46,328 bases of DNA, taken from positions 1 to 46,328 of IMG/VR virus record IMGVR_UViG_3300018481_000032; one strand, given 5' to 3'. Each line of letters opens with the position of its first letter. Positions within the stretch are counted from its first letter, which is position 1. Origin of the DNA: a virus. The position numbers were made by a program, and so were the translations under genes. This document shows positions 1-46,328 of this stretch, one piece after another. Under the pieces are notes generated by a model. The model ran no database searches and was not told the DNA's origin. It saw only the letters and a program-made list of their open reading frames with translations.

Positions 1-123
1 CGTCCCACCACATACCCATGGGGGTACGGACGCTCCTGAGTGCACCACGTGCGGGGCTGCCCGACCACCCACCCCAGCGATAGAAAGGCTAAAGATGCCT
101 GAGGATCTGGAAGTCAAGCAATA
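1..123. repeat. Direct terminal repeat, left copy
   Basis: These 123 bases recur exactly at 46206-46328. The repeat contains the ribosome site and first ten codons of the gene at 95, so it is not a separate element. The usual explanation is the overlap left when an assembler closes a circular or circularly permuted molecule. A true short terminal repeat is possible but less likely, because the boundary falls inside a gene. Confidence 0.95.
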
Positions 124-505
124 CCAGCGTCGTTCCTACGAGGTCGATGCTGTCCTGGTAACCGAGGAGAACCTCGAGGCCGTAGCGAAGTGGTGCGGGG
201 GTGACGTACGCACTCACGTCGACAAGCTCAAGTACATCAAGGTCCGTGCCTTCCGGCCCATGAACGAGAGGCAGTCCAAGGCCTTCGTGGGCGACTACGT
301 GCTGTACGCCGGCACCGGCTACAAGGTCTACACCGCCAACGCGTTCAACAGCAGCTTCGTCGCGGGTACGGACGCACTGATCAACCACTGGCCCGACCAG
401 CTCGAGTTCAAGGAGCCTCCGGGAAAGAACCCGGACAACTGGACGCAAGCAGATCTCGACCGGAACAAGTCCGTGTACGACAACGGAGACTCTCTGGCCG
501 ACTAG
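95..505 (+). CDS. Conserved phage protein, YRKKP/PGDYV-like family
   Basis: This 136-residue soluble protein has unknown function. The start ATG is preceded by AGAAAGG. The N-terminal half has the pattern YEVDAVLVTEENLEAVAKW and then a WCGG turn, and the C-terminal half has FVGDYVLYAG. That is the layout of a small protein common in phages, in which a basic start, an EAV(Q/L) strand, a W-C-G turn and a GDY(V/I) strand occur in order. The gene at 45005 carries the same pattern, so the two are probably paralogues; they sit near each other on the circular map. The reading frame crosses the contig junction intact if the molecule is circular. No catalytic motif is visible. Confidence 0.8.
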   Translation: MPEDLEVKQYQRRSYEVDAVLVTEENLEAVAKWCGGDVRTHVDKLKYIKVRAFRPMNERQSKAFVGDYVLYAGTGYKVYTANAFNSSFVAGTDALINHWPDQLEFKEPPGKNPDNWTQADLDRNKSVYDNGDSLAD

Positions 506-557
506 AACCGCCCTGCTTAAGCCTCTGCAGGGGCTCGGCGTACGGGGCGTGAAGGAG

Positions 558-608
558 AACTGAATAGCGCGAGGGGGGAGTGCCCATCGACCCGGGGCTC
601 CCCTCTCG
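558..608 (+). other. AACTGAATAGC motif followed by GC-rich hairpin
   Basis: AACTGAATAGC at 558-568 is followed at once by a stem of about 12 pairs (570-581 with 597-608, two G-U pairs). The same word followed by a stem recurs at 1367-1416. Neither has a U-tract, so this is not a standard terminator. It could be a leader RNA structure or a protein-binding site. Confidence 0.45.
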
Positions 609-642
609 GCACCCTCATCCAAACTATTCAAGGAGACCACCC

Positions 643-783
643 ATGGACGAGAAGGTAACCCCAGCAGCATTCAAGGACTACAAGTCCCCCACCTACATCC
701 CTGAAGCAGTCCGAGAGGCCGCCGTGAAGGAGCAGAACAAGGTTCTTCGTGGCGGGGGGATGGCCCACCCCAAGAAGAAGTAG
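643..783 (+). CDS. Small lysine-rich protein
   Basis: This 46-residue protein is of unknown function. It starts at an ATG 7 bases after AGGAGACC and ends HPKKK. It is charged (many Lys and Glu), has no hydrophobic segment and no recognised motif. It is followed 14 bases later by another small Lys-rich gene whose ribosome site overlaps its stop region, so the two are probably co-translated. Small, highly charged early phage proteins often bind host proteins or nucleic acids, but nothing here shows that directly. Confidence 0.65.
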   Translation: MDEKVTPAAFKDYKSPTYIPEAVREAAVKEQNKVLRGGGMAHPKKK

Positions 784-797
784 AGGAGGTGATCTGT

Positions 798-914
798 ATG
801 GCGAAGGCCAAGAAGAAGGCCGAGGCTCCGGTGAACATCGTCGACACGGCGAAGGTTCCGGCCGCGGAGCCCGTCGGGAGAACTCACAACTCTCCCGAGG
901 AGAAGAAGAAGTAA
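798..914 (+). CDS. Small Lys/Glu-rich protein
   Basis: This 38-residue protein is of unknown function. The start ATG follows a very strong ribosome site (GAGGAGGTGAT), which is the main reason to accept so short a gene. It opens MAKAKKKAEA and closes SPEEKKK. The composition is Ala, Lys, Glu and Pro, so it is probably unstructured. It is second in a pair with the gene at 643, and both end in three lysines. Confidence 0.6.
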   Translation: MAKAKKKAEAPVNIVDTAKVPAAEPVGRTHNSPEEKKK

Positions 915-944
915 TTTCACAGCATCGCCGGCATCACCCGCACG

Positions 945-986
945 AAAATTCCCGGGGGGGCTGATTGCCACAGACTTTCAGCCCCC
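945..986 (+). promoter_or_regulatory. AAAATTCCCGGGGGG / CCACAGAC element with hairpin, copy 1
   Basis: AAAATTCCCGGGGGG (945-959) and CCACAGAC (968-975) are flanked by a nine-pair stem (956-964 with 978-986). The same two words occur in the same order and nearly the same spacing at 9133-9165. The role is unknown; packaging, replication or a structured leader for the next gene are possible. Confidence 0.5.
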
Positions 987-1018
987 TCGGCCCACTCCTT
1001 CTTTCGAAAGGTTTTGAC

Positions 1019-1303
1019 ATGGAGCGGTACCAGATGTACTCAAGCCGAGAGCTCTTCGAGATGATTCGCAGCAATCTCAACGCGTTGGCAAGAGCTCTCG
1101 ATGGGGTCTATCCCGACGAGCCCTATCCCGACCCGAGAGACATCGCTCTCTACGCGAAGCACACCCCCTTCGACAAGTTCATGGAGAACATGAACGAGCA
1201 TTACGAGTTGATCGGTCGACAGCTGGATGTCAACAAGCTCTTTGCTGAGATCACTCTCGAGAACCGAGAGATCGCGAATGAGCTGAGACGTCGCGTCCCA
1301 TAG
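1019..1303 (+). CDS. Hypothetical helical protein
   Basis: This 94-residue soluble protein has unknown function. The ATG is preceded by GAAAGG about 7 bases away. The sequence is largely amphipathic helix broken by a Pro/Asp/Tyr-rich loop (YPDEPYPDPRD, about residues 31-41), and the C-terminus is Arg-rich (ANELRRRVP). No catalytic motif, signal peptide or membrane segment is visible. Its upstream neighbour is the hairpin element at 945-986. The next structured element and promoter begin about 60 bases after its stop, so it probably ends a transcription unit. Confidence 0.65.
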   Translation: MERYQMYSSRELFEMIRSNLNALARALDGVYPDEPYPDPRDIALYAKHTPFDKFMENMNEHYELIGRQLDVNKLFAEITLENREIANELRRRVP

Positions 1304-1366
1304 AACTTCCCTTGGAGCTGATGGATCAGTACGGGGGAGGCCGGCGGATTGGAAACCCGCTATGAC

Positions 1367-1416
1367 AACTGAATAGCCGGTAGGGGTCGGCATCCCCCCC
1401 GCTTGGCCCCTACCGG
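1367..1416 (+). other. AACTGAATAGC motif followed by perfect GC-rich hairpin
   Basis: This is the second copy of the arrangement at 558-608. AACTGAATAGC (1367-1377) runs into a perfect ten-pair stem (1377-1386 with 1407-1416) with a C-rich loop. No U-tract follows. The first of the nine conserved promoter-like elements starts six bases downstream. Confidence 0.45.
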
Positions 1417-1421
1417 TGTAG

Positions 1422-1456
1422 TTCGCAAGATCCACATGGGTTGTAATGAGACCTAC
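1422..1456 (+). promoter_or_regulatory. Conserved early element (copy 1 of 9)
   Basis: TTCGCA, 14 bases, then TGTAATGAGACCTAC. Within the 14-base spacer an RCA triplet sits at positions 7-9, as in every copy. TGTAAT is one base from the -10 consensus, which suggests a promoter; the ATG of the next gene is about 26 bases beyond TGTAAT. Confidence 0.75.
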
Positions 1457-1472
1457 TACCCAAGGAGACCAC

Positions 1473-1604
1473 ATGAAGCACATCAAGCGTTTCTTCGTCA
1501 ACCTGTTCGGTGTGGAGCCCATGACCAACCGTCTGGACGCCTACCTGCAGCACGTTGACGAGCAGCGCCGGATGCCCGCCAAGCAGTGGAAGACTTTCGA
1601 GTAA
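1473..1604 (+). CDS. Small basic protein
   Basis: This 43-residue protein is of unknown function. It is expressed from element copy 1, with AAGGAGACC ahead of the ATG. The N-terminus MKHIKRFFVNLFGVEP is a short basic-amphipathic helix that could touch a membrane; the rest is polar and charged. It is a single-gene cassette: element, ribosome site, gene, then an intrinsic terminator seven bases after the stop. Similar small cassettes occur at 2323, 34886 and 36407. Confidence 0.65.
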   Translation: MKHIKRFFVNLFGVEPMTNRLDAYLQHVDEQRRMPAKQWKTFE

Positions 1605-1611
1605 CCCTCAC

Positions 1612-1641
1612 AGACAGGTGCCTACACGGCATCTGTCTTTT
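1612..1641 (+). terminator. Intrinsic terminator
   Basis: The stem AGACAGGTGCC pairs with GGCATCTGTCT (11 pairs, one G-U) around a five-base loop and ends in TTTT. It closes the cassette at 1473 and stands three bases before the next conserved element. Confidence 0.85.
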
Positions 1642-1643
1642 AC

Positions 1644-1678
1644 CACGCAATATCTACACGGCTTGTAATGAGACCTAC
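1644..1678 (+). promoter_or_regulatory. Conserved early element (copy 2 of 9)
   Basis: CACGCA, 14 bases with ACA at positions 7-9, then TGTAATGAGACCTAC. It lies directly between a terminator and the gene at 1693, as expected of a promoter. Confidence 0.75.
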
Positions 1679-1692
1679 TAGAAAGGACCATT

Positions 1693-1923
1693 ATGGCCGC
1701 CACCGATTCAACCGAGTTCGTTGTTGCTATCCACAACATCCTGACCATCGGCGCGGATCTCGTCGAATTGTTGAACAGAGATGTACGCCCTGAAACCCAG
1801 GAAACGGTATCCGCTGTCACAACAGTCGTCGAGACCCAAGCCCGACTGATCAGAATGCTGACGGAGAGCCAGCTCGAACTGACGGACAAGATCGACGACA
1901 TCGTCGCCAGATACTCCGACTAG
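1693..1923 (+). CDS. Hypothetical helical protein
   Basis: This 76-residue protein of unknown function is driven by element copy 2. The ATG follows GAAAGG by 6 bases. The sequence is almost entirely predicted helix with a heptad-like spacing of Leu, Ile and Val (for example IGADLVELLNRDV and LIRMLTESQLELTDKIDDIV), so a small coiled coil or helical bundle is likely. It has no membrane segment and no known motif. A terminator begins ten bases after its stop. Confidence 0.7.
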   Translation: MAATDSTEFVVAIHNILTIGADLVELLNRDVRPETQETVSAVTTVVETQARLIRMLTESQLELTDKIDDIVARYSD

Positions 1924-1932
1924 CCCCTCAAG

Positions 1933-1960
1933 ACCAAGTGCCCCAAGGCATTTGGTTTTT
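1933..1960 (+). terminator. Intrinsic terminator ahead of the acetyltransferase gene
   Basis: ACCAAGTGCC pairs with GGCATTTGGT (ten pairs, one G-U) and is followed by TTTT. The next gene starts 14 bases downstream with its own ribosome site and no visible promoter between, so the hairpin may act as a leaky attenuator. Confidence 0.85.
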
Positions 1961-1973
1961 CCTAAGGAGAACT

Positions 1974-2282
1974 ATGAAGACATCATCACATTGGTACCGC
2001 TCCGCTCAGGTCAAGCTATGTGAGTGGGACGAAGGCCCAGCGGTTCTTACGGGTATGCACTCTGAGCAGAAGAACCAGGGTCATGCTTCTGAGCTGATGG
2101 AGCAGATATGCCGGGTGTTCGACACCATGGGCATGACCGTTTTACTCGATGCCCAGCCGTATGGAAAGCGTAAGGACGGTCTCGATCAGAAACAGCTGAT
2201 CAAGTTCTACGAGAAATACGGCTTCAAAGTCGCCGACGCAGACCACGGACAGATCTTGATGGAGCGTACCCCTCGCACCTGA
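1974..2282 (+). CDS. GNAT-family N-acetyltransferase
   Basis: This 102-residue protein resembles the acetyl-CoA binding half of the GNAT fold. It has the motif A pattern Q-x-x-G-x-A (EQKNQGHASEL, about residues 31-41) followed by a helix, then QLIKFYEKYGF (75-85), which is the usual C-terminal FYxxxGF helix-turn of the family. GNAT enzymes transfer an acetyl group from acetyl-CoA to an amine; the substrate here is unknown and could be a host or phage protein, or a small molecule. The ATG has TAAGGAGAA ahead of it. It is shorter than most GNATs (about 140-160 residues), so the N-terminal strand set is minimal. Confidence 0.75.
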   Translation: MKTSSHWYRSAQVKLCEWDEGPAVLTGMHSEQKNQGHASELMEQICRVFDTMGMTVLLDAQPYGKRKDGLDQKQLIKFYEKYGFKVADADHGQILMERTPRT

Positions 2283-2306
2283 AACATGGCCTGTAATGAG
2301 ACCTAC
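2272..2306 (+). promoter_or_regulatory. Conserved early element (copy 3 of 9)
   Basis: CTCGCA, 14 bases with ACA at positions 7-9, then TGTAATGAGACCTAC. Unlike the other copies it overlaps the last codons of the preceding gene. Confidence 0.75.
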
Positions 2307-2322
2307 TACCGAAAGGAAAACC

Positions 2323-2505
2323 ATGAACAGGTTCCTGACCAACCTCCGCCGTCAGGCCGAGGAGAACCCCGTCATCGCCATCGGCGTGGGAGCAGCCGCA
2401 GTCACCGCACTGTCCAAGCTCCTATCCGCCAGCAACGAGAACCGGAACTCCAAGGCCTGGGCTAAGGAAGTCAACCGACGCGTGGCAACCAGCCGCTACA
2501 AGTAG
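2323..2505 (+). CDS. Small single-pass membrane protein
   Basis: This 60-residue protein of unknown function has a basic N-terminus (MNRFLTNLRRQ), one hydrophobic Ala/Val-rich segment (about residues 17-38) and a polar basic tail. That suggests one membrane helix. It is expressed from element copy 3 with GAAAGGA before the ATG, and is followed by an intrinsic terminator. Its layout resembles the gene at 36407, which also has a short Ala/Val helix followed by a polar tail behind the same element. Confidence 0.65.
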   Translation: MNRFLTNLRRQAEENPVIAIGVGAAAVTALSKLLSASNENRNSKAWAKEVNRRVATSRYK

Positions 2506-2514
2506 TCCCACAAG

Positions 2515-2541
2515 AGCTAAGTCCCACGGGATTTAGCTTTT
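2515..2541 (+). terminator. Intrinsic terminator
   Basis: AGCTAAGTCCC pairs with GGGATTTAGCT (one G-U, very tight loop) and ends in TTTT. Element copy 4 starts two bases later. Confidence 0.85.
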
Positions 2542-2542
2542 G

Positions 2543-2577
2543 CTCGCATGGATCGCACGGGTTGTAATGAGACCTAC
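2543..2577 (+). promoter_or_regulatory. Conserved early element (copy 4 of 9)
   Basis: CTCGCA, 14 bases with GCA at positions 7-9, then TGTAATGAGACCTAC. It is abutted by a terminator upstream and a ribosome site downstream. Confidence 0.75.
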
Positions 2578-2593
2578 TACCCAAGGAGACACC

Positions 2594-2833
2594 ATGAGTC
2601 CCGACCCCAAGTTCGCTTTCGTGATCGAGAACCACGTCACGTACCGACTGGCCTGTGCCGTGTGGCCCCATCTGACCGAGTTGACATTCGAGCAAGTTCG
2701 CAACAACTTCCTCGTCTTCGACGACCCAGATGGCAAGCCCGCGCTGTACAGCCCAGGCGCTGCTGCTGACAACTTCCGATACATCGAAGACGGACCCCAG
2801 ATCGTCCTCAAGAAAGTCACCCTCACCGAGTAA
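2594..2833 (+). CDS. Hypothetical protein
   Basis: This 79-residue soluble protein has unknown function. The ATG follows AAGGAGAC. It has alternating polar and hydrophobic stretches (FAFVIENHVTYRLA, FLVFDDPDGKPALYS, IVLKKVTLTE) consistent with a small alpha/beta fold. No catalytic signature is visible. It is driven by element copy 4 and followed ten bases later by a terminator, giving another one-gene cassette. Confidence 0.65.
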   Translation: MSPDPKFAFVIENHVTYRLACAVWPHLTELTFEQVRNNFLVFDDPDGKPALYSPGAAADNFRYIEDGPQIVLKKVTLTE

Positions 2834-2842
2834 CTCAAAGGG

Positions 2843-2870
2843 AGGGATGCTACACAGCATCTCTTCTTTT
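2843..2870 (+). terminator. Intrinsic terminator ahead of the 2884 peptide gene
   Basis: The stem at 2843-2851 pairs with 2856-2864 around ACAC, with a G-U pair, and runs into TTCTTTT. The ribosome site of the next gene starts only a few bases later. Confidence 0.75.
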
Positions 2871-2883
2871 CTTAGGAGGAATT

Positions 2884-2964
2884 GTGAAACTTCAACTTTG
2901 GGTTTGGGGACTCATAGTTGTTTTGTACGCGGCAATAGTGATAAGTCTTATTCTAAGGAGGTGA
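2884..2964 (+). CDS. 26-residue membrane micropeptide
   Basis: A GTG start follows TTAGGAGGA. The product is almost one continuous hydrophobic helix: VKLQLWVWGLIVVLYAAIV, then ISLILRR. It would span a membrane once, with a two-arginine end. Its last two sense codons and stop (AGG AGG TGA) are themselves the ribosome site of the helicase gene four bases downstream, so the two genes are translationally linked. The function is unknown; tiny hydrophobic phage peptides can act as lysis, exclusion or envelope-targeting factors. Acceptance rests on the strong ribosome site and clean helix. Confidence 0.6.
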   Translation: MKLQLWVWGLIVVLYAAIVISLILRR

Positions 2965-2967
2965 ACT

Positions 2968-4509
2968 ATGACTCTCAAGCCCCATCAGGAAGAAGCACTA
3001 CTCAAGATGCACAACGGCTGCATTCTGGCTGGTGGGACGGGAGTCGGTAAGTCCTACACCGCTGCTGCGTACTACATGAAGCGGGAGGCGCCCAAAGCGG
3101 TCTACGTCATCACGACAGCCAAGAAACGAGACAGCCTTGACTGGGCTGAGGAGTTCGCTCGCTACGGTGTGGGTCGTACTGCGTCCGTAGCCGGCTTGCT
3201 CACCGTCGACAGCTGGAACAACATCAACAAGTATGCGGAGGTCAAGGATGCCTTCTTCATCTTCGACGAGCAGCGTCTGGTTGGATCGGGCGCATGGACT
3301 AAAGCGTTTATCAAGATTGCTCGGCATAATCGGTGGATTCTGCTCAGTGCTACCCCTGGGGATACCTGGCTGGATTACATACCTGTCTTTGTTGCTAATG
3401 GTTTCTACCGTAACAGGACAGAATTCAAGCGGGAACACGTCATCTACAACACCTACAGCAAGTTCCCAAAGGTCGAGCGATACACAGGCGTAGGGAAGCT
3501 TGTACGGCTGCGTAACAGCCTACTGGTGCAGATGCCGTACATCAGGCACACACGACAGATTTCTAAGATCGTCTCAGTCGACTACGATCGAGACCTATTC
3601 GATAGGGTGGTGAATGACAGATGGCATGTATACGAGAACAGGCCGTTGAGGGACGTAGCGGAACTCTTCATTGTGATGAGGAAGGTTGTCAATTCCGATT
3701 CGACCCGGCTAACGGCTATCCAGCGACTCCTGAAGGTACACCCGAAACTGATTGTCTTCTACAACTTCGACTACGAGCTCGAAGCGTTGCGGAGTTTGTC
3801 CAGCAGGATAGAGATGCAGATCGAATCGAAGCCGGCGAAGATCCGCTCGATGTCATCCAGGACGCAGAAGAGCGAAAGCGAGAGCAACGACTCGGAGAAC
3901 TTGGAGTCTCTGAGGACACCATCCAGTGGCTCAAGGACGAGCTCAGGACCTACGTCATCGCAGCTCTCGAAGAGGAGACTCACAAGCGAAACCTCGAAGA
4001 GTACAAGCGAGAGTGGAACACCCCCATCGGACGAGTCAGGAGCATCACTGAAACAGATGACGGCCTCTTCGTTGATGCAGTCCTCGATCCAATCCTCCAA
4101 GGAGAAGGATCCGTCTACATCACTCCCGACGGAGACATCAGAGATGAAGACCTCAAGGCCCACGTCAACTGGCATAAAGAAGAAGGACACAACTTTTGCC
4201 ATTGCCGAAAGGAACGGCCACAAGCACCAGGCGATCCCGAACACGGATAGCTGGCTGTACCTAGTCCAGTATCAGGCAGGTGCGGAAGGGTGGAACTGCA
4301 TCTCCACAGACGCCATGGTCTTCTACAGCATGACGTACAGCTACAAGAACTTCCACCAGGCCCATGGACGAATTGACCGACTTAACACACCTTATACCAA
4401 TCTCTACTACTATGTGCTTAAGTCCAAGTCTCTCATCGATGTGGCCATCGCAAAGTCGTTGAAAGCCAAAAAGAACTTCAACGAGTCCGATTTCGCCCGT
4501 TCTGAGTAG
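2968..4509 (+). CDS. SF2 (DEAD-like) helicase with low-complexity insertion
   Basis: This 513-residue protein has motif I GGTGVGKS (22-29), a DEAD-like DEQR (100-103), motif III SAT (127-129), and in the second RecA domain FYNFDYELE (264-272), QAGAEGWN (436-443) and motif VI QAHGRIDR (464-471). These fit an ATP-driven nucleic-acid helicase of the phage type encoded beside nucleases. The ATG follows AAGGAGGTGA. Between residues about 276 and 411 the family layout is interrupted by a Ser/Thr/Glu-rich stretch that looks like a wrong-frame translation. Another frame of the same DNA reads as a well-formed protein (see 3621-4250). The flanking helicase motifs are intact and in frame, so the gene may still be functional with a large surface insertion. 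Confidence 0.85.
   Translation: MTLKPHQEEALLKMHNGCILAGGTGVGKSYTAAAYYMKREAPKAVYVITTAKKRDSLDWAEEFARYGVGRTASVAGLLTVDSWNNINKYAEVKDAFFIFDEQRLVGSGAWTKAFIKIARHNRWILLSATPGDTWLDYIPVFVANGFYRNRTEFKREHVIYNTYSKFPKVERYTGVGKLVRLRNSLLVQMPYIRHTRQISKIVSVDYDRDLFDRVVNDRWHVYENRPLRDVAELFIVMRKVVNSDSTRLTAIQRLLKVHPKLIVFYNFDYELEALRSLSSRIEMQIESKPAKIRSMSSRTQKSESESNDSENLESLRTPSSGSRTSSGPTSSQLSKRRLTSETSKSTSESGTPPSDESGASLKQMTASSLMQSSIQSSKEKDPSTSLPTETSEMKTSRPTSTGIKKKDTTFAIAERNGHKHQAIPNTDSWLYLVQYQAGAEGWNCISTDAMVFYSMTYSYKNFHQAHGRIDRLNTPYTNLYYYVLKSKSLIDVAIAKSLKAKKNFNESDFARSE
3621..4250 (+). CDS. Possible nested gene inside the helicase gene
   Basis: This frame stays open for 209 codons. From about 3786 to 4194 it has the look of real coding sequence. 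It reads RSVAEFVQQDRDADRIEAGE, then EERKREQRLGELGVSEDT, TPIGRVRSITETDDGLFVDA and GEGSVYITPDGDIRDED, with the genome's preferred CTC, GTC, ATC, CGA and GAC codons. The helicase frame over the same bases is low-complexity Ser/Thr. The only in-frame start is ATG 3621, far upstream inside conserved helicase sequence and with a weak ribosome site (GGTGG). It may be a nested gene, a segment reached by frameshifting, or a domain thrown out of frame by two compensating indels. I recognise no family. Confidence 0.4.
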   Translation: MACIREQAVEGRSGTLHCDEEGCQFRFDPANGYPATPEGTPETDCLLQLRLRARSVAEFVQQDRDADRIEAGEDPLDVIQDAEERKREQRLGELGVSEDTIQWLKDELRTYVIAALEEETHKRNLEEYKREWNTPIGRVRSITETDDGLFVDAVLDPILQGEGSVYITPDGDIRDEDLKAHVNWHKEEGHNFCHCRKERPQAPGDPEHG

Positions 4510-4545
4510 ATAAAGAGTTAATATCTACTGTCCGATTTGTCATTT

Positions 4546-4647
4546 CTGCCAAAAACAGGGGTACAAAAACTCTTCACGCGAGGTTAGTTAATATCTAGAT
4601 ATTACATAGACCTCTATAGAAACTTTTTGTACAAGAAATCTTGGCAG
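4546..4647. promoter_or_regulatory. AT-rich control region with nested inverted repeats; candidate origin
   Basis: Within a strikingly AT-rich island (about 4510-4640), CTGCCAA (4546-4552) and GTACAAAAA (4561-4569) are mirrored by TTTTTGTAC (4624-4632) and TTGGCAG (4641-4647). Between them lies a perfect 16-base palindrome, TAATATCTAGATATTA (4589-4604). The word GTTAATATCTA occurs at about 4517 and 4587. The layout fits an operator/promoter region or a replication origin. Confidence 0.5.
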
Positions 4648-4662
4648 ATCGAAGGGAGGCTC

Positions 4663-5166
4663 ATGAAAGAGCAATGGCGCACAATCCCCGACTTCCCCTC
4701 CTACGCCGTAAGTGATCGCGGCAGGATCATGAACACGTACTCGGATCACATCAAGGTCGCCAGCATCAACCAGCAAGGTATACCTCATGTGCTCCTCTCT
4801 GAGGGTGGTGAGCATCACCGCAGAGTTGTAGCACTGCTGGTAGCCAAGGCGTTCTTGGAACCTCCGCCAGTTACATGGCAGCACGCATCTCCAATCAACC
4901 TGGATGGTGACCGGACCAACAACTGTGTAGAGAATCTGGAGTGGAGACCCAGATGGTTTGCGATCCGGTACCACCAGCAGTTCCTCAAGGGCATGGCATT
5001 CGGATTCACGGGTGGTGTGCAGCTCATCCAGACAGGGGAGATCTTTGAGGACGTCCGTGATGCTGCTCTCAAGTATGGATTACTCGAGAACGACATCATC
5101 GTGTCTGCTCATACAGCTACGCCAGTCTTCCCTCAGTGGTTGGAGTTCCAGCTCCTTCCTCAGTAG
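4663..5166 (+). CDS. HNH/NUMOD4-family protein, catalytic His possibly lost
   Basis: This 167-residue protein opens with the NUMOD4 signature W-x-x-IPDFPSYAVSDRGRI (about 5-20) and continues into an HNH-like segment (RRVVALLVAKAFLE, then PINLDGDRTNNCVENLEW). NUMOD4 domains bind DNA in homing-type nucleases; the HNH part normally cuts it. In the family the position before LDGD is usually His; here it is Asn, so cleavage may be impaired and the protein could be a DNA-binding regulator. The ATG follows GAAGGGAGG. An in-frame upstream start exists but would lie in the AT-rich repeat. It sits between the helicase and nuclease genes, directly after the inverted-repeat region. Confidence 0.75.
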   Translation: MKEQWRTIPDFPSYAVSDRGRIMNTYSDHIKVASINQQGIPHVLLSEGGEHHRRVVALLVAKAFLEPPPVTWQHASPINLDGDRTNNCVENLEWRPRWFAIRYHQQFLKGMAFGFTGGVQLIQTGEIFEDVRDAALKYGLLENDIIVSAHTATPVFPQWLEFQLLPQ

Positions 5167-5176
5167 GCATAGATAT

Positions 5177-5205
5177 TCCCACGCGCACCATTCGCGGTAT
5201 ATAAT
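5177..5205 (+). promoter_or_regulatory. Possible sigma-70-type promoter
   Basis: A perfect TATAAT (5200-5205) lies in the 96-base gap before the VRR-NUC gene, inside TATATAAT. A clear -35 box is not visible at the usual distance, so the call rests mainly on the -10 hexamer and the position. Confidence 0.4.
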
Positions 5206-5262
5206 AGAAGGGAAGGAATGTGATTGCCACATTGTATCTCAAATTTGCTGAAAGGAGACAAC

Positions 5263-5592
5263 ATGCTTGAGAGAACGTATCAAACGCGTCTCATCAAGAA
5301 GTTGTATCGGGCATTCCCTGGCTGCGTCGTTCTGAAGAATGACAGCGGATACCAACAGGGCATCCCCGATCTCTCCATCTTCTACGGCATTCACTGGGCC
5401 TGGCTTGAGGTTAAGCCGAAGCGGCCTCTAGGACCTGAGGATTATGAGGTGAACCAGGAGTATTTCATCGACCTGGCTTCTCAGATGTCCTTTGGTGCCT
5501 GCATCTATCCCGAGAACGAAAAGGAAGTCCTACATGCTCTTCAACAAGCATTCAGATCTCGTAGGCCGGCACGCGTTTCTCAGCGCCAGTAA
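5263..5592 (+). CDS. VRR-NUC domain nuclease
   Basis: This 109-residue protein matches the small stand-alone VRR-NUC nucleases of phages, a PD-(D/E)xK branch related to Holliday-junction resolvases. The catalytic pattern is clear: GIPDLSIFYGIHWAWLEVK (33-51), giving D36, E49 and K51. VRR-NUC enzymes cut branched or flap DNA, so a role in resolving replication or recombination intermediates before packaging is likely. The ATG follows AAAGGAGA. Its end overlaps the start of the next nuclease gene by 59 bases. The C-terminus is Arg-rich. Confidence 0.85.
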   Translation: MLERTYQTRLIKKLYRAFPGCVVLKNDSGYQQGIPDLSIFYGIHWAWLEVKPKRPLGPEDYEVNQEYFIDLASQMSFGACIYPENEKEVLHALQQAFRSRRPARVSQRQ

Positions 5593-6094
5593 GTACCACT
5601 GGGTAAACTACTCAGACGAGAAGCTCGACCGTATGTTCATGGGTGCCATGACTGCACAACGAGGGAGTGAGCTTCACGCCTTCGCAGAGATGGCTATTCG
5701 TTTGGGACAGAAGATGCCTACCAAGCGAACAACCATGAACATGTATGTGAATGAGGCTATCGGGTACCGCATGACACCTGAGGTTCTTCTTCACTACTCA
5801 GACAACTGCTTCGGAACTGCAGACGCTGTCTCTTTCCGTGCAAACAGGCTGAGAATTCATGACCTTAAGAATGGGGTCACCGCAACGTCCATGATGCAGC
5901 TCAAGATCTATGCTGCGTTGTTCTGCCTCGAGTACCGGTTCAAGCCGGTCGACATCAACATCGAGCTGCGCATCTACCAGAACAACGATGTCATCACCGA
6001 GATCCCTGATCCCGACGAGATCACCCACATCATGGACAAGATCATTTCGTTCGACAAGCGCATCAACGCAATCCGAATGGAGGCAATGTCGTGA
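5534..6094 (+). CDS. RecB/Cas4-like PD-(D/E)xK exonuclease
   Basis: This 186-residue protein carries the ordered RecB-like nuclease motifs: RGSELHAFAE (43-52, E46 and H48), GTADAV (94-99, D97), HDLKNG (109-114, D110 and K112) and QLKIY (122-126, the QxxxY motif). Such proteins degrade or process DNA ends and in phages act in recombination or replication. The ATG at 5534 has AAGGAAG 6 bases before it, although it lies inside the end of the VRR-NUC gene. The gene overlaps the next by four bases (GTGA), so the two nucleases and the polymerase-like gene form one translationally coupled set. No RecT-like annealing partner is visible. Confidence 0.85.
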   Translation: MLFNKHSDLVGRHAFLSASKYHWVNYSDEKLDRMFMGAMTAQRGSELHAFAEMAIRLGQKMPTKRTTMNMYVNEAIGYRMTPEVLLHYSDNCFGTADAVSFRANRLRIHDLKNGVTATSMMQLKIYAALFCLEYRFKPVDINIELRIYQNNDVITEIPDPDEITHIMDKIISFDKRINAIRMEAMS

Positions 6095-8769
6095 TCATCG
6101 AAGAGGATGACTACTTGGCGCACTACGGCATCCTCCGCAGGTCGGGCAGGTACCCGTGGGGTTCTGGTGGATCTGTAAACGTTCGGAGTCGAAACTTCCT
6201 TGATCACCTCGCAGAGATGCGACGTGCAGGGATGTCAGACACCGAGATCGCTCGAGGCGTTGGTATGACGAGCACTGAGTTTCGTGCAGCCAACACCATC
6301 GCCAAGAATGCTGCCCTGCAGGCAGACATCAACCAGGCTCAGCGGTTGAAGGCGAAGGGCATGTCGAACATCGCAATCGGTAAGAAGATGGAGCGGAATG
6401 AGTCATCCGTTCGTGCTCTTCTTGCATCTGGAGCAGCAGACCGCGCCAATCTCCTTCAGTCTGTGTCAACCAAGTTGCGGGATGAGGTTGACAAGAAGGA
6501 GATCATCGACATCGGTAGTGGTGTTGAGAACTGGCTTGGTGTCGCCAAGGACAAGCTGGCTGTTGCTGTAGCCATGCTCAAGGAAGAGGGCTACACGGTT
6601 CATAAGTTCAAGAACCCTCAGGTTGCCACCGGCAAGAACACTGAGTACAAGGTTCTCGCCAAGCCCGGCATGACTCAGAAGGATGTCTGGCTTCGACGCA
6701 ATGATGTGCAGCAGGTCATGGATCGTTCGGATGATGGCGGTCGTTCGTTCTCCAAGACTCTCCCGCCTCTGTCCATCAGTTCGAAGCGCCTGGCTATCCG
6801 CTACAAGGAAGATGGCGGAGACAAGCTTGACGGTGTTGTTTACGTCAGGCCTGGCGTTGCTGATCTCTCGCTCGGAGCCAAGAGGTATGCACAGGTCCGC
6901 ATTGCCATCGATGGTACTCACTACATCAAGGGTATGGCGATGTACAAGACTGACCTCCCCAAGGGTGTAGACCTCGAGTTCAACACGAACAAGACCAGCA
7001 CCGGCCGCAAGCTCGATGCGTTGAAGGAGATGGATAAGGACCCCGACAGTCCTTTCACATCTCAGATCCGTGATCAGCTCAAGTCAAGAGATCCGAAGAC
7101 AGGTGTCGAGAAAGTAACCTCGGCAATGAACATCGTCTACGGTGAAGGTGACTGGGACGATTGGTCAAAGAGCATCTCGTCGCAGGTTTTGTCCAAGCAG
7201 ACTCCCAAGCTTGCTAGGGCACAACTCGACATGACCTATCAGAGCCGAAAGAATGAGCTCGACACGATCATGGCTCTCACGAATCCGACCGTTCGTAGGC
7301 ATCTCCTCGAGAAGTTTGCGGAAACCACGGATTCTGCTTCTGTTCACATGAAGGCTGCTCATCTTCCTCGTCAGAGGTCGCAGGTCATCCTTCCAATCAC
7401 CACCATGAAGGACACTGAGGTATACGCTCCGAACTTCAAGAATGGCGAGCGTGTAGCTCTCATCCGCTATCCTCATGGCGGAACCTTCGAGATTCCTGAA
7501 CTCACTGTGAACAACAGACATCGAGATGCAAAGCGTCTTCTAGGAGATGCGCAGGATGCAATCGGTATCAACGCCAAGGTGGCAGAACGTCTTTCTGGGG
7601 CAGACTTCGATGGGGACACAGTTCTCGTCATTCCTCAGACACCTGGCCGAGAGCTGAAAACAAGCCCTGCTCTTGCTGGTCTTCAGGGATTCGACCCAAT
7701 CGCAGAATACCCTGCTTATGAGGGAATGAAGCGAATGGATTCCAGAACCAAGCAAACTCAGATGGGTCTGGTTTCGAATCTCATCACAGACATGACCATC
7801 CAAAGGGCCAGCACAGACGACATCGCTCGTGCAGTGCGGCATTCCATGGTGGTCATCGATGCAGAAAAGCACAATCTCAACTGGAAGCTTTCTGCAGAAG
7901 TAAACGGAATCGCTGCCTTGAACAAGAAGTACCAGAACCGAGCTCAGGGTGGTGCATCAACCCTGATTTCAAGAGCTAGTTCTGAGAAGCGGGTTCCTGA
8001 AAGGGTGCCCCGTTCCATGACTAGAGGTGGCCCTATAGACAAGGCCACTGGAGCATTGGTGTTTGAGCCCACCAATAGGGTGACTGTAGGCAGGGATGGC
8101 AAAATTAACCCCCGCACTACCAAGTCAACTAAGTTGGGTGAAGAAACCGATGCACATGCCCTTGTTTCAAAAGATGGGGGCACTCTCATTGAGAAGGTCT
8201 ATGCAGACCACTCAAACAAGCTCAAAGCGATGGCGAATGTTGCTAGAAAAGCCGCCGTCACCACACAAAGTACCCCCTACTCTCCCAGTGCAAAAGTGCA
8301 CTATAAGGCAGAAGTTAGTTCTCTGGTAGCTAAGCTTCATCTAGCTGTCAGTAATAGGCCTTTGGAGAGGCAAGCTCAGCTATTGGCCAATGCCAAGATC
8401 GCTGCTAAGAAAGCAGCTAATCCGAACATGGATGATGATGATCTGAAGAAGGTGAAGTACAAGGCCTTGGCTGAGGCACGTCATGCAACAGGTGCTGATA
8501 AGCAGCAGATAGACATCACTCCTACAGAGTGGGCTGCTATACAGGCTGGTGCAATCACCAATCACAGACTCACAGAGATCCTTCGTAATACAGACCTTGA
8601 TAAGGTCAAGGCTCTGGCCACACCTAGGGTAGCAACAGTGATGACAACAGCTAAGCAGAACAGAGCTAAGCAGATGCTTGCATCAGGCTACTCTGCTGCT
8701 GAAGTTGCTGAGCACCTAGGCGTCGCCGTGTCCACACTCAAGAGTAGTGTGATCAGAGAGGAAGAGTGA
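6091..8769 (+). CDS. DFDGD-motif protein, putative single-chain RNA polymerase
   Basis: This 892-residue protein has the signature SGADFDGDTVLVIP with DFDGD at 505-509, the metal-binding motif of the beta-prime double-psi barrel. RYPHGG upstream resembles the beta-prime NRAPTLH segment. HYIKGMAMYKTDLPKG (277-292, K280) resembles the beta-subunit RHGNKG region with its conserved lysine. Two-barrel single-chain polymerases are known in phages (YonO of SPbeta) and as QDE-1. It also has two helix-turn-helix-like repeats near the N-terminus (about 35-60 and 88-112) and one at the C-terminus (about 858-882). The GTG start overlaps the previous stop. Likely role: phage transcription or RNA priming. 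Activity is inferred from motifs only. Confidence 0.65.
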   Translation: MIIEEDDYLAHYGILRRSGRYPWGSGGSVNVRSRNFLDHLAEMRRAGMSDTEIARGVGMTSTEFRAANTIAKNAALQADINQAQRLKAKGMSNIAIGKKMERNESSVRALLASGAADRANLLQSVSTKLRDEVDKKEIIDIGSGVENWLGVAKDKLAVAVAMLKEEGYTVHKFKNPQVATGKNTEYKVLAKPGMTQKDVWLRRNDVQQVMDRSDDGGRSFSKTLPPLSISSKRLAIRYKEDGGDKLDGVVYVRPGVADLSLGAKRYAQVRIAIDGTHYIKGMAMYKTDLPKGVDLEFNTNKTSTGRKLDALKEMDKDPDSPFTSQIRDQLKSRDPKTGVEKVTSAMNIVYGEGDWDDWSKSISSQVLSKQTPKLARAQLDMTYQSRKNELDTIMALTNPTVRRHLLEKFAETTDSASVHMKAAHLPRQRSQVILPITTMKDTEVYAPNFKNGERVALIRYPHGGTFEIPELTVNNRHRDAKRLLGDAQDAIGINAKVAERLSGADFDGDTVLVIPQTPGRELKTSPALAGLQGFDPIAEYPAYEGMKRMDSRTKQTQMGLVSNLITDMTIQRASTDDIARAVRHSMVVIDAEKHNLNWKLSAEVNGIAALNKKYQNRAQGGASTLISRASSEKRVPERVPRSMTRGGPIDKATGALVFEPTNRVTVGRDGKINPRTTKSTKLGEETDAHALVSKDGGTLIEKVYADHSNKLKAMANVARKAAVTTQSTPYSPSAKVHYKAEVSSLVAKLHLAVSNRPLERQAQLLANAKIAAKKAANPNMDDDDLKKVKYKALAEARHATGADKQQIDITPTEWAAIQAGAITNHRLTEILRNTDLDKVKALATPRVATVMTTAKQNRAKQMLASGYSAAEVAEHLGVAVSTLKSSVIREEE

Positions 8770-8774
8770 GACAC

Positions 8775-9023
8775 ATGGTACAACACATGTTGACCACTGT
8801 TGACAATCCTTTCGATCCATTCACTCAGTTTGATGAGTGGAACGCATATGACGTAGCTGCTGGGTACAACACAACATCCTTTCTAGCAAGGGTGATTCGT
8901 ACATCAGTAGAGATGTCAGAAGCAGATCAGGATCTCGAGTATGAGTCAGCAGTTGATGAGATTGTAAGGGAGAACGTCCTTGGCCTCTATCGTAAGGTAG
9001 AAGTTTCAAGAGAAAATTCCTAA
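8775..9023 (+). CDS. Conserved phage protein (NPFDPFTQFDEW family)
   Basis: This 82-residue soluble protein belongs to a family I recognise from many siphophages by NPFDPFTQFDEWNAYD followed by GYNTTSFLARV. Its function is not established. It usually sits immediately after the DFDGD protein, as here (five bases between), so a role with that protein or in early-to-late switching is possible but unproven. The start was chosen for GAGGAAG about 10 bases upstream; GTG 8766 and ATG 8787 are alternatives. It is the last gene before the candidate packaging region. Confidence 0.8.
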   Translation: MVQHMLTTVDNPFDPFTQFDEWNAYDVAAGYNTTSFLARVIRTSVEMSEADQDLEYESAVDEIVRENVLGLYRKVEVSRENS

Positions 9024-9083
9024 ACTTTCTCATCTGCTTGAGTTGTTTGTGGTTTGAGGATTGGAGAGGCGAAAGATGTGGGG

Positions 9084-9165
9084 GGAGGGGGGTCTCGCAA
9101 AAACTACCCCCCTCCTGCATCGCCGCCCTCCTAAAAATTTCCCCGGGGGGATATTTTCCACAGAC
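9084..9165. other. GC-rich hairpin plus AAAAATTTCCCCGGGGGG element; candidate cos/packaging site
   Basis: A perfect ten-pair stem (GGAGGGGGGT 9084-9093, ACCCCCCTCC 9106-9115) is followed by AAAAATTTCCCCGGGGGG (9133-9150), seven bases, and CCACAGAC (9158-9165). TTTTCCACA is one base from a DnaA box. The block lies just upstream of the putative small terminase and HNH endonuclease genes, where cohesive-end sites of HK97-type phages are often found. The exact cut site cannot be read from sequence alone. The rest of the 9024-9224 gap shows nothing further. Confidence 0.45.
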
Positions 9166-9224
9166 AATCCACTTTCCATCACGGTAAGACACCTGTAAAA
9201 CTCCCCTCATCGTAAGGAAAACTC

Positions 9225-9386
9225 ATGGACAAGGTCTACGCACTTTTGTTTTCGGTCGCATGCATCCTGCTTTTGATCGATGCGTTCGCCGGATCGTCGG
9301 AGAAAACCTTCGTCGCACGTCTTCTGCCGCTCGGTCTGTTCTTCGCCGTCCTCGTTTGGGCGATCCAGGCCTGGAAATCGATCTAG
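9225..9386 (+). CDS. Small two-helix membrane protein
   Basis: This 53-residue protein starts at an ATG preceded by TAAGGAAAA. It has two hydrophobic segments (VYALLFSVACILLLIDAFA, about 4-22, and LLPLGLFFAVLVWAIQAW, about 33-50) separated by a short charged loop (SSEKTF), the layout of a hairpin membrane protein. It is the first gene after the candidate cos region and stands 30 bases before the putative small terminase. Two-helix proteins of this size can be holins or antiholins; the more convincing holin is at 33985, so this call stays open. Confidence 0.65.
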   Translation: MDKVYALLFSVACILLLIDAFAGSSEKTFVARLLPLGLFFAVLVWAIQAWKSI

Positions 9387-9417
9387 CCGCGCCCAACCAC
9401 TAGGGGAAGGAGGCGTT

Positions 9418-9759
9418 ATGGCTAACCGCAGCAGTTCTGAAGAAGTCAAGAAGACTCGGCGGCCACCCGCAACGTCTCCTGAGGGTCGAGAGAACCAACT
9501 GATCTCGCTTTCGGTAGATCTAGCTGAGAAACAGCTCCGTGAAGGAACTGCATCCTCTCAGGTGATCACTCACTTCCTCAAGATGGGCTCTACGCGCGAG
9601 AAGCTCGAGCAAGAGCGGATCGGCGAGGAAGTAACACTCCTCAAAGCCAAGGCTGAGGTCTTGGCGTCCGAGGGTCGCATGGAAGGCTTGGTCAAGGATG
9701 CTCTCGACGCGATGCGCTCCTACACAGGAGCTGAGCCGACGGAGACGTTCGATGATTAG
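9418..9759 (+). CDS. Putative small terminase / packaging-associated protein
   Basis: This 113-residue basic, helical protein has the pattern SPEGRENQLISLSVDLAEKQ followed by EGTASSQVITHFLKMGSTR and a long Glu/Lys helix (EKLEQERIGEEVTLLKAKAE). I recognise the family from siphophages, where it sits next to the HNH endonuclease and terminase genes. It is often left unnamed, but its size and position suit a small terminase subunit that binds the packaging site. The ATG follows GAAGGAGGC. It overlaps the HNH gene by eight bases. The large terminase is six kilobases away, beyond the lysis and fibre genes, which is unusual for a terminase pair. Confidence 0.6.
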   Translation: MANRSSSEEVKKTRRPPATSPEGRENQLISLSVDLAEKQLREGTASSQVITHFLKMGSTREKLEQERIGEEVTLLKAKAEVLASEGRMEGLVKDALDAMRSYTGAEPTETFDD

Positions 9760-10159
9760 GTCATACAGCGAGCTCTCGCAGCTTGACGGGCTGGAGGAAC
9801 GCTATTGTTACCTGGCTCTTCGGAGTGAAGTAGGGATAGCGACCTTCGGGACGGAGCGTTGGTTGAACCAGCGCTTCTACACGTCCAGAGAGTGGCGGCA
9901 ACTTCGACACTTCGTCATCGTTCGTGACCAAGGATGCGATCTGGCAGTTCCAGGATTCGACATTCACACGAAGCTTATCATCCACCACATGAACCCTGTG
10001 ACGGTCGATGACATCACAGATGGTGATGGGTCAATACTCGATCCTGAGTACCTCATCACCACAACTCTTCGTACGCACAACGCCATTCACTACGGAGACG
10101 AGCGACAGCTTCCACGTCAACTCGTTCCTCGTCGTCTTGGCGACACACAACTATGGTAG
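9752..10159 (+). CDS. HNH endonuclease
   Basis: This 135-residue protein has an HNH core in its C-terminal half: CDLAVPGFDIHTKLIIHHMN, then DPEYLITTTLRTHNAIHYG, with the paired His, the central Asn and the final His in order. Before it is a WRQLRHFVIVRDQG segment typical of phage HNH proteins encoded beside terminases. In HK97-like phages such enzymes help terminase cut at cos. The start ATG overlaps the stop of the preceding gene, so the two are coupled. There are no zinc-binding CxxC pairs. Confidence 0.85.
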   Translation: MIRSYSELSQLDGLEERYCYLALRSEVGIATFGTERWLNQRFYTSREWRQLRHFVIVRDQGCDLAVPGFDIHTKLIIHHMNPVTVDDITDGDGSILDPEYLITTTLRTHNAIHYGDERQLPRQLVPRRLGDTQLW

Positions 10160-10168
10160 GGGGCACTC

Positions 10169-10900
10169 ATGGCACACACGCGACTTCCGAAGAACCTTCC
10201 CGAGATCCTTCGTAGTTACGGCCTCAAGGTCGTCGTCAGTCCTGGCTGGTACGAGCGAGGCCGGCCGGAGTCAACCGGAGACTTCGACCCGGTAGGCGTT
10301 CTGTGCCACCACACGGCAACCACTAAGTCGGTCCCGACTTCGAATGTCGTAAACCTCCTCGCCAAAGGACGCGCTGATCTGCCGGGTCCTCTGTCCCAGA
10401 CAGGTCTTGATCGAGACGGCACCGTCTACTTGATCGCAGCCGGTCGTTGCAACCATGCGGGTGTAGCGAAGATGGCGGGTACGGTTGCAGGTGGCGACGG
10501 TAACGCGTTGTACATCGGCATCGAGGCGTTCAACGACGGACGTGGAGAGCCCTGGCCGAAGGCGCAGATGGATGCCTACGTCTTGCTGTGTGCAGTGCTC
10601 AGTGTCGAGGTCACCGAGAACTCCCACAAGACCGTCAACGGTCACAAGGAGACCAGCGTCACCGGGAAGATCGACCCTCGGTTCGACATGGACGACTTCC
10701 GGATCCTGGTCGAGAAGAAGATGGTCGAGATCACCAAGCCAGCTCCTCCGGTGACCCCAACGAAGAAGCCAAGTCGGGGCAAGAACGTCGACGAGGCGAT
10801 CAAGGCTCTTCGAGCTGCAAAGAAGGCCACCAAGTCGGAGGCCAAGCAGAAGAAGATCCAAGCCGCTCTTACTCTTCTACTGAAGATCAAGAGTTCCTGA
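10169..10900 (+). CDS. Endolysin, N-acetylmuramoyl-L-alanine amidase
   Basis: This 243-residue lysis enzyme would cut the amide bond between muramic acid and the peptide stem of peptidoglycan. The Amidase_2/PGRP fold is shown by VGVLCHHTA (42-50, zinc His), NALYIGIEAFND (112-123), the second zinc ligand in NGHKE (157-161) and GKIDP (166-170). A Pro-rich linker (about 190-205) leads to a Lys/Ala-rich C-terminal helix that may bind the cell wall; I recognise no standard binding domain. The ATG has TAGGGGGCAC before it. It lacks a signal peptide, so it should need the holin, which lies 24 kb away at 33985. Confidence 0.9.
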   Translation: MAHTRLPKNLPEILRSYGLKVVVSPGWYERGRPESTGDFDPVGVLCHHTATTKSVPTSNVVNLLAKGRADLPGPLSQTGLDRDGTVYLIAAGRCNHAGVAKMAGTVAGGDGNALYIGIEAFNDGRGEPWPKAQMDAYVLLCAVLSVEVTENSHKTVNGHKETSVTGKIDPRFDMDDFRILVEKKMVEITKPAPPVTPTKKPSRGKNVDEAIKALRAAKKATKSEAKQKKIQAALTLLLKIKSS

Positions 10901-10941
10901 CAAACAGTCAAAATGAGTAGCGAAAGAAGGAGGTGACCACC

Positions 10942-11346
10942 ATGACGGAAAGCATTCTCACAAGCACCAAGAAGATCCTTGACCTCGAGGAGAGCTACAC
11001 GGCGTTCGACCTCAACATCATGACCCACATCAACTCGGTGTTCTCAACTCTGAACCAGCTGGGCATCGGACCGCCCGAGGGCTACCGAGTCGAGGATGCT
11101 ACCGACACGTGGGCTGACTTCATCGGGACCGACCCGCGTCTTCTCAACGTGAAGACCTACACCTTCCTTCGAGTCAAGCTACTCTTCGACCCTCCGCCGA
11201 CTTCGTTCCACACGACCTCGCTCAAGGAGCAGATCCAAGAGCTCGAGTGGCGTCTCAACGTCCAGCGAGAAGAGACAGCATGGGTCAGCCCCGATCCTGA
11301 CGAGCTGCCTGATGACCTCGAGGTCATCGATGGCGGAAGCGCGTAG
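10942..11346 (+). CDS. Conserved virion-module protein
   Basis: This 134-residue soluble protein has the pattern MTESILTSTKKILDL, FDLNIMTHINSVFSTLNQLG, then YTFLRVKLLFDPP and ELEWRLNV. I recognise this family in siphophages close to structural genes, where it is sometimes labelled head-tail connector-like. The function is not firmly known. The ATG was chosen because AAGGAGGTG lies 8 bases upstream; a GTG inside that ribosome site is rejected. It is followed eight bases later by the first fibre gene, and every gene from here to 15701 is tightly packed. Confidence 0.8.
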   Translation: MTESILTSTKKILDLEESYTAFDLNIMTHINSVFSTLNQLGIGPPEGYRVEDATDTWADFIGTDPRLLNVKTYTFLRVKLLFDPPPTSFHTTSLKEQIQELEWRLNVQREETAWVSPDPDELPDDLEVIDGGSA

Positions 11347-11354
11347 GAGGAAAC

Positions 11355-11630
11355 GTGCAGATCATCAAGCTACGTAGGGATGTCTCCTACGACTGGGACA
11401 CGAAGAATCCGATTCTGGAGGAAGGCGAGCCTGGTGTCGAAACCAACACAAACAGGTTCAAGATCGGCGATGGAACCTCACGTTGGTCGGAGCTTCCGTA
11501 CTTCACGCCACTTGCGCCTGATGGCGCGTCGGACGAGGCGATCCTCGCCCACATCAACGCGGCTCTGCCGCACCCCGTCTACGATGACGGGCCATCGTTT
11601 GTGCTCCTCTACGAGAATGCGAAGGTGTGA
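11355..11630 (+). CDS. Short fibre protein with tropism-determinant-like N-terminal module
   Basis: This 91-residue protein starts at GTG after AGGAGGAAAC. It follows the pattern LRRD-x6-W-x4-NPIL-x2-GEPGVE-x5-FKIGDG-x3-W-x2-LPYF, the small beta module found at the start of many receptor-binding and fibre proteins. The gene at 14093 has the same module. After it come about 35 residues with no clear domain, so this may be a minimal adaptor or trimerisation unit for the fibre encoded next. Its stop is separated by only two bases from the next start. Confidence 0.75.
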   Translation: MQIIKLRRDVSYDWDTKNPILEEGEPGVETNTNRFKIGDGTSRWSELPYFTPLAPDGASDEAILAHINAALPHPVYDDGPSFVLLYENAKV

Positions 11631-11632
11631 TC

Positions 11633-12301
11633 ATGTCGCTTCAAACAAGGATCAGTGACCTGATCACAGCGATCGGCACTGACATCAAGTCCATTCGGGC
11701 TCTCATCACCGGTTCTGGCACGGGTACCACTCTGGCCGCCCTCACCACGACCGACAAGACCAGTCTCATCGCAGCAATCAACGAGGTTCAGTCGGAGGTG
11801 GGCGGTGGCGGATGGTCTGCAGTCGATGCATCCGAGACGGTCAAGGGCATCGTCGAGCTGGCAACTCTGGCTGAGACGGCCACTGGAACCGACTCCACGC
11901 GCGCGGTCACGGCTGCGGGCGTACGTCAGGAAAGGACAGCCCTCAAGGCAGAGATCCTAGGCGCCGGTGTTCCTGGCGCTCTCGACACTCTGGACGAGCT
12001 GGCTGCTGCTTTGGCCGACGACGCCAACTATGCAGCTTCAGTCACGACTGCGCTGTCGAACAAGCAGCCTCTCGACGCAGACCTGACGTCCATCGCCGGC
12101 CAGACCTCTGCTGCAGACAAGTACCTGTACGCCACGGGTGCTCAGACGTGGACGCTTGGCACGATCACTTCCGCAGCTCGCGGTCTGCTTGACGACACGG
12201 ATGTCGCCACCATGCGCGCAACTCTGTCTGTCTACTCCCAGACAGAGCTCGGCAACCCCGAGACGGACCTCGTCGCTCTCTACACCACTGCGAAGGCGTG
12301 A
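11633..12301 (+). CDS. Tail fibre protein
   Basis: This 222-residue protein begins MSLQTRISDLITAIGTDIKS, an amphipathic helix nearly identical in pattern to the start of the next gene. It continues with Ala/Thr-rich repeats (GIVELATLAETATGTDS, GALDTLDELAAALADDANYA, LDADLTSIAGQTSAADKYLY) of the type seen in phage fibre shafts. These suggest a trimeric, elongated fibre. It overlaps the downstream gene by four bases (GTGA). No enzymatic domain is visible. The gene is in the adhesin block 11355-15247 and is expected to contact the host surface. Confidence 0.75.
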   Translation: MSLQTRISDLITAIGTDIKSIRALITGSGTGTTLAALTTTDKTSLIAAINEVQSEVGGGGWSAVDASETVKGIVELATLAETATGTDSTRAVTAAGVRQERTALKAEILGAGVPGALDTLDELAAALADDANYAASVTTALSNKQPLDADLTSIAGQTSAADKYLYATGAQTWTLGTITSAARGLLDDTDVATMRATLSVYSQTELGNPETDLVALYTTAKA

Positions 12302-12972
12302 GTCTTCAGACACGTCTTGATGCACTGATCGCAGAGATCGGCGCCGACATCAAGGCGCTTCAGGATGCAGCAGGTGGCGCCGGCACCAAGGTCAGTGACT
12401 TGCCATCGGCGACACTTCCTCTGACGGGCGCAGAACTGATCCCGGTTGTTCAAGGTGGAGTGTCGAAGAAAGCTACACCGGCCGATCTCGGTGAGATCTC
12501 GAAGTGCATGGGTAGCTCGCAAACAAACAACACCATCACCCCAGCAAGTGTCACTGAGCTGGAGCTGACAGTTGCTCCCGGCAGTTATCTCGTGAAGTAC
12601 TGGCTCTGCTACCAGACAGCTGCGACGACTACTGGCATTCAGTTCCATCTCGATCACAGCGGAACAGTAACCCGGAATGTCGGACATCGATACGAGCTGA
12701 CGACTGGTGCTGCAGCGGCAACAGGCATATCTGACCAGGCAACAACTGCAACTGCTCAGATGATGGAGGGCAAGGGCCATCGTGCTGACAACACTCCTGG
12801 CGGTTTCACTCAGGGTGTCGACACGGCCAACGCCGACATGTTCGCTGTCCTCGAGGCCATCGTCGTTGTGACGGTTTCCGGCACTCTCAAGCTCATGTTC
12901 GCTAGCGAGGTTGCCAGCTCGAACGCCGTCATGCAGCCTGGTTCTGCAGTCACTCTCAAGAAGGTGGGCTAA
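12298..12972 (+). CDS. Tail fibre / adhesin protein
   Basis: This 224-residue protein starts at GTG overlapping the previous stop. Residues 1-20 (MSLQTRLDALIAEIGADIKA) duplicate the N-terminal helix of the preceding fibre. Then comes LPSATLPLTGAELIPVVQGG, a common fibre segment, and a C-terminal beta-rich domain (about 75-224; for example ELELTVAPGSYLVKYWL and SGTLKLMFASEV) resembling TNF/C1q-like trimeric head domains. It is probably a receptor-binding head paired with the fibre before it. The exact head fold is inferred from the strand pattern only. Confidence 0.7.
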   Translation: MSLQTRLDALIAEIGADIKALQDAAGGAGTKVSDLPSATLPLTGAELIPVVQGGVSKKATPADLGEISKCMGSSQTNNTITPASVTELELTVAPGSYLVKYWLCYQTAATTTGIQFHLDHSGTVTRNVGHRYELTTGAAAATGISDQATTATAQMMEGKGHRADNTPGGFTQGVDTANADMFAVLEAIVVVTVSGTLKLMFASEVASSNAVMQPGSAVTLKKVG

Positions 12973-12974
12973 CT

Positions 12975-13322
12975 ATGCGATACCGCGTTGACTACTACCT
13001 TCGATGCGACACCCAAGCCCAAGCGATCGCTGTCTCCATGAATGCCGAGACGGCCATCATCAACGAGGACAACGCGTACGAGCGCGCGCACGGGCCTGAG
13101 ATCTTCCAAGACGGAGATCTCCACTTCAAGTGGATGGCTACCGGCGGCGGATGGTTTTCCACCCAGCAGAAAGCGCGTCGTCTTCAGCGGAACATCGAGA
13201 CGTCGATGAACAACGATGTTCGGGTTCTTCCCGGCTCCGTAGTCGAACTTCATCCGTGCAACAACGAGGACTCATCGGCATGCCTTCCGTCTGAGGTCGA
13301 GCGCATCATCAAGGCGGCGTAA
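12975..13322 (+). CDS. Hypothetical protein in the fibre block
   Basis: This 115-residue soluble protein has unknown function. It begins MRYRVDYYLRCDTQAQAIAV and contains WMATGGGWFSTQQKARR. Two Cys near the C-terminus (VELHPCNNEDSSACLPSE) could form a disulfide or bind metal. It starts two bases after the previous stop and its own stop overlaps the next start (TAATG), so it is translated with the adhesins and may be a fibre chaperone or a small capping protein. Confidence 0.7.
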   Translation: MRYRVDYYLRCDTQAQAIAVSMNAETAIINEDNAYERAHGPEIFQDGDLHFKWMATGGGWFSTQQKARRLQRNIETSMNNDVRVLPGSVVELHPCNNEDSSACLPSEVERIIKAA

Positions 13323-14080
13323 TGTCGCGGCAATTCGACGGCGTCGACGACATCCTGACCGTTGCCCACGGTACCGAACTGAACCTGACCGCATGGACTG
13401 TCGCTTTTTGGATCAAACGTACAAGTGCGGGCGAGGGCGACTATCGAATCTGCGGTAAGGCTGCAGGAACGGCGGCCGGCTGTCTACAGGCAACTGGCCA
13501 ATCGGGTGATGTGACCATGCTTCGTGGTCGTCAAGCAGCTGGTGGTGGCTCACACTACGTGGCCATCAGTGCTACTGGGATCATCCCGGCATCCTCATGG
13601 AAGTGTCGCTTCGTGACATACGCTGCTGGACCAGGTCCTATCGCCATCTACGAGTACGACGGCGTGGATGTGCAGGAAGTTAGCTATTCCTCGGCTCCAG
13701 GTGGTGCTGCAGCAATTGCTTTGAACTCAGATCCGCTCTACATCGGCAACACGTCGGATGGATCGAACACACTCGGCGGTCTTCTAGCCTTCTTGGCCAT
13801 CGACAACACTGTCTGGAACAACGCCAAGATGTTGGAGTTTGCCGAAGGAGCTCTCCCGGCGGACACGAACTTCTTCTGGCGAATGGATGAAGCCGGCGCG
13901 TCGATTCCGAACTCTGGGACGATCTCTGGTTATGCCGCCACCGTCAGTGGAGCGATTCTGTCTGTCGATGACCCGCCCGAGTTGTACTCGAGCTACGTTC
14001 CACCCGAAGGCCCCATCGCTTTGGAGTCTGGTGGCCCAATGCTGCTGGAATCTGCTGGCTCTTATCTTCTAGATCCGTAA
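13322..14080 (+). CDS. LamG/concanavalin-like adhesin
   Basis: This 252-residue protein opens with the LamG signature SRQFDGVDDILTVAHGTELN, followed by TAWTVAFWIKRT. Further strands include PLYIGNTSDG and, at about 155-175, GGLLAFLAIDNTVWNNAKML, the usual laminin-G/concanavalin A-like jelly roll. Such domains bind polysaccharide. The C-terminus has a short repeat (ALESGGPMLLESAGSYLLDP), seen at the ends of some phage decoration proteins. Its start overlaps the previous stop. A role in attachment to host-surface glycans is likely. Confidence 0.8.
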   Translation: MSRQFDGVDDILTVAHGTELNLTAWTVAFWIKRTSAGEGDYRICGKAAGTAAGCLQATGQSGDVTMLRGRQAAGGGSHYVAISATGIIPASSWKCRFVTYAAGPGPIAIYEYDGVDVQEVSYSSAPGGAAAIALNSDPLYIGNTSDGSNTLGGLLAFLAIDNTVWNNAKMLEFAEGALPADTNFFWRMDEAGASIPNSGTISGYAATVSGAILSVDDPPELYSSYVPPEGPIALESGGPMLLESAGSYLLDP

Positions 14081-14092
14081 GGAGGAGGTCTC

Positions 14093-14524
14093 ATGTACTA
14101 CATCAAGTTTCGTAAGGGCTCTGCTGCTCAGTGGACCACCTCAAACCCAGTACTTGCGGATGGTGAGCCAGGGTTCGAGCGAGACACCAACCGGTTGAAG
14201 ATCGGGAATGGCGTCGACACGTGGGCGGATCTCGACTACTACGTGGACACCGACGCCGTCCAAGCTCTCATCGACGCCGCCATCGAGGATCTCGAAATCG
14301 ACCTCGGCGACGGCACACAAGGCCCCCAAGGTGAGCCTGGCGAGCCTGGTCCTGCGGGCCCCATCGGTGCCACAGGCGCAACGGGTGCAACTGGCCCCAC
14401 AGGTCCTGCCGGACCTCAAGGAAACCAGGGAAACCCAGGTGCACCAGGAACGATCGTTCTTCCAGTAGGAACGGATATTTCTCCGTATCCGGACGGCTCA
14501 ATCATCTTCTTCTATACTCCTTAG
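14093..14524 (+). CDS. Collagen-like fibre protein with tropism-determinant-like module
   Basis: This 143-residue protein has three parts. Residues 1-50 carry the module FRKGSAAQW-x4-NPVLADGEPGFE-x6-LKIGNG-x3-W-x2-LDYY, paralogous to the gene at 11355. Residues 78-123 are Gly-X-Y repeats (GPQGEPGEPGPAGPIGATGA and on), which form a collagen triple helix. The end (about 124-143) is a short capping segment with FFYTP. The ATG follows AAGGAGGAGG. It is most likely a trimeric tail or head fibre. The collagen part has many GCA/GCC Ala and CCC/CCT Pro codons and the usual repeat-driven length instability may apply. Confidence 0.85.
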   Translation: MYYIKFRKGSAAQWTTSNPVLADGEPGFERDTNRLKIGNGVDTWADLDYYVDTDAVQALIDAAIEDLEIDLGDGTQGPQGEPGEPGPAGPIGATGATGATGPTGPAGPQGNQGNPGAPGTIVLPVGTDISPYPDGSIIFFYTP

Positions 14525-14533
14525 GAGGAGATA

Positions 14534-15247
14534 ATGGGCTCTGTACTTTGGGATTACGACTTCAACGAGTACAGCACTGGAGACAACGCACTGTCTGACG
14601 GAAGCTGGTCCTCCATCGGAGCTGGTGCCAGTTGGAGATACTACTGGGATGGCTCCAGCTACCACGTTCTGTACGAGAACGGTTTCACCGGCAGTCCAGT
14701 CATGCTCGTTCGACCAGCGTCGAGAAACGTGGATATTTCGTGCAAGCTCAAGCTTTCTGGAGCTCCGGAAGACGCTCTCCACGCGGTCCATGGCGTTGTA
14801 GCACTCTGTGCCGACGCAAACAACTTCGTCGCCTACGAAGCTGTGAAGCATGACGGCAGCCTCCCAGGAACATCCGGCGCTGAGAACAAACACGTCATCT
14901 ACGTTCGATCCTCTGGGGTAGAACGCACGATTCTGTCGAAACCTGCCTCGTTTAACCATGACCAGGAGTACATCTTCCGCATGTTGGTCGTAGGTAAGAC
15001 TATGACCGTCTGGGTAGATGGGGTAGAGATCGGTAAGGGTGAATTCACCGATCTGGAGAACACCACGCTTACGTCGAACCGAGCAGGAGTAATTCAGTAC
15101 GCCGGTTTCCCGTTCTGGGACTGGGTCAAGGCCGAAACAGTCGACGGGTTCTTCTACAAGGACGAGGGCCGCGTGTACCCGCTTACTCTGGGCGGAGCCA
15201 AGATCGGCGGCGTTCTCAAGACCACCACCGTGGAGATCAAGGACTAG
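14534..15247 (+). CDS. Jelly-roll structural protein (LamG-like)
   Basis: This 237-residue beta-rich protein begins MGSVLWDYDFNEYSTGDNAL and continues with strands such as YHVLYENGFTGSPVMLVRP and MLVVGKTMTVWVDGVEIGKG. This pattern resembles concanavalin-like domains that bind or process glycans in phage adhesins. No catalytic residues can be assigned. The ATG follows TTAGGAGGAG with good spacing. It is the last member of the adhesin block before the terminase-proximal genes. Confidence 0.7.
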   Translation: MGSVLWDYDFNEYSTGDNALSDGSWSSIGAGASWRYYWDGSSYHVLYENGFTGSPVMLVRPASRNVDISCKLKLSGAPEDALHAVHGVVALCADANNFVAYEAVKHDGSLPGTSGAENKHVIYVRSSGVERTILSKPASFNHDQEYIFRMLVVGKTMTVWVDGVEIGKGEFTDLENTTLTSNRAGVIQYAGFPFWDWVKAETVDGFFYKDEGRVYPLTLGGAKIGGVLKTTTVEIKD

Positions 15248-15260
15248 GGAGGAGGTAGGA

Positions 15261-15701
15261 ATGGATGCATTGGAGAAAGTTCTCGCGCATTACGGCGTCA
15301 AGGGAATGCGTTGGGGCGTCCGTAGGCGTTCGACATCGTCAGGACCAACAGGCCACGTCACCATCAAGGCGATTCCGGGCCACAAGATCAAGGTCAGTGG
15401 CGGATCGGGCGTCAAGATCTCTGAAGACGCGGTTCGTGCTGTTGCCAACCGACAGGTTGCCAAGAAGAGCGGCACTCACGCCCTTCCCAACGACGAACTC
15501 AAGGCCCTCGTGACTCGGATGCAGATGGAGCAGAACTACAAGCAGCTCCTCGAGAAGCAGCCGAAGAGTCTCACGACTCAGGCGACCGACTTGATCATCA
15601 GCACGGGTCAGGACGAGGTTGCCAAGCTGGTCACGGGCAAAGACACCCTATTCCTCCGCCAGATCCTGGACTCGGGTGGTGGAAGGCACAGAAAGAAGTA
15701 G
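15261..15701 (+). CDS. Conserved phage protein with HYGVKGMRWGVRR motif
   Basis: This 146-residue protein begins with LAHYGVKGMRWGVRR (8-22), a short motif found at the ends of many phage structural and packaging proteins of Gram-positive hosts; its function is unknown. The remainder is basic, with helix in the C-terminal half (NDELKALVTRMQMEQNYKQL) and a final Arg/Lys tail. The ATG follows GGGAGGAGG. Its position directly before the large terminase suggests a head or packaging role. The DFDGD protein at 6091 starts with a related segment (LAHYGILRRSGRYPWGSG). Confidence 0.75.
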   Translation: MDALEKVLAHYGVKGMRWGVRRRSTSSGPTGHVTIKAIPGHKIKVSGGSGVKISEDAVRAVANRQVAKKSGTHALPNDELKALVTRMQMEQNYKQLLEKQPKSLTTQATDLIISTGQDEVAKLVTGKDTLFLRQILDSGGGRHRKK

Positions 15702-15715
15702 AAAGGAGGGTTGAC

Positions 15716-17464
15716 ATGGGTCTATCAAACACGGCCACGCCGGTTTACTACGGCCAGTTCCGCGAAGCGGTGATTCGGGGCGACATCCCAGTGTGTCGGG
15801 AGATCGCACAAGAGATGAACCGCATTGATGCACTCATCGCCAACCCGCTCATCTACTACGACGACCAAGCCGTTGAGGGGTTCGTTCGGTACTGCGAGAA
15901 CGAGCTTACTCTTACCGATGGAGGTGATCTGCATCTCCTCCCAACGTTCAAGCTCTGGGCAGAGCAGATCTTTGGGTGGTTTTACTTCGTCGACCGGACT
16001 GTTTACCAGCCGTCGGAAGATGGTCATGGTGGTCAGTACACCGTCAAGACCTTGAAGAAGCGGTTAACAACAAAGCAGTACCTAATCGTTGCCCGAGGTG
16101 CTGCTAAGTCGATGTATGCGTCCTTCATCCAGTCATATTTCCTCAACGTGGACACGTCGACAACCCATCAGATCACAACAGCACCAACCATGAAACAAGC
16201 AGAAGAAGTCATGTCCCCGATACGCACGGCCATCACACGCGCGAGGGGCCCTCTGTTCAAGTTCCTTACAGAGGGTTCGATGCAGAACACGACGGGCTCT
16301 CGAGCTCTTCGTGTCAAGCTGGCTTCGACAAAGAAGGGCGTTGAGAACTTCCTCACCGGCTCGTTGCTTGAGATCAGGCCGATGTCGATCAACAAACTTC
16401 AGGGTCTTCGACCCAAGATCTCCACCATTGACGAATGGCTCTCCGGAGACATCCGAGAGGACGTCATTGGTGCTGTCGAGCAGGGTGCTTCTAAGCTCGA
16501 CGACTATCTCATCGTTGCCATCAGTTCAGAAGGAACTGTTCGTAATGGCAGCGGTGACACCATCAAGCTGGAGTTGGCGACCATCCTAAAGGGCGACTAT
16601 TTGGCGCCTCATATTTCGATCTTTCACTACAGGCTCGACGAGATCGAAGAGGTAGCTGACCCATCGAAGTGGATGAAGGCTCAGCCCAACATCGGGAAGA
16701 CGATCTCCTACGAGACCTACCACCTGGATGTTGAGCGTGCAGAAAAGGCTCCGGCCACAAGGAATGACATCCTCGCCAAGCGCTTTGGTATCCCCATGGA
16801 GGGATACACATACTTCTTCACCTACGAGGACACTCTCCCGCACCCGCGCGCAAGCTTCTGGCAGATGCCCTGTGCTTTGGGGGCCGACTTGTCAATGGGT
16901 GACGACTTCTGTGCGTTCACGTTCCTCTTCCCACTCCGGAATGGATATTTCGGCGTCAAGACTCGTAGCTACATCACGACTCTTACGTTGTCGAAGCTTC
17001 CGGGTGCTCTTCGGATGAAGTATGACGAATTCGTCAGGGAGGGCAGTCTTCATGTAATGGAGGGCACCGTTCTGGACGTGGATGGTGAGGTTTTCGACGA
17101 CGTCGACGCCCACATCCTCGCCATGCAGTACGACACTCGTGCTTTCGGTTACGACCCGTACAACGCGAAGCCGTTCGTAGAACGGTGGACCTCTGAGAAT
17201 GGTCCGTTCGGTGTTGAGAAGGTAATCCAGGGTGCACGGACTGAATCCGTGCCTCTAGGTGAGCTCAAGATCCTTGCCGAGGAGAGAATGCTCATATTTG
17301 ACGAGGATCTCATGTCTTTCACGATGGGTAACGCCATTACGCTCGAAGACACGAACGGAAACCGCAAACTTCTCAAGCGGCGGCAAGAAGAGAAAATCGA
17401 CAACGTGTCCGCCTTGATGGACGCTTATGTCGCCTACAAGGCCAACAAGGAGGCGTTCGAATGA
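15716..17464 (+). CDS. terL: Terminase large subunit
   Basis: This 582-residue packaging motor has an ATPase and a nuclease domain. The Walker A-like loop is IVARGAAKSMYAS (ARGAAKS 126-132), a variant of the classic GxxxxGKS seen in this terminase branch. Walker B is ISTIDEW (235-241, D239-E240). The nuclease half begins near GADLSMGDD (about 390), where an RNase H-like fold supplies acidic metal ligands. It would pump DNA into the prohead and cut it at the packaging site. The ATG follows AAAGGAGGG. It is directly followed by portal and capsid genes; the small-subunit candidate is at 9418. Confidence 0.95.
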   Translation: MGLSNTATPVYYGQFREAVIRGDIPVCREIAQEMNRIDALIANPLIYYDDQAVEGFVRYCENELTLTDGGDLHLLPTFKLWAEQIFGWFYFVDRTVYQPSEDGHGGQYTVKTLKKRLTTKQYLIVARGAAKSMYASFIQSYFLNVDTSTTHQITTAPTMKQAEEVMSPIRTAITRARGPLFKFLTEGSMQNTTGSRALRVKLASTKKGVENFLTGSLLEIRPMSINKLQGLRPKISTIDEWLSGDIREDVIGAVEQGASKLDDYLIVAISSEGTVRNGSGDTIKLELATILKGDYLAPHISIFHYRLDEIEEVADPSKWMKAQPNIGKTISYETYHLDVERAEKAPATRNDILAKRFGIPMEGYTYFFTYEDTLPHPRASFWQMPCALGADLSMGDDFCAFTFLFPLRNGYFGVKTRSYITTLTLSKLPGALRMKYDEFVREGSLHVMEGTVLDVDGEVFDDVDAHILAMQYDTRAFGYDPYNAKPFVERWTSENGPFGVEKVIQGARTESVPLGELKILAEERMLIFDEDLMSFTMGNAITLEDTNGNRKLLKRRQEEKIDNVSALMDAYVAYKANKEAFE

Positions 17465-17489
17465 CAATTTTCACGGAAGGGGGTGACAC

Positions 17490-18767
17490 ATGGGAATCAG
17501 AGATCGTCTAGTGCATGCATGGAACGTGTTTCTCAACGACGATTACGACCAGAGAAACCCCTTCGGAGAATCAGGTTCCAGCTACAGCACCCCTCCAAGT
17601 CGGCCTCGCATTCGTATCGGCAGCGAAAGAACCATCATCGCGTCGATCTACACACGAATGGCGGTCGATGTGGCGGCAACGTCGATTCGACACGTTCGTC
17701 TCGACGACGAGAAGCGGTACAAGGAAGAGATAGAGAGTGGTCTGAACAGCTGTTTGTCTCTTGCTGCGAACTTGGACCAGCCGGGTCGAGCTTTTCGACA
17801 GGACATCGCGATGTCCTTGTTCGAGAATGGAGTTATCGCTGTTGTTCCTGTCGACACAACGATCAATCCAGACTCAAGTGGTGGTTGGGACATCTTGTCG
17901 ATGCGAGTCGGGACGATCGTGTCCTGGTTCCCGAGCAAGGTCAAGGTCAGCATCTACAACGAGCAGAATGGTCGCCGTCAAGAGGTCACTCTAGACAAGA
18001 AGTTCGTTGCGATCGTTGAGAACCCTCTCTACACCGTGATGAACGAGCCGAACTCGACTCTGCAGCGTCTCATTCGAAAGCTTGGCATCCTGGATGCCAT
18101 CGATGAGCAGTCGGGTTCGGGAAAGCTCGACATCATCATCCAACTGCCTTACGTCATCAAGTCCGAGGGCAAGCGACAGCAGGCTGAGCAACGCCGGAAG
18201 GACATCGAGTTCCAGCTGAAGGGGAGCCAGTACGGTATCGCCTACACGGACGGTACCGAGAAGGTCACCCAGCTGAACCGACCGGCCGAGAACAACCTGA
18301 TGAAGCAGATCGAGTACCTCGTCGACCTGCTCTACGCCCAGCTTGGGTTGACGCCCGAGGTGATGAACGGCACGGCTGACGAATCGGCCATGCTGAACTA
18401 CTACGACCGAACGATCAACCCTATCCTCGACGCCATCGTCGAATCGATGAGGCGGTCGTTCCTCACAAAGACTGCCCGGACCCAGGGTCAGTCGATCGAG
18501 TACTACAAGGACCCGTTCAAGCTCGTTCCGATCTCACAGATGGCCGAGATCGCCGACAAGTTCACCAGGAACGAGATCGTGTCCTCCAACGAGATGCGTC
18601 AAGCCATCGGAATGAAGCCGGCCAAGGATCCGAAGGCGGACGAGCTTCGAAACAGCAACATGCCTCAATCGGAGCTCGGCACTCCGCCTCCTGGTGGATC
18701 GAAACCAGATCCAGAAGATCCAGAAGATCCACCACCAGCGGCGGCGCCAGCCGTCCCCAAGAAGTGA
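17490..18767 (+). CDS. Portal protein
   Basis: This 425-residue protein follows the terminase and precedes the protease-capsid gene, the standard position for the ring at the capsid vertex that connects motor and tail. Typical features are the early helix ASIYTRMAVDVAATS (about 52-66), the wing/stem region, and the conserved loop YLVDLLYAQLGLTPEVMNGT (about 271-290). The tail end is a disordered Pro-rich stretch (PPPGGSKPDPEDPEDPPP), common in portals of this type. The ATG follows GGAAGGGGGTGA. Confidence 0.9.
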   Translation: MGIRDRLVHAWNVFLNDDYDQRNPFGESGSSYSTPPSRPRIRIGSERTIIASIYTRMAVDVAATSIRHVRLDDEKRYKEEIESGLNSCLSLAANLDQPGRAFRQDIAMSLFENGVIAVVPVDTTINPDSSGGWDILSMRVGTIVSWFPSKVKVSIYNEQNGRRQEVTLDKKFVAIVENPLYTVMNEPNSTLQRLIRKLGILDAIDEQSGSGKLDIIIQLPYVIKSEGKRQQAEQRRKDIEFQLKGSQYGIAYTDGTEKVTQLNRPAENNLMKQIEYLVDLLYAQLGLTPEVMNGTADESAMLNYYDRTINPILDAIVESMRRSFLTKTARTQGQSIEYYKDPFKLVPISQMAEIADKFTRNEIVSSNEMRQAIGMKPAKDPKADELRNSNMPQSELGTPPPGGSKPDPEDPEDPPPAAAPAVPKK

Positions 18768-18782
18768 AAGGAGACTGTCAAA

Positions 18783-20837
18783 ATGGAAGCAGATTTCAGC
18801 GGCTGGGCGACCAAGGTCGGCATCGAGTGCACTGACGGCCGCACCATCATGCGCGATGCCTTCAAGCACCAGGACACACAGCGTGTTCCGCTTGTCTGGC
18901 AGCACGGACACAAGGACCCGGAGAACGTTCTGGGCCACGTCGTCCTCGAGAACCGGTCGGAGGGTGTGTACTGCTACGGCTACTTCAACGACACGCCCAA
19001 GGCCAAGAACACGAAGCTCATCGTCGAGCACAAGGACGTCGAGGCTCTGTCGATCTGGGCGAACAAGCTCAAGGAGCAGGCTCGCAGCGTCATTCACGGT
19101 TCGATCCGTGAGGTCAGTCTAGTTCTGTCGGGTGCAAACCCGGGGGCCCTGATCGACCAGGTTCGCATCGCTCACGGTGACGGAACCGACGACTACGACG
19201 TCCTCGAGGACGAGGCCTTCATCTACACGGGTCTTCCGCTCGAGCACGAGGCCGGTCCTTCGGACGAGCTCACCGTGCAGGACGTCTACGACTCCATGAC
19301 GGATGAGCAGAAGCTCGTCGTCGCGCACATGGTGGAGACGGCTCTCGAGGCTCAGGTTCAGCACGCCGACGAGGACAACAAGCCCGAGGGTGAAGAGCCC
19401 GACGGAGACAAGCCCGAGGGTGAAGAGCCCGAAGGAGACAAGCCCGAGGGTGACAAGCCCGAAGGAGAGCAGGACGGAGCGTCCGAAGGGGACGACGCCG
19501 GCACCACCGACGACACCAAAACCGAGGACTCCCTCGACCACCAGGAAGGTTCAGACATGACCCGCAACGTCTTCGATCAGAGTGACGCCGACACCGAGCG
19601 CCGGAACGGCCCCACCCTGTCGCACGACCAGCTCTCCACCATCGTGGACGACGGCTGGAAGATGGGCTCCTTCAAGGAGTCGCTCCTCGCCCACGCGGAG
19701 GAGTACGGCATCACCAACATCGAGCTCCTCTTCCCCGAGGCGCGGATGATCGACAACAAGCCGGAGTGGATCACTCGCCGGATGGAGTGGGTCACCACGG
19801 TGCTCGGCGGCGTCCGCAAGCTCCCGTACAGCCGCATCAAGTCGATGTCGGCTGACCTCACGCACGAAGAGGCGCGGGCCAAGGGCTACATCAAGGCCAC
19901 GATGAAGAAGACGCAGTTCTTCGAGCTCGCCGGCCGAGAGACCACCCCGAAGACCATCTACAAGAAGCAGCAGCTGGACCGGGACGACATCGTCGACATC
20001 ACGGAGCTCGACGTCGTCAACTGGATCTGGGGCGAGATGCGCTTCATGCTGAACGAGGAGATCGCGCGCGCGATCCTCGTCGGCGACGGTCGCGAGCCCG
20101 ACGACCCCGACAAGATCAACGAGAACAACATTCGTCCGATCGCTCAGGACGCGACGTTCTACACGGACGTCGTCGACCTGCCGGCGAACATCAGCCCCGA
20201 GGCCCTCGTCGAGACCGTCATCCGGTCCCGCGAGCTCTACAAGGGTGCTGGCAACCCGGACGCCTTCATGACCCGTTCGATCCTGAACGACATGCTCCTC
20301 CAGAAGGACAAGATGGGCCGCCGGCTCTACCGCAACCGCACCGAGCTGGCAGCGGAGCTCGAGGTCAACTCCATCACGGACGTTCCGGCGATGGAGGGTG
20401 TCACCCGCGACGAGGGAGAGATCCAGATCCTTCTGGTCAACCTCTCCGACTACTCGGTCGGCACCACCAAGGGCGGCGAGATCTCGACGTTCGACGACTT
20501 CGACATCGACTACAACCAGTACAAGTACCTGATCGAGGGCCGGATGTCCGGCGCGCTGACGAAGCACAAGACTGCACAGGTCTTCGTGCGTGCGGACGGC
20601 ACCCTCGTGACGGCGGACCTGACGGCGCCGACGTTCAACACCAGCACCGGCGTCCTGACCGTTCCGACCCAGACCGGTGTGGTCTACCGCAACGCCGAGA
20701 CGGACGCAGTCCTGACCGCCGGTGCGCAGACCGCCATCGCGGCGGGTGCTTCGGTCGAGGTCGAGGCAGTCCCGGCCACCGGGTACTACTTCGAGCACAA
20801 CATCGACACGGACTGGTCGTTCACCCGCAACCCGTAA
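18783..20837 (+). CDS. Prohead protease-major capsid protein fusion
   Basis: This 684-residue fusion joins the head maturation protease and HK97-fold coat protein. Residues 1-130 look like the protease: QHGHKDP (40-46) and HGSIREVSLVLSGANPGA (105-122). Residues about 180-255 are an acidic low-complexity linker that may serve as scaffold. The coat protein spans about 259-615, with the N-arm and E-loop regions at its start. The last 65 residues are an Ig-like domain ending DTDWSFTRNP. An in-frame ATG at 19557 (residue 259) has AGGAAGG 7 bases upstream and could give free coat protein. The codon choice is strongly GC-ending, fitting high expression. Confidence 0.85.
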   Translation: MEADFSGWATKVGIECTDGRTIMRDAFKHQDTQRVPLVWQHGHKDPENVLGHVVLENRSEGVYCYGYFNDTPKAKNTKLIVEHKDVEALSIWANKLKEQARSVIHGSIREVSLVLSGANPGALIDQVRIAHGDGTDDYDVLEDEAFIYTGLPLEHEAGPSDELTVQDVYDSMTDEQKLVVAHMVETALEAQVQHADEDNKPEGEEPDGDKPEGEEPEGDKPEGDKPEGEQDGASEGDDAGTTDDTKTEDSLDHQEGSDMTRNVFDQSDADTERRNGPTLSHDQLSTIVDDGWKMGSFKESLLAHAEEYGITNIELLFPEARMIDNKPEWITRRMEWVTTVLGGVRKLPYSRIKSMSADLTHEEARAKGYIKATMKKTQFFELAGRETTPKTIYKKQQLDRDDIVDITELDVVNWIWGEMRFMLNEEIARAILVGDGREPDDPDKINENNIRPIAQDATFYTDVVDLPANISPEALVETVIRSRELYKGAGNPDAFMTRSILNDMLLQKDKMGRRLYRNRTELAAELEVNSITDVPAMEGVTRDEGEIQILLVNLSDYSVGTTKGGEISTFDDFDIDYNQYKYLIEGRMSGALTKHKTAQVFVRADGTLVTADLTAPTFNTSTGVLTVPTQTGVVYRNAETDAVLTAGAQTAIAAGASVEVEAVPATGYYFEHNIDTDWSFTRNP
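19380..19469 (+). repeat. Three tandem 30-bp repeats in the capsid fusion linker
   Basis: Units start at 19380, 19410 and 19440. They encode KPEGEEPDGD, KPEGEEPEGD and KPEGDKPEGE. The repeats are in frame and lie in the acidic linker between protease and coat domains, so copy-number change would alter only linker length. Confidence 0.9.
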
Positions 20838-20852
20838 CCAGAAGGGCCCGAC

Positions 20853-21182
20853 ATGGCGAAGTTCTCAGGGAAAGTCGGGTACGGAGAGAACGTCAAAACC
20901 GCTCCTGGAGTATGGGCCGACGTCATCACCGAGAAGTCATATTTCGGAGATGTCATTCGGAATGTACGACAGTTGCGAGAGGCTCCGGAAAGTCTCAACA
21001 ACGATCTCTCTGTCAGCAACTCAATCTCCATCGTTGCTGACGCGTACGCGAACGAGCACTTCCACGCCATCAGGTATGTCGAGTGGGCGGGGGCTCTGTG
21101 GACGGTTTCAGACGTCGAAGTCCAGAGTCCCCGCCTTCTACTGCGGCTAGGAGGTGTTTACAATGGCCCGAGGGCGGTCTGA
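20853..21182 (+). CDS. Head-tail connector (head-closure type)
   Basis: This 109-residue beta-rich protein lies directly after the capsid gene. It begins FSGKVGYGENVKTAPGVW, followed by a long-loop strand (DLSVSNSISIVADAYA) and RYVEWAGALWTVSDVEVQ, the pattern of small beta-barrel head-closure proteins that seal the portal. I infer the role from position and strand layout. The ATG follows AGAAGGGCCC. It overlaps the next gene by 20 bases. Confidence 0.75.
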   Translation: MAKFSGKVGYGENVKTAPGVWADVITEKSYFGDVIRNVRQLREAPESLNNDLSVSNSISIVADAYANEHFHAIRYVEWAGALWTVSDVEVQSPRLLLRLGGVYNGPRAV

Positions 21183-21471
21183 GCTTCAAGCACTTTTGGA
21201 AGCTCTTCTGGGGTCAGACAACGTCTACTTCCAGCCTCCAACCAACACCATCATGCAGTATCCGTGCATCGTCTTCAAGCGAGACAGAGAATCGGTGCAG
21301 CATGCTGACAATCGCCGCTATCGGCACACCAAGGGGTACCAGGTCACCATCATCACAAAGGATGTCGACAGCGACATTCCTGAGAAGGTGGCAGAGTTGC
21401 CGTTGTGTTCCTTCGACAGGTTCTTCACGGCAGAAAACCTCAACCACGATGTCTACATCCTCTTCTTCTGA
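21163..21471 (+). CDS. Tail terminator / head-tail joining protein
   Basis: This 102-residue protein sits between head closure and the tail tube gene, where the tail terminator is normally encoded. It has an N-terminal helix (SELQALLEALLGSDNVYF), a central strand pair (PCIVFKRDRESVQHADNRRY) and GYQVTIITKDVDSD, typical of the terminator fold that caps the tail tube. The ATG at 21163 follows AGGAGGTG. A GTG nine bases upstream overlaps that ribosome site and is rejected. The C-terminal DVYILFF is hydrophobic but short. Confidence 0.75.
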   Translation: MARGRSELQALLEALLGSDNVYFQPPTNTIMQYPCIVFKRDRESVQHADNRRYRHTKGYQVTIITKDVDSDIPEKVAELPLCSFDRFFTAENLNHDVYILFF

Positions 21472-21485
21472 AAGGAACACAAGTA

Positions 21486-22367
21486 ATGACCCAGATCCAG
21501 TGGGACCAGGTCGGTGAGCGGGTCGCAGAGACCGGTGTCGACCACGGAGTCCTGTACAAGCCCGACAACACTGGCGCCTACGTGGACGGTGTGGCCTGGA
21601 ACGGCCTGACCGCCGTCACCGAGTCGCCCAGTGGTGCCGAGGCCAACGCGCAGTACGCCGACAACATCAAGTACCTGAACCTCGTCTCGGCGGAGGAGTT
21701 CGCCGGCACGATCGAGGCCTTCACGTACCCGAAGGAGTTCGAGGAGTGCGAGGGTGCGGTCGAGAGCGCCGGTGGCGTCCTGATCACGCAGCAGGCTCGC
21801 AAGTCCTTCGGCTTCTCCTACCGCACGCTCAAGGTCAACGACGTCGACGGGAACGACTACGGCGAGAAGATCCACCTCGTCTACGGTGCTCTCGCGACGC
21901 CGTCGGAGAAGGCTCGCAGCACGGTCAACGAGTCGCCCGAGCTCACGGCTCTCAGCTGGGAGTTCTCGACCACCCCGGTCGCGGTTCCCGACCTGAAGCC
22001 GTCGGCTCACCTGGTTCTCGACTCGACGGTCGTCGGCCAGGCTGCTCTCGACGACCTCAAGGAGATCCTGTACGGCACCGAGAGCGTCGACCCGCGTCTG
22101 CCGCTGCCGGCCGAGGTGATCGACCTCTTCGAGGGGACGACCACCGACGTCGACCTGGGTGTGACGGCCAGCCAGCCGTCGTACAACTCCAGCACGCACG
22201 TGGTCACCCTGCCCTCCGTCACCGGTGTGCAGTGGAAGGTCAACGGCGTCAACAAGGCCGCGGGTGCCCAGCCGGCACTCACGGTTGGTCAGACCGCCAA
22301 CGTCGAGGCAGTGGCCCTGGCCGGCTACCGCGTCACCGGCGACGAGGACTGGTCGTTCGACTACTGA
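21486..22367 (+). CDS. Major tail tube protein with C-terminal Ig-like domain
   Basis: This 293-residue protein is the best candidate for the main tail tube subunit. It is the tube paralogue with the most GC-ending codons. The tube domain runs from about 1-220 (WDQVGERVAETGVDHGVLY, YGEKIHLVYGALATPSEKAR). The last 65 residues form an Ig-like domain (SYNSSTHVVTLPSVTGVQW ... GDEDWSFDY) related to that on the capsid protein. The ATG follows GAAAGGAACAC; an earlier in-frame start inside the terminator gene has no ribosome site. Paralogues are at 22953 and 24484. Confidence 0.85.
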   Translation: MTQIQWDQVGERVAETGVDHGVLYKPDNTGAYVDGVAWNGLTAVTESPSGAEANAQYADNIKYLNLVSAEEFAGTIEAFTYPKEFEECEGAVESAGGVLITQQARKSFGFSYRTLKVNDVDGNDYGEKIHLVYGALATPSEKARSTVNESPELTALSWEFSTTPVAVPDLKPSAHLVLDSTVVGQAALDDLKEILYGTESVDPRLPLPAEVIDLFEGTTTDVDLGVTASQPSYNSSTHVVTLPSVTGVQWKVNGVNKAAGAQPALTVGQTANVEAVALAGYRVTGDEDWSFDY

Positions 22368-22396
22368 TCGGCTAGCTGACGAGAGGGGGAGAGAGA

Positions 22397-22939
22397 GTGC
22401 TCACAATCACAGTTCTAGGTCCAGAGCACTGGGACGAGAAAGAAGAAGTGTTCACGTTTCCAGATGCTTTTGATCTGGAGCTGGAGCACTCTCTCTCCTC
22501 ACTGTCAAAATGGGAGTCAAAATTCGAGAAACCGTTCTTGAGCTCTTCTGAGAAAACAACGGAAGAGACAATGTACTACCTCGAAGCCATGCTTGTGACT
22601 CCCAATGTTCCTCCGGAGGTTTTGGCCAGCCTCTCTGAAGAGAACATGATGGCGATCAATGACTACATCGGGGCCAAGATGACCGCCACCTGGTTCAGAC
22701 CTGTCCCTGATGGCCCAAAGAGTCGAGAGATCATTACTGCAGAGCTGATCTACTACTGGATGATCCAGTTCACCATCCCGTTCGAAGCCCAGTACTGGCA
22801 TCTCAACAAGTTGTTTACGCTCATTCGGGTCTGCAACGAGAAGCAGGTCAAGGCTAAGCCCATGAGCAAGGCCGAGATCGTCGCGCAGAACCGTCAGCTC
22901 AACGAACAGCGAAAGGCCCAGTTCAACACAAAGGGTTAG
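22397..22939 (+). CDS. Tail assembly chaperone-like protein
   Basis: This 180-residue protein starts at GTG behind a G-rich leader (GAGAGGGGGAGAGA). It contains IIYYWMIQ-type and YWHLNKLFTLIRVC-type segments (about 118-148), followed by PMSKAEIVAQNRQLNEQRKA. I recognise this pattern in siphophage proteins encoded between tail tube and tape measure genes, where the tail chaperone lies. No second overlapping frame or clear slippery site marks the usual frameshift product. Here the gene is followed by two more tail-tube-like genes before the tape measure. Confidence 0.65.
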   Translation: MLTITVLGPEHWDEKEEVFTFPDAFDLELEHSLSSLSKWESKFEKPFLSSSEKTTEETMYYLEAMLVTPNVPPEVLASLSEENMMAINDYIGAKMTATWFRPVPDGPKSREIITAELIYYWMIQFTIPFEAQYWHLNKLFTLIRVCNEKQVKAKPMSKAEIVAQNRQLNEQRKAQFNTKG

Positions 22940-22952
22940 GAGGGAGGCATCC

Positions 22953-23732
22953 ATGACCAAGCTTGTCTGGGGAGAAGAGAACCAGAGAAAGTATGAGGCA
23001 GGCGTTGATCAGGGTGTCTTCTACCCATCAAATGGCCCAGGAGTGGTTTGGAACGGCTTGGTAAGCGTCGACGAGACCATCGTTGGTGGGGAAGTCAACT
23101 CCTACTACTACGACGGCATCAAGTACGTCGACCTTGCCAGTACCAAAAACTTCCAGGCAGAGGTATCTGCCTTTTCGGCTCCGGCGGAATTTGCTCCGTG
23201 TGTCGGCGAACGCTCGGTTGTTCCGGGCTTTGTTCTTACAAGGCAGCCTCGCGACCGATTCGGTCTCTCCTACAAGACAGACCTCGGTGGAAGAGGCTAC
23301 AGACTCCACGTGGTCTACAACGCCCTTGCGAGTCCAAGCGGGCGTACTCACACCTCGTTGACAGATACGCCATCCGTCGAAGCTTTGACCTGGACGATCG
23401 ACGCGATTCCCCCAAGAAGTGAGACCTTCCGTCCATCAGCGCACTTCTCGTTCGATTCCACAAAGACGGACCCTGAGATCCTGGAAATTCTCGAGGTCTT
23501 TCTTTACGGATCATCCACAACAAGCCCTCGCCTCCCAAGCCTTGACGAGCTTCTTGATATCACGGAACTGTGGAGTCCGTTGATCATCGACCCGGAGTAC
23601 GTCACCGGTCTTTCAGAGCTTGACCCGGGCATGGGCGATCTGTACAAGACCAGGGTAGCCGGAATTCACCGGGCGCTACCGAACACCCGACTGAAGAAGA
23701 CGCTAACCAGCGGTCTATACAGAATGGAGTGA
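22953..23732 (+). CDS. Tail tube-like protein, paralogue 2
   Basis: This 259-residue protein shares the tube-protein layout of 21486: AGVDQGVFYPSNGPGVVWNG near the start, YYDGIKYVDLAS, YRLHVVYNALASPSGR in the middle, FRPSAHFSFDSTKTD and a C-terminal helix before PRLPSLDELLDI. It lacks the Ig-like domain. In its place is a segment (DLYKTRVAGIHRALPNTRL) shared with the third paralogue. It is likely a minor tail protein, perhaps a tube-initiation or tip ring. The ATG follows TTAGGAGGGAGG. Confidence 0.8.
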   Translation: MTKLVWGEENQRKYEAGVDQGVFYPSNGPGVVWNGLVSVDETIVGGEVNSYYYDGIKYVDLASTKNFQAEVSAFSAPAEFAPCVGERSVVPGFVLTRQPRDRFGLSYKTDLGGRGYRLHVVYNALASPSGRTHTSLTDTPSVEALTWTIDAIPPRSETFRPSAHFSFDSTKTDPEILEILEVFLYGSSTTSPRLPSLDELLDITELWSPLIIDPEYVTGLSELDPGMGDLYKTRVAGIHRALPNTRLKKTLTSGLYRME

Positions 23733-23734
23733 GC

Positions 23735-24475
23735 ATGACCTACGAATTGTTCGCCGGCATCAACGACGACTACGAGTTTCCGCCTGAAGTTCGTGCTGCA
23801 CTAGCGGCATCATCGGAGCTCAAGTACCAGACTCTCGCTCTGACCACGACCCAGAGAAATAACCTCTCTGGTGACGACCTGTGGGATGGTCGAGTGATCA
23901 CGAACATCACCACTGACCGACTCAACCGCTACGACGCTGGCCTGGCTGAGTGGGTCGCCGTAGCTGATGAGCAAGACACACACCCCCAGATCGTCGCGAA
24001 TGCCGCCGCGCGAGACGCGATCACAAGCCCATATTTGGGCAAGCATGTGGTGTTGAACGACACCAAGGTCGAATACGTCTGGGACGGTTCGATTTGGAGA
24101 GCAACCGCTCGAGGTGGTCCCGACATCACAGTGCAGATCGCCAAAGCATTCACCATCGGAAGCGCAGCCTTGCGAGTTGCATATCTGGGCGACAAGATGA
24201 TCGCAGTTTCCGGCATCATCCCGGTCACCACACCAGACTCCGGCAACTTCCGTCTTTACGTGTACTCCGGTCTACCGCTGCCCGTAAACAGCTACACCAG
24301 CATTCCGGCTTGGTACCGCTTTACCAGCAACAACACCGTCCACAACTTCAACTTCCATGAAGATGGAGGTATGTGGGTCGCGGTTCCCAATGGAGGAACA
24401 GCAGCGGCTGGATGGACAAATGCCGCAGGTACGAACGACAGCGTCTGCATCAACGCCGTCTACAAGATCGCCTAG
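23735..24475 (+). CDS. Minor tail or decoration protein
   Basis: This 246-residue protein lies between the second and third tube-like genes. An N-terminal helical part (about 1-100; DDYEFPPEVRAALAASSELK, then a fibre-like VVLNDTKVEYVWDGSIWRAT) leads to a beta-rich C-terminal half (LRVAYLGDKMIAVSGIIPV, FRLYVYSGLPLPVNSYTSIP), which resembles fibre head domains. It could be displayed on the tail tube or tip. ATG 23735 and the overlapping GTG 23729 are both possible starts; neither has a strong ribosome site, so coupling to the previous stop is likely. Confidence 0.7.
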   Translation: MTYELFAGINDDYEFPPEVRAALAASSELKYQTLALTTTQRNNLSGDDLWDGRVITNITTDRLNRYDAGLAEWVAVADEQDTHPQIVANAAARDAITSPYLGKHVVLNDTKVEYVWDGSIWRATARGGPDITVQIAKAFTIGSAALRVAYLGDKMIAVSGIIPVTTPDSGNFRLYVYSGLPLPVNSYTSIPAWYRFTSNNTVHNFNFHEDGGMWVAVPNGGTAAAGWTNAAGTNDSVCINAVYKIA

Positions 24476-24483
24476 GAGGCGAA

Positions 24484-25410
24484 ATGACTAAGCTTCGTTG
24501 GGACCAGGTTGGCGAGCGTCTCTACGAGGCTGGAGTCGACCGCGGCGTCTTATATTTGGCGGACAACAGTGGGGTTGTCTGGAATGGACTGACCTCTGTC
24601 GAAGAAGACATGAGCGATGATTCGTCGGAGCCAGTATATTTCGACGGAGTCAAAGTCAATGACAATCCTTCGACAGGGGACTTTTCAGCGACGCTCAGCG
24701 CCATCACGTACCCGGATGAGTTCGAGAAGTACGAGGGCGTCGAAGAGATCAGCGATGGTGTTTTTGTAGACGGTCAGAGTGCAAAACTCTTCGGCCTGTC
24801 TTTTCGAACGCTGGTCGGTAACGACATCGACGGTCTTGACCACGGCTACAAGGTGCACCTCGTCTACAACCTGACCGCGGTTCCAGGAAACAAGACTCGG
24901 TCAACTTTTAGTGACATCACCAGTCCCGCTGAGTTCACCTGGCAGCTGTCCGGTGTCCCGATGAGCGCCTCTGGATACAGACCGACTGCGCACATCATGC
25001 TGGACTCCCGATTCCTCCCTGCGGACGTCATTGAGGCGATCGAGGCTCTTCTCTATGGGACAGACGGTAGCGATACCACCACGTTGATATTTGACGGAGG
25101 TACGCCAACCGCATCTGGACCCGACATTCTCGATGGTGGTACGCCCAGCTCAGTGAATGAAGAGATTCCCGAGGAAGGTCTCGTAGTCTCTGCTGAGCCC
25201 AGACTGCCCTCGATCAATGAGCTCATGTCGATGGTGACTTTCTGGGACCCGAAGGACATCATTCCGCACACGGACACGGGCTTGGCGGAGCTTGTGGACA
25301 CCGACATTGGCGATCTGACCCCGATCAAGGTGGCCGGCATATTTACCACCCTGCCGACCAGTCGTCTGGTCGAGACGAACGTCGACGGCGTCTTCGAACT
25401 GTCCATCTAG
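24484..25410 (+). CDS. Tail tube-like protein, paralogue 3
   Basis: This 308-residue protein is the third tube-like copy: WDQVGERLYEAGVDRGVLYL at the start is nearly the same as in 21486, with YKVHLVYNLTAVPGNKTRS and YRPTAHIMLDSRFLPADVIE later. It has an extra loop with two copies of FDGGTP/LDGGTP (about 200-225) and ends like paralogue 2 (DLTPIKVAGIFTTLPTSRLV). No Ig-like domain is present. It probably forms a specialised ring of the tail near the tape-measure end. The ATG follows TAGGAGGCG. Confidence 0.8.
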   Translation: MTKLRWDQVGERLYEAGVDRGVLYLADNSGVVWNGLTSVEEDMSDDSSEPVYFDGVKVNDNPSTGDFSATLSAITYPDEFEKYEGVEEISDGVFVDGQSAKLFGLSFRTLVGNDIDGLDHGYKVHLVYNLTAVPGNKTRSTFSDITSPAEFTWQLSGVPMSASGYRPTAHIMLDSRFLPADVIEAIEALLYGTDGSDTTTLIFDGGTPTASGPDILDGGTPSSVNEEIPEEGLVVSAEPRLPSINELMSMVTFWDPKDIIPHTDTGLAELVDTDIGDLTPIKVAGIFTTLPTSRLVETNVDGVFELSI

Positions 25411-25426
25411 CTCCGGAGGAGGGGCA

Positions 25427-25804
25427 GTGATCTCGTACTCAGTGTCAGGTTCCGGAAACAGTACAGAGAAGTTTCTGAAAGCCATGATGACCAACGACTT
25501 GTTTCAGGGTTTGGAGCGTTTCGCCCAGATGGGTGTGGACGCGCTTCGTCAAGGAACACCGGTCGAAAGTGGTGTGACCAGAGACTCCTGGACCTACGAG
25601 ATCCTCGATGATGGCAAGTCATATTCCATCATCTGGAACAACACGAATGTCGTTGCGGGACGCCCCGTTGCGATCCTTCTCCAGTACGGACACGGTACCG
25701 GCACTGGGGGATACGTCGAGGGGCATGACTACATCAACCCGGCGTTGCAGCCCCTGTTCGATCAAATCGCTGACGAGGTATGGAAGGTGGTGACCACAGC
25801 ATGA
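25427..25804 (+). CDS. HK97 gp10-like tail completion protein
   Basis: This 125-residue protein starts at GTG behind CGGAGGAGGGG. It has the features of the HK97 gp10-like family: an N-terminal helix followed by FAQMGVDALRQGTPVESGVT and SWTYEILDDGKSYSIIWNN, then a YGHGTGTGG loop and NPALQPLFDQI. These proteins help complete the tail or its junction with the head. Here it lies just before the tape measure gene and overlaps it by four bases (ATGA), which differs from the more usual position near the head-closure genes. Confidence 0.8.
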   Translation: MISYSVSGSGNSTEKFLKAMMTNDLFQGLERFAQMGVDALRQGTPVESGVTRDSWTYEILDDGKSYSIIWNNTNVVAGRPVAILLQYGHGTGTGGYVEGHDYINPALQPLFDQIADEVWKVVTTA

Positions 25805-28800
25805 GCAGCAGTGTTGACAGCAGAATCGTTTCGATGAAGTTCGAGAACACGCAGTTCGAGCGTGCGGCCACCCAGACCATGGGCACGATGGACAAGCTCA
25901 AAAAGACTCTCGACCCAGCAGGGTTGTCGAAGGGTCTTTCTACTGTCCAGAAGACCCTGAACGGTACCAACCTCAGCGTTCTCGAGGGCGGGGTCACTCG
26001 GATCAGCAAGAAGTTCCTGGCTCTGGGAACCGTCGCTGTAACCGCACTGACTCGAATCACGAACTCGGCTATCGACGCCGGCACTCGTCTCATCAAGTCG
26101 CTCACCATCGCACCGATTCAGAAGGGTCTCAAGGAGTACGAGACCACGCTGAACTCGGTGCAGACGATTCTCGCCAACACGGGGCTCAAGGGGCAGAAGG
26201 GTCTGGATAAGGTCAATGGGGCTCTCAAGAACCTCAACGACTACTCCGACAAGACCATCTACAACTTCTCCGAGATGGCCCGCAACATCGGTACGTTCAC
26301 GGCCGCTGGCATCAAGCTGAAGCCTGCAACGTCCGCCATCAAGGGAATCGCCAACCTCGCAGCCGTCTCAGGCTCGAGCGCTGAGCAGGCCTCCACAGCC
26401 ATGTACCAGCTCTCTCAGGCCCTCGCTAGCGGGTCTGTGAAGCTCATGGACTGGAACTCGGTGGTCAACGCCGGCATGGGCGGTAAGGTCTTCCAGGAGT
26501 CTCTGAAGGCCACTGCACGGGCACATGGCGTGGCTGTCGATTCCATCATCAAGAAGTCTGGCAGCTTCCGAGAGAGTCTGAAGGAAGGCTGGCTGGACAA
26601 GACGATTCTGACTGACACGCTGAAGCAGTTCGCTGGTGAGTACAGCAAAGCGGACCTGATCGCTCAGGGTTTCAGCCAGAAGCAGGCCCAGCGCATTCTT
26701 GAGATGGGCAAGACGGCTACGGACGCGGCCACCAAGGTCAAGACCATGTCGCAGCTCATCAACACCCTGCAGGAAACTGCGGGATCGGGTTGGGCCCAGA
26801 CTTGGCAGCTCATCTTCGGTAACTTCGGCGAGGCCAAGAGTCTCTTCACCGGGCTGAACGACACTCTCGGTGGGATCATCAAGGCCAACGCAGACGCTCG
26901 AAACAAGCTCCTCGGGGACTGGAAGAAGCTTGGTGGTCGCACTGACCTGATCGAGGGCATCAAGAACATCTGGGAAGCACTCCTGTCCGTCATTCGACCG
27001 ATCAAGGAGGCTTTCCGCGACATATTCCCGGCGATGACTGGGAAGCGTCTCGCAGAGCTCACTGAGAACTTCCGAGAGTTCACCGAGAAGTTGACTCTCA
27101 GCGGCCCGGCTGCCGATGCTCTGAAGCGCATATTTACCGGCGTCTTCGCAGTGTTCGACATCGGGTGGAGGATTCTCAAGGGCGTCATCGGCTCCTTCTT
27201 CAGCATGTTCGGCGTGGTGAACAACGGTACGGGTGGCGTTCTCGAGCTCGTTGCGAGCATTGCTGACGTCGTGACCGCTTTCCGCGACTGGCTCGTTGAG
27301 GGCGACAAGATCGGCCAGGTGTTCCAGTACCTTCGGGATGCTCGGGACCAGACGCTCGTACCCCTGGTGAACCTCGTCAGCAAGCTAGCCGAGGCTTTCG
27401 CCGAGCTTGTTAGCGGTGGAGGCGCGGCCTTCGGTGAAAAGCTGAGTTCTGCTTTCGGGAACATCGGCCCGATCATCGGGGCAGTTCTCGACAACATCGA
27501 GGAGCTCATCAACAAGCTCACCGGTGGAATCGGGAAGATCGACCTCAGCGGCATATTTGGAGACCTCGGAGGAGGCTCGGGAGACGCCGCATCCAAGGCC
27601 ATCGACGGAGTTTCCTCATCCCTGGAAGGGGCTAAGGACGCTGCTGAGGGTGTCGACCACGCATTCGATGCGGTCGGGAATGCTCTCGTAGCAGTGAAGG
27701 ACTTCGTCGTTCGTGCGGCCAAGGGCATCAAGGACGCATTCGTCACTGTCAAGGACGCGATCACAGGCGGTCTTGGTGGTGTCGGTATGGGGGACACCCT
27801 CGCCGTCATCAACACGGGCTTCCTCACGCTCCTATATTTGTCGATCCGCAAGTTCGTCAAGCAGGTCGGCGGAACGTTCCAGGAGCTCAAGAACGCGTTC
27901 AAGGCTGGTGGAGGAGTTCTCAACCAGGTCACAGCAAACCTCAAGTCGATGCAGACCGAGGTCCGGGCTCGTGCAATCTTCATGATTGCCGCGGCTTTGG
28001 CTCTTCTGGCAGCAGCCATCTACGTGCTGTCCAAGGTCGACACCGCAGAGCTTGCTAAGGGCCTGGGTGCTGTCGTGATCCTTCTGGGTGCTCTGACCGG
28101 CGCCATCTTGGCTCTTGAAGCCAAAACGAAGGGACTGGGCGCAGGACGTGTTGCACTCCTCGCGGGTGCGATGGTTCTGATGGCCGGAGCGGTTCTACTT
28201 CTCAGTGGGGCCGTCGCGCTTCTCGGTCAGATGGACTCGGCGACTCTTGCAAAGGGTCTCGGGTCTGTAACTGCAATCCTCGGCATCATCGTCGCAGCCT
28301 CTGCGGTTCTCAGCAAGACCGGAGGCGCTGCACAGATGGTGGCTGCGGCTGCAGCGATTGGGATCCTTGCGGTCTCTCTCACGTTGTTCGCAGGAGCTCT
28401 CAAGCTTTACGCATCGCTTGACACGATGATGATGCTCGAGGGCGGTCTGAAGGCTGCATTGGCAATCGCTGCCATCGGAATTGCCATGCGAGCGTTGCCG
28501 AAGGACATGCTCAAGAGTGCAGCATCGTTGGCGATTGTGTCTGCGTCGTTGCTTGTCATCGCCGGTGCCATGAAGATATTTGCGACTATGTCTGTCGAAG
28601 ACATGGCCAAGTCACTCATCATGCTCGGCGGTTCACTCATGATCATATCTGTGGCTCTCAAGGCCATGGAGAAGTCCGTCAAGGGCGCAGCCGCGCTGCT
28701 TCTGGTGTCCGCTGCTCTGGCCGTGCTTGTACCAACGTTGGTAATCCTAGGCAATCTCGACGTGACAACGATCGCGACTGCATTGGGCGCTCTTGCAGGC

Positions 28801-31161
28801 ATATTCCTCGTGCTTGCTGTAGGAGCGAAGCTTCTGGGACCAGCAGTTCCGGTTCTCGTTGCTCTGGCAGGAGCAGTTGCGTTGCTGGGTCTCGCTGTGG
28901 CTCTGATCGGAGGGGGAATGTTCCTCTTCGCTGCAGGCCTGGCAACCTTGGCAGCGTCGGGTATGGCTGGTGTCGCTGTGCTCACAGCAGCGGTCATCGC
29001 CTTCGCTCAGCTGCTTCCTCTGATCGCGCTGCAATTCGGCTTGGCCATTCGTGCCCTGGCCGCAGCGATCGGTGGATCTGGCCCAGAGTTGGTGGCGGCA
29101 TTCAGCGCAGTGCTGGGTGCTCTCATCCAGGCGGTTACCAACAACATCCCGAAGTTCGCCAGAATGCTACTGACGCTGATCACCTATGGGCTCGCTGTCA
29201 TCAGGGCAGCGTTCCCGCAGGTGTTGGCTACGGGCATCTCGATGATCATGACCCTGCTCAAGGGGATCGAGAACAATATCGGTAAGGTCGTTACCACCGT
29301 CGGCAAGATCATCGTCAAGTTCATCCAAGCCTTGGGTAAGCAGGTCCCCAAGATCATTGACGCTGGTGCCCAGATGATCCTCGATCTCATTCGGGGTCTG
29401 GCCGATGCCATCGACAAGTACGACGACCAGCTCATCGACGCCGGTTGGGATCTGGCGGAAGCCATCATCACTGGCATGCTCAAGGGACTTGCAGAAGGCC
29501 CGAAGCGAATTGCTGGTGCTGCTTGGAATCTCGGTAAGTCTGCACTCGGTGGAATCGCCGACGCCATCAAGTCGAAGTCTCCTTCGAAGGAAGCGGAAAA
29601 GCTGGGTCGATACGTCGGCCAAGGTTTCGCGATCGGAGTTGTCGGAAGCACAGAGGACGTCAATAAGTCCCTCGAGTTCATGAAGAGCCAGATCACGGCT
29701 GCATTCGAGGATACCGAGTCCAAGCTCAAGGAGAAGCAGGACGAGCTCGCTCGGCTCACAAAGGCGAAGAAGGGTGACACTCCCGAGGCTAAAAAGCTCG
29801 AGAAGCAGATCGCCACCCTGAAGACGCTTCACGCGAATGCTGCCAATGCCCGTAAGGTCTTCAACAAGGACTTGAAGGACGAGCAGGGAGAACTTCGTAA
29901 GCTTGCCGCGCAGTACGACAAGACTACGAAGAAGCTGGAAGAGGCAAACAAGAAGTTGGACGAGGCCAAGAAGGCCAAAGAAGACTTCGCCAAGAGCACA
30001 ACAGCTAAGTACTCTGCTGGACCAGCCATCGGAGAGGATGAGAACACTTCGTTCTCTTCGTTCGCCGACAAGGCTTACGAGGCTGAGCAGGCGATCGAGA
30101 AGTTCCAGAAGACGCTTACCACCCTCAAGAAGAGAGGGTTGAGCGACACTGCGTACAACAAGCTTCTGGAAGAAGGTGTGGGTGCCCAAGGCTTCCTCGA
30201 CAAGATCATGGAGGATGGCAAGAAGGGTATCGCCGAACTGAACTCTCTCGGTGAGCAGTTCTCTGCTCAGAAGCACACCGCTCTTGACCAGTACTTGGCC
30301 GGAGTCGAGAAGGAAGCTGCAGACGTCGAGAAGTTCAAGGCGTCGCTCGACCAGCTCAAGGCTTTGGGCTTGGACGATGCCTCTTACCGCAAGTTGGTGG
30401 AGGAGGGTCCGAGTGCACAGCCGTTCGTAGACCAGCTCCTCGCAAGCGGAGCCGGTGGCGTCAACCAGCTCAACGCGTTGAATGCTCGTCTTGCCGCGGC
30501 AGCAACTTCCCTCGGGGAGGAGGCCGCACGGGTTCTTTACCAGGGCGGCATCGACTCGGCACAGAAGACTGTGGACGGTCTCGTCGACGGTCTCAACAAC
30601 CCCACCAGCATCAAGGCGCTCGAAAGAGCAATGGCGCGGGTTGCACGCAAGATGGTCAAGGCTCTGAAGAAGGAGCTGAAGATCAAGTCGCCGTCCAGGG
30701 TTGGTATGGACATCGGCAAGTTCTTCAACCTCGGTGTTTCTGGAGGTCTCGACAAGTACACGAAGGTGGTTGAGAAGTCGGCAGAGACCATGGCCAACTC
30801 GGCTGTGGACACGATCAAGAAGACCATGACCGGACTTTCGAGCATGGCCTTGACCGATGTCAACATGAATCCGGTGATCGCTCCGGTAATCGACCTGACT
30901 CAGGCAGAGAAGGATGCGGCGGCCCTGAACAAGATGCTGGCCGTGAACGCAGAAGTGTCATACGCGCAAGCGCAAGGGATATCTTCGGAGCAGCAGACAG
31001 CTTCGCAGACCCCAGGCACTACTGAGTCCGCTACTCAGGCACCGACCACGGTGGTTGAGTACACGCAGAACAACTACTCGCCCAAGGCGTTGTCTGAGGT
31101 CGAGATCTTCCGCAACACTCGGAACAGTCTATCGCTAGTAAGGGAGGCCTTGAACGCATGA
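25801..31161 (+). CDS. Tape measure protein
   Basis: This 1786-residue protein sets tail length. At about 0.15 nm per residue it suggests a tail near 270 nm (inference). The N-terminal 350 residues carry the usual tape-measure fold (FENTQFERAATQTMGTMDKL). A long block of hydrophobic Ala/Leu/Gly helices (about 715-1130) would sit in the tube and later the membrane. A Lys/Glu coiled coil is near 1300-1400, followed by two related segments of about 80 residues. SKSPSKEAEKLG and IKSPSRVGMDIG motifs flank them. No lysozyme or peptidase domain is evident. The start overlaps the previous stop (ATGA); an ATG 21 bases upstream is a weaker option. Confidence 0.95.
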   Translation: MSSSVDSRIVSMKFENTQFERAATQTMGTMDKLKKTLDPAGLSKGLSTVQKTLNGTNLSVLEGGVTRISKKFLALGTVAVTALTRITNSAIDAGTRLIKSLTIAPIQKGLKEYETTLNSVQTILANTGLKGQKGLDKVNGALKNLNDYSDKTIYNFSEMARNIGTFTAAGIKLKPATSAIKGIANLAAVSGSSAEQASTAMYQLSQALASGSVKLMDWNSVVNAGMGGKVFQESLKATARAHGVAVDSIIKKSGSFRESLKEGWLDKTILTDTLKQFAGEYSKADLIAQGFSQKQAQRILEMGKTATDAATKVKTMSQLINTLQETAGSGWAQTWQLIFGNFGEAKSLFTGLNDTLGGIIKANADARNKLLGDWKKLGGRTDLIEGIKNIWEALLSVIRPIKEAFRDIFPAMTGKRLAELTENFREFTEKLTLSGPAADALKRIFTGVFAVFDIGWRILKGVIGSFFSMFGVVNNGTGGVLELVASIADVVTAFRDWLVEGDKIGQVFQYLRDARDQTLVPLVNLVSKLAEAFAELVSGGGAAFGEKLSSAFGNIGPIIGAVLDNIEELINKLTGGIGKIDLSGIFGDLGGGSGDAASKAIDGVSSSLEGAKDAAEGVDHAFDAVGNALVAVKDFVVRAAKGIKDAFVTVKDAITGGLGGVGMGDTLAVINTGFLTLLYLSIRKFVKQVGGTFQELKNAFKAGGGVLNQVTANLKSMQTEVRARAIFMIAAALALLAAAIYVLSKVDTAELAKGLGAVVILLGALTGAILALEAKTKGLGAGRVALLAGAMVLMAGAVLLLSGAVALLGQMDSATLAKGLGSVTAILGIIVAASAVLSKTGGAAQMVAAAAAIGILAVSLTLFAGALKLYASLDTMMMLEGGLKAALAIAAIGIAMRALPKDMLKSAASLAIVSASLLVIAGAMKIFATMSVEDMAKSLIMLGGSLMIISVALKAMEKSVKGAAALLLVSAALAVLVPTLVILGNLDVTTIATALGALAGIFLVLAVGAKLLGPAVPVLVALAGAVALLGLAVALIGGGMFLFAAGLATLAASGMAGVAVLTAAVIAFAQLLPLIALQFGLAIRALAAAIGGSGPELVAAFSAVLGALIQAVTNNIPKFARMLLTLITYGLAVIRAAFPQVLATGISMIMTLLKGIENNIGKVVTTVGKIIVKFIQALGKQVPKIIDAGAQMILDLIRGLADAIDKYDDQLIDAGWDLAEAIITGMLKGLAEGPKRIAGAAWNLGKSALGGIADAIKSKSPSKEAEKLGRYVGQGFAIGVVGSTEDVNKSLEFMKSQITAAFEDTESKLKEKQDELARLTKAKKGDTPEAKKLEKQIATLKTLHANAANARKVFNKDLKDEQGELRKLAAQYDKTTKKLEEANKKLDEAKKAKEDFAKSTTAKYSAGPAIGEDENTSFSSFADKAYEAEQAIEKFQKTLTTLKKRGLSDTAYNKLLEEGVGAQGFLDKIMEDGKKGIAELNSLGEQFSAQKHTALDQYLAGVEKEAADVEKFKASLDQLKALGLDDASYRKLVEEGPSAQPFVDQLLASGAGGVNQLNALNARLAAAATSLGEEAARVLYQGGIDSAQKTVDGLVDGLNNPTSIKALERAMARVARKMVKALKKELKIKSPSRVGMDIGKFFNLGVSGGLDKYTKVVEKSAETMANSAVDTIKKTMTGLSSMALTDVNMNPVIAPVIDLTQAEKDAAALNKMLAVNAEVSYAQAQGISSEQQTASQTPGTTESATQAPTTVVEYTQNNYSPKALSEVEIFRNTRNSLSLVREALNA

Positions 31162-31961
31162 GATTCACAAAAGTACGACTCAACGGCCTCGAAGTGGTCG
31201 ACCTTCCGATCATCAACGCTCTCCCCTCAGATCCCTATATTCTCAAGAATGTAGATGGTCTGGGTCCGCCTGTGGTCGACGTCTCTATTGCTCCCACCCT
31301 CAACGCTGGGGGTAAGTACCAGGGACGTCGACCACAGAGCCGGGAGATCGTTTCGCTCATCGGACTCAACCCAGACCACGGAGCTGGTCTGTCCGCATCA
31401 GATCTCCGCGATTCCCTTTACGGGATGCTCTCCCCTGGAGAAGAAGACCACATCATGGTCCAGCTAGTGGACGATGAAACAGTGGTAGTCGAGACCCAGG
31501 GGTACGTCGGGAATTTGGAGATCAACCCTTTCAGCAAGGACCCTGAGGTTCAGCTGACGATCCCGTGTCTGCAGCAATACTTGCTTGCCCCTGAGCTGTT
31601 GTACGTGGCGCCGACAAGTAAGGCTGCACCTGTGATCCAGAACGTCGGTAATGCTCCAGCAGGCTTCCGAATGGAGCTCATATTTACCGCAAACGTGACG
31701 AACTGGACACTTTCTCGTCCCTCAGGTAGGAAGATGCAGATCCTCTACGCGTTCTTGACAGGCGACAAGCTTGTCATTGACACGAGGCCTGGATCTCGAG
31801 GGATCTGGAGAACGCGTTCTGGTGTGGTCAAGAACCTCATCGGCTCAGCACCTGGGTCGGACTGGCTCATGCTGCACGGTGGAACCAACACTTTCGCCAC
31901 CAGCTCGCAGTCTTTCAACTGGGACGACGTGTTCTATCTCCCGCAGTATTGGGGGATCTGA
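31158..31961 (+). CDS. Distal tail protein (Dit-like)
   Basis: This 267-residue protein directly follows the tape measure, overlapping it by four bases. It has the two-part layout of Dit proteins: an N-terminal belt domain (about 1-150; KYQGRRPQSREIVSLIGLNP and EVQLTIPCLQQYLLAPELLY) and a C-terminal galectin-like domain (about 155-267; FRMELIFTANVTNWTLSRPS and GDKLVIDTRPGSRGIW). It would form the hexameric hub that joins tube and baseplate. Its stop overlaps the next start (TGATG). Confidence 0.85.
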   Translation: MRFTKVRLNGLEVVDLPIINALPSDPYILKNVDGLGPPVVDVSIAPTLNAGGKYQGRRPQSREIVSLIGLNPDHGAGLSASDLRDSLYGMLSPGEEDHIMVQLVDDETVVVETQGYVGNLEINPFSKDPEVQLTIPCLQQYLLAPELLYVAPTSKAAPVIQNVGNAPAGFRMELIFTANVTNWTLSRPSGRKMQILYAFLTGDKLVIDTRPGSRGIWRTRSGVVKNLIGSAPGSDWLMLHGGTNTFATSSQSFNWDDVFYLPQYWGI

Positions 31962-33148
31962 TGGACGTGGTGCGTCTCGACAAGGCTACGTACGTACCCG
32001 ACTCTCTTGTCGAGGACTACTCATCCATGATCTGGACTGAAAGATATTTGGATAATGGTGAGTTCCAGCTCACGACACCTGAGGTCGAGAAGACACGTGC
32101 CTTGATCCCCGTCGGAAGTCTCATCTCTTTGATGGACTCTCTGGAAGTCCAGATCGTCGAGAACCACTCCATCAAGCGAGATGACAAGGGTGCTCCTACG
32201 TTGACCGTCACCGGTCGAACGTTCGATACCTTCCTTGAGCAGAGAGTCATGATGGGCGAATACCAGCAGTCTTGGCCCATGCTCAAGCAATACAGGTGCT
32301 CAGAGATCGCTGCATATTTGCTGTGGAACTATCTGGTGAACACCACCGGGCAGGACCCAAGCCGCGATGATCAACTCACCTGGATCTACGACGCAATCGC
32401 AAACCTCGTCGTCACAAACAGCACGACGTTCCCACAGACATATTTGGATTGGACTCTTCAGGCTGGGGTTGTATACCCACAGCTACGAGACTTCCTAAGC
32501 CTGGGTGGTCTGGGGTACCGCAGCATTCGTCCGGACAAGACCTCGGGGTATGTGACGACGTTCGACACGTCCACCTCAGGGGCTCGAGGAAACATTGCGG
32601 CGACGTGGACGACCAACCTTGCGCAGATGCGTTTGGATATTTACAACGGGACAAACCGGTCGAGGAACCAGAGCGTAGTGGAGCCAGTCATATTTCACTA
32701 TGACTCAGGCCACATCGACAACCCGGAGTATCTGTTCACAAACAAGGAACTGAAGAACGAGGCTTTGGTTAGCTCGTCTCTCGGCAACATGAGTGTTTGG
32801 CCTGGTTTGGGTTTGACCCATCCTGCACCCATTCCTTCGGGTTTGAACCGTCGTGTCCTATTTATCGACGGTGGAAAGATGGAATCCGGGGAGGACGAGG
32901 ACGTATTCCAAGCGTCACTCGTTCAGAAAGGCTTGATCGAGCTCAGCAAGCACAACCGTTCCGCTCTTTTCGATGGAGCAGTCTCGGCTCTTTCTCCATA
33001 CGAGTACAACAAGGAGTATTTCCTAGGAGATTTGGTAACTCTCCTCGGGGAATATGGGCTTGAGACGTCCATGGCCGTATCCGAATACGTTCGTACTGAG
33101 GACGCGGAAGGAGATCGGGGCTATCCAACCCTGATTCTGTCCAGTTAG
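31961..33148 (+). CDS. ReqiPepy6 Gp37-like tail hub protein
   Basis: This 395-residue protein matches the Siphovirus ReqiPepy6 Gp37-like family, baseplate hub proteins equivalent to the tail-associated (Tal/gp27-like) protein. Diagnostic segments are MIWTERYLDNGEFQLTTPEV (about 24-43), GRTFDTFLEQRVM (about 85-97) and the barrel segment LVTLLGEYGLETSMAVSEYV near the C-terminus. It likely closes the tail tip and contacts adhesins. The ATG overlaps the Dit stop; an upstream TTG is possible but not needed. No hydrolase domain is attached. Confidence 0.85.
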   Translation: MDVVRLDKATYVPDSLVEDYSSMIWTERYLDNGEFQLTTPEVEKTRALIPVGSLISLMDSLEVQIVENHSIKRDDKGAPTLTVTGRTFDTFLEQRVMMGEYQQSWPMLKQYRCSEIAAYLLWNYLVNTTGQDPSRDDQLTWIYDAIANLVVTNSTTFPQTYLDWTLQAGVVYPQLRDFLSLGGLGYRSIRPDKTSGYVTTFDTSTSGARGNIAATWTTNLAQMRLDIYNGTNRSRNQSVVEPVIFHYDSGHIDNPEYLFTNKELKNEALVSSSLGNMSVWPGLGLTHPAPIPSGLNRRVLFIDGGKMESGEDEDVFQASLVQKGLIELSKHNRSALFDGAVSALSPYEYNKEYFLGDLVTLLGEYGLETSMAVSEYVRTEDAEGDRGYPTLILSS

Positions 33149-33157
33149 GAGGTAGGT

Positions 33158-33382
33158 ATGAAGGAATGGCAGTTTACTGTCCTCTTCCTTGTTGGCGTGG
33201 GGGGCGCAGTCCTGCTTCTAATTGGACCAGCGCTGGGGTTGAATATTGGTGAGAACCCGGGAGCTCTTACGGGAGTAGGTGTAATTCTAACCTACGTCCT
33301 CACTCAACGGAAAACACTGACCAAGCACAACGACGAGAGAAATGAGAGAAAGCGGAAGGAGGTGGACGATGACCTGGACTGA
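33158..33382 (+). CDS. Small two-helix membrane protein
   Basis: This 74-residue protein follows TTAGGAGGTAGG. It has two hydrophobic segments (FTVLFLVGVGGAVLLLIGPA, about 6-25, and ALTGVGVILTYVLTQ, about 36-50) and a highly charged C-terminus (HNDERNERKRKEVDDD). This is typical of holin-like or other phage membrane proteins. It ends 14 bases inside the next gene, also a membrane protein, and stands between the tail hub and the holin, so a lysis role is possible. Confidence 0.7.
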   Translation: MKEWQFTVLFLVGVGGAVLLLIGPALGLNIGENPGALTGVGVILTYVLTQRKTLTKHNDERNERKRKEVDDDLD

Positions 33383-33971
33383 GCGTGTGTCCTGGCTGAT
33401 GCTGGGCTGCTTCATAGGCTTTTCGCTCGGCTACATCGTCCGTTCTCTACGGGAAATCAAGGAGGAGGTGGATGAGATCGACGGCATTGTGAAGGAGAAG
33501 CGACGTCACCGAAGAGCTGATGACGCGGGATTCAGTCGATACCCGCTCATGTGGGACGTTGTGCTTCTCGTCGTCGTGGTCTTGACAGCTTGGGGTGCTT
33601 TTGCAAGCGTCCAAGCTTCCAACAAGACCGAGGACACTCAGGAAGAACTGCAAGCAACGCAGAAGCAGGTCGCTGTAGTGACCAGTTGCAATCAGGAGTT
33701 CCTGTCCAAGACCATTCGAGCATTGAACTACAGAACCGAGTCGACGCAGGCTCGTGCTGAAGCCAACGTAGAGCTGCAGAAGGCACAGGCAGACTTCTTC
33801 GCGTTGCTTCTTCGAAAGCCGCCGGAGTCAGAGACGACACGTACTCAAGCAGGTCGAGAGTACTTGACATCTCTCCAAAACTTCGTTGAAGTCAGTGAAA
33901 AGACTGACATCAGCGTCGAGAAGTTTCCGTACCCAACCAACGAGGAACTCTCCGAGTGCCTCAACCAGTAG
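33369..33971 (+). CDS. Membrane protein with coiled-coil ectodomain
   Basis: This 200-residue protein has a first helix (VSWLMLGCFIGFSLGYIV, 7-24), a basic segment (KEKRRHRRADD), a second helix (LMWDVVLLVVVVLTAWGAFA, about 60-79) and a long Gln/Glu-rich coiled coil (about 84-165). That layout would suit a spanin-like or envelope-spanning lysis accessory, but Gram-positive hosts rarely need spanins, so this stays a membrane protein of unknown role. ATG 33369 follows AAGGAGGTGGACG. An earlier in-frame ATG lies inside the preceding gene and lacks a ribosome site. Confidence 0.7.
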   Translation: MTWTERVSWLMLGCFIGFSLGYIVRSLREIKEEVDEIDGIVKEKRRHRRADDAGFSRYPLMWDVVLLVVVVLTAWGAFASVQASNKTEDTQEELQATQKQVAVVTSCNQEFLSKTIRALNYRTESTQARAEANVELQKAQADFFALLLRKPPESETTRTQAGREYLTSLQNFVEVSEKTDISVEKFPYPTNEELSECLNQ

Positions 33972-33984
33972 TTAGGGGACTGCT

Positions 33985-34332
33985 ATGAATTCTTTCCTGA
34001 GCAACAAGGCGTATGACGCCCTGAAGTTCGTCGCGCAGATCGTTCTGCCGGCACTCGGGACCTTGTACGCCACGGTGTCTGGCCTCATGGGGTGGCCGAA
34101 CACCGAGGAGGTCGTCGGAATCATCATCGCCGTGGACTTGTTCCTGGGCACGCTTCTTGGTCTCTCCACCAAGGCCTACAACAACAGCGACGAGAAGTAC
34201 GACGGCGAGATCAACGTCGTGGAACAGCCCGACGGTCGGACCTTGATGGACATGCAGCTCAATAAGGTCGAGGACCCGACGGAGATCATCGACAAGAAGG
34301 AGGTCCTGTTCCGCGTGAACGGGGCCGAGTAG
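33985..34332 (+). CDS. Holin
   Basis: This 115-residue protein is the best holin candidate. It has the actinophage holin layout: an N-terminal helix SNKAYDALKFVAQIVLPALG (about 5-24), LYATVSGLMGWPNTEEVVGI, a second membrane helix GIIIAVDLFLGTLLGLSTKA (about 43-62), then YNNSDEKYDGEINV and a charged tail. It would make the membrane holes that release the endolysin. The ATG follows TAGGGGACTGCT. It is the last gene of the late block, 24 kb from the endolysin gene; the first element of the second early cluster begins 14 bases after its stop. Confidence 0.85.
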   Translation: MNSFLSNKAYDALKFVAQIVLPALGTLYATVSGLMGWPNTEEVVGIIIAVDLFLGTLLGLSTKAYNNSDEKYDGEINVVEQPDGRTLMDMQLNKVEDPTEIIDKKEVLFRVNGAE

Positions 34333-34345
34333 TCGCGCTGTAGTG

Positions 34346-34380
34346 GTCGCGAGCTCTACATCCCTTGTAATGAGACCGCC
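34346..34380 (+). promoter_or_regulatory. Conserved early element (copy 5 of 9)
   Basis: GTCGCG, 14 bases with ACA at positions 7-9, then TGTAATGAGACCGCC. It marks the switch from the late block to the second cluster of small-gene cassettes. Confidence 0.75.
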
Positions 34381-34397
34381 CTACGAGAAGGAGAGAT

Positions 34398-34682
34398 ATG
34401 TTCAACTCGAAGTCCCGCGAGGAGACAGGGCTCGAGAAGGCCATAGATGGCTTGCTCTCTGAAATGAAAGGATTTACCGCAGATACGAAGGAGTACTCCG
34501 CGATGGCGGACCAACTGGAGAAGCTTTACAAGCTCAAGGATATAGACAAGCCTGAGCGAGTGAAGCCCGACACGTTGGCCATCATCGCCGGCAACCTCCT
34601 CGTCGCTGTGGTGATCGTGACATACGAGAGCAAGAACATCTTGACTTCGAAAGCCCTGAGCTTCCTCCAGAAGACTCGATAG
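34398..34682 (+). CDS. Small membrane-anchored helical protein
   Basis: This 94-residue protein is driven by element copy 5, with AGAAGGAGAG before the ATG. It is mostly charged helix (about 1-55) followed by one hydrophobic segment (TLAIIAGNLLVAVVIVTYES, about 59-78) and a short basic tail. It looks like a membrane-anchored coiled coil. The function is unknown. It opens a region in which most small genes encode one membrane helix. Confidence 0.7.
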   Translation: MFNSKSREETGLEKAIDGLLSEMKGFTADTKEYSAMADQLEKLYKLKDIDKPERVKPDTLAIIAGNLLVAVVIVTYESKNILTSKALSFLQKTR

Positions 34683-34712
34683 GCACATCTGACCACTACA
34701 ACGGCAGCCCAG

Positions 34713-34758
34713 ATATAGAAGGCGTGTACGCTAACCCCGTGCACGTCTTCTATATTTT
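34713..34758 (+). terminator. Intrinsic terminator
   Basis: An 18-pair stem (34713-34730 with 34738-34755), complete apart from two G-U pairs, has a seven-base loop and runs into TTTT. It is the longest stem in the window. Confidence 0.85.
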
Positions 34759-34800
34759 GGCGCCTACATGGCTTGTAAAAATTGCTACGAACGAGATCCC

Positions 34801-34823
34801 AAAAAAGCCCGCGGGGCAATTTT
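34801..34823. terminator. Possible two-way terminator hairpin
   Basis: AAAAAAGCCC GCG GGGC AATTTT forms a short GC stem with A-runs on the left and T-runs on the right, so it could stop transcription from either side. It lies within a wider repeat (AAAATTGC 34778-34785, GCAATTTT 34816-34823). Confidence 0.35.
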
Positions 34824-34832
34824 GGCTCAATG

Positions 34833-34867
34833 TTCGCGAAAAACGCAAGCCTTGTAATGAGACCTAC
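34833..34867 (+). promoter_or_regulatory. Conserved early element (copy 6 of 9)
   Basis: TTCGCG, 14 bases with GCA at positions 7-9, then TGTAATGAGACCTAC. A degenerate half-copy (ACA, five bases, TGTAAA) lies 65 bases upstream near 34766. Confidence 0.75.
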
Positions 34868-34885
34868 CCAACGAAAGGACCCGAA

Positions 34886-35041
34886 ATGGACATCGGCACA
34901 TTCGTCATCGTGTGCATGCTGGCAGCACTCGTCGTGATGGTCGCAGCCCTACCGCTGTTGATCATCTCGCGAGTCGTCCGCATGCTCAAGAAGTCGATCG
35001 AGAAGCTGTTCACCTTCAAGGTTCGCATCCGCAAGGCCTGA
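34886..35041 (+). CDS. Small single-pass membrane protein
   Basis: This 51-residue protein has one long hydrophobic helix (FVIVCMLAALVVMVAALPLL, about 6-25) and a basic amphipathic C-terminus (RMLKKSIEKLFTFKVRIRKA). The element and CGAAAGGACC upstream, and the terminator eight bases after the stop, define a one-gene cassette. The function is unknown. Confidence 0.7.
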   Translation: MDIGTFVIVCMLAALVVMVAALPLLIISRVVRMLKKSIEKLFTFKVRIRKA

Positions 35042-35048
35042 CCTCGAG

Positions 35049-35077
35049 ACCTAGACTCCACACGGAGTTTAGGTTTT
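35049..35077 (+). terminator. Intrinsic terminator
   Basis: ACCTAGACTCC pairs with GGAGTTTAGGT (one G-U) and ends in TTT. Element copy 7 starts three bases downstream. Confidence 0.85.
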
Positions 35078-35079
35078 GA

Positions 35080-35109
35080 CTCGCGAGAATTACAAGCCTT
35101 GTAATGAGA
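35080..35109 (+). promoter_or_regulatory. Conserved early element (copy 7 of 9), without a coding gene behind it
   Basis: CTCGCG, 14 bases with ACA at positions 7-9, then TGTAATGAGA. Unlike the others it is followed by a compact RNA fold ending in a T-run rather than by a ribosome site. Confidence 0.75.
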
Positions 35110-35167
35110 AGTAAGGTGCCTCACGCACCCTTCACCCGCCAGTGAAGATCACTTCTCATCTCTTTTT
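35105..35167 (+). ncRNA. Putative small structured RNA (three-way junction)
   Basis: An outer perfect stem (TGAGAAGT 35105-35112, ACTTCTCA 35151-35158) encloses two perfect hairpins: GGTGC/GCACC (35115-35119, 35125-35129) and CTTCAC/GTGAAG (35130-35135, 35142-35147). TCTCTTTTT follows. No reading frame fits the segment. It may be a small RNA or an elaborate terminator. The outer stem overlaps the TGTAATGAGA box, so the transcript start decides which. Confidence 0.5.
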
Positions 35168-35195
35168 CACTCACCCAAATATGAAGGAGCACGCC

Positions 35196-35315
35196 ATGTC
35201 TGGAAGCGCGAACTACGGCTGTCTCGGGTTCTTGGGGGACGTCTTCATGACGTTCCTCACCGCAGGGCTCTGGCTCATCTGGATCTTCGTCCGCGAGAAC
35301 CGGCGGAGGAGGTAA
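35196..35315 (+). CDS. 39-residue membrane protein
   Basis: The ATG lies about 10 bases after AAGGAG. The product has a hydrophobic segment (GDVFMTFLTAGLWLIWIFV, 14-32) and ends RENRRRR, so it should insert once with the basic end in the cytoplasm. Its stop overlaps the next start (TAATG), coupling it to another small membrane protein. The function is unknown. Confidence 0.65.
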   Translation: MSGSANYGCLGFLGDVFMTFLTAGLWLIWIFVRENRRRR

Positions 35316-35500
35316 TGATCGAGGTGGGTCGCACTCTCGTCCTCGCATTCATCATCGGGGGTCTCCTCGTTGCCTGGCTGTGCATCTGCATCCTCATCAT
35401 CGGCGAGGTGTACAAGTTCGTTGACATGATCAACGAGAAGCGCAAGTCTCGCCAATTCTTCAAGAAGATCGAGAGGTACCGACGTGACTTCAATTCGTGA
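35315..35500 (+). CDS. Small single-pass membrane protein
   Basis: This 61-residue protein starts at an ATG that overlaps the preceding stop. One long hydrophobic helix (TLVLAFIIGGLLVAWLCICI, about 7-26, continuing LIIGEVY) is followed by a very basic tail (NEKRKSRQFFKKIERYRRDF). It overlaps the DUF6353-like gene by 17 bases, so the three consecutive membrane genes are translationally linked. A role as a partner of the DUF6353-like protein is plausible but only inferred from position. Confidence 0.7.
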   Translation: MIEVGRTLVLAFIIGGLLVAWLCICILIIGEVYKFVDMINEKRKSRQFFKKIERYRRDFNS

Positions 35501-36284
35501 CATTGTCAAGGTGTCGCAACAGCTTCTGTCTGACAACTCGCCGGCGATTCTTACGGGAATCGGCGTCGCAGGCACCATCACCACGTCTCTGCTCATGGGG
35601 AGGGCAGCACTTCGGGCGAACGACATGATCACCAAGGAGCGACTCGCGCTGTTCATGAACGACCCCAAGAACGAGCACGAGCACATCTCCGACTACGACT
35701 TGACCACGCGTGAGAAGGTCGAGCTCACGTGGATCGAGTTCGTACCGCCGGCAGCATCGATGATGCTCACCATCGCAGCCATCGTTGGAGCCAACCGGAT
35801 CGGAACCCGGCGTACGGCAGCGATCGCAGCTGCATATTCGGTCGCGGAGAAGGCCCGTGTCGAGTACGCAGAGAAGGTCGTCGAGCATATCGGCAAGAAC
35901 AAGGAGCGGAAGATCCGCGACGAGGTCCAGCAGGATCGTATGCAGCGTGACTCTGTTGGTCGTCAAGAGGTCTTCGCTACAGGCGGAGGACAGGATCTGT
36001 GCTACGAGAAGTTCACCGGTAGGTACTTCTACAGCAGCATGGAGACCATCAAGCACGCCATGAACAAGGTGAACCATGAGATCAACAGCGGTGTGTACGC
36101 CTCGCTGAGCGATTTCTACGACTACCTCGGGCTCGATCACACGGGGGTGTCGGATGAGCTCGGGTGGAACGGGGACAAGCTGATGGACATCATGTTCACA
36201 ACGACGACGGCTGACGACAACAGGCCATGCATCGCATTCGAGTACCGTGTGGAGCCGATCCGGAACTATTTTCGGGGGCACTGA
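35484..36284 (+). CDS. DUF6353-like membrane protein 1
   Basis: This 266-residue protein has two membrane segments: SPAILTGIGVAGTITTSLLM (19-38) and PPAASMMLTIAAIVGANRIG (about 87-106). A helical region follows (RRTAAIAAAYSVAEKARVEY), then a soluble C-terminal part with EKFTGRYFYSSMETIKHAMN and ending AFEYRVEPIRNYFRGH. The pattern resembles DUF6353, a phage family of unknown function. It is paralogous to 38775: both have NSP(A/H)xL, two helices, an AAYxxxxK helix and a similar tail. The GTG start follows GAGAGGTACC. Confidence 0.7.
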   Translation: MTSIRDIVKVSQQLLSDNSPAILTGIGVAGTITTSLLMGRAALRANDMITKERLALFMNDPKNEHEHISDYDLTTREKVELTWIEFVPPAASMMLTIAAIVGANRIGTRRTAAIAAAYSVAEKARVEYAEKVVEHIGKNKERKIRDEVQQDRMQRDSVGRQEVFATGGGQDLCYEKFTGRYFYSSMETIKHAMNKVNHEINSGVYASLSDFYDYLGLDHTGVSDELGWNGDKLMDIMFTTTTADDNRPCIAFEYRVEPIRNYFRGH

Positions 36285-36354
36285 CAAGCCAGCATGCGAG
36301 AATGACTGTCAGTGAGAGCTTTGTGTTTCGGGAGCCGTGGCAATTCGGCTGATC

Positions 36355-36389
36355 CTCGCGAGAAAAACACGGTCTGTAATGAGATCCTC
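36355..36389 (+). promoter_or_regulatory. Conserved early element (copy 8 of 9)
   Basis: CTCGCG, 14 bases with ACA at positions 7-9, then TGTAATGAGATCCTC. It is the only coding-gene copy with ATCC after GAG. Confidence 0.75.
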
Positions 36390-36406
36390 TACCGAAAGGA
36401 AAGACC

Positions 36407-36598
36407 ATGACCGAGAACGTCACCGTCCTGACCGAAGAGCCCACCCCGACCGTCTCGCGCTTCAACAAGCGCAAGATCGCCAAGATCACCGCCATCACTG
36501 CAGCCGCAGCCGGCGTTGTCCTGGTGCTCAAGCGCAAGCTGAACGCGTCCACGGACGGCAAGCTCAACGTCACCGTCGAGACCGACTCGTCCTCCTGA
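36407..36598 (+). CDS. Small single-pass membrane protein
   Basis: This 63-residue protein has a polar N-terminus, a basic stretch (FNKRKIAKIT) leading into a short Ala/Val helix (AITAAAAGVVLVL, about 29-41) and a Thr/Ser/Asp-rich tail. It looks like a small membrane-anchored protein. It is preceded by element copy 8 and CGAAAGGAAAG and followed after 22 bases by a terminator, giving another single-gene cassette. Confidence 0.65.
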   Translation: MTENVTVLTEEPTPTVSRFNKRKIAKITAITAAAAGVVLVLKRKLNASTDGKLNVTVETDSSS

Positions 36599-36620
36599 TC
36601 AACCCGATCGAAGGACCCAA

Positions 36621-36663
36621 GAGGAGTGCTCTGTAGCCACAACTACAGGGCATTTCTCTTTCG
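36621..36663 (+). terminator. Intrinsic terminator / attenuator
   Basis: A 16-pair stem (36621-36636 with 36643-36658) with three G-U or U-G pairs is followed by CTTTC-type sequence, so the U-tract is weak. The next gene begins about 26 bases on with no promoter between. Confidence 0.65.
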
Positions 36664-36688
36664 CTCACTCAACAGAAGGAATCAAATC

Positions 36689-37306
36689 ATGCTCAAGAAG
36701 ACCATCCAGTACGAGGACTTCAACGGTACGAATCAGACCGAGAACCTCTACTTCAACGTGTCGAAGTCGGAGCTCACCGACCACCTGGAGCTCGTCGACG
36801 AGGTCGAGGGACTGCAGGCGATGATCGAGGGTGAGCCGCGGGAGCTCACGACCGAAGAGGTCCGCAGGCTCCTGGACCTCGTCAAGAAGCTCATCAAGAT
36901 GTCCTACGGCCGGCGCAGCGAGGACGGCTCGCGGTTCCGCAAGAACGACGAGATCTGGGAGGACTTCACTGCCTCAGCAGCGTACGACGCCTTCCTCATG
37001 TCGCTCTTCGAGAACCCCGAGGAGGCAGTGTCGTTCATTGTCGGCATCATGCCTGGGGACCTGATCGAGCAGGCTCAGAAGGAGACGGGTATCCAGCTCG
37101 ATGGACGCCCGGTCGAGACGGTCGAGCTGCCCACGAACAAGGAGCCCAAGGAGCAGTGGGCCTTGCAGAAGAAGGACAACTGGTTCGACTACACCGAAGA
37201 GGAGCTTCTCGGGTGTACTCAGCAGGAGTTCGATGCGGTGTACAACGAGTTCAAGGGTCCCAAGCCCGCGATGCTCGTGACCATCGCGATGAAGCGCAAG
37301 AACTAG
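36689..37306 (+). CDS. Conserved phage protein, chaperone-like pattern
   Basis: This 205-residue protein shows the pattern MLKKTIQYEDFNGTNQTENL, YFNVSKSEL, LVKKLIKMSYGRRSEDGSRF and AYDAFLMSLF ... SFIVGIMPGD. I recognise the family from phages of Gram-positive bacteria, where it has no firm function; the layout resembles some tail assembly chaperones, but here it is far from the tail genes. The start was chosen for AGAAGGAA about 7 bases upstream. It lies behind an attenuator-like terminator. Confidence 0.7.
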   Translation: MLKKTIQYEDFNGTNQTENLYFNVSKSELTDHLELVDEVEGLQAMIEGEPRELTTEEVRRLLDLVKKLIKMSYGRRSEDGSRFRKNDEIWEDFTASAAYDAFLMSLFENPEEAVSFIVGIMPGDLIEQAQKETGIQLDGRPVETVELPTNKEPKEQWALQKKDNWFDYTEEELLGCTQQEFDAVYNEFKGPKPAMLVTIAMKRKN

Positions 37307-37320
37307 TAGTTCGAAGAGGG

Positions 37321-37371
37321 GTGCAGGCGAGGGTCTCTTGGGAGGTCTCGCCCTATTCAGGACGGCTGCAC
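37321..37371 (+). other. Nested inverted repeats in a non-coding gap
   Basis: Within the gap 37307-37487, GTGCAG (37321-37326) pairs with CTGCAC (37366-37371) and encloses GGCGAG/CTCGCC (37326-37331, 37347-37352); the two stems share one base. CCCCCTGCCGGGGG lies further on. There is no U-tract and no recognisable promoter. It may be a structured leader for the gene at 37488. Confidence 0.4.
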
Positions 37372-37487
37372 ACAAAACTACCGCCTAGATGTCCAGATTG
37401 GATCTCAGACATCCCCCTGCCGGGGGTCCAAGCTGGCGTAAAGGTGCCCTCGCACAGTTCATTCAACCAATTCTGTAAGGAGATGAC

Positions 37488-37631
37488 ATGAAGAAGTTTC
37501 TGCTTGGTTATGCCACCTGCTTCATCATCGTCAAGTACACGCCAGAGATCAAGAAGTTTCTGGACGGCAAGATCGCGAAGTGGGAGCTGAAGCAGGACAT
37601 CCTCAAGCACAACAACCCCGACCTCGGGTAG
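37488..37631 (+). CDS. Small hydrophobic-N-terminus protein
   Basis: This 47-residue protein begins MKKFLLGYATCFIIVKYTPE, a short hydrophobic segment with two leading lysines, like an uncleaved membrane anchor, followed by a Lys/Asp/Glu-rich helix (IKKFLDGKIAKWELKQDILK). The ATG follows AAGGAGATGAC. Element copy 9 begins four bases after its stop. The function is unknown. Confidence 0.65.
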   Translation: MKKFLLGYATCFIIVKYTPEIKKFLDGKIAKWELKQDILKHNNPDLG

Positions 37632-37634
37632 TTT

Positions 37635-37669
37635 CTCGCGGAGAACACACGTCTTGTAATGAGACCTAC
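37635..37669 (+). promoter_or_regulatory. Conserved early element (copy 9 of 9)
   Basis: CTCGCG, 14 bases with ACA at positions 7-9, then TGTAATGAGACCTAC. It starts only four bases after the stop of the preceding gene. Confidence 0.75.
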
Positions 37670-37687
37670 CCTACGAAAGGAATGATT

Positions 37688-38050
37688 ATGGACCAGAACG
37701 ATCTGGACGCCAAGTTCCAGGCCCATCTTGCTGAGTTCAAGCGTCAAGCAACTCCGCGAGGAATCACCAAGATGGTCGCCGGCCTCGTCGTCGGTCACTG
37801 CGCTTCAAGCGTGGTCAAGCGTGCACTCCGCAACAACGTCGCCACCGAAGGCAAGACCCAAAAGGTCAAGCTCGAGGTTGGCGCCTACGCTGTGGGTGCA
37901 ACCGTGGCCATGCGCACCAAGCGCGTGATCGACAACGACATCGACGACCTCTTCGACTTCTTCACGAAGCTTCGCACGAAGCCCGCCAGCAAGACTGAGC
38001 CTGAGCTCGGCCTCCACCTCGAGACCGATCCCGTCAACCCGACCGAGTAG
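37688..38050 (+). CDS. Hypothetical protein with hydrophobic segments
   Basis: This 120-residue protein is driven by element copy 9; CGAAAGGA lies 6 bases before the ATG. It has a helical N-terminus, a weakly hydrophobic segment (GITKMVAGLVVGHCASSVVK, about 25-44) and a second (LEVGAYAVGATVAMRTK, about 62-78), then an acidic tail. The Gly/Ala/Val-rich segments could be a membrane hairpin. A terminator follows four bases after its stop. No family is recognised. Confidence 0.65.
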   Translation: MDQNDLDAKFQAHLAEFKRQATPRGITKMVAGLVVGHCASSVVKRALRNNVATEGKTQKVKLEVGAYAVGATVAMRTKRVIDNDIDDLFDFFTKLRTKPASKTEPELGLHLETDPVNPTE

Positions 38051-38053
38051 CTC

Positions 38054-38088
38054 AAAAGACAGATACCATACGTGGTATTTGTCTTTTT
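38054..38088 (+). terminator. Intrinsic terminator ahead of gene 38109
   Basis: AAAAGACAGATACCA pairs with TGGTATTTGTCTTTT around TACG, with one G-U, and ends in a run of T. The next gene begins 20 bases downstream without a visible promoter. Confidence 0.85.
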
Positions 38089-38108
38089 CCAACAGGATTG
38101 AGGAAATT

Positions 38109-38747
38109 ATGGATAGCGAGTTCCCAGGAAACAGCCGCATCCGAAAGGCTGCGCCGTCCCAGAGGGAGGAGAAGCCGAAGCAGGAGGCGGTAGTCAAGAC
38201 CAATGTCGTCCGCCGTAAGAAGCCCCTGAGCAAGCGCTTCGCCGAGACCTTCGGTGGCGACGCTCGTGGCACGGGCTCGTTTGTGATTATGGACATCCTC
38301 ATGCCGGCTGCCAAGGACATGATCGTCGACGCCTTCACCATGGGCGTTGAGCGAATGGTGTTCGGTGACTCGGCTCCTCGTGGGCGACGTCCAGGTCACA
38401 ACGTGTTCCGGCAGGGCAACATCGGACACACCCGCTACGACCAGCCGTCGTCCATCGGGCGTCGGGATTCCCGTGAGGGGATGAGTCGCCGGGCTCGGAC
38501 CAACTTCGAGTTCGACGAAATCTTGCTGAGCCAGCGAGTCGAGGCCGATGAGGTTCTCGACAGGCTCTTCGGGCTGGTCGACAAGTACGAGGCGGCTACG
38601 GTCGCTGACCTGTACGACATGATCAACGAGGAGCCCAAGTTCACCGACTACAAGTACGGGTGGATCGACCTCGCGGGGTCCCGGGTAGTCCGGGCTCGTG
38701 GAGGCGGGTATCTGCTTGACCTCCCCCGTCCCGAACCACTCGACTAG
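38109..38747 (+). CDS. Conserved phage protein of unknown function
   Basis: This 212-residue protein belongs to a family I recognise from phages of Gram-positive bacteria by its central SFVIMDILMPAAKDMIVDAF (about 58-77) and its C-terminal RVEADEVLDRLFGLVDKYEA, VADLYDMI, YKYGWIDLAGSRVVRARGGG and LDLPRP series. The N-terminal third is Lys/Arg-rich and probably binds nucleic acid or is disordered. The central segment is amphipathic and might contact a membrane. It usually lies near DUF6353-type genes, as here. The start has GAGGAAA upstream. Confidence 0.75.
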   Translation: MDSEFPGNSRIRKAAPSQREEKPKQEAVVKTNVVRRKKPLSKRFAETFGGDARGTGSFVIMDILMPAAKDMIVDAFTMGVERMVFGDSAPRGRRPGHNVFRQGNIGHTRYDQPSSIGRRDSREGMSRRARTNFEFDEILLSQRVEADEVLDRLFGLVDKYEAATVADLYDMINEEPKFTDYKYGWIDLAGSRVVRARGGGYLLDLPRPEPLD

Positions 38748-38774
38748 TTCACCACATCTAACTCAGGAGAAATC

Positions 38775-39668
38775 ATGAAGATCAAGCTTCCCAACGCAGT
38801 GACGCTGAAGGCAGGTCGTACGGCGCTGCTCGTGTCCAAGAACAGCCCGCACCTTCTCTTCGGCGTCGGCGTCGTGGGTGTGGTGGGCACTGTCGTGCTC
38901 GCATGCAGGGCCACCCTCAAGCTCGAAGATGTTCTCAAGGACACACAGAAAGACCTTGTGGACGTCGAGATCAATCGTGTGGGTCGTCCGTACTCCGCTG
39001 GCAGTGTCAAGCGAGAGCAGAGGATCATCAAGGTCCGTGCCGCGGGCAAGGTGGCCGTCTTGTACGCGCCGGCAGTCGTCGTCGGTGGTCTATCCATCGC
39101 AGCTCTGTCCCAGGGTCACCGCATCCAGAGTCAGCGCATCGCTGGTCTGACTGCCGCCTACACCGCGCTCGACAAGGGCTTCACCGAGTACCGCAAGCGG
39201 GTCACGAACGAGTACGGCGAGGAGAAGGAGCGCGAGCTCTACCACGGCGTCTCGTCGGAGACGCAGCGCGAGGTCCTGGCCTCCGGCAAGGTGAAGGAGA
39301 CCACCACCAAGAAGGCCGGCGACGGTGCTCCGTACTCTCGGATCTTCGGGGAGACCAACAAGCACTGGGTCCGGAACCACGAGAAGAACCGGTACTTCCT
39401 GCAGTGTCAGCAGACGTTCCTGAACGATCGTCTGAACGCCTACGGTCACGTGTTCCTCAACGAGGCATACGACATGCTCGGCTTCGAGCGTACCCCCGAG
39501 GGTGTTGTCGTCGGCTGGCTGTGGGACAAGGACTCCCGCTCGGGTGACGGCTTCATCGACCTGGGCATCTTCGAGCCGCCTAACTCCGATGTCCGTGACT
39601 TCTACGCGGGCAAGGACGGGTACGTGCTCGACTTCAACGTGGACGGCACCATCTGGGACAAGATCTAA
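38775..39668 (+). CDS. DUF6353-like membrane protein 2
   Basis: This 297-residue protein has a membrane segment HLLFGVGVVGVVGTVVLACR (about 27-46), a second AVLYAPAVVVGGLSIAALSQ (about 95-114) and then QRIAGLTAAYTALDKGFTEY. A long soluble C-terminal part follows with HEKNRYFLQCQQTFLNDRLN, GHVFLNEAYDMLGFERT and a final VLDFNVDGTIWDKI. This is the DUF6353 layout and parallels the protein at 35484. The function of the family is unknown. The ATG follows TCAGGAGAA. It is tightly linked to the next gene, whose ribosome site overlaps its stop. Confidence 0.75.
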   Translation: MKIKLPNAVTLKAGRTALLVSKNSPHLLFGVGVVGVVGTVVLACRATLKLEDVLKDTQKDLVDVEINRVGRPYSAGSVKREQRIIKVRAAGKVAVLYAPAVVVGGLSIAALSQGHRIQSQRIAGLTAAYTALDKGFTEYRKRVTNEYGEEKERELYHGVSSETQREVLASGKVKETTTKKAGDGAPYSRIFGETNKHWVRNHEKNRYFLQCQQTFLNDRLNAYGHVFLNEAYDMLGFERTPEGVVVGWLWDKDSRSGDGFIDLGIFEPPNSDVRDFYAGKDGYVLDFNVDGTIWDKI

Positions 39669-39677
39669 GGAGGCGTC

Positions 39678-40397
39678 ATGCAGTACACAGATCGAATGAT
39701 TATCGCTGGCGCCTTCTTGGTGTCAGCTGTGTCCGCCACAGGAGGCTTCTTCATCGCGAAGAAGGTTCTTGACGAGAAGTACCAGGCCATCGCTGACGAG
39801 GAGATCGCTCAGGCGAAGGACTTCTACTCTCGTCTGCACAACAAGCCCGACCCCGCAGAGCTGGTCGAGCAGTTCGCATCACCCGTAGTACAGGAGCCCG
39901 TCGGCCAGGCTGTCGACGCGCTCAAGTCCTACGGACACCCGGGGGTCACCTCTCCAGGGGAAGCAGAAGAAGGAGTCGTGGTCAACGTGACGAACGTGTT
40001 CACCGAGGCCGAGACAAACGACACCTGGGATCTCGCAGAGGAGATGAAGAATCGGTCCGAGCAGGCGCCGTACATCATCTCCAACGAGGAGTTCCTCATC
40101 GGCGAGAAGGACTACGAGCAGGAGTCCATGACCTACTACGAGGGTGATGGGGTTCTTGCTGACAGTCGTGACCAGATGGTTCCGGAATCCGACGACAAGG
40201 TCGGGGACCTCAACCTTCAGCGGTTCGGTCATGGGTCCAAGGACAAGAACATGCTCTTCGTCCGCAACGACAAGATGGAGCTCGACTTCGAGATCGCCCT
40301 CAGTGAGGGAGAGTACGCGAAGGAGGTCATGGGGTTCGAGCACTCGGAGGAGCCCCGTCGACGCAAGCCTCGTCGGTCTGAGTGGGCCGATGGGTGA
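39678..40397 (+). CDS. Membrane-anchored acidic protein
   Basis: This 239-residue protein begins with a membrane segment (MIIAGAFLVSAVSATGGFFI, about 7-26) followed by KKVLDEKYQ and a long acidic region. Recognisable segments are YIISNEEFLIGEKDYEQESM (about 133-152) and LADSRDQMVPESDDKVGDLN, which recur in phage proteins encoded after DUF6353 genes. The C-terminus is Arg-rich (RRRKPRRSEW). It is probably anchored in the membrane with a cytoplasmic tail. The ATG follows TAAGGAGGCG; its stop overlaps the next start (GTGA). Confidence 0.75.
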   Translation: MQYTDRMIIAGAFLVSAVSATGGFFIAKKVLDEKYQAIADEEIAQAKDFYSRLHNKPDPAELVEQFASPVVQEPVGQAVDALKSYGHPGVTSPGEAEEGVVVNVTNVFTEAETNDTWDLAEEMKNRSEQAPYIISNEEFLIGEKDYEQESMTYYEGDGVLADSRDQMVPESDDKVGDLNLQRFGHGSKDKNMLFVRNDKMELDFEIALSEGEYAKEVMGFEHSEEPRRRKPRRSEWADG

Positions 40398-40927
40398 ACG
40401 AGCCACTTGACGAGCTCTATCTCAGGTGGCTCTACGCCGGAGTAGCGAACGTCAAGGTCAGAAACCCGTCGCGTACGTATTGGTCGCTGGCCAGGCAGCT
40501 GTATAGCACACAGTTTGTCTGGCTGGTGCCCAATGACGACAACCGGGTGGAGGATGGGAAAGACCTTCGCTACGAATTCATCGACGAGTGTGGGATAGAG
40601 ACCGTAGACGACGATTGGATGTCACTCGAGTGTTCCGTTCTCGAGATGATGATCGCCCTTTCACGTCATCTCACCTTCGAAGCTGAGGGTGAGCCGAGAG
40701 GGTGGTTCTGGCGTCTGATCGAGAATCTGGATCTCGAAGAGTGGACTGACGCCCGCTACAACACGAGAGTCCACGAAGAGGTGGCGGACAAGTTGCAGAA
40801 GCTTGTCTACCGTCTTTACATGCCTGATGGCCGCGGGGGGCTCTTTCCGTTGGAGCATCCATCAGAGAACCAAAGAGAGGTGGAGATCTGGTACCAGCTC
40901 AATGCCTACCTCATAGAGAACGAATGA
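40394..40927 (+). CDS. Conserved phage protein of unknown function
   Basis: This 177-residue soluble protein starts at GTG overlapping the previous stop. It has LYLRWLYAGVANVKV, YWSLARQLYSTQFVWLVPND, DNRVEDGKDLRYEFIDECG and SVLEMMIALSRHL, a pattern I know from phages of Gram-positive bacteria, always near replication genes and never with a stated function. It lies between the membrane cluster and the polymerase fusion, 16 bases ahead of the latter. Confidence 0.75.
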   Translation: MNEPLDELYLRWLYAGVANVKVRNPSRTYWSLARQLYSTQFVWLVPNDDNRVEDGKDLRYEFIDECGIETVDDDWMSLECSVLEMMIALSRHLTFEAEGEPRGWFWRLIENLDLEEWTDARYNTRVHEEVADKLQKLVYRLYMPDGRGGLFPLEHPSENQREVEIWYQLNAYLIENE

Positions 40928-40943
40928 TGAACGGGGAGGGTAG

Positions 40944-43900
40944 ATGGATTTCTATAGGATTAGTACCAAAGAGATCGAGAACGGTCCCCGTAAGGGTGAG
41001 CTTGAGCTCTACCCCGACTTCATCGTCGGCCGAACAACGGACCTCATGGTTCGCGGCCGGAGCTTCTATGCGGTATGGGATCAAGAGAAGGGCCTGTGGT
41101 CTACGGACGAGTACGACGTTCAGCGTCTCGTGGACGAGGACCTGCACCGGTACGCCGACGAGAAGAAGGCGGCCACCGGCATCCAGTACAAGATCAAGGA
41201 CCTCCGCTCATTCAGCTCACAGGGATGGGTGCAGTTCCGGAAGTACGTCCAGAACATCAGTGACAACAGTCACCCGCTGGACGAGACTCTCACTTTCGCG
41301 AACACGGAGGTCAAGAAGTCTGACTACGTAAGCAAGCGCCTGCCGTACTCTCTCGCGCCTGGAAAGATCGACGCCTGGGATGAGCTGGTAGGGACGCTGT
41401 ACTCCGTAGAGGAGCGTGCCAAGATCGAGTGGGCCATCGGAGCAATCGTCTCCGGTGACTCCAAGAAGATCCAGAAGTTCTTGGTGTTCTACGGTCCTCA
41501 GGGTACGGGTAAGTCCACGATTCTGGATGTGGTGGAGAAGCTGTTCACCGGCTACACCACCACATTCGACGCGAAGGCTCTTGGTAGTGGAGGCAGCGAC
41601 TTCGCAACCGAGGTGTTCAAGCACGGCCCGCTCGTTGCAATCCAGCACGACGGTGACCTGTCGAGAATCATGGACAACACCAAGCTCAACTCGATCATCT
41701 CACACGAGATGATGCCCATGAATGAGAAGTACAAGCCCACGTTCAGCGATCGGGTGAAGGCCTTCCTCCTCATGGGTACGAACCAACCAGTGAAAATCTC
41801 TGACGCCAAGTCGGGGATCATTCGAAGGCTGATCGACGTCCACCCCACGGGCGTGATCATCCCGACCAACCACTACAACACCCTCGTGGCTCAGGTTGAT
41901 TTCGAGCTCGGTGCAATCGCGCACCACTGTCTGCAGGTGTACCTCGACCTGGGAAAGAATTACTACAACGGTTACAAGCCTCTCGAGATGATGCTTCAGA
42001 CCGACGTGTTCTTCAACTACATCGAGGCCCACTTCGACGTGTTCAAGGAGCAGGACACAACAACTCTGCGGCAGGCATACGCCCTGTACAAGGAGTACTG
42101 CTCTGACACAGGCATCGAGAAGGTGTTGCCGCAGTACAAGGTGCGTGAGGAACTGCGGAATTACTTCGATCACTTCCACGAGCGGCACGAGGTCGACGGC
42201 GAGCAGTTGAGAAGCGTGTACGTAGGCTTCAACGCTAGCAAGTTCAAGACCGAGTCCAAGAAGGACAAGACCTTCAGCTTGGTGATCGAAGAGACAGAGT
42301 CTCTGCTAGACGAGGTGCTTGCTGAGCAGCCGGCTCAGTACTCCTCCACGGCAGAGACTCCTAAGGTTTCATGGGCGAATTGCAAGACCACGCTTGCGGA
42401 CATCGACACGTCCAAGTTGCACTTCGTCAAGGTACCCGAGCAGCACATCGTGATCGACTTCGATCTGAAGGATGAGGGGGGTGTCAAGTCTCTTGAACGA
42501 AATCTGGAAGCGGCTTCTGTATGGCCGGCCACTTACGCTGAGCTCAGCAAGGGCGGCTCGGGTATACACCTTCATTACGACTATGAAGGAGACGTCACCC
42601 AACTTGCGTCAAGCTACGCTAATGGAATTGAGGTCAAGACGCTCCTTGGTGACTCTAGTCTACGACGACGGGTCACGAAGTGTAATCACGTTCCGGTGGC
42701 GCGACTTACCGGAGGACTGCCACTGAAGGAGAAGAAGATGCTATCAGTTCAGAAGATCCAGAGTGAGAAGGGTCTTCGCGACCTGATCAAGCGGAACCTT
42801 CAGAAGGAGTTCCACTCGGGAACCAAGCCGTCCGTGGACTTCATCAAGAAGATCCTGGACGATGCGTACGAGTCAGGTATGCAATACGACCTGACAGACA
42901 TGCGCAGCACCATCGTCGCCTTCGCCAACAACAGCACGAACCAGCCTTTGCAGGCCTTGAAGGTAGTCCAGCACATGCGTTTCAAGGGTGTCGACATTGT
43001 CGACCTTGTAAAGGATGCCAAGGACGATCGGCTCGTCTTCTTCGATGTGGAGGTTTACCCGAACCTCTTCGTCATCTGCTGGAAGTACGCCGGCGACGCT
43101 GAGTACGTACGGATGATCAACCCCACATCACAGGAAGTCGAGGGGTTGTTTGGTTTCAAACTGGTGGGGTTCAACTGCCGCCGGTACGACAACCACATCC
43201 TTTGGGGTGCATTCATGGGCTACGACAACCAGCAGTTGTACGAGCTCAGCCAGAAGATCATCGCCAACAACCGGAATGCGATGTTCGGAGAGGCCTACAA
43301 CCTCAGCTATGCCGACATCTACGACTTCAGTTCGGTCAAGCAGTCGCTGAAGTTGTTCCAGATCCAACTGGGCATCCCGCACAAGGAGCTAGACCTCCCG
43401 TGGGATGAGCCGGTCAAGGACGAGGACATCCCTCGTGTGGTGGACTACTGCTGCAACGACGTCGGCTCTACTGAGGTGACGTTCAACGCACGCAAGCAGG
43501 ACTTCATCGCACGGCAGATCCTTGCCGAGCTGAGTGGTCTGTCTGTGAACGACACCACTCAGCGTCACACAGCGAAGATCATCTTCGGGAACGATCGCAA
43601 CCCGCAGGCGAGCTTCAAGTACACGCATCTTGACAAGGAGTTCCCTGGCTATGAGTTCAAGCTCGGGAAGAGCTACTACCGTGACGAGATCGTGGGCGAG
43701 GGTGGCTACGTGTATGCCGAACCAGGCATGTACGAGGATGTCGTGGAACTTGACATCGCATCCATGCACCCCACATCAATCGAGCAGCTCAATCTCTTCG
43801 GCGAGTACACCCCCAACTTCTCAGCGCTGAAGAACGCTCGAATCGCCATCAAGCACAATGACTACGACGAGGCCCGAAAGATGCTGGGTGGAAAGCTCGC

Positions 43901-44723
43901 CCCGTTCCTCGAGGACCCCGCACAGGCTGACGCTCTGTCTTACGCACTCAAGATCGTGATCAACATCGTCTACGGTCTTACGTCAGCCAAGTTCGACAAC
44001 GCGTTCCGTGACATTCGCAACATGGACAACATCGTCGCGAAGCGTGGAGCCTTGTTCATGATCGATCTGAAGCACGCTGTTCAGGAGCAGGGTTACAAGG
44101 TGGTGCACATCAAGACGGACTCGATCAAGATCCCGGGAGCCACTCAGGAGATCATCGACTTCGTCAAAGACTATGGACAGAAGTACGGATACGACTTCGA
44201 GCTCGATGCGAACTACGAGAAGTTCTGTCTCGTCAACGACGCGGTGTACATCGCCAGAAAGAGTTGGCCAAACGACGGAAACGCTCACATCATCGCCCAC
44301 AAGGACCGATGGACCGCAGTGGGTGCTCAGTTCGCACACCCGTATGTCTACAAGACACTGTTCACGGGTGAGTCCATCACGTTCGATGACCTGTGTGAGA
44401 CGAAGCAGGTCATGCAGGGGGCTATGTACCTGCACTTCGAGCACACCCGTCCGGCAGTCCTCCAGCAGGAGGGCATGATCTTCGTCGGGCGTACTGGTCG
44501 ATTTGTCCCTGTGGAAGAGGGGCAGTGTGGAGCGATGCTCTGGCGTATCAAGGACGGTAAGCACTACGCCGTCACTGGTACGAAGGGGTACCTCTGGCTG
44601 GAGGCAGAGATGGCAGCGTCCATCCCAGACCTCAAGATCGACATGAGCTACTACGAACGCCTTGTAGATGAGGCGCGCAAGACCATCGAGAAGTTCGGAA
44701 ACTTCGACACGTTTGTGAGGTAA
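40944..44723 (+). CDS. SF3 helicase-primase-family B DNA polymerase fusion
   Basis: This 1259-residue protein combines replisome modules. SF3/D5-like helicase: Walker A GPQGTGKST (184-192), AIQHDGD (232-238), sensor segment AFLLMGTNQP (273-282) and GIIRRLIDVHP (291-301). A primase-like segment: IDFDLKD (504-510), SGSGIHLHY (538-545) and IEVK (562-565). Proofreading exonuclease: FDVEVYP (700-706), NCRRYDN (744-750) and YCCND (835-839). Polymerase palm: motif A DIASMHPTS (937-945), motif B KIVINIVYG (1003-1011) and motif C KTDS (1057-1060). It would unwind, prime, copy and proofread DNA. The ATG follows GGGGAGGG. An internal ATG at 42738 with its own ribosome site could give polymerase alone. 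Confidence 0.85.
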   Translation: MDFYRISTKEIENGPRKGELELYPDFIVGRTTDLMVRGRSFYAVWDQEKGLWSTDEYDVQRLVDEDLHRYADEKKAATGIQYKIKDLRSFSSQGWVQFRKYVQNISDNSHPLDETLTFANTEVKKSDYVSKRLPYSLAPGKIDAWDELVGTLYSVEERAKIEWAIGAIVSGDSKKIQKFLVFYGPQGTGKSTILDVVEKLFTGYTTTFDAKALGSGGSDFATEVFKHGPLVAIQHDGDLSRIMDNTKLNSIISHEMMPMNEKYKPTFSDRVKAFLLMGTNQPVKISDAKSGIIRRLIDVHPTGVIIPTNHYNTLVAQVDFELGAIAHHCLQVYLDLGKNYYNGYKPLEMMLQTDVFFNYIEAHFDVFKEQDTTTLRQAYALYKEYCSDTGIEKVLPQYKVREELRNYFDHFHERHEVDGEQLRSVYVGFNASKFKTESKKDKTFSLVIEETESLLDEVLAEQPAQYSSTAETPKVSWANCKTTLADIDTSKLHFVKVPEQHIVIDFDLKDEGGVKSLERNLEAASVWPATYAELSKGGSGIHLHYDYEGDVTQLASSYANGIEVKTLLGDSSLRRRVTKCNHVPVARLTGGLPLKEKKMLSVQKIQSEKGLRDLIKRNLQKEFHSGTKPSVDFIKKILDDAYESGMQYDLTDMRSTIVAFANNSTNQPLQALKVVQHMRFKGVDIVDLVKDAKDDRLVFFDVEVYPNLFVICWKYAGDAEYVRMINPTSQEVEGLFGFKLVGFNCRRYDNHILWGAFMGYDNQQLYELSQKIIANNRNAMFGEAYNLSYADIYDFSSVKQSLKLFQIQLGIPHKELDLPWDEPVKDEDIPRVVDYCCNDVGSTEVTFNARKQDFIARQILAELSGLSVNDTTQRHTAKIIFGNDRNPQASFKYTHLDKEFPGYEFKLGKSYYRDEIVGEGGYVYAEPGMYEDVVELDIASMHPTSIEQLNLFGEYTPNFSALKNARIAIKHNDYDEARKMLGGKLAPFLEDPAQADALSYALKIVINIVYGLTSAKFDNAFRDIRNMDNIVAKRGALFMIDLKHAVQEQGYKVVHIKTDSIKIPGATQEIIDFVKDYGQKYGYDFELDANYEKFCLVNDAVYIARKSWPNDGNAHIIAHKDRWTAVGAQFAHPYVYKTLFTGESITFDDLCETKQVMQGAMYLHFEHTRPAVLQQEGMIFVGRTGRFVPVEEGQCGAMLWRIKDGKHYAVTGTKGYLWLEAEMAASIPDLKIDMSYYERLVDEARKTIEKFGNFDTFVR

Positions 44724-44728
44724 CAATT

Positions 44729-44968
44729 ATGACTTTGGAGGAGAAGTTGATCCTCGAGGCGAAGATCTACGTGGCCATGTCCGAGATCGATCACGATCTT
44801 CGGATGTGGCACCGTAGACACTACAGCCCGTCTCTTGCGGCCCAGAGGTCGATGTTGGAGGTGCCCTATCGGTTCCGCGTGACCGCTCAGAAAACAAGGA
44901 GGTCGATGTATGCGTTCAATGAGAGAATGGCTGTCGACATTGGCCTACATCGTCGGCTCCCTAGCTGA
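44729..44968 (+). CDS. Hypothetical helical protein
   Basis: This 79-residue protein starts five bases after the polymerase stop; the leader TGAGGTAACAATT has only a weak ribosome site (GAGGT). It is a charged, mostly helical protein (LEEKLILEAKIYVAMSEIDH, then basic segments WHRRHY and QKTRR). No motif is recognised. A strong ribosome site and an alternative short gene (44910) lie within its last third, so its end or its reality is less certain than its neighbours'. Confidence 0.55.
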   Translation: MTLEEKLILEAKIYVAMSEIDHDLRMWHRRHYSPSLAAQRSMLEVPYRFRVTAQKTRRSMYAFNERMAVDIGLHRRLPS

Positions 44969-45071
44969 CCAAATCATGCAGTTCAACAACACGTGGGAGG
45001 ACCCGTGGAACGATACAAGCGCAAGAACACCGATGGACAGCGATTCGATGCCATCGAAGCCATCCAGCTGA
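44910..45071 (+). CDS. Possible overlapping 53-residue protein
   Basis: An ATG preceded by AAGGAGG with six-base spacing opens a frame reading MRSMREWLSTLAYIVGSLAD, then QIMQFNNTWEDPWNDTSART and a short Ser/Pro-rich end. It overlaps the genes at 44729 and 45005 in another frame. The ribosome site is better than those of both neighbours and the N-terminus is a plausible amphipathic or membrane helix, but overlap on both sides makes it doubtful. Confidence 0.35.
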   Translation: MRSMREWLSTLAYIVGSLADQIMQFNNTWEDPWNDTSARTPMDSDSMPSKPSS

Positions 45072-45289
45072 CCAAGGAGAACGTCGATCAGGTCGTTGCG
45101 TGGTGCGATGGAACCCCCATCGAGGAGACCGACGCCCTCGACTCCGAGAAACGCTATGTGGGAATCAACATCCCATCGTGGGGCGGTGTGGTCCGAGCCA
45201 GCGAAGGCGACTTCGTCATCAAGGATCACCTCGGCGAGTTCCACACCCGGTGGCCGCAGCACTTCAACAACATGTTCGTGAAGGAGTAA
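45005..45289 (+). CDS. Conserved phage protein, YRKKP/PGDYV-like family
   Basis: This 94-residue protein is a paralogue of the gene at 95. It shows FDAIEAIQLTKENVDQVVAW, CDG, INIPSWGGVVRASEGDFVIK and GEFHTRWPQHFNNMF, the classic order of the small phage family with EAVQW, W-C-G, PGDYVIKG and GEFYPC-like segments. The function is unknown. GTG 45005 is preferred because GGGAGG lies four bases upstream; the upstream GTG at 44993 precedes that site. It is followed two bases later by the SSB gene. Confidence 0.75.
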   Translation: MERYKRKNTDGQRFDAIEAIQLTKENVDQVVAWCDGTPIEETDALDSEKRYVGINIPSWGGVVRASEGDFVIKDHLGEFHTRWPQHFNNMFVKE

Positions 45290-45291
45290 CT

Positions 45292-45795
45292 ATGCTACAG
45301 GACAACGAACTCCTCATCGAGGACGCCCGCCTGCTCTTCCGCAACTTCGCCGGCAAGGAGCAGCAGTACAACAGCGAGGGGGATCGCAACTTCAGCGTCG
45401 TCTTCAACAAGGACCAGGCGGACAAGCTCCTTGCTGAGGGGTGGAACGTCAAGGCCCTCAAGGCCCGGGATGATGAGGAGCCCGACTACCACATGACCGT
45501 CAAGGTCAACTACGGCAAGGGTCGACCGCCGCAGTGCATCATGATCACGTCGCGTGGGCGCTCCGACCTAGGGGCTGACGAGATCGAGATCTTCGACTGG
45601 GCTGACATCAAGAACGTCGACCTGATCGTGAGGGCCTACGACTGGGAGGTCAACGGCAACAAGGGCCGCAAGGCCTACCTCAAGAAGATCTACGTCACCA
45701 TCAACGAGGACGATCTCGACCGCAAATACGCAGGGCTCACGCCGGCGGACAGCGAGTCCATCCTCGACGACGAGCCGGAGGAGGTGACGGTATGA
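45292..45795 (+). CDS. Single-stranded DNA-binding protein (phage SSB family)
   Basis: This 167-residue protein matches the phage SSB-like family by its start LLIEDARLLFRNFAGKEQQY, RNFSVVFNKDQADKLLAEGW, YHMTVKVNYGKGRPPQCIMI, DLIVRAYDWEVNGNKGRKAY and LKKIYVTI, followed by an acidic C-terminal tail (ADSESILDDEPEEV). This is an OB-fold with the acidic tip used to recruit partners. It would coat single-stranded DNA made by the helicase-polymerase encoded just upstream. The ATG follows AAGGAGTAAC. The gene overlaps the next by four bases. Confidence 0.85.
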   Translation: MLQDNELLIEDARLLFRNFAGKEQQYNSEGDRNFSVVFNKDQADKLLAEGWNVKALKARDDEEPDYHMTVKVNYGKGRPPQCIMITSRGRSDLGADEIEIFDWADIKNVDLIVRAYDWEVNGNKGRKAYLKKIYVTINEDDLDRKYAGLTPADSESILDDEPEEVTV

Positions 45796-46040
45796 GGTTC
45801 TGGCGTCGCAAGAAGAAGCAGACCAAGGACGAACAGAACGAGGCCGGCTTCCTCAGTCTTGGGCCTGAGTGTTTCATCGGTCCGGACAGGAACGTCATCT
45901 CATACAAGGGAGAGAACTTCTACCGGGCCTGCAGTGAATGGGTTTCAGATTTGCCCGAGGGCGGCGGATCCTTCTGCGTCTTGCGGGTCGATCACCCAGG
46001 TGCAGAGCACGAGGACTACGACGGAAGGTTGAGACTCTGA
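45792..46040 (+). CDS. Hypothetical protein
   Basis: This 82-residue protein overlaps the SSB gene by four bases (ATGA). It begins with a very basic stretch (MRFWRRKKKQTKDEQ) and continues with GFLSLGPECFIGPDRNVISY and GENFYRACSEWVSDLPEGGG. The basic N-terminus could bind nucleic acid. Two Cys are present but not in a zinc-binding arrangement. It is also linked to the next gene by TGATG overlap, so SSB, this protein and the zinc-finger protein form one translational unit. Confidence 0.7.
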   Translation: MRFWRRKKKQTKDEQNEAGFLSLGPECFIGPDRNVISYKGENFYRACSEWVSDLPEGGGSFCVLRVDHPGAEHEDYDGRLRL

Positions 46041-46189
46041 TGGCTACTCACATAGCCTACTGCCCGCGCTGTGACCGAGCATTCACCAGCCTGAAAAGCA
46101 TGAAGAAGGCGAAGGCGATGGTGGAGGCCCACGTACGGAAGCACCCGGACTACGTGCCGGAGCTGCACAGCGAGATCGATCCTGTGTGA
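46040..46189 (+). CDS. Small C2H2-like zinc-finger protein
   Basis: This 49-residue protein starts at an ATG overlapping the previous stop. YCPRCDRAFTSLKSMKKA provides a CxxC pair, and the downstream HVRKH provides two His, giving a C2H2-like zinc site with the phage-typical spacing. A single small zinc finger usually binds DNA, RNA or a partner protein. It is the last gene before the contig junction and, on the circle, stands about 110 bases before the gene at 95. Confidence 0.75.
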   Translation: MATHIAYCPRCDRAFTSLKSMKKAKAMVEAHVRKHPDYVPELHSEIDPV

Positions 46190-46205
46190 TGGATCATTCG
46201 AGAGA

Positions 46206-46328
46206 CGTCCCACCACATACCCATGGGGGTACGGACGCTCCTGAGTGCACCACGTGCGGGGCTGCCCGACCACCCACCCCAGCGATAGAAAGGCTAAAGA
46301 TGCCTGAGGATCTGGAAGTCAAGCAATA
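46206..46328. repeat. Direct terminal repeat, right copy
   Basis: This is identical to 1-123 and contains the start of the gene at 95. It shows that the contig closes into a circle of 46,205 bases. Confidence 0.95.

What the first reader, a model, noticed from the sequence alone, without database searches (positions are those of the whole stretch)
6091..8769. 892-residue protein with RNA polymerase double-psi-barrel motifs and three helix-turn-helix-like segments
DFDGD (505-509) and an upstream RYPHGG segment match the beta-prime barrel; HYIKG...DLPKG (277-292) parallels the beta RHGNKG region. Both catalytic halves of a single-chain polymerase could therefore be present, as in SPbeta YonO, but with added N- and C-terminal DNA-binding-like helices that might give promoter recognition.
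Basis: partly seen in the sequence, partly recalled or inferred. Interest (0 to 1): 0.75.

Follow-up and report, generated by a model that had tools for sequence, protein, structure and literature searches.

The report
Phage single-chain RNA polymerase with promoter motif
This phage carries its own one-piece RNA polymerase, distantly related to the cell's multi-part enzyme and already present (but vaguely or wrongly named) in about 250 deposited phages, and the genomes that carry it also share a distinctive repeated promoter-like DNA element that this enzyme probably reads, which would make promoter recognition by this class of polymerase testable.

Summary
In detail: one 892-aa ORF (6091-8769) with DFDGD (505-509), RYPHGG (459-464), HYIKG..DLPKG (277-292) and three HTH segments. 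In 44 relatives the aspartates, R459-P461-H462, K280-G281 and K301 are invariant. A structure model's best PDB matches are QDE-1, plant RDR2 and Thermus-phage single-chain RNAPs, so both barrels are very probably present. The family is not new: it is PHROG 4291, in about 250 phage records (Arthrobacter, Gordonia, Streptomyces, Lactococcus 1706), labelled 'HTH protein' or 'RNA-dependent RNA polymerase'. YonO is only a remote relative. New here: every genome examined carries several (about 6-13) copies of a directional intergenic element, TCGCR-N6-ACA-N5-TRTARTGAGACC, about 25 nt before start codons in the early region. It lacks a -35 and an extended -10, is nearly absent from bacterial genomes, and persists in Lactococcus phages whose polymerase is only 37% identical. 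It behaves as a promoter, and the polymerase is the only conserved HTH protein I found that could read it; direct recognition is inferred. The 1706 homologue was deposited as 'structural protein', and the N-terminus is an invariant, disordered peptide; a virion-packaged polymerase is possible but unproven.

The parts
6091..8769 (+). Single-chain two-barrel RNA polymerase gene, 892 aa, GTG start overlapping the upstream exonuclease stop
6112..6168 (+). N-terminal peptide residues 8-26, YLAHYGILRRSGRYPWGSG: near-invariant but predicted disordered (candidate docking/packaging peptide)
   Evidence: role inferred
6193..6288 (+). HTH 1 (residues 35-66)
6334..6423 (+). HTH 2 (residues 82-111)
6775..7143 (+). 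beta-like barrel (DPBB-B) region, residues about 229-351, with invariant HYIKGMAM 277-284, K301, K312
   Evidence: limits approximate
7375..7638 (+). beta-prime-like barrel (DPBB-A) region, residues about 429-516, with RYPHGG 459-464 and ADFDGD 504-509
7603..7617 (+). catalytic DFDGD
7741..7800 (+). bridge-helix candidate (residues 551-570, long helix after barrel A)
   Evidence: assignment by analogy with QDE-1/gp64
8647..8748 (+). C-terminal HTH (residues 853-886), sigma-region-4/resolvase-like
8766..9023 (+). 85-aa conserved gene (PHROG 4303) directly after the polymerase; function unknown
5224..6094 (+). conserved upstream neighbours: 122-aa gene (equivalent of the VRR-Nuc gene) and Cas4-like exonuclease (PHROG 3953)
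9080..9160 (.). cos-like site; equivalent of the genome ends in Tanis/Scap1 would fall at 9129|9130
   Evidence: by comparison with deposited genome ends
1423..1455 (+). promoter-like element
1645..1677 (+). promoter-like element
2273..2305 (+). promoter-like element
2544..2576 (+). promoter-like element
34347..34379 (+). promoter-like element
34834..34866 (+). promoter-like element
35081..35113 (+). promoter-like element (before the conserved 57-aa ORF 35142-35315)
36356..36388 (+). promoter-like element
37636..37668 (+). promoter-like element

Best explanation
The gene encodes a single-chain, DNA-dependent RNA polymerase of the two-barrel superfamily (beta-like barrel with K280/K301, then beta-prime-like barrel with R459-P-H462 and the Mg-binding DFDGD triad) that transcribes genes of its own phage. 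Its three HTH modules take the place of a sigma factor and recognise the repeated early-region element TCGCR-N6-ACA-N5-TRTARTGAGACC: the HTHs hold the TCGC/ACA part and the AT-rich box melts. Shown by sequence or computation: the intact active-site motifs, the fold class, the HTHs, the element and its promoter-like placement, and its co-inheritance with the polymerase. Inferred: catalysis, DNA rather than RNA as template, direct recognition of the element. Speculative: since the element sits before early genes while the polymerase gene is last in the early region, the enzyme may be carried in the virion and injected. Probabilities by step: two-barrel polymerase 0.95; active phage RNAP 0.85; reads this element 0.6; virion-carried 0.35.
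For: Conservation of all catalytic residues in 44 homologues; RdRP Pfam hits in 37/44; Foldseek to QDE-1 1.5e-8, RDR2 5.5e-7, P74 gp62 6e-7, P23-45-type gp64 7.5e-7 and to viral relatives; collinear YonO motifs. Of the early genes shared with the Lactococcus phages, only the polymerase was found to carry HTHs.
Against: No transcription data. TATAAT is also the host sigma-A -10 sequence. No copy lies before the late operon, whereas YonO transcribes late genes. The pLDDT is moderate (79.7) and pTM 0.61; TM-scores to known RNAPs are low (about 0.3).
Confidence: 0.6

Rival explanations
1. Division of labour: host sigma-A RNA polymerase, helped by a phage activator (as T4 MotA/AsiA at middle promoters: a -30 box plus TATAAT, no -35), reads the early elements, while this polymerase transcribes late genes from another promoter, as YonO does in SPbeta.
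For: The box is a perfect sigma-A -10; the element lies in the early region that must be read before the polymerase is made unless it is injected; SPbeta yonO also sits just upstream of its late operon and YonO transcribes late genes (PMC5467207).
Against: No conserved HTH activator other than the polymerase among genes shared with 1706/P078; no shared late promoter recognised by eye after the cos site; the element is conserved down to the CCCC after the -10, which sigma-A does not need.
Confidence: 0.3
2. A true RNA-dependent RNA polymerase, as several RefSeq records label it, making double-stranded RNA for defence or counter-defence.
For: PHROG and RefSeq label; fold closest to QDE-1 and RDR2.
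Against: All carriers are dsDNA tailed phages; functionally tested phage relatives of the fold (YonO, P23-45 RNAPs) are DNA-dependent (PMC5467207, PMC10770324); three DNA-binding-like HTHs.
Confidence: 0.05
3. A DNA-binding protein that has lost catalysis and acts as a regulator (the 'helix-turn-helix protein' of most deposited annotations).
For: Only the HTHs are found by single-sequence Pfam search.
Against: Mg-binding triad and barrel residues invariant in all 44 homologues, hard to explain without catalysis.
Confidence: 0.05
4. The repeated element is a translational signal like the Start-Associated Sequences of cluster K phages, not a promoter.
For: It lies close upstream of start codons, and such repeats are known in actinophages (PMC7302621).
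Against: A separate ribosome-binding site follows it; one copy abuts a tRNA-Ala gene in ReqiPoco6 whose 5' end is 8 nt after TATAAT; copies often follow T-runs like those of a terminator (33% against 3.6%).
Confidence: 0.04

Closest known systems
PHROG 4291 phage family (Lactococcus 1706 gp75, ReqiPoco6 gp106, Gordonia Tanis gp92, Streptomyces Scap1 gp55)
   Same: Full-length homology (36-57% identity to deposited phages), same catalytic motifs, same HTHs, same neighbours (VRR-Nuc, Cas4 exonuclease, 85-aa protein) and position at the genome end
   Different: Window protein is an ordinary member; its element has TGTAAT where most have TATAAT
YonO of SPbeta (Forrest et al. 2017, PMC5467207)
   Same: Single chain, KG / RxPH / DxDGD / SN-IT motifs in the same order; gene beside the late operon
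   Different: No detectable BLAST similarity, profile match only to barrel A; the YonO alignment ends in conserved CxxC pairs and shows no HTH trio; the SPbeta stretches scanned (record bases 1-70000) lack the element
Thermus phage P23-45 gp64/gp96 single-chain RNAPs (PMC10770324)
   Same: Fold class; phage RNAP linked to a lineage-specific promoter motif; gp96 is a virion polymerase
   Different: No sequence similarity found; gp96 is fused to the tape measure protein
QDE-1 / RDR2 cellular RdRPs
   Same: Best fold match, two barrels on one chain
   Different: Cellular enzymes of RNA silencing, 11-12% identity in the structural alignment
T4 middle promoters (MotA box + TATAAT)
   Same: Element layout: box near -30, -10 TATAAT, no -35 (from my own knowledge)
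   Different: Different box; no candidate MotA-like protein identified here

Membership tests
Two-barrel (DPBB) RNA polymerase superfamily | Mg-binding DxDxD in a beta-prime-like barrel | tested here: met
   DFDGD invariant in 44 sequences
Two-barrel (DPBB) RNA polymerase superfamily | Second, beta-like barrel with catalytic lysines on the same chain | tested here: met
   K280, K301, K312 invariant; model matches QDE-1 and gp64 over almost full length; individual barrel geometry not measured
Two-barrel (DPBB) RNA polymerase superfamily | RNA polymerase activity | not testable with these tools
   needs purified protein
PHROG 4291 | Full-length profile match | tested here: met
   1263 bits, residues 4-887 of 892
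YonO family proper (SPbeta group) | Sequence similarity to YonO | tested here: not met
   BLASTP no match; hhalign E 0.024, probability 2%
YonO family proper (SPbeta group) | Transcribes phage late genes | not testable with these tools
   no expression data
Host sigma-A promoter (for the element) | -35 TTGACA 16-18 nt before the -10, or TGn extended -10 | tested here: not met
   at least 4/6 match in 4.5% of 221 sites (controls 12%); TGn in 1.4%
Virion RNA polymerase (N4, crAss, P23-45 gp96) | Protein present in virions | tested here: inconclusive
   1706 orf75 deposited as 'structural protein' and echoed in ReqiPoco6/Pepy6; source paper not held
T4-like MotA-dependent promoter | Conserved phage activator encoded in all carriers | tested here: inconclusive
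   no HTH protein but the RNAP among genes shared with 1706/P078; shared unknowns remain: 222 aa (PHROG 4079) and DUF6353

The most novel reading that the evidence does not exclude
A single-chain two-barrel RNA polymerase with built-in sigma-like HTHs that is packaged in the virion through its conserved N-terminal HYG..SGRYPWGSG peptide, is injected with the DNA and by itself reads a dedicated early promoter (TCGCR-N6-ACA-N5-TATAATGAGACC), in a large phage lineage whose hosts span Actinobacteria and Firmicutes.
Probability: 0.3. Interest if true: 0.85.

Novelty: new variant of a known kind. Interest (0 to 1): 0.6.

Why it matters
Forrest et al. (PMC5467207) left open which promoter YonO-type polymerases read and whether they need a factor. 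Here a whole phage lineage, with many isolates on laboratory hosts, offers a compact polymerase with its own HTHs and a sharply defined candidate promoter, so the question becomes a simple in-vitro experiment. If direct recognition holds, it would be a one-protein transcription system unrelated to T7 RNAP, and a model of how a minimal two-barrel polymerase can start without sigma. It also shows that labels on about 250 public records ('helix-turn-helix protein', 'RNA-dependent RNA polymerase') probably hide the transcription enzyme of these phages.

Tried and rejected
Single-sequence PDB search: only HTH-like repeats. Profile PDB search with the 44-row alignment: again only HTH/helical repeats, so sequence alone does not reach QDE-1. 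De novo k-mer clustering in 13-kb loci mostly gave coding repeats, but led to the element in L010, L014, L020. SPbeta bases 1-70000 scanned for the element: absent. Search for a shared late promoter after the cos site: none seen by eye. Use of phyletic pattern to separate the polymerase from other core genes: failed, all are co-inherited. Rfam on the window: nothing. Literature: no paper found in the held library describes this element or the YonO link for these phages; subscription papers are not held, so this is weak evidence of novelty. Papers on 1706 and on the ReqiPepy6/Poco6 phages not held. A BFVD hit from phage Qui led to a genome that carries a full polymerase plus an annotated stand-alone HTH gene. 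A fecal phage contig with a match to the N-terminal peptide only (H140) contained no GRYPxGSG in the stretch read.

Full report
WHAT IS THERE. The frame 6091-8769 (+) is open for 892 codons, GTG start. PHROG 4291 matches residues 4-887 with 1263 bits. tblastn finds relatives in 250 phage records, 249 of them over at least 80% of the length, the best 57% identical, and 67 loci in IMG/VR up to 62%. In a 44-sequence alignment the invariant columns include H277YIKGMAM284, P290, G292, K301, K312, R459, P461, H462, N474, N475 and A504DFDGD509. These are residues of the kind expected around the active site of two-barrel RNA polymerases. Single-sequence Pfam sees only HTHs, but across the family 37 of 44 members hit PF05183 RdRP and all hit HTH_23 and Sigma70_r4_2.

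STRUCTURE. AlphaFold2 on the 44-row alignment gave pLDDT 79.7, pTM 0.61. Foldseek against the PDB has seven hits below 0.001, all two-barrel single-chain polymerases: QDE-1 (1.5e-8), maize RDR2, P74 gp62, P23-45-type gp64, Arabidopsis RDR2 in the Pol IV complex; cellular beta-prime follows at 0.02 and worse. The viral library gives Thermus P23-45 RNAP and other phage polymerases. The model's order (strand-rich 229-351 with KG at 280, helices 372-419, strand-rich 429-516 with DFDGD, long helix 551-570) is that described for QDE-1, phi14:2 gp66 and gp64: DPBB-B, connector, DPBB-A, bridge helix (PMC10770324). I could not measure the barrels atom by atom.

RELATION TO YonO. BLASTP between this protein and YonO finds nothing. 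Profile-profile comparison gives one weak local match (E 0.024, probability 2%), but it lands on the right place: R-x-PH, DxDGD and SN-IT align in order. Sub-profiles repeat this at E 0.002-0.003 and pair YIKGMA with WVKGLL, the latter without significance on its own. It works like a YonO-type enzyme by inference; it is not a member of the SPbeta YonO family by sequence.

GENOME CONTEXT. The window ends are a perfect 123-nt direct repeat, so the record is a complete, circularly permuted phage genome. The polymerase closes the early half, after helicase, HNH, VRR-Nuc-type and Cas4-like exonuclease genes, and is followed by an 85-aa gene and a cos-like G-rich site; then come lysis, terminase, portal, protease-capsid fusion and tail genes. 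The same end position and core order hold in Streptomyces, Gordonia, Arthrobacter, Microbacterium, Rhodococcus and Lactococcus phages.

A PROMOTER-LIKE ELEMENT. Nine intergenic repeats in the window share TCGCR-N6-ACA-N5-TGTAATGAGACC, with small departures, and lie just before start codons. A strict pattern with TATAAT found at least 120 stretches in the viral collection, many with several copies (about 0.2 expected by my own estimate from pattern length and collection size), against three stretches in 257 Gb of bacterial and archaeal genomes, all on 3-4 kb contigs. Of 49 contigs of 34 kb or more carrying it, 43 match the polymerase profile (one of these weakly, 31 bits); the six others are linear records, five of which carry the DNA polymerase of this lineage and end before the polymerase's place. 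A weight matrix gives 6-13 copies in each of 12 genomes, the window included, every copy on the coding strand, nearly all early, with column-permuted matrices giving 0-2. In the Lactococcus phages, whose polymerase is 36-37% identical, the element persists: P078 TTTTACATACCCTATAATGARAGGA (about ten copies) and 1706 TCGCATGTTTTACATATACTATAGTAGAAAG and similar (about six copies), with the same spacing.

IT IS A TRANSCRIPTION SIGNAL. In 221 sites there is no -35 (4.5% with at least 4/6 of TTGACA at spacing 16-18, against 12% at control spacings; part of this deficit comes from fixed pattern columns) and no TGn (1.4%); a start codon with ribosome-binding site follows 25 nt (median) after the box in 213 sites; T-runs, as of a terminator tail, precede it in 33% against 3.6%. 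In ReqiPoco6 one copy (L203:14569-14601) abuts a tRNA-Ala that begins 8 nt after TATAAT; a tRNA has no start codon, so the element is not merely a start-associated sequence.

WHO READS IT. Among early genes shared with both Lactococcus phages (helicase, VRR-Nuc, Cas4 exonuclease, polymerase, 85 aa, 222 aa PHROG 4079, DUF6353, DNA polymerase, annealing protein) only the polymerase was found to carry HTHs. This makes it the first candidate. It is not proof: all these genes are co-inherited, and a MotA-like activator with host sigma-A is a fair rival, since TATAAT is the host -10.

VIRION QUESTION. Early genes must be read before the polymerase gene is expressed. Either the host reads them or the enzyme comes with the DNA. 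In favour of the second: orf75 of 1706 was deposited as 'structural protein'; residues 8-26 are predicted disordered (pLDDT below 50) yet among the most invariant; and a similar LAHYG- peptide occurs in the late protein beside the terminase (window 15261-15701) and its counterparts. Each point is weak; the basis of the 1706 label could not be checked.

VERDICT.

Noticed in passing
window 1-123 and 46206-46328: Perfect 123-nt direct terminal repeat: the record is a complete genome (46,205 unique bases), circularly permuted relative to the cos ends of its relatives.
   Followed up: yes
window 9080-9160: cos-like site: G-rich run, C-rich run, TGCATCGCCGCCCT then CCTAAAAATTTCCCCGGGGGG; matches the genome ends of Tanis and Scap1 and is conserved in the relatives inspected.
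   Followed up: partly
window 15261-15701: Late protein beside TerL carries LAHYGVKGMRWGVRR, a peptide that recurs in several different phage proteins (five places in L052); may be a virion-targeting tag.
   Followed up: partly
window 8766-9023: 85-aa PHROG 4303 protein (LTTVDNP..) directly after the polymerase in nearly every genome, including Lactococcus phages; possible functional partner.
   Followed up: partly
window 35484-36284 and 38775-39668: Two copies of DUF6353 (PF19880), unknown function, in the early region.
   Followed up: no
window 19370-19474: 15-nt repeats coding for a repetitive charged stretch inside the protease-major capsid fusion.
   Followed up: no
L312 193-498 (Arthrobacter phage Qui gp228): Stand-alone HTH protein annotated in a genome that also has the full polymerase; a 95-aa Qui HTH protein in BFVD matches the polymerase model; identity of the two not checked.
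   Followed up: no
G029 (95,562-base viral contig) 1224-3950, 16723-17523: Contig with a full polymerase and a second ORF matching only its N-terminal HTH part.
   Followed up: no

Follow-up and report, generated by a model that had tools for sequence, protein, structure and literature searches.

A HelPrimPolB/GP55-type replicase predicted in the DNA of an actinophage-like virus, with helicase, primase, exonuclease and family B polymerase modules in one chain

Can a single phage polypeptide carry the modules that unwind, prime, copy and proofread DNA, and would such a chain represent an architecture not described before? This question is raised by one gene in a viral DNA of 46,328 nucleotides (IMG/VR record IMGVR_UViG_3300018481_000032, positions 1 to 46,328; hereafter the window). 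A preliminary description of the sequence had proposed that this gene encodes an SF3 helicase, a primase-like segment, a proofreading exonuclease and a family B polymerase (PolB), in an architecture that it could not assign to an established family. Profiles, structural models and an alignment with GP55 of the lactococcal phage 1706 show that the four assignments were right, that of the archaeo-eukaryotic-type primase (AEP) included. The architecture, on the other hand, is already known. Kazlauskas et al. (2020) gave the name HelPrimPolB to a PolB group in which an SF3 helicase and a PrimPol are located N-terminal to PolB, and according to these authors the arrangement had been shown earlier in their 2016 paper (PMC7544198). 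Zhang et al. (2025) then purified GP55 and showed that it acts as one chain with UTP/dTTP-dependent helicase, RNA primase, polymerase and 3′-5′ exonuclease activities, each of which is abolished by mutating or deleting the matching part; more than 1000 GP55 homologues are reported (NAR gkaf542, PMC12205980).

The open reading frame extends from 40944 to 44723 on the + strand, as do all other features of the window described below. It starts with an ATG and encodes 1259 amino acids without an internal stop. The purine-rich, Shine-Dalgarno-like sequence GGGGAGGG (40933..40940) ends 3 bases 5′ of this ATG. The composition at third codon positions resembles that of coding DNA (GC3 0.77, GC2 0.34). 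When the window was shuffled 100 times, the longest run without a stop comprised 353 codons. The match to PHROG 4210, another name under which the family was already recorded, covers residues 1 to 1258 with 2006 bits, and the protein aligns end to end with GP55. These data identify an intact gene of the HelPrimPolB type.

A fusion of this size could nevertheless be an artefact, in which separate genes are joined because a stop or a frameshift has been lost through sequencing error. Replicases in pieces do occur, in the Bifidobacterium phage BitterVaud1 and in one metagenomic contig, but nothing of this kind is seen in the window. The search for the same domain order in other phages, which the preliminary description had proposed as a check, found 252 annotated phage records in which the fusion covers 80% or more of the chain, so that a sequencing error does not account for it. 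Relatives are also encoded in at least 567 IMG/VR stretches. We aligned 100 full-length sequences, the window protein and 99 relatives with identities down to 36%; the reading frame is unbroken in all 99, and the catalytic residues named below for each module are invariant, which rules out chance motifs. Furthermore, GP55 was expressed as a single active chain. The widespread, unbroken fusion together with the invariant residues indicates that the fusion is under selection, and we regard the artefact as next to impossible.

In BitterVaud1 (L016:3950-8580), the gene is split into two reading frames just before polymerase motif A, and the intervening frame of 213 amino acids has no PHROG or Pfam match. 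An Rfam search gave no match at this split and none in the window. Either an intron or a mobile insertion could have produced the split, or the polymerase could naturally consist of two chains. In the metagenomic relative (L011:2755-6470), the replicase frame is in three pieces, perhaps through sequencing error or decay.

The motifs from which the preliminary description had started were placed correctly along the chain (G184-T192, I504-D510, D701/E703, D749, Y835-D839, D937, K1003-G1011 and K1057-S1060). Residues 1 to 450 (40944..42293) were assigned to the SF3 helicase by Pfam, TIGR, PHROG and PDB profile matches. DUF5906 scored above the Pfam cut-off, TIGR01613 remained below its own cut-off, and several PHROG primase-helicases were matched. 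The profile search of solved chains retrieved 7ola and 6k9c/6k9e, all of them named primase; 6k9c is, we assume, the helicase part of the NrS-1 PrimPol. All the expected SF3 elements are present: the Walker A motif GPQGTGKST (184-192; 41493..41519), whose K190 corresponds to K189 of GP55, the Walker B region PLVAIQHDGD (229-238; 41628..41657) with D236, and the segment from sensor 1 (N280) to the arginine finger region (R294/R295; 41781..41828). K190, D236, N280, R294 and R295 are invariant in the 100 sequences. As judged from its sequence, this part is a predicted SF3 helicase. A second, partial copy of such a helicase was observed in the Streptomyces phage SendItCS, where gp51 (L013:3977-4474; 165 amino acids, annotated ‘DNA primase/polymerase’), encoded upstream of the full-length replicase, is 28% identical to residues 142 to 342.

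The next segment, residues 455 to 595 (42306..42728), is the weakest module by sequence. It matched AEP families only weakly (PHROG 695, E 0.002; PHROG 3022, E 0.003), and the PDB sequence-profile search with the segment comprising it and the following helical part gave only chance matches, so that the AEP was missed by this search alone. Because the sequence match was weak, the segment was modelled with AlphaFold (pLDDT mostly above 90). Among solved structures, the NrS-1 phage PrimPol (12% identity) matched the model best, with Z 9.8 and an rmsd of 3.4 over 135 aligned residues and with a Foldseek E of 1.2e-5; the PrimPol of pRN1 ORF904 was also among the best matches. The AEP-like fold that the preliminary description had wanted to see in residues 470 to 600 is thus confirmed in the model as a PriS/PrimPol-like domain. 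Motif I is IDFD (504-507; 42453..42464), in which D507 corresponds to GP55 D509. Motif II is SKGGSGIHLHY (535-545; 42546..42578); it had been found at the right place, and its letters read GGSGIHLHY and not SGSGIHLHY as first given. Motif III is EVK (563-565; 42630..42638). D505, D507, H542, H544, E563 and K565 are invariant.

The low sequence scores and the lack of a PDB profile match would suit a decayed or structural AEP relic, with another protein in charge of priming. However, D505, D507, H542 and E563 have been kept in all 100 sequences, the fold was recovered by structure comparison, and the AEP is the part of the protein closest to GP55 (52% identity). In GP55 itself, the D509A mutation showed that this domain is crucial for RNA primer synthesis (PMC12205980). 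A relic is, in our judgment, very unlikely, and we keep to an AEP domain that would be active in priming.

Residues 596 to 695 (42729..43028) form four helices in the AlphaFold model and correspond, according to the model and the alignment, to the helical domain aHD of GP55, which is essential for its primase (PMC12205980). Y648 and F660 are identical to the aligned GP55 residues Y655 and F667. Structure comparison of this segment, taken from the larger model, gave no convincing relative.

The remaining part of the protein, residues 696 to 1259, was modelled with a pLDDT of 89.5, and its comparison with solved PolBs gave Z values up to 16.7, with Pol alpha, KOD and E. coli Pol II among the matches. 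The PolB fold spans both the 3′-5′ exonuclease (696-870; 43029..43553), which is also covered by PHROG 1252 (residues 681-890), and the palm, fingers and thumb of the polymerase (871-1259; 43554..44720), which the E. coli Pol II profile matches with an E value of 3.9e-7. In the exonuclease, sequence and alignment locate Exo I FDVEV (700-704; 43041..43055), with D701/E703 equivalent to GP55 D712/E714, Exo II YDN (748-750; 43185..43193) and Exo III YCCND (835-839; 43446..43460). In the polymerase, motif A is DIASMHPTS (937-945; 43752..43778), with D937 equivalent to GP55 D949, motif B is KIVINIVYG (1003-1011; 43950..43976) and motif C is KTDS (1057-1060; 44112..44123). D701, E703, D749, D839, D937, N1007, Y1010, K1057 and D1059 are invariant among the 100 sequences; K1003 is found in 98 of them and is replaced by R in the other two. 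The model describes what is, by prediction, a complete family B polymerase with its exonuclease.

Two features of this polymerase had been considered unusual. The first was a compact palm, with 66 residues between motifs A and B. This value lies within the family range of 62 to 76 (73 in GP55), and the part that starts before motif A and ends at motif C takes 144 profile positions where E. coli Pol II has 151 residues, i.e. about 7 fewer; both measurements rule out an exceptional compaction. The second was the Lys at the place of the first Asp of motif C. The substitution is indeed there, but it is a trait of the family and not a peculiarity of the window: GP55 carries the same KTDS, in the context HVKTDSFKLP. 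Since GP55 is active, an inactive polymerase owing to KTDS is ruled out. Among the 80 relatives gathered in IMG/VR for the alignment, the invariance of K1057 is partly a selection effect because one of the two scan patterns, KTDS[IV]K[IV]P, contained the motif; K1057 was likewise invariant in 21 sequences gathered without this pattern.

The absence of the first Asp recalls the archaeal polymerases B2 and G2, which also lack it, and B2 performs translesion synthesis (PMC7544198). A repair or translesion polymerase, not the main replicase, might be supposed by comparison with archaeal PolB2. We consider this extremely unlikely: B2 and G2 have no Exo III, whereas all the exonuclease motifs of the window protein are intact, and GP55, with the same KTDS, polymerizes efficiently, has an exonuclease and copies M13 DNA de novo (PMC12205980). 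With regard to de novo synthesis of the piPolB type from the PolB site, PolB is preceded in the window protein by an AEP domain whose catalytic residues are intact, and GP55 deprived of its primase function no longer synthesizes de novo (PMC12205980).

Taken together, the protein almost certainly serves an actinophage-like tailed phage as its main DNA replicase and belongs to the HelPrimPolB/GP55 family. The N-terminal SF3 helicase would unwind the duplex and displace the strand, the AEP and the helical domain that follows would synthesize short RNA primers for extension by the C-terminal family B polymerase, and the exonuclease would proofread the product. The activities, nucleotide preference, primer site and formation of dimers, which GP55 also forms (PMC12205980), are only expected by analogy with that protein. 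The UTP/dTTP preference and the CCAAC primer site need not transfer from GP55 because identity in the helicase is as low as 30%.

The proposal of a single chain for unwinding, priming and copying thus agrees with what was measured for GP55, but the term ‘minimal replisome’ is too strong, for two reasons: relatives also encode a further helicase, nucleases and an ssDNA annealing/binding protein nearby, and the window, possibly a fragment, may not show all of the replication genes. Downstream of the replicase, the window encodes an ssDNA-binding/annealing protein (45289..45795; PF24083, 1.1e-58; PHROG 4787), present in 79 of the 82 eligible related loci. Immediately upstream, a block of four genes (38079..40927) is conserved, with each gene retained at about 90-95% of the related loci: a PHROG 4079 gene (38079-38747; 72 of 76 eligible loci), a gene for a DUF6353 protein (38775-39668; 75 of 80), a PHROG 4695 gene (39678-40397; 72 of 81) and a PHROG 4678 gene (40382-40927; 81 of 85). 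The PHROG 4695 product has an N-terminal hydrophobic segment, and in ReqiPoco6 the annotation describes the counterparts gp069/gp070 as membrane and periplasmic proteins. From the gene order, one may imagine the replicase in a membrane-linked complex, with the DUF6353, PHROG 4695 and PHROG 4678 products as possible replication partners; we consider this improbable. These conserved upstream genes are the less explored part of the locus. The product of another gene (36626-37306) is classed by Pfam as a phage tail assembly chaperone (PF23803, 4.7e-40), although the replicase follows only a few genes further on; its PHROG family, 4282, carries no functional annotation.

The combination of unwinding, priming, copying and proofreading in one chain is of interest for understanding how replication can be made compact and for tools that amplify DNA; it was established in 2025 for GP55. 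The window adds one member of the actinophage type. The residues needed in GP55 are kept in distant relatives, and the GP55 results therefore probably apply to many actinobacterial phage proteins annotated ‘DNA primase/polymerase’, the common annotation of the actinophage relatives.

How the window protein compares with known systems can be summarized as follows. The free-standing PolBs of Septimatrevirus phage 73 and Efquatrovirus MSF2 are distantly homologous in the exonuclease (22-28% identity), and in MSF2 also in the palm. Unlike the window protein they are unfused; MSF2 encodes a primase/polymerase in a gene of its own, and one gene of phage 73 is annotated as processivity factor. The NrS-1 PrimPol shares the AEP fold, but its AEP is N-terminal, its helicase C-terminal and a PolB module is absent, whereas in the window protein the helicase precedes the AEP and PolB follows. 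The helix-bundle domain of NrS-1 is unrelated to the aHD of GP55 (PMC12205980). Much closer are gp072 of the Rhodococcus phages ReqiPoco6 and ReqiPepy6 and the ‘DNA primase/polymerase’ proteins of Gordonia, Arthrobacter and Streptomyces phages, with about 54-65% identity over nearly the whole chain; they differ from the window protein by sequence divergence only, and in ReqiPoco6 and RosaAsantewaa the upstream neighbours are the same as in the window. GP55 has the same order of SF3 helicase, AEP, helical domain and PolB, and its K189, D509, Y655, F667, D712, E714 and D949 are all identical in the window protein (K190, D507, Y648, F660, D701, E703 and D937). It differs in length (1317 versus 1259 amino acids), in host group and in sequence, the identity beyond the helicase and AEP parts being 34% in the aHD, 45% in the exonuclease and 47% in the polymerase. 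Finally, we detected no difference from HelPrimPolB as described (PMC7544198): the order of the fusion is the same, the Exo I-III and Pol A-C residues D701, E703, D749, D839, D937, K1003 and D1059 are conserved, and motif C is divergent in both. The window protein is a further member of this known and biochemically characterized family.
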